A program made the translations under genes and the position numbers. 64,000 nt of DNA from Chrysoperla carnea (Eukaryota > Arthropoda > Insecta > Neuroptera > Chrysopidae), in assembly GCF_905475395.1 (NCBI RefSeq), contig NC_058337.1, positions 100,372,368 to 100,436,367 on the forward strand, written 5' to 3'. Under the pieces are notes generated by a model. It did not search any database. It was not told the origin of the DNA and saw only the letters and a program-made list of their open reading frames with translations. Below, piece by piece: positions 1 to 64,000 of this stretch; positions within the stretch are counted from its first letter, which is position 1, and the number at the start of each line of letters is the position of its first letter.

Positions 1-2003
1 AAATTTATAAAATACCTTAAGTTATTATTTTGTCGTCTCTACAATGTTCTTTGTACATTGAATTATATTTTTTAAATATTAATAATCTTGTTTTTGATAA
101 ATAAAATTTTATTTACATAATAAATAAATTTATAAAATATCTAAAAGTTATTATTTTTTCGTCTCTATAATGTACATTGAATTACATTTTTTAATTTTAA
201 TAATCGCGTTTTTTATGCTAGTTTCTGCTCTCTCCGTATAAATTTCGTCTGTTCACCAGATATAAAAGATAAAGAAAAATATGAGTTAATTCAATAGCCG
301 ATACATCACAGATAAAGCAAAAAATCTAGACACACATAGAAACTTACAAGTCCAATTTTCGAGCCCACATAACTATGTTAGATAATGGAAAACCAGGGGC
401 CAATAGTAGGTAATTGACGAGATTGATTTAGAATTCTGTATCAATCTGCACTCTCCAGTCGCTGACGAACTGTCAGCTGAAACATCGCCGTGAGAATGTT
501 ACTGAATGTATCAATTTTTTTAGTACAGATTTTAAAAAATAAAAATTCAAGTGTAATAATAAACAATTTTATTCTTAATGAAAATTATTAAACCCTATCC
601 CTTCTCTATATATTATAAATATGAAAGTGAGTTTGTTAGTTACGCTTTCACGCAAAAATTACTCAATGAATTTTAATGAAACTTTACATTTTACAACCCA
701 TACATCAAATAATACATGAGCTATAATTTATAAAGATATAGAAAAAATTAAGCATAAATTAAAGATTTCTGCAAAAAGGGTGTTCGAGATATAATTTACA
801 GCCATATGTTCAACCAGGGTTTTCTTATATTCTCAATACATTATGACTATTTTTCATATATGTATATGCAGTTTTAAATAAAAACTGCATATACTTTTAC
901 CTGTGTAAAACAATCCCTATCTATGTTTCGAGTGTTATGGAAGAAGGATAAGTGAGAGCAAAGGAGGTGAAGGTTATAAAGCGGTGGTTTTTTAAACCCG
1001 GGCAAGTAATCAACTATGTGGCAAGTGGCAACTGTAGGCAAGTATATGGGAAACTTATAATTTCAATACTTTTTATACATTTTTTAATCTTGCAGAGTAT
1101 AATCATACCTAATAGTAGTCATATAATAGATATACGTTTATTTAACGTAATAAGTTTAGTCCAAATTTTAAAATGTAGCGGACGAATATATTATATTTTA
1201 TTATTCGTCATGTAAAAGTTAGATTGGTGTAATTAACTCATTTCTACGTCTGAACATTCTCTCTATACCAAAGGCGATAAGAGGAATGGGAGATATAGAG
1301 GAAAGAAAGTCTAAATAGGTGCGCATACATGAGATATTATATCCCAAATATGAATTAATTTGATTATTCAAGTACCCGCGCACATAAGGTTTTGGCCTTT
1401 CATCAAATCAGGGTATATCCAAAATCAAATAATGTTTACATTGTGTTGAATAGAACACTCTTATGGCCACGACCCCACCAATGATAAACAGGTTTTTCGC
1501 AATCGGCGTTTGAAAATCTAAAAGTCTCAAAATCAAATCTAAAAGTTCAAATACAAAAAATGTTTGTTTTTATTAACAAACAGCTTTGGTTTCAAATATT
1601 GTTTTTCAAACTTTGTAAATTTGCCACAATTTTGCAGTTCCACAAATAATATGTTCCTAATAAGATATAATTCTACATTTTCGAACTGAAATTATGACAA
1701 ATGTTATGTCTCAGTTTATGAAAAAAATATTTTCAAACAAAAAGTAATTGGTTTTTTAAAAATGAATTTTTTTAAATCTGTATACAACGTAATTTCACCC
1801 TTGGTAGAACTTAGTCCAAAAGTTTCAATTTTTTACTCCTATTGAAGTTTTAAAAGAACGCTGCCAAACAAAATTCATATTTACATATGGAATGAACAAA
1901 TTTGTTTATCTCTAATAAATTTTTATTGAAAAAATGTCAAAAAATATTACATAATATAATAATTATAAATAGGTATTCAACTTAAATGCAGTAACGATAA
2001 ACA
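1..2003. other. Intergenic, no gene recognised
   Basis: No convincing exon is seen on either strand. Bases 1-123 and about 125-212 form an imperfect tandem duplication: both start with AAATTTATAAAATA and share GTCGTCTCTA and TGTACATTGAAT. Around 605-700 there is a degenerate stretch related to the Helitron-type sequence at 31.9 kb (TATTATAAATATGAAAGT followed by a TTTCACGC-like segment). The ORF at 952-1215 has no homology I recognise and no splice context. Confidence 0.6.
1922..1927 (-). terminator. Polyadenylation signal of the securin-like gene
   Basis: TTTATT on the plus strand reads AATAAA on the minus strand, about 77 nt beyond the minus-strand stop codon at 2004-2006. The distance suits a short 3' UTR. 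It is assigned by position only. Confidence 0.45.
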
Positions 2004-2599
2004 TTAAAACATATTCCAATCTTCATCGAAAAATGGATTCTTAGGTGGTGATAGCTCCAGATCTTCAAATACGTTATAATCATTTCTTTTATTAAAATTA
2101 TCGTCAACATTAATCATGGAAGGAAAATTAACTTGTTTATTAGCTGTTGCACATGGAGTCGGTGTAGCAAAACAACTTAAAATAGTTTTTATGTCGTCGA
2201 CATTAACACGTTTATGTTTAGGTAGAATATCTTCATAAGTATCCTCACATTTTATATAATTATAATGATCAATTTTTTCTTTTGGTATTTCTTTTGGTTT
2301 TAATGGTGATGGTTTCACAGTTGTTTGTACGTTTAATTTATTATTTGGTCGACAATCTGCTAACGGTTGACGAATATTTAAACCACTGCTCGATTTGATT
2401 CGTAATTGTGATGCTTCTAATGCTAAACAAAATAAATTCAAATAAAAAATTTGAACAGAAATTATGTTTAAAAAAAATACATACGTTTTACTGGTTGAAA
2501 ATTGTTTGAAACATGACTTTTTCCTCCATTTATTTTTGAAGTAACTTTAGTTGAATTTCGCGACGAAGAATTAAAAATATCAAATACGTGATTTGACAT
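2004..2599 (-). CDS. Securin-like small protein (tentative)
   Basis: Two exons on the minus strand: 2599-2485 and 2422-2004 (intron 2484-2423, GTATGT...TTTAG), joining in frame to 177 aa starting MSNHVFDIF. The protein is Pro/Asn/Lys-rich in its first half and acidic at the C-terminus. Two features recall securin, the inhibitor of separase. The first is a destruction-box-like RQPLADCRPN near residue 57. The second is a C-terminal EDLELSPPKNPFFDEDW, similar in layout to the D-x-E-x-x-P-P separase-binding segment of yeast and vertebrate securins. No KEN box is seen. If correct, the protein would block sister-chromatid separation until the APC/C destroys it. Securins diverge very fast, so the naming is inference from short motifs. 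It could be another small disordered mitotic protein. It lies head-to-head with BubR1. Confidence 0.6.
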
Positions 2600-3301
2600 C
2601 TTGTTAAAAAACAAATAATCCTTTTAAATATTCTTAATAAATGAGCCTTTTTAATAATTTTTAGTTCTTTTCTAAGCGCAATCCAATAGTTTACTAACGG
2701 CACTAATTTGTTTTTCAAATTTATAACGATTTTTTGTTTGTATACAAATACAAAAAACTATTTAAAATGTCGGCAACGTCGTTATATCATAGTTTCAATT
2801 TGTACATCAAATATTTAAAATAAATTAGCTTATTCAGTTAAAAAATTGATTTTAATTAATTAATTAATCAATTTAATCATATTATTCATTTAATTTTAAT
2901 TAAATTTATAAAAAGTAGTAGATAAGATTATTTAGATTTGACAAAGTATAAAAAATTAAATCAGTATTGGCAACTGAACTCAAATTGAAAATTAAATGTC
3001 TCAAATGTATAATAATTCTTTCAACCGAAATAATAAATCATCGCCATAGAAAAAATTACCTTTAGTTGTAAAGTATAGTAAATTTAAAAAAAAATAAGTA
3101 AGAAGTTTGACTGTATAATATAATCTGTATACAAAACACTTCCATAAATTTCGATATTAGGATATTAATTAGTACACGTAAGTGAATTTATTGAACTGAT
3201 AGTTTTTTTTTGCACATGCATAATATAGATTGACAGGTCACGGATTATTTAGTAGGAGCGAAATTGTTTTCTTATGTTTTCGTTTTCCTTTTAGATGTGA
3301 T
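2600..3301. promoter_or_regulatory. Shared divergent promoter region
   Basis: About 700 bp separates the start codons of the minus-strand securin-like gene (2599) and the plus-strand BubR1 gene (3302), so it must hold both 5' UTRs and both promoters unless an upstream non-coding exon lies elsewhere. It is very AT-rich, with an ATTAATTAATTAATC run near 2855-2870. No specific transcription-factor site can be supported by eye. An AG acceptor-like TTTTAG at 3291-3296, just before the BubR1 ATG, leaves open a 5' non-coding exon. Confidence 0.4.
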
Positions 3302-6300
3302 ATGGATTTCGATTTAAGTAAAGAAAATATTCAACCTTTACGTGGGGGACGCAATGCAACACAACTTGGAACTGCTTTACAAGCTCAAAATGATTCGGAA
3401 TATCAAAAAGAACTGTTGCAACAGAAAGAGTATGTTCATTTAATTTTTCAAAGAATATTTACATTTCGTAACTGTTTGTTTTTATATTTTTAATTTTTTC
3501 TAAATCTAAAACTTTCAAATATTTTGTGTTAAACTCTTGTTAATTTCAATTTACACTATTATTTTGAAGTTTTGTGTAATATTAAGTTTTGAATTTTCAA
3601 TCATTCGAATTCCAAATATTATTTGTAGAACAATTTCTTGAGTAGTTTTGGAAGTTAACAACTGCTTTTAAAACTTTTTAACTAAGCTGCAATTCCGAAA
3701 GCGGAAAGTGGCTTTGCACCGATTGAGCTCATATTTGCTTATTATTTCTTATGAATAAAGTACATAGTGCTTTTTTTGTCGGAACCCGTTTGCAAGTAAC
3801 CACACTTTGAATGTAAAATTAAGCAAAGTAAAGTTTCGATTGGTGTAAAATTTCATAGGTACTCCCGCATAAAATTTTAACTCTATTCAATACTTTCGAG
3901 GCATAGAAAAATAAAACTATTTTATATAGTTATCCTTGGACTTAGTATACAAATTGACAACTTTTTAGTGTCTTTACCCAAAAAAATTTAAAGTAGAATT
4001 GATACCAAAACAAAATTTGAAAGTTAAATTAAAATGATTTCAAAACGAAGAAGTTATAAACATTCAAAGATTTTTGTCCGCCTATTTCTTGCAAAACGAG
4101 AGTTTTTTTTATATGTTATCTCTATGGCGATATTCAAGAATATCGTCACTTTTTAATTATCTTCCTCTTTTTTTAATTAGGACTTTTAAACGTTCATATT
4201 TTGCGCAATTCTAACGATTTTCGAAAACCTACTTCACTCTTCTACCCGTGCAAAAATTTTGTCATCCCTATTGCGGTTCTCCATCATAGCGCCAAAACAA
4301 TTTTTTTATTTTCATAAAAAAAAAAAAAACTTTAAATTGATGATTATCGATTTTTTTTTGTTATTCAAATGAGAGGGTAATCGAAGAACAAACGCAAAGA
4401 CTATGTTGTTGTATACTAAAATTCTCTTGGATAACAAATTTTAAATTTGATCAAGATTTAAAAAATCTGTGAAAAATTCCTAACACCTTTTTCATTTTAA
4501 TTTTACTGTTGATTTTTTTCGTTTTATAATACGTACAAAATATGTCGAAGTCTCGGATAGTCTATATAAATAACTTAATTTTGGTTTTGAATGAGTTAAC
4601 ACATTTTTATACCCTGTATGTATATGAAATATACATCAAGGTATACTAATTTTAGTCCAAAGTTTGTAACACTTAAAAATATTGTTGATACGAACAAAAT
4701 TTTTGTGTAGGTCTTCAAAAAATCATTAATTAATCTATTTCCCAGGACGTATTAAGTAAGTTCGTAGAATAGACACATAGGTAAATTTGATCTTGTAAAC
4801 CGTTAGAAATAGATTACGGGTCAATGTAAGCCGTTAGAGATAGAACAAAAGTTTAAATGTAAAAAATGTTTCGTATAAAAAAATAAACAACTTTTGTTTG
4901 AAACATTTTTTTGTAAACATCATTGTTTACCTGTGAGAGCGCAAACTAAGACAAAACTTTAGTGTCCATTTTCTCCAAAACTATAAAATATAGGCAAATT
5001 GAAAATTTGCAGGTAGCTTCAACCAGTAGTCTTTTGAAAGATTCTTGAAAAACAACAACAAAATCTAGAAAGTACTTTCGACAGTTTTCGAAATTTACGA
5101 AAACCAAATAAATGGCGGCGAAAGGCCGCCATAATTCTGTTGGTTTTCTAAACTTTATAATGTATTTACTGGCATTAAACATTTTCCATACGGGGTATTT
5201 CAACAATTAACTCAATCAATTGTTTGTTTTCTCTTGTTTTAAAATATTTTTTGAAATGGATGTTCACACGTGCCACTTGCTCGTCAACCTCTTAATTAAC
5301 CCCCTATTTAGTCGTTCTTACCTCTACCTTCCATAGTTTTATGAAGTATTTTTTGAGAGTATCAACTCCTCCCGCTCCGCCCATTTATTGTATAAATTTT
5401 ATATTTTTTTACGGAACTCTATTGCTAAGACTTTGTTGCCCGTCCGCCTGTTTGTCAGCGAGCTGTATCTTATAAATCGAAATGGTTAGATAGCTGCAAA
5501 CCGCTACAAACCAAGATGGCGAATTGCATATTTAAAAAAAAAAATTCGATCATGTCGATATGCAAGACTGAACAAGCATGCTTGGTTCAGTCTTTTATTG
5601 TAATATGTACTATGGTACGCAACTGTTATGCGAGAGCCCAGCTTGCACTATCGATTTTTTCGCGATTAATAAGGCTTGCCAATTCAGTGCATGCATTTTT
5701 AAACAGTTAACTCTAGCAGTTGATACTTTTATTTGTTTATATATTTTTTTTAATTTTTCAGAGAATTTGAAAACATAATAAAAAATTATAAAGGTCCTGA
5801 TCCATTAGAAAATTGGTACAATTATATTTCATGGATTGAACAAAGTTATCCAAAACATGGACATGAAGGAAATTTGGCTGCATTATTGGAAGATTGTTTA
5901 GGCAAATTTGAATATGATCAGAGATATTTACAAGATCGACGATTATGTAAACTATTTATTAAATATTTTGATCTTCAACACAATCCATTAGAATTATTTC
6001 AACTGTTGTATAGTCGTGGTTTTGGTACAAATTTCACCGATTTTTATCGTGCATGGGCATACTATTATGAAGCTAGTGGTGATTTCAAACGTGCTGATCA
6101 TATATTTCAATTAGGTTTTCAAGCGAATGCACAACCTCCAGAAGAATTAAAATTAGCATATGAGTAAGTTATCTTTATTATTTTAGTTTAATATGACCAA
6201 GGATTAAGAATGTAATTAACAAGTACAGTTGTTTAATTTAATAATTGTTTATTAACTTTGTAATATATTTAGTGGGTCCGATCCACCGATCTGATTGTTG

Positions 6301-9300
6301 CTGATGTTATCGGCTCATTTAATCTGAACCCTGTCTTTTCCAATAACAAAACACACAAATATTTATATGAAAAGGAATTTGGAATCAAGACAAAAAAATT
6401 TATGTATTTAATTTCAACCTGCCTCCTTTTTTTATTGTCTCTTCCTTTAAAATAAACAAATGTAAACTTAAAAACAAGATGGCGGTTTAAAAAACTACCC
6501 TGAAAATTTCTTCCTATTCTAAACTAAAATTACGTGTAGTTTGGATTATCTGGTAGAATATTTCCAATAGATTTTTCATAAATGAATATTTTTACAGCAA
6601 TTTTACAATGGCAGTAGGCCGCCATGTACTACGAGGAAGTGCGGATACAAATCATTTAGCTGAAAAACGACGTGCATTAACATCATTACGTGCATATAAA
6701 CATAAACATCGGACAATTGTTCCAAGTCAACGTACTGGAGCTAATGTTGTGGACTATTTACCAGGCACAATAAAATCAGTCAACGAACCTAGCCGATCTA
6801 GTAATTATCGAGTAGATGTATTTCAGGTATGATTATAAAAAAATATTAGTGTTTATTGTTTTATTATTACTTATAATCTAGGAGCGAGCGTAGTATTTGA
6901 CGGTCATTTCAGAACGGCTGACAATTCGAGAAGTTGTTGTCGAAATCACAGAGACGGATTAAGAAATTTTGTGCCCGTACGCCGCTTCAAAATTTTGCGC
7001 TCCCCGTAATAAAAATCTATCAAAAAGGCCTTTTTTTAAATTATTTAATTTCAAATTGGAACCTATAAAAAATAATCGCGTTGGTTGCATTTTTTTATTT
7101 ATTTTATAATATTTGTTTTGATCTTGCACGTCTTAATTAAAATTTTTGGAATCAAATTTTGCCTTGATATGATTTTTGGAATCTACATGTTTTGAAACGA
7201 ATTTTTAAAAAAGTATTTATTTTGGTATCATCGACCCAGCTCTATGTAACTAAATTTTTTTTTTTTTGCATAAAAATGGATCAACCGAGTGGGGATTAGA
7301 GCCAGTTTTTAGTTAATTTAGTTAGAATATTAATAGAAAATTAATAATTTGATTTTTAAACTAATATAGGATAGTGGTGAAGAAGGTATTGCAGGTCCAA
7401 GTCAATCCACATCTTCCTCTGCTAAACCAAAAAGTATTTTAGATAGTGCATCTAAACAAAGTGCACACAAAGAAAATTTGATAAAACCTGGCCCATGGAA
7501 TAATGCATTTCAAAAGAAAAGTGGAATACCCAGTTCCAGTATAAATTTTACAGGTAAAATATTATTTTTTGTAATTAAAATTTATCAATTCTAAGTCCAT
7601 GCCATACACCATCTTAATTGCTTATTAATTAGTGATATTAGTTCTGTAAATCGAAAATTACAGAACTAATAAGGCCTGTTACTAATAATCCCTACTGTTA
7701 GAAAATCACTGGTCATTTTTTTTTGTTTAGGCATGAATAAATAGTGAGTAATTAATAATTAATATATTAAAAGATAATTCTATTAAAATTACTGTCTGAA
7801 AAATTATTACTACTTGGTAAAAAAATGAGCCCTGACGAAGTTGAGCTTGCTGAGTTAATACCCATAAGCATATGCAAAATATTAACTCAGTTAACAAATT
7901 TTTCAGTTAATTCATTATTATTAATTTTAATCAATTTCAGTTCATGAAGACGATGCGGAACAAGAACAAGCTAAACAAGAAAATAATTGTTCTTCTACAC
8001 CACCGATTCAACAACCAGCAGTTGCAGCAACGGTTAATCATTTTGCTGATTTGGATGTTGAGCTATTTATACCCGAACCAAATAACAATACAAAAATATC
8101 ACAATATAATATTAACGAAGTTTATGTAAATAATAATGAATTTAGTTTTGAAGAGTTAAATACTAGAAAATATTTTGAACGTAAAAAATTAATGGAACAA
8201 CAAGTAAAACAAGAACAACAACAAATGTATCAGCAGCACAATTATATAACAAATTATGGCAACAATTATCATGGAAATGATAACAGCGGAGGTTAGTCCT
8301 GTACATTTAGGCTTTTACCTCGGTACTCGGCTATACTAAACCGATTTAAATAATTTTTGAAGGACAGTTTATCTGTGTTCGAAAGTTTTTTTGGGAGTAA
8401 ATGGGATGTAACATAGTTGGTAAATAGTGAGCGGTTGAAGTTTGTCAAATATCAGTTCAAAGTCTCTCCTTTCAAAAGCGCTTTTCCTTTGTAAATTCGA
8501 AAACCTTAACCTTTATCGAAAACGTTAGCATTATCAAACTGAATAGAATTTTTTATTATTTTTTGTGTGAGAATAATATGGATATTGATAATTAAAGATT
8601 CCGCGCCCAGGCTTTACAAATTAAAAATTAATTTTTACATGAAATTACTAAGAAATTCGTACATTCAAAATACCAATTCATTGTGAAGTAAAAGCACCAA
8701 TTTTTTTGATGGGATAAGTTTTTAGAATATGATCTTAATAATAATAAAGGAATATAGCAAATGAATCTCTAGGAGCTAGACTAAGGGACCTTCCTTGAGA
8801 ATAAATCATACCCAGAGGTGTGACATACCAAATCCGTTTACTATAGTCGGGTTCTGAGGTTTCGAATTTTTTTTATGTACAATTGAATTCAATTAGGTAA
8901 CGGTGAACAACATCAAACAACCACACCATTAAAACAACGTTTATCAGTATTAAAAGTAACATCGCCAACAATTGATTCAACAATTGATCAACAACAAATT
9001 ATGCATGAAGGGGGTGGTATTGTAAATGGTATTACGGATCGACGTAAACCAATATCGTCAAATTTAATGGAAGCATTCAATAATTCACATGACAAACAAA
9101 ATAATTTACCACAAAATACACCAGAAGAAGTTGCAAAAGCTGTTGAAAGTATATCATCAGCATCAACAAAGCTATGGAACAATACACCTGAACCACCTGT
9201 ACGAAATGATAGTATTACCACGCACACTAAAGAAGCTATGTATGAGGTGAACAATTTATGGGCCGACACAAACCAATATTCCTATCATCAAGATTATCAA

Positions 9301-12300
9301 AAACAAAATTTTACAATACATGAAGATGTTGTTGATGATAATCAACAAATTCATCAACAAAATTATTTAATGCAAAATCAACATCATCAACAACAACAGC
9401 AGCAACAGCCGCAACAGCAACCATTTGCTATTTATTCTGATAATTATGATTATCAACAACAACAACCGACACATGCAGCTGCTCAACAACATCAAATGAC
9501 ACAAATGCATCAACATCAAATGCATACAAATCAACATCAATTAATGTCACCCAATCAACACCATCAAATACCACAACAGAGTCCACATCAATTACCACAA
9601 CAGAGTCCGCATCAAATACCACAACAGAGTCCCCATCAAATACCACAAAGTCCACATCAAATGCACCATCAACAAAATCAACATCAAATGCATCAACAAA
9701 ACGCACATCAATTGCATCAGATGCATCATCAACAAAGTCCTCATCAAATGCATCATCAACAAAGTGCACATCAAATGCATCATCAACAAAGTGCACATCA
9801 AATGCATCAACAAAGTCCACATCAATTGCATCATCAACAAAATCAACATCAGATGCATCAACAAAGTCCACATCAAATGCAGCATCAATTACAACAACAA
9901 CAGCAACATCATTTACAAGCAGCAGCTACTCAACATCAATTACAACACAACCAACATCAACATTATAATAATCAAATACAACAGCATTATAATAATCAAC
10001 AATATCATCAGCAACAACAACAACAACAACCACAAACACCAATAAATCAGCAGCAACATCATCGAATGGTAAATAATTATGACGAGACAACGGTATCAAC
10101 ACAAATGTTTAATTTTAATTTACAAAATACGAATATAAGTACACCCTATAATGATCGTAAAATGCAACAACATCAACAACAACAAGGTATGTGCCATTTT
10201 TTATCAATTAAAAAACAAAACAAACATCTTCTCTCAAAAAATTAAAGTAATCGGTTTTTATGTTTTTTAGAGTGCTAAATTTGAAGCTTGTAAATAAAAT
10301 TTCTACAAATTTTCGGATTTTCAAAATGGATAATAGTTTTTGAGTTTTTTAATTTTTCTCAAAAATGGATGCAGTAGTTTTTTTCAACTTTTTAGCAGGT
10401 CCATTCTATATTCCCTGGCCCAGAATTTTTCCCAGATCGAATTATCAAAAAAATTAACATAATTCCAGATACCTAAATCTTTATATATGACACAGTTGGG
10501 CATTGGCACTATTCTAGGTTTAGCATTATTTCTAGTTTGAAATGAATTATTTATTATCGGTTAGATTTAATTTTACAAACTTCAAATTCGATTTCAGCAC
10601 TCTACAAAACATTTTTAAAAAAACTCGCATTTTTGCCATTGAGTGTTCAAGAGTTCCGTTTTAGCCATTTGGCAAATGGATAACTAAATTGTGAATTCGT
10701 AACCTTTTTCTGTCGTTTAGAGATCTTAAGCTCTAATAATATTAGGAAACGGCGTATATTATTGAGAAACCTTATCTTCCGCATCTAAGGCTGAGGTTTG
10801 AGTAAAAGTGATAATAGATATCGTTTGTTTACAATTTTATAATTTTTTTCATAGCGGCAAATACCCTACTTTATCAACAACAGCAACATCAACAACAACA
10901 ACAACAACAACAACAGCAGCAGCATTATGTATCGCCGTTACCTGGTGGAGCTTACAATGTACATCAAAAAATGTTATCACCAACTGTTGATCATAATAAT
11001 AGTTATAATCAAACTATATCACCAATGCAACATCATTATTCACAAATACCACCAACTTCAGTTTCCACTCCACTTAATCATTCTAACGCACGTCAAGAAT
11101 TATTTCCACAGTATTCAAAAGTAAATGTAACACCAATACCTCAACAAAATACGGTTAGTAGAAAAATAATAATAAGGTTTGATTAAAACAAAAGAGCACT
11201 AATGAGAATTTTGGTATAAATATTGCGCAGACCTTCCTGATGAGCATAAGGCTAAAAATAGGTTTTTTGGTTTTAACTGATTAAATACTGGAGTGGGGGA
11301 GAAAAGTCTCAATTAAAAATTTTAGACCATGATAGGACGTAACTGTTTTTGAGATAAATCGTCAGAGAAGTGTTAACATTAGTTCGTCGCTTCATAAACA
11401 TATGCTAAACTGATCTATAAAAAATTATTTTTGTCCTCATTTTCCAATAATCCTATATTTCCAGGTCCTGGACCAGGTCAAAATCATATACCTAGATAAA
11501 TATGATAAATTGATAATGACAAAAGTTGTGTGTTTTATCGGCCTATAATGTTCATTTGAATAATTTTTCTACATTTCTCTTATTTAAGCAATTATGATCA
11601 AAAAAAACTATTTTAGTCACTATTTCCCAAGTTATCAATAGGGTATTCCACTATTTTTGAAAAAGTACTTCAAAATGTTGATTTCGCTAATTAAAAGCCA
11701 CCAAAAATTTATTTCGGAAAATACACACGCTTTCTTGCCAAAAACTTAAATTAAATTTTAAACCTTTTTTAAACTGTTAAAAATGCGTGCATCTAATTTG
11801 ATGACGTAATATGGGTATCACTATACGAAATAACAAATAATTTTGACAGATATATATATAAACATCTGATTATAATATAAATATAAATACTTATCTATGT
11901 ATATATTATACCCAACTGTCTACATTGAACTAACTGATGGTCTATGACTCATACCGCTATGAGATCACAGCAGGGCTTACCTCGTTCTGGGTCACGTGAT
12001 ATTCAGTTTAAAAATTACGATTTTTAAAAGAAAAAAGTGCTTTTATGACTCGAAATCAGAATATTACTTTTTACATGAATTTTAAGTTTTTTCATATTTC
12101 ATGATTTATTTTTGACTAACGATAATACCCTATTGTAGCATAACTTAAATTTTTGTGTATTTTTAGTATGTTAACCAAAATTCTCGGTTGTGTAATTCTT
12201 TTTTGTCAAGATTATTTTTGATTGATTTTGCTTGAATTAGGTGGCTACGCCACAGCAGCAGCAACAGCAACCACAAACACAACCGCCAGTATCAACCCCG

Positions 12301-15300
12301 ACATCCACGGTGAATGCTTATCAAAATTACATACAAAATCAACAATATAATATGATAACGAACGATCAACAACAACAGAAGATGAATGATGAAACGATTC
12401 ATGAAAAAACTGGAAATAAATTATCAGTTATATTAGAAAATTCAAAAGAATATCGATCAATGTCAAGTGCTGGTGCTGGACAATCTTCGAGTAGTGGTAG
12501 TTCTGGTTCAACACTTAAAAATACACTTGCAACAACACCTGGTCGGGAAAGTAGTTTATCAGCAATTAAAGAAATGTCACCTGCTTCTTCTGTTTCCGGT
12601 GCTAGTCGAGATACTTGTGGTATGATTTTTAAACAAATTTATTTTTTTTTTTTCAAGTTTAATTTTTCCATGTTAATATTACCTAATTGTTCTGGAGCCA
12701 TCATACACGGGCACAGTTGCCAAATTCGGAATATTTTTTCGGGGATTATTAAAAACTTGGAATGAGAAAATATAGTTTTTTGATTAAAAAATTTTTAGAT
12801 TAAAAAAATTTATGAGGATAATCATAAAAATACTCTGAACACGATGCAACCCAATATTTTTCTAGTAAAAAAATGGGTTCAAATTTATTAAATTATAAAG
12901 GATGAAATAAATAGTGGCTTAAATAGAAACGCATATAAAGTTTAAATTTTGACCCCAGAACTATAGAGGAATATTTTATCGTTTATTAGCTATGCCCCAT
13001 GGCTTTAAGTCAAGTTATTGCCCAAAAAAATACACTGATTGAAATAATCCATTTTCAGCTTTCCCAAAACAGTCTTAAAACATTTTTCTTTGTAAGTCAT
13101 AACGGCTGGCTGATTGATAGATTGTAAAAAAAAATAATGAAATACTAGTTTAAACGAAAAGCGTTAGATTAAACGTTGTCAAAGCCATGGATACTAGCTG
13201 ATTACAATATAAATCTAATTCATAAAATTCGGTCAAAAAGCCATTTAAGATTTCAGGAGTATTTGTCCAATAAAACGGTAGTTGTACGTGAAAAAAATTC
13301 AAAAAATCGGTTTCTCTTAAGATTTTTGTGTAATTTTAGGACGAAAATACGAAAAATCTGTTTCCTTTTATACCCTAATGGAGAAAAACTAAGAGTTTAT
13401 TTATATCAAAATGTGGGCCTCGAAATAAAAATGAAAAAAATTATTGTTAATTTTAAAAACCCGAAAAATGTAAAAAAAAAAAGTTTCTCTCAAAAAATTT
13501 GTAACTTTTAATTTTTATAGTTCTTGATGAGTATATCGAAAATGTGATACTGGGAGATCAAAGCTCAAAAATAGGTAATAATATACGCCTTTATATGTTT
13601 ATGGCATAAAACTGCTCTAGTTCACCATCCGTAGGTGCTACTTTTAAATACTATTTTAAGTTTTTAGTTAAGTTTGTCTACTATAACTTAGTATAAAATT
13701 ATCTTTTCGATGATAAAGCAAAATTATGGAGTTATATGCTAAAAACTGAAATGAGTATTAAATTTTAGTATTTTTTGACAACATTTCGAGACGCTTCTTT
13801 TGTTTACTTATTTCCAAATGAAATTCAGAACTCTTAAAACTAAGCATAGAAAATCGACTACTTGAATTCTTTTCCACGTTTTGTCGCTACCGTTAATTTT
13901 ATCGTAGTTTTTTATTTTATTTTTTGTGGAAAATCGTTTATTTTTAATACAAAGGAAAAAAATTCTCTTACAGTAGATATTACAAACAATAAATGTAAAT
14001 CGAAATCAATAGGTATGGAGTATGAAGTTGGTGAGGCAATGTTACAACTAAGTCAAGAAATCTATTTAAATGATGAACAAAAAGATGAACCATCTGATTA
14101 TGCTGGTTCAAACAATAATCATACTCAAAATAATTATTTACGTGGTTCTGTTGATATTTATGTTGATCAAAATAGTAAACATTCAACAGATAGCTATAGT
14201 AGTCCACCAAAAGACGATAACCAGCAGGAGGATGTTATGGATTGGGATGAACATTCAACGAATTCAATGGATTATGCAATTGGTTGTCAAAACTTATCTG
14301 CAATATTGACATCCGATAAACCAGTCAATCCATTTGATCCAAAAGTCATTGATTGTTTATTAAAGAAAGCACGTTTTCCAAATATACGTCATACAACTGG
14401 TTATATAAAAGTTCAACAAATACCAAAAATTTCACCAAAAGATTCAGTGTTTTTGAAGAATGATAAATATTTAATTGATAAAGTATTAGGTAAAGGTACA
14501 TTTGGTACTGTTTTTAAAGCGAATAATATGACAGATGGTGGTATTGTTGCTGTTAAATATCAAAGGCCATCAAATTTCTGGGAATTTTATATATGTAAAG
14601 AAATACAACATCGTATTAAAGAATCAATGTTGGTATGTATAAACACGTGCTTTTTTATGATTAGCAGTTTTAACTGTATATGGAACACCTTATTGTATCC
14701 ATGGATATAGGAATATTTTAAAAGGGATGAGGTATAACCGCGTGGTGTGAGTCTCACTCAGGGGGAAGAGGCAGGGTAAATAAATAAAATATTTACTATA
14801 AAACTATGCATCGATCTAAATTATTAATTAATATCAATTTATGTAGGACTTTGGCATCATTTTATTATTTTCAAGAAAATATTTATGATTAATTTTAAAA
14901 ATTAAATTTAAAAAAGAAAGATATGTTGATACGTATGTAATATTATTTATTCTATTTGTGTGTAAGGTCCAACATAAATTGAGTTAGCTCTATGTATAGC
15001 TTTATAGTAAATACTTTATTTCTTTATTTAACATTCAATTCTTTATTAGCAATGCTTTTGAAAACGGACTGTATATAGGCATATTTAAAACTTCGATATT
15101 CCAACTACAAACCATTATCAATGGAGCTACTTACCAATTTTCATTTAAATAAGAATTATATTCCAAGCCAGATTTATCGAGAAGATTTTACGACCATTAG
15201 TTCTATTTGTATATTAAATGCCGATTAAAAAATTTTAAAACTAAGAACGGGTTTGGTACCCCTGAGGTTCTTATTTTTCGATTACGTTAAATAAATTACA

Positions 15301-18300
15301 TATACAATGCATTTTGTTGAAACTCCGTTTTATGTAGAGATCTGTCCGTATATATTACTTATCCTTGGCGATTTCAATCAAAATAGGACCAGCATAGCGT
15401 AAGGAATCTCTGTGGTGTTCATTCAAAAATTAAATATTTAAACAATTATAATATATCAACATGTTAATCATATTTTTTTGTGTAGCTATTATCGTTTATG
15501 GATATAACAAAATGTTATTATTGTAAAAATTCGTCATTATTTATAAGTGAATTTTCAAAATATGGATCATTATTAAATGTTGCAAATAAAGTGAAGAAAG
15601 TAACTGGTAAACAATTCAAAGAAGTTGTTACATATCATTTTGTTGCTGAAATGATACGTATTGTTGCTGCATTACATCAATGTCAAATCATTCATGCTGA
15701 TATTAAACCTGACAATTTCTTAGTTATGCGCTTGTAAGTAATTTTATGTTTATTCAAGATTGTTTGTGTAACGTTTGGATGTTTCAAATATCAATACTTC
15801 ATTTCAATATAAATTTGTAAAATCTGATAAATCATTATTCAACCATGGATGGGGCATTTTTCAAGTAAACCAGGCGAGCTTGCAAGACACGCCTTTATGT
15901 TAATTAAGGTGTGCTGGCTTCTCAAGCCAGCATAATTTAGATTTTAGTCGTTTATAAATATTTTAAATCTTCAAAATTTTGAATATATGTAATTAAAAGC
16001 CTAATGCACACCGTATTGTTAAAATTTGAACACAATTTACCAGGCCTAACATGAGATTATTGCAATTCGAATCATTAAACAAAATGAAAATTATTTACCA
16101 TTTTAATCGAGAAGAGTGTATGTGTATTCATTCCTAGTATTGTGTGAGACAGTAGTAGTAACAGCAGAGTAATAGTAAAAAAACTTAGTTTATAACCTTA
16201 GTTGTGTAGTGATTTTATAAAGTTTTATCTTTCTTTCTTCTTCTAGACCTCCTGATAGTGGTGGTCGGCTATCGTTACAATTAATTGATTTTGGATGTAG
16301 TATAGACATGACATTATTTCCATCTGATATGTGTTTTTATCAAGTGGTTACTACTGAAGATTTTACATGTACTGAAATGCGAGAAGGTAAACCATGGACT
16401 TATCAAACTGACTTATTTTGTATAGCAGCAACTGCCTATGTAATTTTAATGGGTGAATATATGAAAGTGAAAAAGGAAGATGGTGACTGGACAGTACTCA
16501 AACGTTTTCCACGGTAATTATAAATATTTTATTATTTCTTTTGATCTTAACTTGTTGGTATAAACAACTAACTAACTTTTCACATTTTAAGAAGGTTTTT
16601 TCAAGTTTTACAGTTTTCATAACCGTATAAATTAAATTTGGCATTTACAAAACGCGTACCCTCCTTAAGAACAACTTAGGTACATCTCCTTCAATACAAT
16701 TTTTTTACTTGTTTGGCCTCAGTACAACCTCTTCTAGAGATTAGGTTCCTCAAATTATAGAGTTGGTTGTAACTAATATTGGCTAAGTTCGGTTAAATAG
16801 TCGATCATCCTTTTCTCTTGCACTTTTGACCAATATAGCTATATTTATTTTTAACTTGGTAAGAAATATACAGGCTTGTGGAGAGGGAATTATACAGGGT
16901 GTATACAGTTATAACAGCAGAACTTCATCAAATGTTAGATAACGTTAAAATAAAGACTATTTCTCAACTTATAGTAGGGAAAGCGTCCTTTTCTAGAAAC
17001 AGGGTGTTGAAATTTTAGAAGATAAAGGATATTCGGTGAATATTGTCAAAAAGCCTCCTTACAAAAATTATCAACTATTGTATGGGCACAACAGTCATTC
17101 TATTAACATTTGAATCAAATAAACGAAACTTTCGAAAGGTTTTCATTTTTTTTAACTACTTCTAATTTTTAAATTACAAATTTAGAGTAAGCCGTAAGAA
17201 TAAACTTTTCCTGCCAACATTCCATTTTTTGTATTATAATATTTATTGAATCTAAATAGGGAATATTCATCTATTTTTTTTTTTTTTTAATTCATTGTTT
17301 ATACTGTTATAATATAGTAAAAAATATAAATATTGTTTAAAAATGCTGTAATTAAGTGTAAAAAATATTTAAAATACAGTATAATTTTGAGATATTTAAA
17401 CGCAATTTTTTGGCGCTCTCAGTTGATGACGTATAAGTACGTGATCTGTCAATTGGTGAAAGTTCAATGTATAATTTACATGCTAAAAAAATGAATTTAA
17501 AACACAGAATTTACACTCGTTATTATTAAGTTTTCTTATAAAAAGCCGTAGAATGATATAACTCAATGAAATACCTTATAAAATGTAAGTAATTCATATC
17601 ATACAGTATGTCAACAAATTTGACAAGCTCGTACTTTGATGTCGCGTCCGTATAAAAATTTGAACTTTCGTTTTAGAAATTTTTAAATGCCCTCACTGAA
17701 TTTGTCCTTTTATTAATTAATTTTAAGTAATTAAAAATATATTAATTACTAAAATAATGATTTAGTTGAAATGTCCAGTCAATAAAGTTACGGAAGAAAA
17801 ATATTTGAACCAAATTTAAATTTCATGAATATTCCCTATTTAACACTTTCAATCTTTTATCATCATGGGAGTAGAAATAAAGATGGTTTGAATTCTACAA
17901 ACCCCCCGTTGTAGTCCAATGGAATGTTGATAAACTTAATTTTTATTTGGACTTTTTTGTACTATAAAACGATGTTAGCATATCCAATATTAGAAAAAAT
18001 TGCATTTCGCGTTTGAACTTAAGTTACAAAAGACGATTTCAAAATTTCAACTTTAAGAAAAATTTACCTGTTTATAAAGTGCATTAATGAGAATGCATAT
18101 ACACGATTTAAAAATGACCCTAAGAAAGTGATTTTTTGGAATTTCCTTAACCATTAATAAGATAGAACAATAAACTAAGGTGTTTTAATAAAATTCATTG
18201 AGTATGAAAATGATTAACTGGGTAATTTTGTTAATAATTTTTTTTTTTCAGTTATGTAAATTTAGAAATATGGAGGCCATTTTTCCGACAATTATTAAAC

Positions 18301-18429
18301 ATTGAAAGTTGTGATAACCTTCCCGATCTAACACAAATGCAGGCACATTTTCAAAGTATATTAAATGAACGGCATAGTGATTTAACGTATGAATTAAGAC
18401 AAATCGCAAATATAATGAATGATAGATAG
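3302..18429 (+). CDS. BubR1: BubR1/MadBub mitotic checkpoint kinase
   Basis: Twelve exons give 1537 aa: 3302-3429, 5762-6163, 6598-6826, 7370-7553, 7941-8291, 8897-10186, 10855-11153, 12241-12619, 13974-14632, 15486-15733, 16247-16513, 18252-18429. All junctions are GT-AG and phases agree. The N-terminus has KEN box 1 (LSKENIQPLRGGRN, residues 7-9), followed by the Mad3/BUB1 TPR region (about 43-200). KEN box 2 is at 287-289 (HKENLIKPGPW). The Bub3-binding GLEBS motif is near 374-393 (NEFSFEELNTRKYF). A Gln/His-rich low-complexity stretch spans about 470-1000. The C-terminal kinase keeps the Gly loop (GKGTFG, 1260-1265), ATP-binding K1282, HADIKPDN (1377-1384) and DFG (1404-1406). By family knowledge it is part of the mitotic checkpoint complex that inhibits APC/C-Cdc20. 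With both KEN boxes and an intact kinase it could be a Bub1/BubR1 bifunctional form. Intron 1 carries an R1 repeat and intron 11 a MITE. Confidence 0.93.
4604..5240. repeat. R1 interspersed repeat, copy in BubR1 intron 1
   Basis: Begins TTTTATACCCTGTATG and ends CAATTGTTTGTTTTCTC, like the other R1 copies. It contains the conserved core CCGTTAGAGATAGAACAAAA ... AACAACTTTTGTTTGAAACA ... GTAAACATCATTGTTTAC. Its segment after the core (AAAACTATAAAATATAGGC) matches the copy near 49.4 kb rather than those around TONSL. No coding capacity is seen. Confidence 0.8.
7637..7670. repeat. Short perfect hairpin in BubR1 intron 4
   Basis: ATTAGTTCTGTAA (7637-7649) and its exact reverse complement TTACAGAACTAAT (7658-7670) are separated by 8 bases. 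It is not associated with a recognised element. Confidence 0.6.
9329..10060 (+). repeat. CAA/CAT tandem repeat coding Gln/His tract
   Basis: Within BubR1 exon 6. The reading frame encodes long Q and H runs. From about 9570 to 9890 there is a higher-order tandem repeat of 12-27 bp units coding variants of HQMHHQQSP. Related CAA runs continue in exon 7 (10875-10925) and exon 8 (12250-12280). This expands the disordered region between the GLEBS motif and the kinase. It is likely length-polymorphic. Confidence 0.85.
17257..17838. mobile_element. TA-flanked MITE, copy 1 (BubR1 intron 11)
   Basis: Terminal inverted repeats are AATAGGGAATATTCAT at the left and ATGAATATTCCCTATT at the right, with TA at each outer boundary. 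This suits a Tc1/mariner-type TA target duplication. The 0.58-kb interior has no ORF and contains GATGACGTATAAGTACGTGA. Related copies lie at 52201-52756 and about 58671-59194, with an internal fragment at 30255-30835. Confidence 0.8.
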
Positions 18430-18531
18430 TCATATTTTATTATAATAATTAATTATTATATTTAAAATAATAATTTAATATTTAATTTACTGTGTATTAT
18501 TTATATTCGCCTAAAATCTAAAGGAAATCAA

Positions 18532-18537
18532 AATAAA
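18532..18537 (+). terminator. Polyadenylation signal of BubR1
   Basis: AATAAA about 100 nt after the BubR1 stop codon (18427-18429). A second AATAAA lies near 18652. Assigned by position. Confidence 0.5.
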
Positions 18538-18924
18538 TAATGTTGTGTATAAAAATTTAACTCAGTTTAGTATAATAATTTTATTTTGTAATATTATCAA
18601 CTTAGAATTGTATTATAGTTGTTTATGTGAGTTCTTTTTAAAATATATTAAATAAAATTTATACAACTAGAATTTTATTATTTATTAAATCTATTCATCA
18701 CTCAACACTATATTCATAAGTAGCTGTCTGTCATCCTACCCCGCCCGCTTCTTTAGGTCTAATTTTTCTTCAAAAATATTACAGTAGACCCCCGGTAATA
18801 TGGTCCCTGGAGAATCGGGCGCCCCGCAATCCGTCTATTGTTTTTGTATTGAAGTATGGTTTATTTTTCATTAAACCGCTTAAAATTGAAAAACAAAAGT
18901 GAATCATTTTTCGAGTACAAATGT

Positions 18925-19180
18925 TTTGAACACGATAACTCAAAAACGAAAGGAGATATCAAGTTGAAATTATATACATAGCGTACTCAGGACGTATAAA
19001 GTGAATTTGAGTTCGCAAATGAGCAACATGAGTCAAGGGAGTCTTGTAAGCCGTTAGAGACAGAACAAAAGTTTAAATTTAAAAAATGTTTCTGATAAAA
19101 CATTAAACAACTTTTGTTTGAAACATTTTTTCGTAAACATGTCTGTTTATCCGTGAGGGCGCAAATTAAGAAAAAACCTT
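18925..19180. repeat. R1 repeat fragment
   Basis: Contains ATAACTCAAAAACGAAAGGA, CCGTTAGAGACAGAACAAAA and AACAACTTTTGTTTGAAACA in the same order as other R1 copies. It lacks both the TATACCATG start and the CAATTAACTCAGTCAATTG end, so it is a truncated copy. Confidence 0.75.
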
Positions 19181-19309
19181 AATAATTGATTTATAAAAAT
19201 TTATTTCTTATTTACAAAAGTAGGAGTCATTTTGCAGTACAAAGATAAAAAAATATTACATATAAAAACATTACTATACTTATATATGGATGTGGATTGA
19301 AATAATATT

Positions 19310-19886
19310 GGAAAGTGGGGAAACAGCAATGATTTGAATGAAACTTTGTAACATGATTATGGGACCCCAAGCAATATTTAGCCAAATTAACTTAATCAGA
19401 AAGGGGTATAAAGCCTCAGCGGAGGGCATATGTAACAACTCAAACTTTTTTTAAATGCATATTCCACTTTTTGGCACAACTTATTGTCCAAACTGTTATC
19501 TAGGAGGTATTTTTGATTGTTAATTACGAATCTGATGTCAGATAACCGGATTCTACCACGTATTCCGAAAACCGTGCCATTTTTGGTTAAGTCATATATT
19601 GTCATAAAAATGGCAAATGTATTTATCAAAAATGACACGATTTTCGGAAGACATCATAGAATCCATGCAATCTGACATCGGATTCGTATACAGCGACCAA
19701 AAATATACACTAGGTTACAATTATAAGACAAAATAGGCATTTCAAAAAAAAAAGGGTCTACGTATGCCCCCTGCTGGGGCCCTATGCCTCTTTCTGACTA
19801 GGTTAAATTGGCTGAATGTTCCTTAGGGTCCTATGAACACGTTAAAAAAAGTTTCATTAAAATCGGTGCTGTTTCCCCACTTTTCC
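19310..19886. mobile_element. Foldback element with near full-length inverted arms
   Basis: Starts GGAAAGTGGGGAAACAGCA and ends with the reverse-complement form GCTGTTTCCCCACTTTTCC. Matching blocks pair inward on both sides: GGGACCCCAAG/CTTAGGGTCCT, GGAGGGCATATG/CGTATGCCCCC, CGAATCTGATGTCAGAT/ATCTGACATCGGATTCG and ACCGTGCCATTTTT/AAAAATGACACGATTT. The fold is centred near 19600. Arms are roughly 280 bp and imperfect. Frames inside it carry no recognisable protein. No target-site duplication was identified with confidence. Confidence 0.75.
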
Positions 19887-20624
19887 TATGCATCTCGACT
19901 TATTAGTTGTACTACTATATTATTAAGGAGATCCACATAGAATAGCAAGTCATTTAAAACTTGCTAAAAATGTGTAAATTAATTCTACGTTAGCTAATGA
20001 TTATAAAAAAAATTAAAAGACAGTTTCCCGGACTTTTAATTGTAGGTAAATAGGAATCAATATTGGGATAGGGATTATAATGTAAGTAAATAGGAATCAA
20101 TCCAGTTGTGTTTTGGTTAAGAATTCAATATGAATAACAATTGTAAAAAAACTTTCTTTTTTTATTCAATATGATTGAAATAATAATAAGCTTTCGATTA
20201 AAACAATAAAAAAAGTGGGTTTCCCAACGAACTACGGAGATATTTGATAATTTTTATGAAAAGAAAAGTAAAGTTCACATCGATCACATGGTATTCTGGT
20301 ACTTAAGTAGGCCACCAGAGAAATAATAATTCAAAATAATTTATAATGAATAATAATATATTTTTTTTAACAAATAATAAGAAATAAAATAAGTTTCTTT
20401 TTTTTTCCAAAAATAAAGTTTCTTTTTTTTTTATTATGGTGGTACTTTGATCTTCTTAAAATTGTTATTAAATTAATATTAAAATTACTAACAAATTTAT
20501 TATTAAAAATATTAAAAAATTTTTACTTAAAATTATTTAAAAATATCACTTGAAGCAGATTTTTGTGCCAGTTGGCACCGAGAGTTTCTGATCAATAAGG
20601 CTATTATTATGCTTTTGTATGATT

Positions 20625-20630
20625 TTTATT
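20625..20630 (-). terminator. Possible polyadenylation signal of TONSL copy A
   Basis: TTTATT on the plus strand (AATAAA on the minus strand), about 215 nt past the copy A stop. It lies outside the duplicated block (which begins near 20755), so copy B cannot use the same signal. Confidence 0.35.
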
Positions 20631-20842
20631 ATAAAACGGTTAATGTTTGGAAGAGATAAATTTTACAAAGAAAATGCTAATTTAATTAAAAAAAAAGAAG
20701 GTTGTCATGGATAATATGAAGTTTAGAACACAGATATAAAATTATTTCGGATATTTTATACTTTCGGTTTGGATTTTATAAATATACTCGGATAGTATAC
20801 GGTTTTAGAAGTTTCCCAAAAATGAAATTACAGTAAATTACT

Positions 20843-23800
20843 CTATTTTTTTACTGCGAATTCGACATAATTATCATTCCCTCTCCGTATAATTGTATTA
20901 TCATTCCAAACACTTTTCCAAATATGTTTAATTAAATCGAATATCGACTCATCTACGATATTAATTTTTAAACATTTGATCGATTTTTGTATGGATTCAA
21001 TGTTGTTAATATCTAATGAAAGTCCAACACAAATATTCTTACAATTTTCTAAAATCACATTTTCCACACTTACTTTTGACGTAAGTATCATTTGTAATGA
21101 AAATCCAGTTAAATCATAATTATCTGATAAATTAATTGTATGTAATTTTGTTGAATTCTCTAATGTTTCAAATAATTCTCTTAATTCGAATTCACTAACA
21201 TGACATCGTGATAAATCAATGTATTCTAAATGAAATGGTGTACCTAATCGTAAAAATGCAATTAATTCGGTTGTTATATATGATGTAGCGGATAAATCTG
21301 CAACACCTGATAAATGAATTTCTTTCAATATACAAGGATTTAAACTATTTAAAAATACTAATAAATTTGTTTTATTTAAAATATTATCACTTAAATTGAT
21401 ATATTCAATATGACGTAAATTTAATAAATCATTTTCATTATTACGATGACGAAATATATCACATGTAAATTGACATGATGATAAATTTAATGATTTTAAT
21501 TGTATATGATTTAAAATGATTGATAAATATTTAATACTATTATCACCAATATTATTGTAACTGAAATTTAATTCACGCAAATTAATTGTATTATTTGTAA
21601 ATATTTCTGATATATAATTAATACTTTCCCATGATATTAGATTATTACTAATATCAAGAGTTTGTAAGCTCGTTAATGTTTGTAATACTTCACAAAATAT
21701 TTTAATTGTATCATCGGTAAATAAATTACCAGATATATTAATTTGTTCCAGTGTACGTTGATGTTTTAATGCTTTTAATGCAGGTACTATTTGATTATCG
21801 GATAGATTTACGTTCGATAAATCTAATATTAAAGTGGCTTGGCATGAATCCAAACATTTTTTTAAATGAAAATCCACCACTGTAACAAATAAAAAAAATG
21901 ATGTAAATGATTTACGTAAAAATATGTTATTTATATTCAAATAAAATCGAATATTTAAAATTTTTATTTTTATTTATATAAGTCAAAATAGATTTTTGTA
22001 TCTCAACACATTATACCAATTAACATATGAGAGTGAGATTGTCCACTTCAATGTAAAACGCAAATTACGTATTTTCATTTGAACAAGTAGATAGAAACGA
22101 AAAAATACACAAAAGCCGAGGTTTGAACCCAAATTATCTATATATCCGATCTAGGACGTAACCAACTCGATCACTCCTATTCTATGTGAGTGACTCAATC
22201 TATATGCATCCTGTCCGTGTCTTTATTATATTTGTATGTTTGCGTATACAGAACACACAAACGTTTCGTACTGCTATATAAGTGATACAATTTACATATT
22301 TCTTATTATAAAACTAAATTTTTTCATTTAATTACAGCCTCATCCTCATATGAAAATGTGTTGAGTTAGCAAAAGCTATTAAACTTATCATGTATGAGGG
22401 GCATAAAGTACACAAAAGTTTGAAATAAATGTAAAAATTTAGTTTCATAATAAAAATATGAAATCATGTTTTTTTAAAAAAGTAAAAAATAATTTACAAA
22501 AATACCGACTTCAATCAATAATTTTCCTGTCAGCAGCGCCGGCTCTACCCCCAAATCAAGGTAGAGCTTGATTGTCTTTCGGCGCCATTTTTTAAGTATC
22601 AGTATCCTGCTTTTGTACAAAAACAGCTAATACACAAAAAAAAAAACCAAATTTTCTGATTCTAGAATCATATTGACTTAAATTACTTTCTTAAAGCTTG
22701 TATTGGACGAAAATATCCCGATCCAAGTATTACACTATTTTCACGTACCATTCGTTAAATCGTTCATATTTAAAATTTTTGTTACCTGTTTTATAAATTT
22801 TACAGCCATCTAAGTATCTTTCCACGATCGATGGTAAATTCCATGATGTAATTGTTGTAAATAATTCATTGCACGTAATGATCATTTCCAATGGATCGTT
22901 ATTATCTAATATAGCTCTATCTTTGGTTTCTAATTGTAATGTAGGCTTTACAGCTTCTTTACTGAAAAATTATAAATTTTTAATTTAAAAATGAAACATT
23001 TCTTCACACAAGTCTAAAGTATAACTATCTTAGAAATTGTAACTACATATTTGACTTCAATTAAAAAAACCAATATAACCGGCGCTGTACTATATAATAT
23101 GCCTAGCGACGCGGTTGGGTAACGGCTAGCAAAAAATGATGAATAAGGAAATGATACTTTTGGAATATTTCCAAAAACCAGGCTGCCTTCTTAATGCTTC
23201 TCAATATTTAAAAAATTCGATTTTGCTGATAAAAAAAATTACTTTAACTTACTTATAGTAGCGTTTTGCAGCTTCTTCCGCTAACCAAGAAATAGTTAAG
23301 TGTGGAACATTGCGTCGTGGAATTGGAATTTTCCAAATTTTGTTCTCAATATGAATATCAATCGAAATAATATTAGAAACTAATTGAGTGGAAGACGATA
23401 ATGGAACAGTAGTTGAATCAGGTTGAGTCAGTCTTGATGATGTTGCATTGACCTCACCGAAATCGGATTCAATTGAAGCCGATCGAACTACTTCTGTACT
23501 ACTTCTTTTTCTACTAAATCCAGCACTTAGCAAAGTTGTTTGTGACTTTCGACGTAATATGTTACGATTTAAGTGTGAATTCGAATTATTTTCAATAATT
23601 TCATTTTGTTCATGAAAATCGTTTTCATATGATACAATCTGATCCTGAGATTCTATTTCCATATTTATATTACGTTTAATAGGTGTGATTCTCTTTTTGG
23701 ATTTAGCTGGTGATTTGCTCGTTCTTTTAGGTGTTCTGGAAGACGAAGGTGCATCAAGTTCGAAACTATTATTTATACGACGTCTTTTTGAAGATGGTTC

Positions 23801-26800
23801 ATTAGGCATATCGTTTTCAAGCCAATTATCATCATCTACATCACCTGGGTTTATATACGCAGTTTGTTTTGATGGAGGTGTTCGCTTATATCTCTGTGGC
23901 GACATTGTTGGTTTTCGACGTAAATTATTAATAGCCTCTCTATATTCTTGAGTGGCCGAATTCTGATGAAGTTCATTATTATCATCCTCATCATCGGAAT
24001 TTAATTTTGATACATTTGGTGATTGTGTTAAACGCGTTTCATAACGTTTCGAATAAGGAGACTTTGATGGTGTTTCATTCCGTTTTGAAAGTGGGGACTT
24101 TGTTGGTGTGTATAAATACTGTTCATTTCTAGACGTCGAAGGTGTTTCAAAGTTTTGATCATGAATTAAAGCCATGGTATTTTTCTCTAATTTACCAGCT
24201 TTCTTGAGAATTTTCGACATTCGATCTATGAGAGTATCCAAAAATATGTTTTGGCACTCATCATATTCTAAATAACTTCTACTTTTACATAGAATATCTA
24301 AAGGTGTTTGATTATGATCATTTTTAACTAAAGGTGAAGCACCCTGATCTAAAAGTAATTCGATCACTTCTAAACGACCATTTCCACATGCATCATGTAA
24401 TGGAGTTGTTCCTTCGCATTCAGTTCCACCACGATCATTTATATCTGCACCACTATCTATTAAAAGCTTGACAATATTCAAAAAGCCATGATTGCAAGCC
24501 TCATGAAGAGGCGTCCATCCACAATTATCACGAGTATTTACAGGATGACCTTGATTCAAAAGAAGTTCCACATTTTTTATATTACCTTTTATGCATGCAA
24601 CATGTAATGGAGTTTCTCCGTTTTTGTTTTTTCGAATCCGAAATTTATTTGATCGTCGACTGCGATTAACTATTTTTGAAGCATTTTCTTCTGCTTCACT
24701 ATCTTCCGATAAACCTATTGAGAAATCCAAACAAATATTTTATTGTAATTAAAAATATACTAAGTAATCAATTTTTGGGCCCTAATCCATTTAAATAGGC
24801 ATTAAAAAAAGAAAATAAAAAACATAACTCACTGTGAACTGATTCTAAAGTAAAGAGGATCTACACGATAACTTTGACAGCAAAACATTTAAATCGGAAT
24901 TGGATAAATTAATATTGAATTAAGGAATACGGAAGGTATAAGATTATTCATAAAGTAGGCTCTAGTTTGTATTCGGTTGTGACTTTTTATTTGAAAAAAT
25001 AGTATAAAAGATGTCATATTTTGATTAATTAATCAAAAACAAGGTTGTTCCGAGAATATTCTGGGGAAGCTCCGTCGCATGAAAAAGTGATTTTAATTAA
25101 TTTTGCTACAACTCAAATTGATTATAGCTTTATTGTTTTTGAATAAAAGTTTCCATAGAGCATATCTTATAGTCTTCAAAGTACTTTAAAATTGTCTCTT
25201 ATTTTCATAAGTTTTAATTCAATAAGTTTAATTAATTATTATTTTTCAATAATTAATTTACATGCAAACAATTGAAAATTAGTCAGAACATTTCCCTTTA
25301 TCGCTAAAATTATCCATTGGAAGCGGTGGCGCCGATCTGATTTTCCTTTCTATGAGATTAAGCATAGATTGAATACCCTAAGTATTTTTGTATAATTTAT
25401 GAAGAGTAATTAATAATCTATCATACCTGAGATATCACCTAACTGAATTGAATTTTCAATAACAGGATTTCCTTCAACCTCATCACTATCATTATCACTA
25501 CTTGCATCAACACCCAAAGCTTGTCGTTTTTGTAGTGTTACCTCAACTAGATCATTTTTTCCACTTTTGCGTTGTAAAATTAACAATTTCGTATAACATT
25601 TCTCTTCCAATTTAATTAAATTAGCATCGTGTGCAGTTTCAATTGCTTTATTAAAATACGGTTCAATTTTTTCATACGCAACTTTAGATAATTCTAATAC
25701 TTCTGTTATGTTTAAGTAGCTTTCAACTACTTCTTGTGGATTATTACAAGAAAGATTTAAATCTTTTTTAAAATATTCCAATGCCAAATCGTATTCTTTA
25801 TTGTCTTTATAAGTTTGTGCAAGGCTAATATATGCTGCTGATAAACCTTTGCCAGTTTCATTATTTAGTTGTGCATTTTCCAACATTTTCTTGTAGTATT
25901 CGATGGCTTTTGTATAAAGTTTTAATTCACAACAGGCGTCACCCATCGTTTCATACAATTTGTTTTTACGTCCATATTCATTATCAGCAATTCCGATTAG
26001 AGATTCTTCGGTATAATATAAAGAAGCAACTGAAATTAAGTGAAAAATGTAGAACATTGTTTTTAAAACTAAAGCACTTATCAGCAATTTGTCATAAATC
26101 TATATTAATAAATGAGGCATATACGTTTGTCCGAATTGTTTAGATAAATTTTTCTGGGAAAATGTAAGAAATATCACTATTCTATAACTAAATCTAAAAG
26201 TTTGCCCACAATTTCCATACCGATTGAGAACTTTTTTACCTCGTTTTGAACCGTTTAGATGTGTGATGTAGATGGTACATTATCAAATTATTAAATGAAA
26301 GGTTGAACTTTGTATTTCGATATATAGAAAATTTTAATATTGCTTAAACATATCTGTTTAATGATTTATAAAGAGCATATCTCGAGTTCAGGCCTTAATC
26401 AGACTATTACAGCGAGGCGAAGTTGCTTAAAAATCGTTAACTTTCTATAAATTTTTCAATAATCGGATTTTAAGAACACCTCAAAGCAATATTAAAGAAT
26501 TACACTGAAATCGGCATTTAAATTGAAGAATTATAATCGCCAGTTAGCGGGGTTTGCCTGATTTGAATACATATTTTTATTGATCTTTAAAAATGATACA
26601 TAAATATTGCCACCTGGGAGTCTAAATTGGAACTAATGAAAACGAGTTCACATTCCGTTTTGATAATGACTACAAATTATTATCGCCAGTTGGCAGGATT
26701 TCAAATTCCAGTTATCAAAACATGTATGGTAAATAATTTTAATTTTGAAGGGTAATATTTTATTTGTTTCAGGGTGTTGCGGTCTTTTTCGGATTTTTGT

Positions 26801-28145
26801 AATTTATTTATTTTTTTAATTTTAAGATTGTTTAATTTTAAGAGGTTTAATGCTACTGAAGAGGATTGCCAAAGCAATCGAAACCGGTCTAGCTAATTAA
26901 TAATAATTTTATAATCTAGCTAAATATTTTTACTGTGGGTCCTGAAGGGGATATATTTAAAAAAATGCATGTCTGACTTAATACATTGTTTTAGGAAATG
27001 ATGGTGGGCCCCTAAATGCAATTTATAAAATTTGTTAAACTATTCCTTTTATCTATGCCTCTATAAATCCTTCCACGTTCGCATCAGAAAACCAATGAGC
27101 TAAGGTTCAAAATTGTTTCTTGACGGACGCTGCCAGAGTTAATTAATGTTTGATGGATCTTTCTATAAAAACGGTGTCGAAACTATTTAACTTCCCTGAG
27201 TAGATGTATTGTACTATTAGATTTTGCAGATAAATAAATACCCCTTCTAAAATTTTTTTTGTTGGATAGGGTACTTTAGAGGCTACATTGTTGTACTACA
27301 ACTAAATTTGCAAATACTTACTGATTTTTAATGTTTTTTCGATAACTTTACGTTCATTTAAATTTGGATGCTTCAATTTAAACGCTTCAACTAAAATTTG
27401 TTTTGCTGATTTATAGTCACCAGTTGTTGCAAGTATTTCACCTTTTGTTAATAAAATTTGACATTGCTTAGCAATACGATCCGATGATAGTCTTGATGCC
27501 GCATCATATGCTTTATTTAAATATAGTAACGTATTTTGGAAATCATTTTTATGTGAATAGACTAACGCTAACGTATAGTAACTTTGTTGTAATGATTGTA
27601 TTAAATCGTTTTTGTTACACAGCGCTATTGCTTTTTCCAAATAATCAATTGCTTTTGTAAATTCACCTTTATATTCAAAAACATTCGCTAAATTTAACAA
27701 TAATCGTGCTCGCATATCAAGTTTATCAATTTTTGTTACAAGCGGTTCCTTCAATCTAATAAGAATACAAATTAAATTAAAATTCAAACAGCGATAGTAT
27801 TACAGAAATATTCTAAAAAAATTTGAGATGGGAAAAATTAAAATTACTCCGTTGTATGAATCAGAAAACTTTTTTTTTATAATGTAGGCACATTTGAGCG
27901 TGCATTTGCCCTTGAAGCCTACTTTTCGAGCGGATGTTCTATAACTAAACCCCAGCCTTTAGGAATCGCTTTAATTTAACCTCGTTGGCCCCTGTCCCGA
28001 ATCGGAAATCAATTATTACGTGGGTACTTATTACTTGGACTTTCCCATCATTCTTTGAGTATTGATTTTCATTTCGATTCATACAAGATGGCGATTGTGC
28101 AGGGAATTTGTGAACGTGACTTCCAGATGTCTTTTCTAGCAACGC

Positions 28146-28181
<36 letters not shown>

Positions 28182-29827
28182 CCGTTGATATGAACCGTCC
28201 AATGATCCCAAGATTTGAAAACAAACAAGACAAACAATAAGGGAACAAAAATGTAAAGGCAAGGTCACATTGAACACTAATTTAGCAATAATTTATTTTC
28301 GAATCTTTTAAGTATAAAATAATAAAGGAAACCTAAAGTAAATCATTTATTTTAAATTGTATAACTCCATTTACTGATCCTTATACATATGATCAGGGCC
28401 GTAACAAGGGTACATAGCGCTGGTAGTAAGTATTGAAAATTCGTATACAGATAGTATTTAACATAAGAATAAAGGCAAAATGGGGGAGAGCCGCCATAAT
28501 GGTGTCCTTTTTGCGTTAATGAGTCTGTACATTTAATTGATAAACTTTTTAAATTTATTCAAATGATAGAGTATCAAATTAAAGTATTGATTTCTCTCAA
28601 CGTTTCCGAGCAAAACTTATTTAAGGAACTCATTACTCTCCTAAATGATACGGGGGTAATTTGCAAAAGAAATGATTAACGTTCAAAATCGAAATTTTGT
28701 TGATAATAAATAAAGTAAATAATACAAACAAAATTGTATTAAAATTGTAGTCATTAATAATATATTCCCTGTTCATTAAAATGTATCAAATAGTATCATT
28801 TTGGAAATTTTGATAAGCCAAGTATGTAATCCTACTAAATTTGGGTCATACTTTTCAAATTTGTGATCAAAATTATTCCAGCTCTAATAGGTTTCAAAAA
28901 GGTGGAGTCCTGGTCAGGAAATTAAGCACATAAGTTAAAAACTGACATCGCAGCTGAAAAAAATGATCCAAAATTAGTGGGTTTCAAAAAAAATTCCAAT
29001 AAATCAAATTTGCCTGTATTATCAAAAAAATAGAATTTATTAACTTAATGACTTTATGTAAAATAATGAGCCTTTTACATGATTTTTACTGACTTTTTGG
29101 TCTATGTTTAAAAAATAAGTTTAATTTTGCGCCTCTATTTCCCTAGTTACGGACCTGCAGATGATGATATAAAAATTTTAAAAAAATTCTTACTCTTCAC
29201 AAATAACAACACTTTTCATATAAGCTTTTTGAGCTTCAGCTAATAAATTTTTATCAATGTTATCAACATCGGATGTAGCTCCACAAAAATATGTTCGACC
29301 TAGTGTGGCGTGAGCTCGTTGTCTTTCTAGCAAATCATCTTCTTTTCTTGCAATTCCTTAAATAAATTTGAATTTTTTTATTTGACTGTAAAGTGTAGCT
29401 CTCACAACGTTTTTTACTTACTTAAATAAATATTCTGATGTTCTAAAGCTTTATTTATATCACCAAGATATGAACAGTATATTTCACCTATCATTCTATG
29501 TACACGACCGTAATCCATTTCTTTTCCTAATGCTTTGTAAGCCAATAGAGCATCCTATAAAATAATAAAAAAACTTTTAATCAGTAAATCTGTGCTTATT
29601 ATCGTTTATTTAATTTTCTACCTCATAATCTTTGATTGCATCTTCATATTGACCTTCGGTTGTATTAATTTCCGCTAGTTCTAAACTAAGTGCTGCAATG
29701 CTATTTTGATTTCCTTCTTTGAACGCTTTTAGTTTTTTATTTTGCAGTTCTACAAAAACATTAATTAATTAATTTGCAATTAAATTTTTTTTTTTTTTCA
29801 ATTAAATTACTTACTATTTTTATCCAT
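20843..29827 (-). CDS. TONSL: Tonsoku-like protein TONSL, copy A
   Basis: Nine minus-strand exons give 1382 aa: 29827-29815, 29749-29622, 29554-29422, 29356-29194, 27755-27322, 26029-25427, 24714-23253, 22961-22786, 21879-20843. All splice sites are GT-AG and phases agree. Architecture matches the family: N-terminal TPRs (about 5-440), an acidic SSDNDSDEVEG segment, three ankyrin repeats (about 521-640), a long Ser/Lys/Arg-rich linker, a ubiquitin-like region around residue 950 (IHIENKIWKIPIPRR), and C-terminal leucine-rich repeats (about 1040-1382). In family terms it pairs with MMS22L, binds H4 unmethylated at K20 on new chromatin and supports Rad51 at stalled forks. The ankyrin surface keeps residues equivalent to human E530, D559, W563, E568 and N571 (here E525, D554, W558, E563, N566). 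It is the more conserved of two tandem copies. Confidence 0.92.
22085..22185 (-). repeat. tRNA-derived SINE-like sequence in intron 8 of copy A
   Basis: On the minus strand, TGATCGAGTTGGTTACG resembles a polymerase III A box. GGGTTCAAACCTCGG, about 35 nt on, resembles a B box. Together they give a degenerate tRNA-like head. The same sequence is in copy B intron 8 (36035-36105), so it was present before the duplication. It is not a functional tRNA as far as I can fold it. Confidence 0.55.
27857..28205. repeat. Insertion unique to intron 4 of TONSL copy A
   Basis: About 350 bp interrupts sequence that is continuous in copy B: CGTTGTATGAATC ... AAGATTTGAAAACA in A against CGTTGTACGAATCCCACAAGATTTG in B near 41822-41850. 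It contains a T run of about 29 bases from 28149. It could be a retroposon on the minus strand, but no family was recognised. An ORF spanning the T run is not credible. Confidence 0.55.
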
Positions 29828-30254
29828 TTTTGTTTTGATTATAAAAAGTATCTTGCTTTATTTTATTAAATAAAAAGTTGTTATCGCAATGCAGTTTCCG
29901 GGAAATGAATGGATTTTAGATAAAAATTCTTTTTTTTTTTAATTTTACAGTATATATTTTTAAATTGACACTGAAGAAGTGAATAGGAATGTAGGCGAAT
30001 GTTTTCTCTATTATTATTAAATATATTTATAAGTTTATAAATAATTTTTGTATTATTATTTACAAATTTGACATACGACTTTAACTTCTTGAAGTCACAT
30101 TGTATGGATAGTACCAATACATTGTTTAAATCAGGTTTAAAAGCTTAAGTCAGTTTAGATTGTTTTTATTTAGATAGATGGAGATAAATTACACAGATGG
30201 AATACACCATAGACTTATACTACAAAAAACAGATGAAATATGTGTCCTCCTGAG
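29828..30254. promoter_or_regulatory. 5' flank of TONSL copy A
   Basis: Upstream of the copy A start codon. Part of it (29908-30254) is repeated at 48272-48618, where it is detached from copy B. It probably contains the promoter and 5' UTR of TONSL. No defined element could be picked out by eye. Confidence 0.45.
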
Positions 30255-30835
30255 ATGACGTATAAGTACGTGATCTGTCAATTTTTGACAGTTCAATGCA
30301 TGGAGGTTATAAAGTTATAAGTTGTCTCATTAAAATGGGCTGTTGTGCGCTAATTTCAAATGATCTATCAACGTTTAATATACGTATATATAATATCATT
30401 CAAAGAAAAAAAAAAAGCAAATAATGAAATTATTATTGTTATTTACTAATGAATAAATTATAAATTATCTATTCTACTTTATAAATTGGTCTATACTACT
30501 TTATAAATTTGAATGGTACTAACTTCATCTACTTGCACTCATAAACAGCTAACTTCGCAGATACTACTTACCGACGACAGCGCGGCTGGTGGCTGAAAAA
30601 TGAACTATAAATACTACAAATTTTCAGGGACAGGCGCGCTAACGCTTTAGCACGTAGCGATCGTTCTCCTTCTTTATAACCTCCATGGTTCAATATATAA
30701 TTTACACTTTAAAAAAATGAATTTACAACACAGAATTTACACTCGGTATTATTAAGTTTTCTAATAAAAAGCCGTAAAATAGTATAATTTAATGAAATAC
30801 CATATAAAATATAAGTATTTAATATCATCAGAGAC
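30255..30835. mobile_element. Fragment of the TA-flanked MITE, interrupted by another MITE
   Basis: ATGACGTATAAGTACGTGATC ... at 30255-30298 and TTCAATATATAATTTACACT ... at 30690-30835 are the two halves of the internal sequence of the 0.58-kb MITE. They are split by the insertion at 30299-30687. Both MITE ends are missing. Its left edge coincides with the 5' boundary of the TONSL duplication. Confidence 0.75.
30299..30687. mobile_element. hAT-like MITE nested in an older MITE
   Basis: The 389-bp insertion has perfect 16-bp terminal inverted repeats: CATGGAGGTTATAAAG and CTTTATAACCTCCATG. It is flanked by an 8-bp target duplication with one mismatch: GTTCAATG (30291-30298) and GTTCAATA (30688-30695). 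The 8-bp duplication and lack of ORF suggest a non-autonomous hAT element. The target is recognisable because uninterrupted MITE copies contain a single GTTCAATG. Confidence 0.85.
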
Positions 30836-31939
30836 TATATCAGTAAACAAGACCATTAACTCTAATAGGCAACTTTTATGCCACTTTTATTTCACCTGAA
30901 CAATCATAGATGGATAAAAACAAAAAAACGACCACAGATGTCACTAAAAATCAATATACTACTCAAAAAAACCTTCATAGATGTCGCGATCATTCACATT
31001 TTATTTTCTTTTTATTATACTCAGTTATTTGAATCATGCTTATACTTGTTTATATTTGATATTAAGTCTATATCATTATCAAAAAGTTTTCGATATTTTC
31101 TTGAAAAAATGAATTTTTAATATAATAATTGTGTGTAACGCTACAGAGAAAAATGGACGTATGTTTTATTTTCCAAGAAACGAAAACAGGCAAGTACAAA
31201 AAAATTGCATTTCTAATATAACCTAATTGACAAAAGTTTCATTGCATTTCTGACCTAATTGAATATCATTACTTTCAAATAATATTTCTTTTAACAAGAT
31301 TATAAATTAAATACCGAATATATTATTCTATACATATGTCGGTTAAAAATCGGCATATTGAGTTAAATATTTTTAGAGAATCTATAACTAACCCGAATTA
31401 TTTTTTAGGTTGATGTATGAACGTGCCATTGGACTACATTCAAAACTATTAACCAATCTGTTGTTTGTTGGGAAACATCATCCAATAGGCCTTTTCATCA
31501 TGTCAAGCGCAAGTGCAGAGTTTATTTTTTCGTACTGACAGCAATAAGTAGGACTAAGATAGAAGATATTTGTTATTCATTTTATCACATTGGTTATAAA
31601 TCATTTAGTACGAAACAAATGTGAATCGTGATTTGAAAATGAAAACCCCTATTGAAATCAATTTAACTTGATGATACAATTTCGATTTTCAATTTGATTA
31701 AACAAAAATCACATGATCACTATAATCTACAGGGCTTAGTAACGTTTTGCAGTAAAAGCTTAAAGGTACTTTAAACTATTATCTTTTTTACTAAGAATAT
31801 TGGTTAGACTTTAAAGAATAAAATCTGTTGGTTAGACTTTAAAATTAATAAATTTCATTGTTTTGATTCGAATCGAAATTTTTATATTCAGACATCTAAT
31901 AAATCTTTATTAACCTCTTCACTACTGGTGTACAATATA

Positions 31940-32494
31940 TCCATACTAATATTATAAATGCGAAAGTAACTCTGTCTGTCTGTCTGTCTGTCTGTTACTC
32001 TTTCACGCCTAAACGGCTGAACGGATTTTGATGAAATTTGGTATGGTGATAGATGATAACCTAGAAATGGTCATAGGATATAAATATAAATAATCACGCC
32101 ATCGTTTTTAGGGGGTAGGCAGTAGGCAGATAACTAAATTGAGTTAGTGATTTTTAGTCGTTTTTGTTGGGACTTTTGCTCTTTCACGTCTAAACGGCTG
32201 AACAGATTTTGATGAAATTTAGTAAGGTAATAGATGGTTACCTAAAAATGGATATAAGATCAAAATGATCACGTCATCGTACTTAGGGGGTAGGAAGTAG
32301 GCAGAAAACTGAATTGAGTTAGTGATTTTTTTATGGTTTTTGCTGGGAGTTTTGCTCTATCATGCCTAAACGGCTGAACGGATTTTGATGAAATTTAGTT
32401 AGGTGTTAGATAGTAACCTAGAAAAGGATATGGAATATGGGGGGAGGGGTGAAAGTGGGAATGTTGCCCAGCAAAGCGGGAAGTTCACAGCTAG
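31940..32494 (+). mobile_element. Non-autonomous Helitron-like element
   Basis: Begins TCCATACTAATATTATAAA preceded by A, and ends with a GC/CCC-GGG hairpin (CCCAGCAAAGCGGG) followed by CACAGCTAG and then T. This fits the Helitron pattern of 5' TC, 3' CTAG and A|T insertion with no target duplication. A (CTGT)n microsatellite lies at 31972-31995. The body is three tandem units of about 180 bp, each with a CTAAACGGCTGAACGGATTT-like motif (near 32012, 32190 and 32366). It resembles (CTGT)n-containing insect Helitron derivatives. No transposase or helicase is encoded. Confidence 0.8.
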
Positions 32495-32630
32495 TTGTAC
32501 ATAAAAATTTAGCATACGTATAGTACCAATTTTAATCTAGAGGAGGAAAAAAACTTTTTGGGCTAAAATTTGCTCATCTGGCATCATCCCTATTAAAATA
32601 AAACAAAAATTTTGAATTATTTTTATACCA

Positions 32631-33460
32631 TGTATATGAAATATACATAGTATATTAAGTTTAGTCCCAAGTTTGTAACGCTGAAAAATATTGATGCTAC
32701 GAAAAAAATTTTGGTATAATCGTCTATCCGTCTGTCATCACGATTACTCAAAAACGAAAAGAGATATCAAGCTGAAATTTTTATAGTGTGCTTAAGACGT
32801 AAAAAGTGAGGTCGAGTTCGTAAATGAGAAACATAGGTCAATTGGGTCTTGGGTCCGTATGACCCATCTTGTAAACCGTTAGAGATAGAACAAATGTTTA
32901 AATGTAAAAAATGTTTCTTATAAAAAAATAAACAACTTTTGTTTGAAACATTTTCTTGTAAACATCACTGTTTACCCACGAGGGCGCTAATTAGGTGAAA
33001 ATTTTGTGGTTGGTATTAATATTGGAATATCAGTTACGTGTGTGTGTGTGGCTATTTAAGAATGGAAATCTTTCTTTATTTACGTGACGTCAAAAAAGGT
33101 CGAGTTCGTAAATGAGAAACATAGGTCAATTGGGTCTTGGGTCCGTATGACCCATCTTGTAAACCGTTAGAGATAGAACAAATGTTTAAATGTAAAAAAT
33201 GTTTCTTATAAAAAAATAAACAACTTTTGTTTGAAACATTTTCTTGTAAACATCACTGTTTACCCACGAGGGCGCTAATTAGGTGAAAATTTTGTGGTTG
33301 GTATTAATATTGGAATATCAGTTATGTGTGTGTGTGTGTGGCTATTTAAGAATGGAAATCTTTCTTTATTTACGTGACGTCAAAAAATTGCGTCATCAAA
33401 ACTGTCTATACATGGTATTTCAACAATTAACTCAGTCAATTGTTTGTTTTCATTTGTTTT
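32631..33460 (+). repeat. R1 repeat with internal 288-bp tandem duplication
   Basis: Starts TTTTATACCATGTATATG and ends CAATTGTTTGTTTTCATT. The block 32811-33098 is repeated almost exactly at 33099-33387: both start GTCGAGTTCGTAAATGAGA and end near TTTACGTGACGTCAAAAAA. A GT microsatellite lies in each unit. Confidence 0.85.
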
Positions 33461-34594
33461 AAATATATTTTTTGAAATATTTCAATAATATACGCCTTTA
33501 TGAATACAAATATTATAGAATATGTATTATTAATATTCAAAAATAATTATATTAACTGGAAAATATATTTCACAAAAGTTTTGAAGTGAAATTGGTTATT
33601 TTTCCATATAGAGCACATGTACAATATATTGTACAAAATGCATCAATGAGTGTCAAATTTTCAAATTAATTAAGTACTGAAGAGGTTAAAAGATGTATCA
33701 GTTCTAAAGATGAAAATTTTCTAGATCGTGAACTTGTTTTTTTTTTTTTTTGGAATTTTCTTGACCAATATGCATTTGCTATTGGAGAAAGTAACAAGAT
33801 TATAAATTAAATAGCGAATATAATCATGCTTAAATAAAGACTATATTTTTAGAGTCTATTATTAATCGGCGATTCATCCCTATTGTTTGTTTTTAAATAT
33901 CATCAAATCGACCTGGAGTCGGTCTTCATTCTTCTCAATTTTGTTTTAGTCGCGTCAATGAGTGTTTTAGTGGCTCAATTTAAGTGAGTGGTTTAAAGCC
34001 AATTATTGTTATTGTTGTATTTTATTTTTATATTTAGGAAAATATATAAAATTGATTTTCAAAATTCTTGGTATTTTCATATCAATATTTCTTTTGTACA
34101 TATCAATTTTTAATATTTTTCATTCTTTTTGCTGTGTTCACGTTTCGTTTTCAATTATTTTCATTTTATTTTAATCCAAAGGATTGAGGTTTTTTTACGT
34201 GGTTTTCCTCTAACCACGAATAATCATTATTTCTTTTCTTTATGTTTCTTATAATTTAAATATTTTTTACATACTCTAAACACAGCATTCAATCAAAATT
34301 TTAATATTATTCTTGATTGGTTTTCACGATTTTTTCTTCGACCGCGAAGTACATTCCATAATACGGAAATAAATTATTTAAAAAGAATCTCTTTCATATC
34401 ACAAAATAAAATGAAAAGTTGTTACTTAAAATACATTTTATACTTAATTATATATCTATCAAATTAAATTTTCTATTTTTAGAATTATTACACAAAATTA
34501 GTGTGTTCAATTTTACAAAAAAAATTTTGCACTTCAAATCTTTTAAATGAATGTACCTTTCAATCAAAATTAACTAAATAATTTTACAATTTTA
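33461..34594. other. Intergenic, nothing recognised
   Basis: AT-rich sequence between an R1 copy and the 3' edge of TONSL unit B. I see no exon, RNA gene or repeat shared with the rest of the window. Confidence 0.5.
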
Positions 34595-34749
34595 CTTTCG
34601 GTTTGGATTTTAACGCTAAGATGTCATCGCCACGAGTATTGATCAGCTGGGTGACCTAATAAAAAGATTATTTTTTTAATACCGCGACGCTGAGATCTTA
34701 AAAATATACTCGGATAGTATACGGTTTTGGAACTTTCCTAAAAAGGAAG

Positions 34750-37700
34750 TTAAATCAAATTACTATATTTTTTTACTGCAAATTCGACATAATTATCATT
34801 CCGTCTCCATATAATTGTATTATCATTCCAAACACTTTTCCAAATATGTTTAATTAAATCGAATATCGACTCATCTACGATATTAATTTTTAAACATTTG
34901 ATCGATTTTTGTATGGATTCAATGTTGTTAATATCTAATGAAAGTCCAACACAAATATTCTTACAATTTTCTAAAATCACATTTTCCACACTTACTTTTG
35001 ACGTAAGTATCATTTGTAATGAAAATCCAGTTAAATCATAATTATCTGATAAATTAATTGTATGTAATTTTGTTGAATTCTCTAATGTTTCAAATAATTC
35101 TCTTAATTCGAATTCACTAACATGACATCGTGATAAATCAATGTATTCTAAATGAGATGGTGTACCTAATCGTAAAAATGCAATTAATTCGGTTGTTATA
35201 TATGATGTAGCGGATAAATCTGAAACACCTGATAAATGAATTTCTTTCAATATACAAGGATTTAAACTATTTAAAAATACTAATAAATTTGTTTTATTTA
35301 AAATATTATCACTTAAATTGATATATTCAATATGACGTAAATTTAATAAATCATTTTCATTATTTCGATGACGAAATATATCACATGTAAATTGACATGA
35401 TGATAAATTTAATGATTTTAATTGTATATGATTTAAAATGATTGATAAATATTTAATACTATTATCACCAATATTATTGTAACTGAAATTTAATTCACGC
35501 AAATTAATTGTATTATTTGTAAATATTTCTGATATATAATTAATACTTTCCCATGATATTAGATTGTTACTAATATCAAGAGTTTGTAAGCTCGTTAATG
35601 TTTGTAATACTTCACAAAATATTTTAATTGTATCATCGGTAAATAAATTACCAGATATATTAATTTGTTCCAGTGTACGTTGATGTTTTAATGCTTTTAA
35701 TACAGGTACTATTTGATTATCGGATAGATTTACGTTCGATAAATCTAATATTAAAGTGGCTTGGCATGAATCCAAACATTTTTTTAAATGAAAATCCACC
35801 ACTGTAACAAATAAAAAAAATGATGTAAATGATTTACGTAAAAATATGTTATTTATATTCAAATAAAATCGAATATTTAAAATTTTTATTTTTATTTTAT
35901 ATAAGTCAAAATAGATTTTTGTATCTCAACACATTATACCACTTAACATATGAGGGTGAGATTGTCCACTTCAATGTAAAACGCAAATTAAGTATTTTCA
36001 TTTGAACATGTAGATAGAAACGAAAAAAATACACAGAAACCGAGGCTTGAACTCATTTCATCTAGATATCCGATCTAGGACGTAACCAACTCCATCACTT
36101 CTATTCTAACGTTTCGCACTGCTATATAAGTGATACAATTTACATATTTCTTATTATAAAACTAAATTTTTTCATTTAATTACAGCCTCACCCTCATATG
36201 AAAATGTGTTGAGTTAGCAAAAGCTATTAAACTTATCATGTATGAGGGGCATAAAGTACTCAAAAGTTTGAAATAAATGTAAAAATTTAGTTTCATAATA
36301 AAAATATGAAATCATGTTTTTTAAAAATGATCGATCGTCTTTCGGTGCCATTTTTTAAGTATCAGTATCCTGCTTTTGTACAAAAACAGCTAATACACAA
36401 AAAAAAACAAATTTTCTGATTCTAGAATCATATTGACTTAAATTACTTTCTTAAAGCTTGTACTGGACGAAAATATCCCGATCCATATATTATACAATTT
36501 TCAAGTACCATTCGTTAAATCGTTCATATTTAAAATTTTTGTTACCTGTTTTATAAATTTTACAGCCATCTAAGTATCTTTCCACGATCGATGGTAAATT
36601 CCATGATGTAATTGTTGTAAATAATTCATTGCACGTAATGATCATTTCCAATGGATCATTATTATCTAATATAGCTCTATCTTTGGTTTCTAATTGTAAT
36701 GTAGGCTTTACAGCTTCTTTACTGAAAAATTATAACTTTTTAATTTAAACTTTTTAATTTAAAAAAGAAACACATTTCTTCACATAAGTTTTAAGTATAA
36801 CTACCTTAGAAATTATAAATACATATTTTACTTCAAAAAAAAAAATATAACCGGCACGGTACCCTATAAGTTTAAGCAGGATAGCAGAAAAAACGAAAAT
36901 ATGAATAAGGAAATGACATTTTTGGAATTTTTCCAAAAAAATAAATCCAGGCTGCCTTCTTAATGCTTCTCAATATTAAAAAAAATCGATTTTGCTGATA
37001 AAAAATACTTAAACTTACTTATAGTAGCGTTTTGCAGCTTCTTCCGCTAACCAAGAAATAGTTAAGTGTGGAACATTGCGTCGTGGAATTGGAATTTTCC
37101 AAATTTTGTTCTCAATATGAATATCAATCGAAATAATATTAGAAACTAATTGAGTGCAAGAAGATAATGGAACTGTAGTTGAATCAGCTTGAGTCAGTCT
37201 TGATGATGTTGCATTGACCTCACCGAAATCGGATTCAATGGAAGCAGACCGAACTACTTCTGAACTACTTCTTTCTCTACTAAATCCAGCACTTAGAAAA
37301 GTTGTTTGTGACTTTCGACGTAATATGTTACGATTTAAGTGTGAATTCGAATTATTTTCAATAATTTCATTTTGTTCATGAAAATCGTTTTCATATGATA
37401 CAATCTGATCCTGAAATTCTATTTCCATATTTATATTACGTTTAATCGATGTGATTCTCTTTTTGGATTTAGCTGGTGATTTGCTCGTTCTTTTAGGTGT
37501 TTTGGAAGACGAAGGTGCATCAAGTTCGAAACTATTATTTATACGACGTCTTTTTGAAGATGGTTCATTAGGCATATCGTTTTCAAGCCAATTATCATCA
37601 TCTACATCACCTGGATTTATATACGCAGTTTGTAAATTATTAATAGCCTCTCTATTTTCTTGAGTGGCCGAATTCTGATGAAGTTCATTATTATCATCCT

Positions 37701-40700
37701 CATCATCGGAATTTAATTTTGATACATTTGGTGATTGTGTTAAACGCGTTTCATAACGTTTCGAATAAGGAGACTTTGATGGTGTTTCATTCCGTTTTGA
37801 AAGTGAGGACTTTGTGGGTGGGTATAAATACTGTTCATTTCTAGACGTCGAAGGTGTTTCAAAGTTTTGATCATGAATTAAAGCCATGGTATTTTTCTCT
37901 AATTTACCAGCTTTCTCAAGAATTTTCGACATTCGATCTATGAGAGTATCCAAAAATATTTTTTTGGACTCTTCATATTTTAAATTTCTTCTACTTTTAC
38001 ATAGAGTATCTAAAGGTGTTTCATTATGATCATTTTTAACTAAAGGTGAAGCACCCCGATTTAAAAGTAATTCGACCACTTCTAGATAACCATATCTACA
38101 TGCATCATGTAATGGAGTAAATCCTTCGCATTCAGTTCCACCACGATCATTTATATCTGCACCACTATCTATTAAAAGCTTGACAATATTCAAAAAGCCA
38201 TAAATGCAAGCCTCATGAAGAGGCGTCCATCCACTATGATCACGAATATTTACAGGATGGCCTTGATTCAAAAGAAGTTCCACATTTTTTATATTACCTT
38301 TTCTGCATGCAATATGTAATGTAGTTTCTCCTTTATCGTTTTTTCGAATCCGAAAATTATTTGATCGTCGACTGCGATTAACTATTTTTGAAGTATTTTC
38401 TTCTGCTTCACTATCTTCCGATAAACCTATTGAGAAATTCAAACAAATATTTTATTGTAATTAAAAATATACTAAGTAATCAATTTTTGGGCCCTAATAC
38501 GTTTAAATAGGCATAAAATAAAAGAAAATAAAAAACATAACTCCACTAAACAAATATTTTGGACTCTTTGAAATATTCAAACACACCTGTGACTGATTCT
38601 AAAGTAAAACAAGTGAAAACAAACAATTGATTGAGTTAATTGTTGAAATACCATGCATAGTCAGTGTTGATTTCTTTATCACATTACACATACAAACATG
38701 TGACACATACATAACTGATAATCAAGTATAGTTCATATTATAAAATTTCCGCCTAGTTAGCGCCCTCGTGGGTAAACAGTGATGTTTACGAAAAAATGTT
38801 TCAAACAAAAGTTGTTTAATTTTTGATAAGGAATATATTTAAACTTTTGTTCTATCTCTAACGGTTTACAAGATGGGAACTACGGACCCAAGACCCAATT
38901 GACCTATGATGCTCATTTACGAACTTGACCTCACTTTTTACGTCCTGAGTACTCTGTAAAAATTTCAGCTCGATATCTTTTTTCGTTTTTGAGTTATCGT
39001 GTCCACAGACGGACGGACGGACAACCGAAAATGGACTAATTAGGTGATTTAGTGAACACCTATGACAAAATTTTTTTCCTAGCATCATTATTTTTAAGCG
39101 TTACAAACTTGGGACTAAACTTAATATACTATGTATATTTTATATATACATGGTATAATGAAGAGGATTATTACACGATATTTTGATTAATTAATCAAAA
39201 ACATGGTTGTTCCGAGAATATTCTGGGGGAGCTCCGTCGCATGAAAAAGGGATTTTAATTAATTTTGCTACAACTCAAATTGTTTATAGCTTTATTGTTT
39301 TTGAATAAAAGTTTCCATAGAGCATATCTTATAGTCAAGTCTTCAAAGTATTTTAGAATTGTCTCACAATTTTTAATTCAATAAGTTTAATTAATTATTA
39401 TTTTTCAATAATTAATAAACATGTAAACAATTGAAAATTAGTCAGAACAGTTCCCTTTATCGCTAAAACTATCCATTGGAAGCGGTGGCGCCGATCTGAT
39501 TTTCCTTTCTATATGAGATTACGCACAGATTGAATACCCTAAGTATTTATGTATAATTTATGAAAAGTAATTAATAATCTATCATACCTGAGATATCACC
39601 TAACTGAATTGAATTTTCAATAACAGGATTTCCTTCAACCTCATCACTATCATTATCACTACTTGCATCAACACCCAAAGCTTGTCGTTTTTGTAGTGTT
39701 ACCTCAACTAGATCATTTTTTCCACTTTTTCGTTGTAAAATTAACAATTTCGTATAACATTTCTCTTCCAATTTAATTAAATTAGCATCGTGTGCAGTTT
39801 CAATTGCTTTATTAAAATACGGTTCAATTTTTTCATACGCAACTTTAGATAATTCTAATACTTCTGTTATGTTTAAGTAGCTTTCAACTACTTCTTGTGG
39901 ATTGTTACAAGATAGATTGAAATCTTTTTCAAAATATTCCAATGCCAAATCGTATTCTTTATTGTCTTTATAAGTTTGTGCAAGGCTAATATATGCTGCT
40001 GATAAACCTTTGCCAGTTTCATTATTTAGTTGTGCATTTTCCAACATTTCCTTGTAGTATTCGATGGCTTTTGTATAAAGTTTTAATTCACAACAGGCGT
40101 CACCCATCGTTTCATACAATTTGTTTTTACGTCCATATTCATTATCAGCAATTCCGATTCCGAGAGATTTTTCGGTATAATATAAAGAAGCAACTGAAAT
40201 TAAGTGAAAAATGCAGAACATTGCTTTTAAAACTAAAGCACTTATCAGCAATTTGTCATAAATCTATATTAATAAATGAGGCATGTACGTTTGTCCGAAT
40301 TGTTTAGATATATTTTTCTGGAAAAATCGAACCTCTCTATCTACTTAAATAGATGGGAAACGAAATTTTTTTTAATTTAAAAAATGTGAGAAATATCCCT
40401 TTTCTATAACTAAATCTACTAGTTGGCCCATATCTTCCATACCGATTGGGTAAGCAGTGGTAATACTTAGAATTTTTTCGATAATTTTTTTGCCTCGTTT
40501 TGAACCGTTTAGATGTGTGATGTAGATGGTACATTATCAAATTATTAAATGAAAGGTTGAACTTTGTATTTCGATATGTAGAAAATTTGAATATTGCTTA
40601 AACATATCCGTTTAATGATTTATAAAGAGCATATCTCGAGTTCAGGCCTTAATCAGACTATTACAGCGAAGCGAAGTTGCTTAAAAACCGTTAACTTTCT

Positions 40701-43700
40701 AAAAGTTTTTCAATAATCGGATTTTAAGAACACAAAAAACAATATTAAAGAATTACACTGAAATCGGCATTTAAATTGGTACGATTTATTATGGCAAGTT
40801 GGCGGGGATTGTCTGATTTGAATATTTTTATTGGCCTTTAAAAATGATACATACAAATATTGCTACCTGGTAGTCTAAATTGGAACTAATGAAAACGAGT
40901 TCCCTTTCCGTTTTAATAATGAGTTGGCAGGATTGCAAATTCCAGTTATTATAACATGTCTGACTTGATACATTGTTTTAGGAAATGATACGGGGCCCCT
41001 AAATGCAATTTATAAAATTTGTTAACCTATTCCTTTTATTTATGCTCTATAAACCCTTCCACGTTCGTATCAGAAAACCAATGAGCTAAGGTTCAAAATT
41101 GTTTCTTGACGGACGCTGCCAGAGTTAATGAATATTTGATGAATCTTTCTATAAAAACGGTGTCGAAACTATTTAATTTCCCTGAGTAGATGTATTGTAC
41201 AATTAGATTATGCGGATAAATAAATATCCCTTCTAAAATTTTTGTTATTGGATAGGATACTTTAGAGACTAAATTTGCAAATACTTACTGATTTTTAATT
41301 TTTTTTCGATTACTTTACGTTCATTTAAATTTGGATGCTTCAATTTAAACGCTTCAACTAAAATTTGTTTTGCTGATTTATATTTACCAGTTGTTGCAAG
41401 TATTTCACCTTTTGTTAATAAAATTTGACATTGCTTAGCAATACGATCCGATGATAGTCTTGATGCCGCATCATATGCTTTATTTAAATATAGTAACGTA
41501 TTTTGGAAATCATTTTTATGTGAATAGACTAACGCTAACGTATAGTAACTTTGTTGTAATGATTGTATTAAATCGTTTTTGTCACACAGCGCTATTGCTT
41601 TTTCCAAATAATCAACTGCTTTTGTAAATTCATCTTTATATTCAAAAACATTCGCTAAATTTAACAATAATCGTGCTTGCATATCAAGTTTCTCAATTTT
41701 TGTTACAAGCGGTTCCTTCAACCTAATCAGAATACAAATTAATTAAATGAAAATTCAAACAGCGATAGTATTACAGAAATATTCCAAAAAAATTTGAGAT
41801 GCAAAAAATTAAATTTATCCCGTTGTACGAATCCCACAAGATTTGAAAACAAGACAAACAATGTGAACGTAAGGGCCAAAAAATTAAAGGCATGGGCACA
41901 TTGAACACAGTGTGAATAGTCACTGCGATAATATAAAATAAAAATAGCTAAAAATAAGTAAACTATTTAGCAATAATTTATTTTCGAATCTTTTAAGTAT
42001 AAAATAATAAAGGAAGCCTAAATTAATTCATTTATATTAAATTGTATAACTCCATTAACTGATCCTTATACATATGATCAGGGCCGTAACGAGGGTACAT
42101 AGCGCTGGTGGTAAGTATTTAGGTTGCGCGTTATATATATATCGCAATTGGCTCTAACGATTTTGATGAAAATTCGTATACTGATAGTATTTAACATGAG
42201 AGTAGAGGCAAAATGGCGGGGAGAGTCGCCATAATCGTGTCATTTTGCGTTCAAGAGTCTGTACATTTAATTGATAAACTTTTTAAATTTATTCAAATGA
42301 TAGAATATCAAATTAAAGTATTGATTTCTCTCATCGTTTCCGAGCAAAACATATTTAAGGAACTCATTACTCTCCTAAATGATACGGGGGTAATTTGCAA
42401 AAGAAATGATTAACCTTCAAAATCGAAATTTTGTTGATAATAAATAAAGTAAATAATACAAACAAAATTGTATTAAAATTTTAGTCATTATTAATATATT
42501 CCCTGTTCATTAAAATGTATCAAAAAGTACCATTTTGGAAATTTTGATAAGCCAAGTATGTAATCCTACTAAATTTGGATCATATTTTTCAAATTTGCGA
42601 TCAAAATTATTCTAACTCTAATAGGTTTCAAGAAGATGGAAGAAACCTGGTCACGGAATTATGCACAAAAGTGATAGCTAGCGCAAAACTGACATTGCAG
42701 CTGAAAAGAATGACCCAAAATTAGTGGGTTTCAAAAAAAAATCCAATCAGATCATCATCAGAATCAAAAAAATTTAGTTTTGCTCTATCACATCCAAATT
42801 TTATCCAATTTTGATAAACCGAGTATGTAATTCTACTAAATTTGGGTCATACTTTTCAAATGTGTGATTAAAATTATTCTAGCTCTAATAAATTGCAAGA
42901 AGGTGGAGTCTTGGTCACGGAATTATGCACATAAGTGATAGCTATCGAAAAACTAACATCGCCGCTGAAAATAATGACCCAAAATTAGTGGGTTTCAAAA
43001 AAAGATTACAGTCAGATCGGATCAAATTTGCATGTTTTATCAAAAAAACAAATTTTTTAACTTTATGACGTCATCAGAATAAAAATCACATCCAAATTTT
43101 ATCCAATTTTGAAATCCAAAAAGGTGGAGCCCTGGTCAGGGAATTCAGCACATAAGTGAAAGCTAGCGAAAAACTGACATCGCAGCTAATGATCAAATTT
43201 GCCTGTATTAAAAAAAAAAATAGAATTTTTTAACTTAATGACTTTATGTAAAATGAGCGCCTTGTACATGATTCTTTACTAACTTTTTGTTCTACGATTA
43301 AAAAATAAGTTTAGTTTTGCGCCTCCATTACTGTTGTTCCTTTGCCACGCCCTAGTTACGGAGCTGCATATGATGATATGAAATTTAAAAAAAATTCTTA
43401 CTTGTCGCAAATAACAAAACTATTCATATAAGCTTTTTGAGCTTCAACTAATAAATTTTTATTAATGTTATCAACATCGGATATAGCTCCACAAAAATAT
43501 GTTCGACCTAGTGTGGCGTGAGCTCGTTGTCTTTCTAGCAAATCTTCTTTTTTTGCAATTCCTTAAATAAATTTGAATTTTTTTATTTGACTGTAAAGTG
43601 TAGCACTCACAACGTTTTTTATTTACTTAAATAAATATTCTGATGTTCTAAAGCTTTATTTATATCACCAAGATATGAACAGTATATTTCACCTATCATT

Positions 43701-44023
43701 CTATGTACACGACCGTAATCCATTTCTTTTCCTAATGCTTTGTAAGCCAATAGAGCATCCTATAAAATAATAAAAAAAACTTTTAATCAGTAAATCTGTG
43801 CTTATTATCGTTTATTTAATTTTCTACCTCATAATCTTTGATTGCATCTTCATATTGACCTTCGGTTGTATTAATTTCCGCTAGTTCTAAACTAAGTGCT
43901 GCAATGCTATTTTGATTTCCTTCTTTTAACGCTTTATTTTTTTTATTTTTCAGTTCTATAAAACATCAATTAATTAATTTTCAATTAAATTTCTTATACA
44001 AATTACTTACTATTTTTATCCAT
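34750..44023 (-). CDS. TONSL: Tonsoku-like protein TONSL, copy B
   Basis: Nine minus-strand exons give 1369 aa: 44023-44011, 43955-43828, 43759-43627, 43561-43402, 41722-41289, 40193-39588, 38426-37019, 36721-36546, 35801-34750. The frame is open throughout, so this is not an obvious pseudogene. The TPR, ankyrin, linker and LRR layout equals copy A. Differences are one codon lost in exon 4, one gained in exon 6, 18 residues lost from the linker, and five extra residues (YSNLI) at the C-terminus. The LRR exon has about five substitutions. The ankyrin region and the stretch after it have about 28 in 155 residues. The residue equivalent to human N571 is Ile566 (ATT at 38203-38205) instead of Asn. 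The exon 3 donor is GTAAAT rather than the GTAAGT of copy A. Copy B may be specialised, weakened in H4 reading, or under reduced constraint. Confidence 0.88.
36035..36105 (-). repeat. tRNA-derived SINE-like sequence in intron 8 of copy B
   Basis: Counterpart of 22085-22185, with A-box-like TGATGGAGTTGGTTACG and B-box-like GAGTTCAAGCCTCGG on the minus strand. It is more degenerate than in copy A. Confidence 0.5.
38606..39159 (-). repeat. R1 repeat inserted in intron 6 of TONSL copy B
   Basis: Complete R1 copy in reverse orientation, from AACAAGTGAAAACAAACAAT to TATACATGGTATAAT. It is absent from the equivalent intron of copy A (24715-25426), so it arrived after the duplication or was lost from A. 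It contains the GTAAACAGTGATGTTTAC palindrome-like core. Confidence 0.85.
42600..43200. repeat. Local tandem amplification in intron 4 of TONSL copy B
   Basis: A unit containing AAACTGACATTGCAGCTGAA and ATGACCCAAAATTAGTGGG occurs near 42690, 42955 and 43165 (the last partial). Copy A has it once near 28940-28990. It accounts for much of the intron length difference. Confidence 0.7.
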
Positions 44024-44159
44024 TTTTGTTTTTATTATAAAAAGTTTCTTGCTTTATTTTATTAAATAAGAAGTTGTTATCGCAATGCAATTTCCGGGAA
44101 ACTAATGGATAAAAACAAATTACAATTAGATAAACAAATGCTTTTTAAAACAATATGTT

Positions 44160-44740
44160 AACAAGTGAAAAAAAACAATTGACTGAGTTAATTGTTGAAA
44201 TATCATGTATAGACAGTGTTGATGAAGCGAATCGTTTGTTTTTTGATGTCACGTAAATAAAAAAAGATATCCGCTTTTAAATAGCTACACACACACTGAT
44301 ATTCCCATATTCATACATACTATAAAATTTGCACCTAATAAGCGCCCTCGTGGGTAAACAGTGATGTTAACAAAAAAATGTTTCAACCAAAAGTTGTTTA
44401 TTTTTTTATAAAGAACATTTTTTAAATTTAAACTTTTGTTCTATCTCTAACGGTTTACAAGATGAGTCCTGCGGACCCAAGACCCAATTGACCCATATTG
44501 CTCATTTACGAACTCGACCTCTTTTTACGCCCTGAGTACGCTATAAAAATTTCATCGTGATATCTCTTTTCGTTTTTGAGTTATCGTGTTGACAGACGAA
44601 CAGACAACCGGAAATGGACTAATTAGGTGATTCTATGAACACATACCAAAATTTTATCGATAGCATCAACATTTGTAGGCGTTACAAACTTTGGACTAAA
44701 CTTAATATACTATGCATATTTCATATATACATGGTATAAA
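44160..44740 (-). repeat. R1 repeat inserted in the left arm of the Penelope-like element
   Basis: Full R1 copy in reverse orientation, from ACAAGTGAAAAAAAACAATT to ATATACATGGTATAAA. On removing it, the flanking sequence (CAATATGTTAA | ACACAATACATCACAG) lines up with the right arm (complement of 47401-47435). Confidence 0.8.
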
Positions 44741-44878
44741 ACACAATACATCACAGATAAAATCAATAAAGTAAATTATATGATTTTGGTAAACCTGTCA
44801 ACAATAAACGAAATAAATAAAATATAAATATAGAATATAAATAATGCAATGGAGCATTGTATATCACAGATAAGTTTA

Positions 44879-45400
44879 TCACAATGTTTCAAAAAGGGGA
44901 GAATACGTTAAATCAATTTGGTCATTCAAGAGTTCTTTTGGACCATTTTTATGTTTGTGAATCTCTAACGATTTTAACAGAGTCATTTTTTTCCCTTTTT
45001 GTGTGGTATGGAGTATATCAAATTTAAAACTAGGTTTGTGGTCAGATTCTCTTAAATGGTTCGCAAAAGTTGAATCCGTTTTTCGATTTTTATAAGATCT
45101 TATGTGTTTTCCTTTGCGAATTTTGAATGACCTCCCAGTCTGTTCGATATATACTCCCAAACATTCTTTTCATGTGATCAATTGTAAATGCCCGATTTTT
45201 CCATTGTATCCATCTTCTGTTTATTATTAAAGACTATATTTCCTAACGATGTAGCGGATCGGAATGCTATTTGTATTTGATTTTCACGGAGTATATGAGC
45301 AATTTTTTCTGAAATTTCACCGTAATAGGTGAATATCTCATATTGTTGTGGTATTTTCTCCGTTGGAAAAATTGTCTCGAGCGCTATTTTTAGTTCTCTT
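44879..45400 (-). pseudogene. Penelope-like GIY-YIG endonuclease domain, broken
   Basis: The minus strand reads a connector with EIFTYYGEISEKIAHILREN and SGIYN. Then, after a stop or frame change around 45180, it reads VYIEQTGRSFKIRKGKHIRS and FANHLRESDH. The Y-I-x-Q-T-G-R-S-F block and the following A-x-H-L...H are typical of the GIY-YIG nuclease of Penelope-like elements. The domain normally nicks target DNA for reverse transcription. The frame change means this copy is inactive. Confidence 0.75.
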
Positions 45401-45408
45401 TATACCAT

Positions 45409-45590
45409 GCATATATGTAATATGCAAGGTATACTAAGTTTAGTCAAAAGTTTGTAACGCCTAAAAATCTTGACGCTACCAACAAAATTTTGGTATAGGT
45501 GTTCATAAAATCACCTAATTAATTCATTTCCAGCTGTCCGTCCGTCTGTGATATCTCAAAAACAAAATAAGATATCAAGCTGAAATTTAG
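45409..45590 (+). repeat. R1 repeat fragment inside the Penelope-like element
   Basis: Starts TATACCATGCATATATGTAA and stops after AAGATATCAAGCTGAAATTT, where a second R1 copy begins. It is the 5' third of R1 only. Confidence 0.75.
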
Positions 45591-45638
45591 TCATCTGGCA
45601 TCATCCTTATTAAAATAAAACAAAAATTTTGAATTATT

Positions 45639-46141
45639 TTTATACCATGTATATAAAATATACATAGTATAATAAGTTTAGTCCCAAGTTTGTAACGCTG
45701 AAAAATATTGATGCTACGAAAAAAATTTTGATATAATCGTCTGTCCGTCTGTCATCACGATTACTCAAAAACGAAAAGAGATATCAAACTGAAATTTTTA
45801 TAGTGTGCTTAAGACGTAAAAATTGAGGTCGAGTTCGTAAATGAGAAACATAGGTCAATTGGGTCTTGGGTCCGTAGGATCCATCTTGTAAACCGTTAGA
45901 GATAGAACAAAAGTTTAAATATAAAAAATGTTCTTTATAAAAAAATTAACAACTTTTGTTTGAAACATTTTTTTGTAAACATCACTGTTTACCCGTGAGG
46001 GCGCAAATTAGGCGTAAATTGTATAAAATGTATTATATAAATTGTATATGTATACAACAGTAATGTGATAAAGTAATCAACACTATTTATGAATGGTATT
46101 TCAACAATTAACTCAGTCAATTGTTTGTTTTCACTTGTTTT
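45639..46141 (+). repeat. R1 repeat inside the Penelope-like element
   Basis: Near full-length, TTATACCATGTATATAAAAT to TTGTTTTCACTTGTTT. It shares a 5' leader (CATCTGGCATCATCC..AAACAAAAATTTTGAATT) with the copy at 32631, which suggests that R1 or a carrier extends upstream of TATACCATG. Confidence 0.8.
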
Positions 46142-46149
46142 GCAATGAT

Positions 46150-46936
46150 TTTGTTGATCATTGTGACAGTGAAACCATTCTGCGCAGCAATGTATTTTAT
46201 TGTATTACGTTTCCTTTCCAATTTTTCTAGTGATAGTGGAAGGATAACGCACGATGGATCATTGCATTGTATGCAGCCATTTTGTGACTAAATGGGTGTA
46301 CAGAGTCGATTGGAATCGTCACGTCTGTTGTTGAAGGTTTTCGATAGACGTCGAATACTAATTTATTTTCTGATCTTGTAATTTTCAGATCTAGGAAATT
46401 TATTTCTTTGCATTTTTCTTTTCCCAAAGTAAATTGCACTTTGTTGTTCTTGGTATTACAAAACCGTAGGAAATTTTCCAACTGTCTATCTGAGCCTTCA
46501 AAACATATGACATCATCAACATATCTATACCAAAATTTAATATGCTGCCGCGCTTCATTGTGTTTAGAATATTTTTTTCGAAGTTGTCCATATAAATTTC
46601 GGCCAATATGGGACTTAAAGGACTTCCCATTGCTAGGCCATTTGTTTGCCCATAAAACTTATTGTTAAATATAAAATAATTCTGCTTGATGATGGTACGT
46701 AAGGTGGTTAGTATTTCATCTTTTTTAACAGGATTTGTATTTTTTTCATCGAGTAGGTCGGATAGTATGTGAATGCTTTCTTTGGGTGAAATGTTACCGA
46801 ACATATTTGTAATATCCAGTGAGGCTAATTTGTAGCTACTCTGTATTTGAAAATTATCGAGTTTTTTTATTAAGTCCAATGTGTTCTTTAGAGCATGTTC
46901 GTTAAAAATGCCCAGTTCTTCTTTTATCCATTGCAT
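46150..46936 (-). pseudogene. Penelope-like reverse transcriptase, frameshifted
   Basis: The minus strand shows reverse transcriptase motifs: LDITNMFGNISPKES (motif A), NGLAMGSPLSPILAEIYM (motif B), then in another frame YVDDVICF (motif C) and INFLDLKITR. At least two frame changes are seen, one between motifs B and C and one after MAAYNAMIHRAL. The 5' part of the ORF is absent. It is therefore a dead copy. The G-S-P-L-S-P block followed by a GIY-YIG nuclease identifies a Penelope-like rather than a non-LTR element. Confidence 0.8.
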
Positions 46937-47159
46937 TATTTATATTTATATTTTATTTATTTTGTTTATTGTTGACAGGTTTACCAAAATCATATAATTT
47001 ATGTAAATATTTTGTTTCCTATCATTATTTTATGCCATTTTAAATTTTTGCTATATGATTTTATCAATAATTATTTTATCTGTGTTGTGGTAGTATTTAT
47101 TATTAACAGTACAGTATACAGAATTATAGAATAGAAATTTGAAAGAGATTTGTAAGAAC

Positions 47160-47335
47160 GACAATAACAACAATAATAGCAATAATAATAATAAGAATAA
47201 CAATAACAACAATAATAAAAGTGATGCCAGTAATATCAATAATAACAACAATAACAATAATACCAATATTAACAATAACAATCATAAAAATAATAACAAT
47301 AGTGACAATAATAACAATAATAATAAAAGACTGTA
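47160..47335. repeat. AAT/AAC trinucleotide microsatellite
   Basis: An impure run of AAT, AAC and AAG triplets of about 175 bp lies in the right part of the Penelope-like element. It produces long poly-Asn, poly-Leu and poly-Ile/Val reading frames that are not genes. Confidence 0.85.
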
Positions 47336-47468
47336 ACAGCGGAAGCGAATTTAACACTGATAACTAATCTGATAACTATCACTGATAATGCAGATAAACT
47401 ATCTGTGTTGTATTGTGTTTTTAACTTATTGTAAAAGCATTTGTTTATCTAATCGTAATATTTGTTTT

Positions 47469-48045
47469 TATACCATGCATATACGTAATATGCAAGGTAT
47501 ACTAAGTTTAGTCCCAAGTTTGTAACGCTTAAAAAAGTTTAGTCCCAAGTTTGTAACGCTTAAAAATATTGAAGCTACGAACAAAATTTTGGTATAGGTG
47601 TTCATAAAATCACCTAATTAGTCCATTTCTGGCTGTCCGTCCGTCCGTCCGTCTGTGGTCACGATAACTCAAAAACGAAAAAGATATCAAGCTGAAATTT
47701 TTACAGCGTACTCAGGACGTAAAAAGTGAGGTCGAGTTCGTAAATGTGCAACATAGGTCAATTGGGTCTTGACCTATGGGTCCGTAGGACCCATCTTGTA
47801 AACCGTTAGAGATAGAACAAAAGTTTAAATGTAAAATATGTTCCTTATCAAAAAATAAATAACTTTTTTTTGAAACATTTTTTCGTAAACATCACTGTTT
47901 ACCCGTGAGGGCGCAAATTAGGCGTAAATTGTATAGTATGTATTATATAAATCGTATATGTATGTGCAATGTGATAGAGTAATCAACACTATTTATGCAT
48001 GGTATTTCAACAATTAACTCAGTCAACTGTTTGTTTTCACTTGTT
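47469..48045 (+). repeat. R1 repeat, full-length
   Basis: TATACCATGCATATACGTAA to TGTTTGTTTTCACTTGTT. It carries a short internal duplication of AGTTTAGTCCCAAGTTTGT near 47505-47555. It abuts the right end of the Penelope-like element. Confidence 0.85.
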
Positions 48046-48271
48046 AACTTTAAAAAGCATTTAAAGTAATACTCGAATATAAATTTTATTGTTTGAAAAT
48101 GTCTTAAATCAAGACGAAACAATTGTCACAATAGATTTTTATTTAAAAAAAAATCTTAAAATTTTGTAGTGGATTACTGCAAAGTATAATAAAATTTTTT
48201 TAAAATTATATTACGTGTATATTTTAATTATTAAAATGCAATTCCACAGAGTAAAGCTCAACACAATCGAT

Positions 48272-48618
48272 AATGGATTTTAGATAAAAGTTCTTTTTTT
48301 TTTTTAATTTTACAGTATATATTTTTAAATTGACACTGAAGAAGTGAATAGGAATGTAGGCGAATGTTTTCTCTATTATTATTAAATATATTTATAAGTT
48401 TATAAATAATTTTTGTAGTATTATTTACAAATTTGACATAAGACTTTAACTTCTTGAAGTCACATTGTATGGATAGTACCAATACATTGTTTAAATCAGG
48501 TTTAAAAGCTCAAGTCAGTTTAGATTGTTTTTATTTAAATAGATGGAGAACATTTACACAGATGGATACACCATAGACTTATACTACAAAAAACAGATGA
48601 AATAAGTGTCTTCCTGAG
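48272..48618. repeat. Detached 5' flank of TONSL unit B
   Basis: Matches 29908-30254 upstream of copy A (for example AATTGACACTGAAGAAGTGA and CACATTGTATGGATAGTACC), but is about 4.2 kb from the copy B start codon because repeats lie between. If it carried the TONSL promoter, copy B now depends on other sequence or on a long 5' UTR intron. Confidence 0.85.
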
Positions 48619-48777
48619 GTGTCCTCTTAGAATATCAATTACGTGCCCTTTGAATAGCACTTAAAAAAGATACTTTACTAGTAAAATATAAACTAAAGTT
48701 TAATTCCTGATTTGCACCATAAAGGTAAAAGTATGACATATTTGTGTTTATATTAATATATTCTTGAGCTATCCTGG

Positions 48778-48912
48778 TGGCGGACGGCTAAACAGAAACG
48801 AGCTAATTCAGTTATTCATGAACACTTATTCCAAAATTTTGTTTGTAGCATTATTATTTGTAAGCGTAACAAACTTGGGACTAAACTGAATTTACTCTGA
48901 TACTGGTATAAT
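48778..48912 (-). repeat. R1 repeat fragment
   Basis: Reverse-orientation 5' piece of R1, from GGCGGACGGCTAAACAGAAA to ATACTGGTATAAT, containing AACAAACTTGGGACTAAACT. Confidence 0.65.
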
Positions 48913-49189
48913 TCATATATTTTCGTTTTAGTACAGGGCCTAGGAGTTTTGACCTCGGATTTCCGTAATAGTGAATGAATTTGTACGGTCGAAGTGGAAT
49001 TGTGTTTTTTATAGCATAAATTGAAAAGTTTACCACTTTTTTTTCTGTGCTCTTTATTTTACGATAATGATTTTTCGATTTTCGAAAAAAATTTTTGTTT
49101 GAGCATATAATTCTATTTTAAATAGTATGTATATCCTGTATATATATATACAGGTATCTTCATATGTCTTCATATATGAAGTATATAGC

Positions 49190-49560
49190 ACTATAAAAAA
49201 ATATAACAAGCAGAAGTTTTTATAGTGTGCTCACGACGTACAGTGTGAGTTTGCGTTCGTAAAGTTCAACTGAGTATCTTTTAAACCGTCAGAGATAGAA
49301 CAAAAGTTTAAATATAAAAAATATTTCTTATAAAAAAATAAACAACTTTTGTTTGAAACATTTTTTCGTAAACACCAGTGTTAACCCGTGAAGGAGCAAA
49401 TTAGGACAAAACTATGGTTTTCGTTTTCTACAAAACTATAAAAGATAGGGAGTTAAAAATTTATAGGTAGAATCAACTAGTATTTTTGTATAACACTTTT
49501 ACAAAACGAAAAAAAAAATTTAGAGAATACTATCGAAAATTTCGAAATTTTCATAATTTT
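49190..49560 (+). repeat. R1 repeat fragment, variant 3' part
   Basis: Contains AACAACTTTTGTTTGAAACA followed by ACAAAACTATAAAAGATAGG, the same 3' variant as the copy in BubR1 intron 1. The TATACCATG start is missing. Confidence 0.7.
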
Positions 49561-49570
49561 TGAAAGTATC

Positions 49571-50260
49571 TTCTAGGCGCTTTCACAGGTAAACAGTGAT
49601 GTTTACAAAAAAATATTTTAAACCAGAGTTGTTTATTTTTTTATAAGAAACATTTTTTACATTGATATTTTTGTTCTACCTCTAACGCCTTACAAGATAG
49701 GATCTTTTCCATTTGATTGAATGAGAAAAAATTTTGTAAGGTATTTTCTAAACCTGTTCACGGGTAAACGGTGATGTTTACGAAAAAATATTTCAAACAA
49801 AAGTTGTTTATTTTTTTATAAGAAACATTTTTTATACTGACATTTTTGTTCTGTCTCTAACGGCTTACAAGATAGGTCCTTTTTCATTTGATTGAAAGAG
49901 AAATTTTTTTTAAGGTATTTTCTAGATCTGTTCACTGGTAAACGGTGATGTTTACGAAAAAATATTTCAAGCAAAAGTTGTTTATTTTTTTAGAAGAAAC
50001 ATTTTTTACGCTGAAATTTTTGCTCTGTCTCTAACGGCTTACAAGATAGGTCCTTTTTCATTTTATTGAACGAAAAAAAAATTTAAGGTATTTTCTAGGC
50101 CCGCTCACGAAAGTGATTTTTACGAAAAAGTATTTCAAAGAATAGTTGTTAATATTTTTATAAGAAATAACTTTTACACTTAAACTTTTGTTCTATCTCT
50201 AACGGCTTACAAGATAGATTCTTTTTCATTTGATTGAATGAGCAGCCGATCAATTTGAAA
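49571..50260 (-). repeat. Four tandem units derived from the R1 core
   Basis: Units start near 49571, 49746, 49919 and 50091, about 175 bp each. Each has TTTTCTA, a GGTAAACGGTGATGTTTACG-like motif (degenerate in the last unit), an AAAGTTGTTTATTTTTTTA segment and TCTAACGGCTTACAAGATAG. They match only the core of R1 in reverse orientation, so the core has been amplified on its own like a minisatellite. Confidence 0.8.
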
Positions 50261-51776
50261 GCTAGAAAGTCGAAAAAAACTATTTTACCAAAATCAATTA
50301 AAAAGCAGGGGCCATAATTGTGTTGGTAATTTAAATTTTTCTAATTTTTAACCTTAGGTTAGATTTGTCATTTAAACGTTAGTTCTACTACTTTTTATCA
50401 TTTCAACCGTTTTGCAGGCTCTTTTATTAATCTATCGTACTTTAAAAATTCCTATCTCTATTTTAACTATAACATGTATTCGACTATTTGAATTATTAAA
50501 ATTATTAACTCTCAAATGATATTTACGAAATTTAAAAAAAAACCGACAAATATTAAGGGTACGGAACCCTAATCTCGCACTTGAAACATAGCTAAAAACA
50601 TTCCATTAAATTACATGTTTCCTTATTGCTCTCTTCAAACTGAACCGATTTTGATTTTCATCGCCTCTTTTCTAGTTGTTTCAGGTATGGAACCCTAACT
50701 CGCACTTGAAACATCGCCAAGAACGCTCTCTGTTAAATTAACTTTCAAACAAAAAAAGAAAAATCAAAATCGGTTCATCCGTTTAGGAGCCACGACGCCA
50801 CAGTTAAGCACCCATAGCGGTCAAACTAATAACACGCCTCTTCGGGGGTTAAAAATCGAAAGCTCAATTTTTTAAGAGGTAAAGGTATAAGGTTTAATAT
50901 ATATTTGCATATATATTATTAATTTTCCGTTCACTATCTCAGATTTCCGAGCTTTTTATGTTTTTAACACTCCAGGATCTGCACTATTTGTAAATATTCT
51001 TTTGAATTGTACTTTGTAGATATTATTCCAAATCGATATAAATACTAAGATGGAAAAAAAAATGATAAAAAAACATTCGATCTATTTCTTATTGCAACAC
51101 AAATCAGGGCTTTTGACTACTGACGTAATGTTTTCATCTGAGATTGACAAATACTTAGTGCAGTGCAATAATAATAAACTAATTTGTAATATTTCCTAGC
51201 CAAATTGACATTTGAATAACATAAATATTCTAATCCAATGTTACCAAAATTATTTGTTATTAATTTAATGGTATGGAGTAGTTTCACGTAATTAAGAGTA
51301 TTATATTATGCTATTAATAACATTATGAAAGTAAGTAGTAATCCATAATAAAAATATTGAAAAAATTATTGAAATATTTTTACTAATTTTTGCTATAAAT
51401 GTAAATATTTGTCACTTGTATTTTGCTTAAGAAAAACTGTCATTTACCCTTCAACCTTTCAAAGTTAACGTAAATACTGTCAACGAAAAAATTTAATTAG
51501 GTTATTGACATAAGGTATAAATTTTTTCAGATTTAATTCAACTCCATACACAAAAAAACAGCGCAAACTCATTGGAAAAAAAACCAATTTGTCTCATTAC
51601 TCAAAAAACCAACTCATATAAAGTAAACACATTTTGGATCGAATATGGTACATTCATGACAAACCGTTCTAAACACAGAGTTAAGTAACTTCCATTTACA
51701 ATCAAAGCAAATAAGTCATTGGCTTTAAAAGATTATATTATAAATATATCGTGAACGTTGTTGTTCCGTGAAAATT
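50261..51776. other. Upstream region of Trabid with a dispersed repeat
   Basis: No exon is seen. About 50550-50870 is a dispersed repeat: GGAACCCTAATCTCGCACTTG occurs twice (50575, 50690), followed by AAATCGGTTCATCCGTTTAG and CACGACGCCACAG. A related piece is at 63595-63705. The segment near 51500-51776 probably holds the Trabid 5' UTR. Confidence 0.55.
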
Positions 51777-54700
51777 ATGAGCGTTGAGTCTACAGATGGA
51801 GGAAAATGGTCGTGCGAATATTGTACTTACAAGAATTTTCCATCGTCGTTAAAGTGTACCATGTGTCGTGGTGCCAAACCTCTGTTAAATGAAGATATTT
51901 ATAGATTACGTGAAAATATTGATACGAATGAGTTATCGAATATGAATTTATTAAGTTTAGCTAGTGGTCCGTGTGATATCACTACAAATAATGCAAGTTG
52001 TGATGGAAAATGGATTTGTGATGTTTGTACGTATTTGAATTCACCAAAAGATTTACGTTGTAATCAGTGTCGGACGACGAAAGCTACACATACGCTAGAT
52101 AACATCAATACCACAACAGGTGGGATTTTTTAATTTAAATTTAATTTTTAACATAAGGACTTTCAATTTTTATTAGGAAATCTGTTAAAACTCAGCGGAA
52201 TAGGGAATATTCATGTATTTTTTTAATTCATTGTTTACACCGTTATAATATAGTAAAAAATATAAATACTGCTTAAAAATGCTCTATTTAAGTATAAAAA
52301 AATATTTAAAATACATTATAATTTTGAGATATTTAAACGCAGTCTTTTGGCGCTCTCTGTTGATGACGTATAAGTACGTGATCTGTCAATTGGTGACAGT
52401 TCAATGTATAATTTACACTTTAAAAAAATGAATTTACACTCGTTATTATTAAGTTTTCTAATAAAAAGCCGTAGAATAGTATAATTTAATGAATACCATA
52501 TAAAATGTAAGTAATTAATATCATACAGTATGTCGACAAATTTGACAAGCCCGTACTTTGATGTCACGTCCGTATAAAAATTTGAATTTCCGTTTTATAA
52601 ATTTTTAAATGTTCTCACTGAATTTGTATTTTTATTAATTTTAAGTAATAAAAAAGATATTAATTACTAAAATAATGGTTTAGTTGAAATGTCCAGCCAT
52701 TAAAGTTACGGAAGAAAAATATTTGAACCAAATTTAAATTTCATTAACATTCCCTATTGTATAAAATTATATTTCTATAGAGTTCAAATTATATAATTAA
52801 AAAATTTAGATAGCTTCATAGGTTTTTAATGCCTTGTTTGCGTGAAAAAATTATACCTCCAAAATTTTCAAAAGACGCTAATGTAGGTGTTTGTCATACT
52901 CGTGAGAAATTCATCTTTTTTTTTTTAACACAATATGTTTATAAGACTATTATAAAAAGTAATTTAATTAATATGATTACAATTATTCATTATCCTAGTC
53001 TATAAAATCAATAAGATTAAACAATTTTATTGGATTATAAATGAATATAAAGTTATCGATTAGCTTGTTGAAAAACAGTAAAAAGGCATTTCTGGAAAAA
53101 AAAACTCCATGGTGAATTTATGACCATGACAAAACTAATTAAATTTATAAGAACGAACTTTTGTTGTCTTCGAGTTGAGAAATATTTATTGAAATAAATA
53201 CCACAATATTCGAAATAAAATTGTATATTAAGAAATTTTATTTAAAAAATGTACAACAGACTTACATCTCATCTAATATCGAAATTTCATTGCAACAAAA
53301 TCATCGGCAGTAGCTAAATTTATTCCTATAACATATAACATTTATAATATCAGTATAACATTTTTGTAAAGTGTTATACGAATAAAAGTTATTATTGATG
53401 ATGATTGCTTTACACTCGAAATATCGAGAGATATTAAAAAAAATAATAATTTAATCACTTTTTATCCGCTTTATGAACGTCCTTCCGAAGTATGCTGTAA
53501 TTGATAAGAAAGAAACAAGAAAAAACTTAAGCTAGATGTCAAGCAAAAAAAAAAATATATGAGTCGCAAAATTCTATATAGAGGGTTGGGGGGGGGGGGG
53601 CAAATCTGTATTAGTAACCCATAGTCTAAAATTTGGTTTCCTTCTGTTTAACAATTCATATCCCTACCATACACCACGCACAAAGTGTAATCTTTATATT
53701 GAGTAATTGTAACAAGCGTAATTTTTTTGATTTACAGTAACAAATATATCCGCAATAAATTTACACGAACACATTCAGCCATTACGTATATCTCAACATT
53801 CAGATTTAGCACAAAGTTTGATATCACGCTCACGCAATAATAGTCCACCAACAAGTAGTTCAACAGTATCTTTAGATAAAAGTAGGCAGCAACAGCAACA
53901 ACAACAACATCGATCAACAACAAATAATATAACAGTGACTGGTACAGCAACAATAAATAATTCAACAATTGGCTGTAATAATATACAAAAATGGTCGTGT
54001 ATGGCATGTACTTACGAGAATTGGCCAAAATCATTGAAATGTGCAATGTGCGGTACAATGGGTAATAATGCAACAAATATATCACGTTCACAACAAGCTA
54101 GTTGCCTTATATTACCAACATCTGATCGTGAAAATAATGAACATTGTCGTACCAATACCAACATTCTTGATGAACGTGTACAACAACGTTCTAGTTCACA
54201 TCGCTTTCAAGACACTGCAGGTATCTATCTATAAATTTTATCTTTATGAAATGTTTCTCATCAATGAATGTTTTCCCTCAAAAGTACTCAAGAAAAGTTC
54301 CGATTTTTTTTAATAGGATACTTTCGGTAGTGAAAAATAAATTATAAAATTTGATAAAATTAAAACTTGTGTAGAAATATACTTAAATATACTTAAATAT
54401 TCTAATTTTGAATGATAAAAGCACATTATTGTTTTATTATATTAAAATTAAAAGTCGTAATTTTTAATCTGCATATCACGTGACCTAAAACACGAGCCGC
54501 CATGACGCAATGTCATATGGGCAAAAATAATATGCAACAATTACTAATTTGTTGATAGGTTTCATAGTAATTGTATTATTGTAGAATTTGTTACCATCAA
54601 TTTTATTTATACATATACAATGTCTAACATATGTATTTATAGTTTTTACCAATACTACGTCACTAAAATGGATGACAGCGTTTTTGACCGAATAAAAAAG

Positions 54701-57700
54701 GTTTAAAATTGTATAGCTAGAAAGCGTGTTTATTTTGCCGAAATATATATTTTTGTGGCTCTTTTTTAATCAACATTTTGAAATATATTAAACAAAAAAA
54801 ATTACAGAACATATATTCTATTTTATATCATTCACAACTCTAGTTTGTAAGTCAATTAGTAGAATTTCCCTTTTTTATCATTTAAATTTATGTTCTAAAA
54901 TAATGTTTTCACCCTGTTCACCCGCAATTACACTGCTGTCTATGGTTTTTTAAAGTCGCGAATTCCGAAATTGATTGTTATCGGTTGATATCGAAAACAG
55001 CTTTTGATCAAAATAAATTTAATAAAATTTCTTTATCACCATGTAATCTTTAATATCTCTGTTTAGGTGCTACAAATAATTTAGAAGCAGAGAGAGCAGC
55101 AAAAGCGTTTAGAAGAAATGCGGATTGGGGCTGGTTAAAGGCATGTTTAGGTGTATTAGAAGGTGATCCTAGTCCAGTAGAGGCATATTTATCAGCAGGT
55201 GGTGATCCTGCTCGACAATTAATTGCACAAGAAGTAGCTTTATTAAATAGATCATCCGCGTTTGATGTGGGACATACTCTAGTACATTTGGCAATTCGAT
55301 TTCATAGAGAAGACATGTTGGCTACATTATTATCTCAAATTGAAGGATCTGAATCGGGTGTAAAACGAGTGCCTAGTTATGTAGCTCCTGATTTAGCTGC
55401 TGATATTCGTAGATATTTTGCATCAACAATACGTCAAAGAAAAGGAAGTTTTCCATGTTATTTTGTAACAGATTTGCCAACATTTGCTTTACCTGCTGGT
55501 AATAATAAATATTTAATATAACTTATTGACTGTTACATCTTATTTTAGAAACCATCATTTAAATATCGATAATATCGAAATTAGATGTTTCGATTCGTCA
55601 ATTGTTTAAGAAATATCGGTTTTGAAGCTAAATCGTAGAGAATTGTAGCTAAAGGTACTAAACTAGATAGATTTTGTACTAAAATATCTTAACAACTTTA
55701 AGGTTAATTTCGGGAATATGGAGTAACAGTCACTACGTTGATTTAAAATTGATACATGCTATGTATATAATTTTTGAAATTATTTCACAGAAGTGGAAGA
55801 GTTACCAGGTACTGTTCAAGAACAATTATTTACTGAATTATTAGATAAAGATGCTCAACAGCAACTTGAAAGTGAACCACCGGCTGTGAATTGGTCATTA
55901 GAAGTTACAATGCGTTTAGGTTCACGATTATATGCATTATGGAATCGATCAGCGGGTGATTGTTTATTAGATTCAGCAATGCAAGCAACTTGGGGTGTAT
56001 TCGATCGAGATAATGCTTTACGTAGGGCATTAGCTGACAGTTTACATCAAGGAGGGCATGTGTAAGTTAGAATAAATAAATAATTTGTATACACAACCCA
56101 ACCCTATTATTTTAAAATGTCTATGAATTTTTATTATGCTAAACAAAAACGATAATTTTGTGCGGGAAATAGAGTCTTCGCCAAGAGGGGCGATTAAATT
56201 AATCTTTCAGTGCTAGCAAGTCTGCTCCTTCATTTGTTTCACGCCATTATGGATTTCTATTTAAATTTGCAGTAATATAATCGTAAAATTAGCAGAAATT
56301 TTGCGACTTTTTTCTTAAAAATAAGAAGGTATCTGCAATTTATCAGGTCAGATCTTGCCCTGCACAAGTAAAAATTAGTCCGACTATTATTACTATTATG
56401 TCAGAGGATCCAGTTACTTGATCGGGATAAAAAATGTTAATGTGCAAGTCGAAGTATATCTTCAGGTTACTTTGAATATATTTTAAAACTAGCCTTGGAG
56501 TATAATAAAGCGTTATATAAAAAAAGTCGAAAATCTTTTCGGATCATATTGCCGTTAATACGCTTCGATCGAAACCTGAACGAAGTCGATATAATTTTTG
56601 GCTCGCGCGATATCGATCAGAATTTTTAGCTTAGCAGGTCGCTACCTACCGTTCAAGATAAATAGCTTCGTTTATTCAGTTATTTCAGTTTAGTTCACAT
56701 ATTTTCTCTTCCGACTAAACTCTGGCCCTGGACCAATTTATACACAGGTATGGACTAAAAGAGAGCGAAAGTACATCGTTAGAAATTTTTTATGTAAAAG
56801 GCATCTGTAGCTAGTAGAATTGTTGAATACTTTTTGAAATAATAAATATTTTTTTTATGTGCAATAATTTAGTTTCTATCCAAGATGGAAGGAATATGAA
56901 ACGAGTCAAGCTTCATTACTAGAGTTTTCGTTAGACGAAGGACAATGGGAAGAAGATTGGACGAGTTTATTATCATTAGCAAGTCAACCTGGTGCAAGTT
57001 TAGAACAATTACATGTATTTGCACTTGCACATATATTACGTCGTCCAATTATTGTATATGGTGTTAAATATGTGAAAAGTTTTCGTGGTGAAACAATTGG
57101 CTATGCACGATTTGAAGGTGTTTACTTACCATTATTATGGGAGCAAAGTTTTTGTACACGAACTCCCTTAGCATTGGGCTATACACGTGGTCATTTTTCT
57201 GCATTAGTTCCAATGGAACCTTATAGTCGTTTAGTTGATACACGTACACAAACACAACATTCGCCATCAGATGAATTACAAATTACATTTTTACCATTAA
57301 TGGACCGTGATAGAAAATTATTGCCAATTCATTTTTTAACTCAATCAGAGGTAAGTGCTATATTATATATTTAAATTATTTTTATTAGAAAGATAAAATT
57401 AATGAAGATCGCCTATTTAGCATTTTTTTTCCTGTTTTTTAAATTTACACATACAAGAATATGTAGACAAAATTAGAAGAAGTTAAAATTCCAAAAATTG
57501 GATTTTTATTTTTGGATATTATTATATTGGATTAAAGTTTTTATTGACTTCTAAAGATGAAAAACATGAAAAAAAAAGACAATTTTTAGTTCGTCACCGA
57601 AATTGACATCGAAATTTTTTTGAATAAAGAGTAAATGTTTTGTTGGACTGGAAAAATTTCTCAAAAACTGACAATGTTTTATTTTTTCACATAGGCTTTC

Positions 57701-59416
57701 CCTCTTTAACTTTGTAAAATATAGGATTTTATGTTCGTATAATTTAAAATTCCGATCATATTAACCGCTTTTAGGAATATAATAGACCTTTTTCATGAAA
57801 AACAGAAATGCTTTTTGATAATTTTTTATGTAGTCCTAAAATATATTTGGACATCCTTTAAATTAAAATTCAAATGTTTCTTAAAAAGCACACAATTTTA
57901 AATTTTTTTTGTTAATTTTCAAATAAAATAATCAATTTTCATGTTAGATGGGCCGAGAAGAAACAATATTAAGACAATGGTTGGAAGTTTGTGAAACAGA
58001 GGGTGGCATATTAGTTGCACAACAACGCTTACATAAACGTCCATTATTAGTTGCCCAAATGGTTGAAGAATGGTTAAATCATTACAGAAGACTTGCGTAA
58101 GTATCATTTTCTTATAATTTATTTCAATGTGAATTAGGTAAATTTACACTTCGCAAAAATATTTGCAGGCATATAACTTTGTTATCTTTGGTTCCTTCAA
58201 AATAAGTTAGCCTTAATGTGCTACTCCAATATCTAAGAATATCTAAGACTCGAAATATTGCCATAGCAAACGCAAATTCAAAGCTATTTATGGAAAGAAA
58301 AATAGTTTGCTCTGACGCACCTAACATGTTATGGCTCTTTTATAAAAACTGTTATGCTCTTTAAAAAACCCTATCCCCTCTCCAATTTGATGTGTATTTT
58401 ATAGCCGTATGATTTTTCGTTTTCAAGATATATTTGTAAGCGACAATCGTACAATTTGTTGAAATTATTGACACGGAAAGTGTGACGGCAAACGTCATTT
58501 AATTAAAATTAAGAAATAATAAAATTTCTTATTCCGGGGATAAAAAATCCATACGTAAAGTGTCCATTGCTTAAGACATCATCAAATTTATTTAACGTAA
58601 TAAATCATTCTCAATAAAACATCCAATCTGTTCTTTAACATTATAGCTTAACAAGAGGTTTAATAAAAGCGAGAATGAATTTTTTAAATATTTTTAATTC
58701 ATTGTATACACCGTTATAACAAAGTAAAAAATATAAATATTGTTTAAGAGATATTTAAACGCAGTCTTTTGGCGCTCTCTGTTGATGACGTATAAGTACG
58801 TGATCTGTCAATTGGTGACAGTTCAATGTATAATTTACACTTTAAAAAAATGAATTTACAACACAGAATTTACACACATTATTATTAAGTTTTCTAATAA
58901 AAAGCCATAGAATAGTATAATTTAATGAAATACTATATAAAATGTAAGTAATTAATATCATACAGTATGTCAACAAATTTGACAAGCCCGTACTTTGATG
59001 TCACGTCCGTATAAAAATTTGAATTTCCGTTTTAGAAATTTTTAAATGCCCTTGAATTTGTACTTTTATTAATTATTTTTCAGTAATTAAAAACATATTA
59101 ATTACTAAAATAATGGATTAGTTGATATGTCCAGCCATTATAGTTACGGAAGAAAAATATTTGAACCAAATTTAAATTTCATGAATATTCCCTATTATTA
59201 CATAAAAAATTTCATTGGGTTTGTAATCGTAATAAATCTAATACTACATAATTTTATAAATAACAATTTTTTTCTAAGTCATAATATAAATTCAAGACTG
59301 GTAGATGTAATAATAACTTTTTTTTGATACATTACAGCCAAACAACATCAGCGCCATTTGCACGGCCGATTCCTATTCAAGATTATTCAAGTGATGGGGA
59401 CACAGATGAAGAATAA
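51777..59416 (+). CDS. trbd: Trabid/ZRANB1 deubiquitinase
   Basis: Seven exons give 744 aa: 51777-52119, 53738-54220, 55067-55498, 55791-56061, 56873-57350, 57948-58096, 59338-59416. Phases agree throughout. Three NZF zinc fingers bind ubiquitin: C13/C16/C27/C30, C81/C84/C95/C98 and C202/C205/C216/C219, each with the W-x-C-x2-C-T-Y signature. The ankyrin-like ubiquitin-binding region is in exon 3 (VGHTLVHLAIRFHREDML). The OTU domain has catalytic Cys477 (NRSAGDCLLDSAMQ) and His617 (GYTRGHFSALV). The C-terminus is YSSDGDTDEE. By family knowledge it is an OTU protease that prefers K29- and K33-linked (also K63) ubiquitin chains, linked to Wnt/APC and immune signalling. ATG 51777 is chosen because MSVES leads straight into the first finger. 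A polyQ run is at residues 165-171. MITEs occupy introns 1 and 6. Confidence 0.95.
52201..52756. mobile_element. TA-flanked MITE, copy 2 (Trabid intron 1)
   Basis: Left end TAGGGAATATTCATG, right end CATTAACATTCCCTA (one or two changes in the inverted repeat). The interior is nearly identical to 58671-59194, including TGGCGCTCTCTGTTGATGAC. Confidence 0.8.
58671..59194. mobile_element. TA-flanked MITE, copy 3 (Trabid intron 6)
   Basis: The right end ATGAATATTCCCTA is intact. The left inverted repeat is eroded (GAGAATGAATTTTT). An internal deletion of about 60 bp near 58745 distinguishes it from copy 2. Confidence 0.75.
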
Positions 59417-60480
59417 CGTCAGGCGAGTGCGGCTAAACGCACCCCTATTTCCAACAATATCGCGGATAGTTTCCGTGGATAAAGTAATAATATCAATATT
59501 ACTACGTCATCGTTGTGCGAATGTTTGTTCAAGAATAATAATCTCAACTCCACGTTCTATTTTTTCTTTTTGCACATATAAATAATTGAACCATCAAATT
59601 AAAAACAGCGCCTTTACCTTTTTGATAGAATATTATTTGAGAAAAAAAATTACGTTTACTAAAAAACTACGTTAAATTATTATAATTAAGTGGAGTAAAT
59701 TTTTAGTTTGTTTATTTAAACGGTGGTAGGAATGAATTGTTTTTTTTGTTAAAATATAAATCTTCACACACCACGAAAATGAGAGAGCGTATTCTGAGGA
59801 GAAAAATAATGTTTCTTGTCTTCTATACACATCTCTATTGAATATTGAATTTTTGTTTTTAATTTATACACAAACACACACTCACACAAACACACGTTTA
59901 GTCGTCTTTCTAAAGTACAAAAAACCACAACAACAACAAAAAAATAAAACTTAATTTAAAAAAAAAACCTAAATAAATTATGAATTATAAAATTATGTAA
60001 ATAAGAATTTAAAAATAGGTATATAATTACTTTTTGAATGAAGAAAAAAAAGTATATAAAGGATAAAAGATAATATATATATATATATAATATTCTATAA
60101 TTGAGATGATATATAAATATTTTTGGTTGATTTTTTTTTGGTTCATGTGGCAGCTTTAATAAAAAAATATGCCGTACTTTCTCTACGCCATTTTTTTCTG
60201 TTTTCTTTTTTTTTTACATATATATTATGCAAATATCGTTGTTATTACAAATAAATATTAAACGTTAAAAAAAGTTGCCAAATACAAAACATTTATATCA
60301 AAAATAAGCACGCAGTTAAATTTATTCTTTTTCGAAATCTTATCCGTTTAGGAAGAGAGCTGATTGTAATAAATCCGCCTTGATACCACTAAAGGTTTAT
60401 TTTATTTTATAGTATTTAAAGAATTACAGAGTTTATAGAACCTAAAAGTGCATCTGTCCATTTGCAATAAAAATTATATA
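59417..60480 (+). other. Trabid 3' UTR and downstream sequence
   Basis: AT-rich, with several AATAAA signals (59943, 59970), an AC-rich microsatellite-like stretch (59866-59895) and a TA run (60073-60090). The cleavage site cannot be chosen by eye. No further exon is seen. Confidence 0.45.
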
Positions 60481-60764
60481 AGGGTAATCTATAAATCTGT
60501 CTGTCTGTTTATCCGCTTCCTCGTTCTAAACCATGCAACGGATTTTGAAACGGCTTTCAACATCATTTAGATAATTTTTTCTGGAAGGTTTATATGTATA
60601 GTGCATTCTAATTTAAATGTGCGAAACAGGGTCACTAGTTTAAAGGGTTATATCCAGTAAACTTTTTAAAGAATCGATTTTTCTTTCATTTACGGAATGT
60701 ATATGTATTTAAGTATATTCTCTGAAAATTTCAAGATGATCCGATAAATATTCACGAAGATAAA

Positions 60765-60893
60765 TGCACAAACAAAAATTTTTTTAACTGAATGTAAACG
60801 TCTTCTGAAACTTTGAAAATGCTGTTTAGAGAAAAATGCGTTTAAAGTTTCAGAAGACGTTTACACTCAGTTAAAAAAATTTTTGTTTGTGCA
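60765..60893. repeat. Long near-perfect hairpin
   Basis: A 50-bp arm (60765-60814, TGCACAAACAAAAATTTTTT...) and its reverse complement (60844-60893) differ at one position. They are separated by 29 bases. No similar copy is in the window. Confidence 0.85.
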
Positions 60894-61720
60894 TTTTTTT
60901 TGTTAAAGTAGGTAAGTTCAAGATCCTTCCAAGAGATAGCATTTTTTTGTTTAATTAATCATTATTCCAATCATAGTCAGTGGGAATTTTGTGAAAAAAC
61001 AGTAAATACATGTATTAAATGTTGGGACATTTTAACCCGCCATGTCTTAAGTTGAAAGTTTGTGGAAGTTCCTCATCGTCATAAATGGGGCGCAATTAAT
61101 GGCTTTTTTAGCCAAAAAAAGCTGATAAATTTGCTATTTCTTGTAAAATACTAAATTTTAAAATTTCGAGATAGAATTATGATTTCCTGGACGATAAATA
61201 TTGATATTAATCTGAAATTATTTTTTTCTTTGATTCTGAGGGAGATTTCAAGAAAATATATTCGTTCTTTTCGGTGTTTTTCGACAAGTTTTAACACAAA
61301 GTCCTGTTTAACATAGAATTGTTCAAATTATTTGAAATAAACTACAATAAGAAAGAAACTATTTCAATCGTCTTATTTTTAGAATCAAATGAATTACTTC
61401 TTTTTAAAAGTACTTTTACACAAAGAATTTTTTGCACGAATTTGTTATGAAAATAAAGTAAATTCAGATTTTTGGTATACAATATAAAAAATAATTTTTA
61501 GATATTATGGAACGTCTATGTGTGAATTTTTAATATGACGCTGCTGCCGTGTTTTAGACAAATTGTAGTAAAGAAAATTAAATAGTGCAATAAAAATTAA
61601 TTTTTATATGTGCCTTGTGACAAAAATTCTTTTTAAAAAATCTACAATTAAATTTTTGTTTGCACTCAAAAATTATATTTATGAAAATTAGGTCATATTT
61701 ATGTTGTTTATACAGCATGA

Positions 61721-61967
61721 GTATGAGAGAGTACATATACATTAAGCAATGTGTATAAAAAAAGATACTATTATGTTTGCTTGTAGGTATGCTTGCTTGT
61801 ATGTGCTTATCATTTAACCTACTTATATTACATGTAAAAGCATGCTGAACTATTGTTCAGTGAACACATGCATTAGTTAGTCATACAATTACTACTGAGC
61901 TAAGCTACAAGCACATACAAGTATCTTTCTTATACACATTGCTTAATGTATATGTACTTTCTCATAC
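61721..61967. mobile_element. Short MITE with about 43-bp inverted repeats
   Basis: Left arm GTATGAGAGAGTACATATAC ... AAAAGATAC (61721-61768). The right arm is its reverse complement ending TATGTACTTTCTCATAC (61967), with three or four mismatches. A further internal pair is CTTGTATGTGCTT / AAGCACATACAAG. No ORF is seen and no target duplication could be assigned. Confidence 0.75.
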
Positions 61968-64000
61968 CAATGGATGTAGCATGCAAAATGATTTATCAAA
62001 CAAATTGTATATGTCACAGTAATATCTTAATTTCCATAAGATTATAAATTGACTAGTAAAATTGTAAATTTGACTTCCAAGAAAGGGCCAAAATTCATCT
62101 CAACCCGAGCAAACCCTTACCAATTAAACATAAAGCAATGAGTTAATTTTTGTTAATAGGTGTTGAGTTAGCGCTAGTAGGAGTGGTTTTTTGTAACCAG
62201 GTTACAATCCGATGAAATTACTATATCACGTTGCCATATATAAGTTTAATACTTGATTAATGTATTTTCAATTCAATTCAATTCAATTTATTAATTCTTT
62301 TTTTAAACAATACAATATTGTACAGAACAAGTCATTAAAAGGGATAGGGAAAAAGAAAGGAAGGGGAAGGTATGCAGAAAGAAGATATTTTCGCTTAATT
62401 CCAAAATTAAGTATAGCTCTCTGTTACTTCAATAAATCTGTGTAAGATGTTTAGTACATTTATATTATCATATACTATTTTGTCCATGGCTCTTTGCTAA
62501 TCTTAAAAAGAGTAAAATCGGGTTTTTGTGCTCATCGTGCAAAAATTTCTGTAAATTTTGAAGTAAGACACTTAATTATGTGATCCTTTCAATAGTAAAA
62601 CAATCATAGGAAGTTAATAAACAATAACTATAGAGAAAAAGTTCTTTCTACAGTTTGAGTCGATCAGTTTAATTTTGGTGTTACAACAAATTCACACGTG
62701 TGGGGTGAGATAAAGGAAATTTCCCTGAAAATGTGGTGAGCCACACACACAAGACTATCAATATTATAGGACCTTTTTAAGTACCAATAAAAGAGAAATT
62801 TTCTAAATTTTTAACTGAATTAGAAAAATTCATGATATATAACTTGTGTTTTAATGTATTTAGTATAATTTACACAGAATGAGTAGTATGACAAAGGTTA
62901 TGAAAGTATTATGGTATTCACCTCAAAAGATGCGAAATCAATCTCAGATAGCAAAGATATCAATCAGGAGAACTGCTATTTTGTAAAATATATCTGACAG
63001 CACCATAGCTTCTGGAAGTATAACGTTTGTCATAATCACCTATCGTAGACATTTTATCGAGAAACAGTTTAATCGACTTGTTAAGGAGCAGCCGATAAAA
63101 AAATGTACTATATAGGTATTCGTTATAAATAACAGGGAGATCATTATTGATCAAAAATTTAAATGCGATGTATGCATCAAGACCGAATTCGAATAGTCAG
63201 TATACAGCTGATCATTTTAATCGGGTTTTTCCTTTGATTTTTTTTAATTTGCATAACGCAGTACAATCATAAATTTTTACATAGCAAAATTTTAATTTTC
63301 TAATTATTTTTAGAATTATGTACGGACTTGTGCATATATGGAAAGTTACAAATTGTACTAAAATTAAGAATGATATTTGGAATTAGATGGATTTAGTTTA
63401 GATTGAAATCTTTGTATTCTAAGGTATCAACTATAGTCTACATGTACGTTTTTGTTAGTGCACTAAAAGGAGGGGTGTTATAAGTCTGTGTTTTTATTTG
63501 AAGGATAATTTTATCGACAGTATTAACAGGTCTGTTTCAAGAAAATCTTCTCAACCACTTGGAGGTGATGGTTTTCAAACACCTCTTCCACAGGTTATTC
63601 GCTCAAATTGCCTTTCAATCAAACAAAATATTAAAATCGGTTCATCCATTTAGGAGCTATGATGCCACAGACAGGCATACAGATACACAGATAGACACCA
63701 TTGGGTACAACTGTTATATATTAACAGATTTTGTGTTGGGGATGCTTTAAAATTTTAATTTATTATCTTTAATCATTCTTTGCAAGTTAAAAATCAGCAC
63801 TCGGTAAAAGTTATTTGATTTTTTTTTTTCATTAAATTAAAATAATTTTAGATGTACTTATTTTAAGTCATCAATTTCCGTTGATATTTTTTACAAAGTA
63901 AAGATTTCATGAAAACCAAAAGAAATGAAACACAATTAATATCGTTTGTCCCTGCTTGAATCGGTCTCGACCTATGCTAGAAAAGCTGAAGTGTTCATAA
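61968..64000. other. 3' flank, no gene recognised
   Basis: Contains an ATTCA pentamer run (62268-62292) and a dispersed repeat piece at 63595-63705 (TTAAAATCGGTTCATCCATT and GGAGCTATGATGCCACAGAC), shared with 50760-50810. The ORFs here have no recognised homology and no splice signals that join them. Confidence 0.5.

Follow-up and report, generated by a model that had tools for sequence, protein, structure and literature searches.

The analysed window, a stretch of 64,000 nt from Chrysoperla carnea, carries two complete neighbouring copies of TONSL that constitute a tandem duplication, and the differences between them are concentrated on the face of the ankyrin domain (ARD) that normally recognises new histone H4. 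On balance, the comparison of the two copies favours a history in which tandem duplication was followed by divergence of the histone-reading faces under positive selection, with copy B having probably lost or retargeted H4 reading.

Copies A and B are arranged head to tail on the minus strand of contig C1 in the searched genome (559 Mb, 337 contigs). Both are composed of nine exons separated by GT-AG introns, with the reading frame open over every splice joint, and the rebuilt models contain a single terminal stop apiece and no internal stop.

20843..29827, minus strand: TONSL copy A, 1382 aa
29827-29815, 29749-29622, 29554-29422, 29356-29194, 27755-27322, 26029-25427, 24714-23253, 22961-22786, 21879-20843, minus strand: exons 1 to 9 of copy A
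20843..21879, minus strand: LRR exon (exon 9) of copy A
34750..44023, minus strand: TONSL copy B, 1369 aa
44023-44011, 43955-43828, 43759-43627, 43561-43402, 41722-41289, 40193-39588, 38426-37019, 36721-36546, 35801-34750, minus strand: exons 1 to 9 of copy B
34750..35801, minus strand: LRR exon (exon 9) of copy B, conserved

Pfam matches in copy B place the TPR in exons 5 and 6, the ankyrin repeats in exon 7 and the LRR in exon 9, and ankyrin matches were likewise obtained in exon 7 of copy A, the sole exon of that copy scanned. Both copies show the TPR-ankyrin-LRR order of TONSL, the TPR and LRR of copy A being assigned via near identity to B. The duplicated homology extends over 20772-30254 for A and 34694-48618 for B, with aligned pieces about 91-98% alike. 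Copy B bears five additional residues, YSNLI, at its C-terminus (34750-34767), and an 18-residue segment, RRKPTMSPQRYKRTPPSK, located 3' of the ankyrin block in exon 7 of A (23253-24714), is missing from exon 7 of B (37019-38426).

The pair is surrounded by a dispersed repeat family of 88-94% identity (17282-17840, 30688-30831, 52218-52758 and 58748-59196), and the spacer contains tandem copies of about 290 bp (32796-33097 and 33086-33387) that are 97.7% alike and related to other repeats of the window. The left neighbour (13850-14710) gave a weak protein-kinase match, and the right neighbour (53731-57374), which we take to be TRABID-like, gave a weak RanBP zinc-finger match together with an OTU protease match.

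The divergence between the copies is distributed very unevenly. The LRR exon differs at exactly 5 of 345 aligned residues, the figure that an earlier note on this DNA had estimated, and the ankyrin block, comprising residues 515-670 of copy A, differs at 28 of 156, in agreement with the approximate 28 of 155 given there for the ankyrin region and the segment after it. Elsewhere, 0 of 59 residues differ in exon 8, 11 of 290 in the remainder of exon 7 after the block, and 22 of 490 in exons 1-6. The coordinates 37950-38380, to which the earlier note had assigned the divergence, correspond to copy B residues of about 508-651, where 27 residues differ.

24179..24646, minus strand: diverged ankyrin block of copy A, residues 515-670, from the A/B comparison
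37891..38358, minus strand: diverged ankyrin block of copy B, residues 515-670, 28 of 156 residues differing from copy A

The 35 base changes within the block were estimated as 31.3 replacement and 3.7 synonymous changes, bearing out the impression that most nucleotide changes there alter the amino acid. Scanning of replacement density with spans of 60, 110 and 155 codons and 2000 shuffles located the densest span within residues 493-647 at all three sizes, and none of the 2000 shuffles equalled it (P 0.0005, the floor of the test). Synonymous changes showed no clustering at the same three span sizes (P 0.15, 0.25 and 0.26). A separate observation concerns TPR exons 1-5 (44023-41289 and 29827-27322), in which replacement divergence is at or above the synonymous level, with dN/dS of 2.2 for exons 1-2, 2.1 for exons 3-4 and 1.3 for exon 5, ratios that rest on 0.5 to 2 synonymous changes each.

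The local burst had been ascribed to diversifying selection, to gene conversion homogenising the rest, or to both, and an equally raised synonymous divergence with dN/dS below 1 had been named as the outcome pointing to an older or mutation-driven difference. The reverse was obtained, since the block shows no excess of synonymous divergence (3.6% versus 2.5% outside, P 0.51), omega exceeds 1 and the excess lies on ligand-facing positions, all of which favours diversifying selection. As a neutral yardstick, intron divergence between A and B amounts to 5.1%, with 154 differences in 2994 usable sites; columns close to gaps were excluded from this count, as were ungapped runs that were short or of low identity, which left no usable site in intron 1. 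Replacement divergence in the block reaches 8.6%, exceeding that of the introns (Fisher P 0.014) as well as that of local silent sites in intron 6 and exon 7 (26.7/745, P 0.0007). In an MG94 codon model that assigns introns and codons a common divergence time, the block omega is 2.01 (2dlnL 10.65, one-sided P 0.0006), rising to 3.56 on coding sites alone (2dlnL 19.96, P 4e-6); the corresponding omega values with introns are 0.49 for the TPR exons (0.87 on coding sites only), 0.36 for the remainder of exon 7 and 0.12 for the C-terminus.

Simpler tests gave a softer signal. NG86 comparison of replacement and synonymous divergence yielded P 0.14 for the block, which holds few synonymous sites, and P 0.31 for the ARD core, the replacement-to-synonymous ratio inside versus outside gave P 0.028 for the block and P 0.17 for the ARD core, and replacement divergence of the ARD core against introns gave a Fisher P of 0.06. 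For this gene pair, the replacement rate above neutral in the ankyrin block is statistically demonstrated and points to positive selection, being weaker or non-significant in the NG86 and simple Fisher tests. It was also observed that gene-wide synonymous divergence (2.6%) is about half of the intron divergence of 5.1% (P 0.0009; 20843-29827 and 34750-44023), which codon constraint or exon-biased conversion could explain.

The changes fall on a particular surface of the repeats. According to a passage of a designed-ankyrin paper (PMC3308923), positions 2, 3, 5, 10, 13 and 14 of an ankyrin repeat face outward on one surface. With this position set, A and B differ at 11 of 18 ligand-face positions versus 6 of 81 others in ANK1-3 (P 2e-6), and at 13 of 24 versus 13 of 108 in ANK1-4 (P 2e-5), in a test that is not blind, the set being externally sourced but picked after the differences were visible. 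Replacement divergence of the ANK1-3 face amounts to 13.3/45.4, or 29%, compared with the 5.1% of the introns (P 4e-7), and the non-face positions of ANK1-3 show a rate close to neutral (P 0.49). If codons evolved neutrally, at least 11 of the 18 residues would be changed with a probability of 4e-7 for the divergence seen in introns, rising to 2e-5 for 8% and 0.02 for 20%. When the five pocket residues are removed from the face, 10 of the 13 positions left differ. The classic designed-ankyrin face set has position 26 in place of position 10, and its use gave 11 of 18 for ANK1-3 and, with ANK4 included, 12 of 24 versus 14 of 108 (P 2e-4).

The H4K20me0 pocket of human TONSL consists of E530, D559, W563, E568, N571 and D604, a numbering that agrees with the N571 of published work. 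It was mapped onto both copies in two ways, by the SLF1 residue list with its spacing and by alignment to the human TONSL ARD, the letters of which are identical to PDB 5ja4_D. In the SLF1-H4 structure, as described in the corresponding paper (PMC11551741), E808, D838, W842, E847, N850 and D881 form the cavity for H18 and K20me0, and these residues are stated to be conserved in TONSL and BARD1. Copy A possesses all six equivalents (E525, D554, W558, E563, N566 and D599), and copy B possesses five of the six, with Ile instead of Asn at 566, so that the full set including the N571 equivalent is absent from it. This loss had gone unmentioned in the earlier note.

24491..24493, minus strand: AAT (Asn) at codon 566 of copy A, which corresponds to N571 of human TONSL by codon list and human ARD alignment
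38203..38205, minus strand: ATT (Ile) at codon 566 of copy B, which corresponds to N571 of human TONSL by codon list and human ARD alignment

A preprint that cites earlier work (PMC12478395) states that human TONSL carrying N571A neither binds H4K20me0 nor associates with chromatin. The same substitution serves as the TONSL histone-binding mutant (PMC8221569, citing earlier work), and N571 is termed the key H4-binding residue in a review (PMC12066720). At the sites of ANK1 and ANK3 equivalent to N571 (position 13), copy A carries Ile and Gly and copy B carries Arg at both, where human TONSL has Ile and Asn and human BARD1 has Ile and Lys; position 13 of ANK1 and ANK2 in human BARD1 is Ile and Asn, as in copy A. 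As the ligand of this face is a basic tail, the two extra Arg residues would probably lower its affinity for H4. Because the key Asn is lost and Arg occupies this position in repeats 1 and 3, recognition of H4K20me0 by copy B is probably poor or absent. Five of the six pocket residues are intact, so residual binding of H4 is possible.

An altered ligand was considered and rejected as the cause. The best 150 of 811 H4 candidates were scored, each at 99% identity, a diverged variant among the remainder being possible, and the one match that was translated is unaltered around K20 and departs from the query only at residue 1, where Ser is replaced by Thr. The H4 ligand in this genome thus looks standard.

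Comparison with the human protein does not favour either copy as the one that changed. ARD identity to human TONSL is equal (62/113 for A and 62/113 for B), and of six differing sites at which one copy agrees with human, three match A and three match B; hence the change of the ankyrin face does not appear to be clearly confined to B. No ortholog for polarising the changes was found in a viral collection queried with a 98-residue stretch encoded by the 3' part of exon 7 together with exon 8. A third copy was likewise sought as a polariser and discarded, the DNA search of the genome with exon 7 returning two places only, both on one 140 Mb contig.

Several features suggest that both copies are working genes. 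Over residues 979-1382, 5 replacement changes were observed, in comparison with 24.7 expected at the intron rate (P 2e-6) or 12.6 at the synonymous rate (P 0.014) if one copy were neutral. This small replacement divergence demonstrates, at the level of sequence comparison, purifying selection on the C-terminal third of both TONSL copies. The ARDs were modelled from alignments containing just the two copies, and the predicted folds have pLDDT of 88.4 for copy B and 82.8 for copy A, the C-terminal helices of the latter being weaker, and the search of solved structures, carried out with the copy B model, returned human TONSL (5ja4_D) first and BARD1 second. For the partner MMS22L, one match to PF14911 above the cut-off was found, on the same contig C1.

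In the favoured history a tandem duplication gave two TONSL genes, both kept by purifying selection on the C-terminal third, and the ankyrin ligand face diverged between them faster than neutral sequence, under positive selection. Copy A retains the full H4K20me0-binding set of human TONSL, BARD1 and SLF1, and copy B, which lacks the key Asn and has Arg at the matching sites of repeats 1 and 3, is probably incapable of standard H4K20me0 reading. The TPR of human TONSL engages H3.1 and its LRR engages MMS22L, as reported in the preprint mentioned above (PMC12478395), and by analogy copy B may still load through both. The outcome would be a histone-reading TONSL separated from an uncoupled or retargeted one.

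A more specific form of this outcome is possible, albeit rather unlikely: selection may have retuned the copy B ARD to a different target, be it another tail or tail state of the histones or a protein of repair or of mobile elements, and so have provided this lineage with a second TONSL-MMS22L complex whose loading would not depend on post-replicative H4K20me0.

Relaxed constraint is an improbable substitute for positive selection as the source of the changes. It would have copy B, severed from its upstream flank by an insertion, drifting and collecting changes in the ankyrin block, and the flank of copy B is indeed interrupted.

44111..48271, strand unassigned: inserted segment, about 4.16 kb long, interrupting the 5' flank of copy B at 87 bp before the start codon; the flank homology picks up again on its far side
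48279..48618, minus strand: former upstream flank of copy B, now displaced; it matches 29915-30254 of copy A with 10 differences among 323 usable sites

The insertion, by which copy B has been separated from its ancestral upstream flank, is bounded by the 7-base repeat AATGGAT (44104-44110 and 48272-48278), present once in A, and contains a reverse-transcriptase fragment at 46400-46939, presumably Penelope-like. The TPR omega values given above, 0.49 with introns as yardstick and 0.87 on coding sites, also accord with a loosened constraint. Drift, however, cannot pass the neutral rate, and the block does so, above all on its ligand face; moreover, every exon is open and the C-terminal third is conserved in both copies.

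Less probable still is an older divergence, in which the block would keep its original age and the remainder would have been homogenised by gene conversion. Silent-site profile and run tests gave weak local support: a silent-identical run at 22019-21645 of copy A covers 181 silent sites (P 0.03 as longest run), the lowest 400-site silent span has P 0.012, and the introns differ in divergence among themselves (P 0.023). Against it stand the synonymous divergence of the block, which is not raised, the adjoining intron 6, which at 3.5% lies under the intron mean of 5.1%, and the block changes, which are overwhelmingly replacements. Gene conversion as the main cause was therefore rejected, only replacements being raised in the block, and with introns diverged by 5.1% it is not needed in that role. 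What stands of the conversion branch of the earlier note is a local event, possible near 22.0-21.6 kb of copy A, and a degree of homogenisation may have occurred around intron 8 and the beginning of the LRR exon.

It is very doubtful that the two copies are haplotypes joined by the assembler instead of two genes. The identity of about 91-98% in aligned pieces is compatible with this reading, as very diverse species can reach such values between alleles. Apart from short stretches that are repeated at other places in the window as well, however, the left flank of A has nothing in common with the spacer preceding B, which argues against haplotypes joined by mistake. In addition, the flanking kinase and OTU-gene ORFs lie outside the duplicated segments, the 64,000-nt window is free of N runs, and exon 7 occurs at two places of a single contig.

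Least credible of all is the overwriting of one block from another ankyrin gene, or a clustered mutation event, since, although ankyrin matches are plentiful in the genome, the best other one by E-value among the best 150 of 331 candidates scored is 39% identical, leaving no close donor among these, the exon 7 search found no third place, and the changes are scattered, mostly single bases per codon and almost none synonymous.

Through its reading of H4K20me0, TONSL couples homologous recombination to chromatin that has just been replicated. A naturally occurring TONSL altered at the residue of the standard histone-binding mutant and kept beside an intact copy would make it possible to ask which roles the protein has without H4 reading, and the favoured positive selection would place a replication-repair histone reader among the chromatin proteins under such selection. 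Positive selection on the TONSL reader is unexpected because its ligand, the H4 tail, hardly changes. Literature searches, judged by titles and the openings of abstracts, turned up no report of an insect TONSL duplication or of selection on the TONSL ankyrin domain. The relevant passages of a lizard study, where a substitution is said to alter affinity for TONSL, and of a fish study, where TONSL is among the expressed repair genes, hold nothing on either subject.

Among known systems, the human TONSL ARD (5ja4_D) has in common with both copies the four-repeat fold, the identity of 62/113, the long finger 2 loop GG..CEG and the equivalents of E530, D559, W563, E568 and D604. It differs from copy B in the residue at N571, which is Ile here, and in position 13 of repeats 1 and 3, which is Arg here, and the present case further differs from human TONSL in comprising two paralogs in one genome. 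The H4K20me0 pocket is common to BARD1 and SLF1 as well, the SLF1 list sharing the D-W-E-N spacing. BARD1 is a distinct protein with other domains and partners and without the TPR-ARD-LRR arrangement. The same holds for SLF1 (PMC11551741).

The human N571A laboratory mutant is altered at the same residue as copy B. In contrast to that mutant, copy B carries Ile rather than Ala, is natural, resides beside an intact sister copy, and has ten further changes on the same face of repeats 1-3. HP1 proteins are chromodomain heterochromatin proteins and not replication-repair ankyrin readers. The Drosophila HP1 family is nevertheless comparable as a gene family of chromatin proteins in which signatures of selection are reported to be unequal among the members (PMC3380853).
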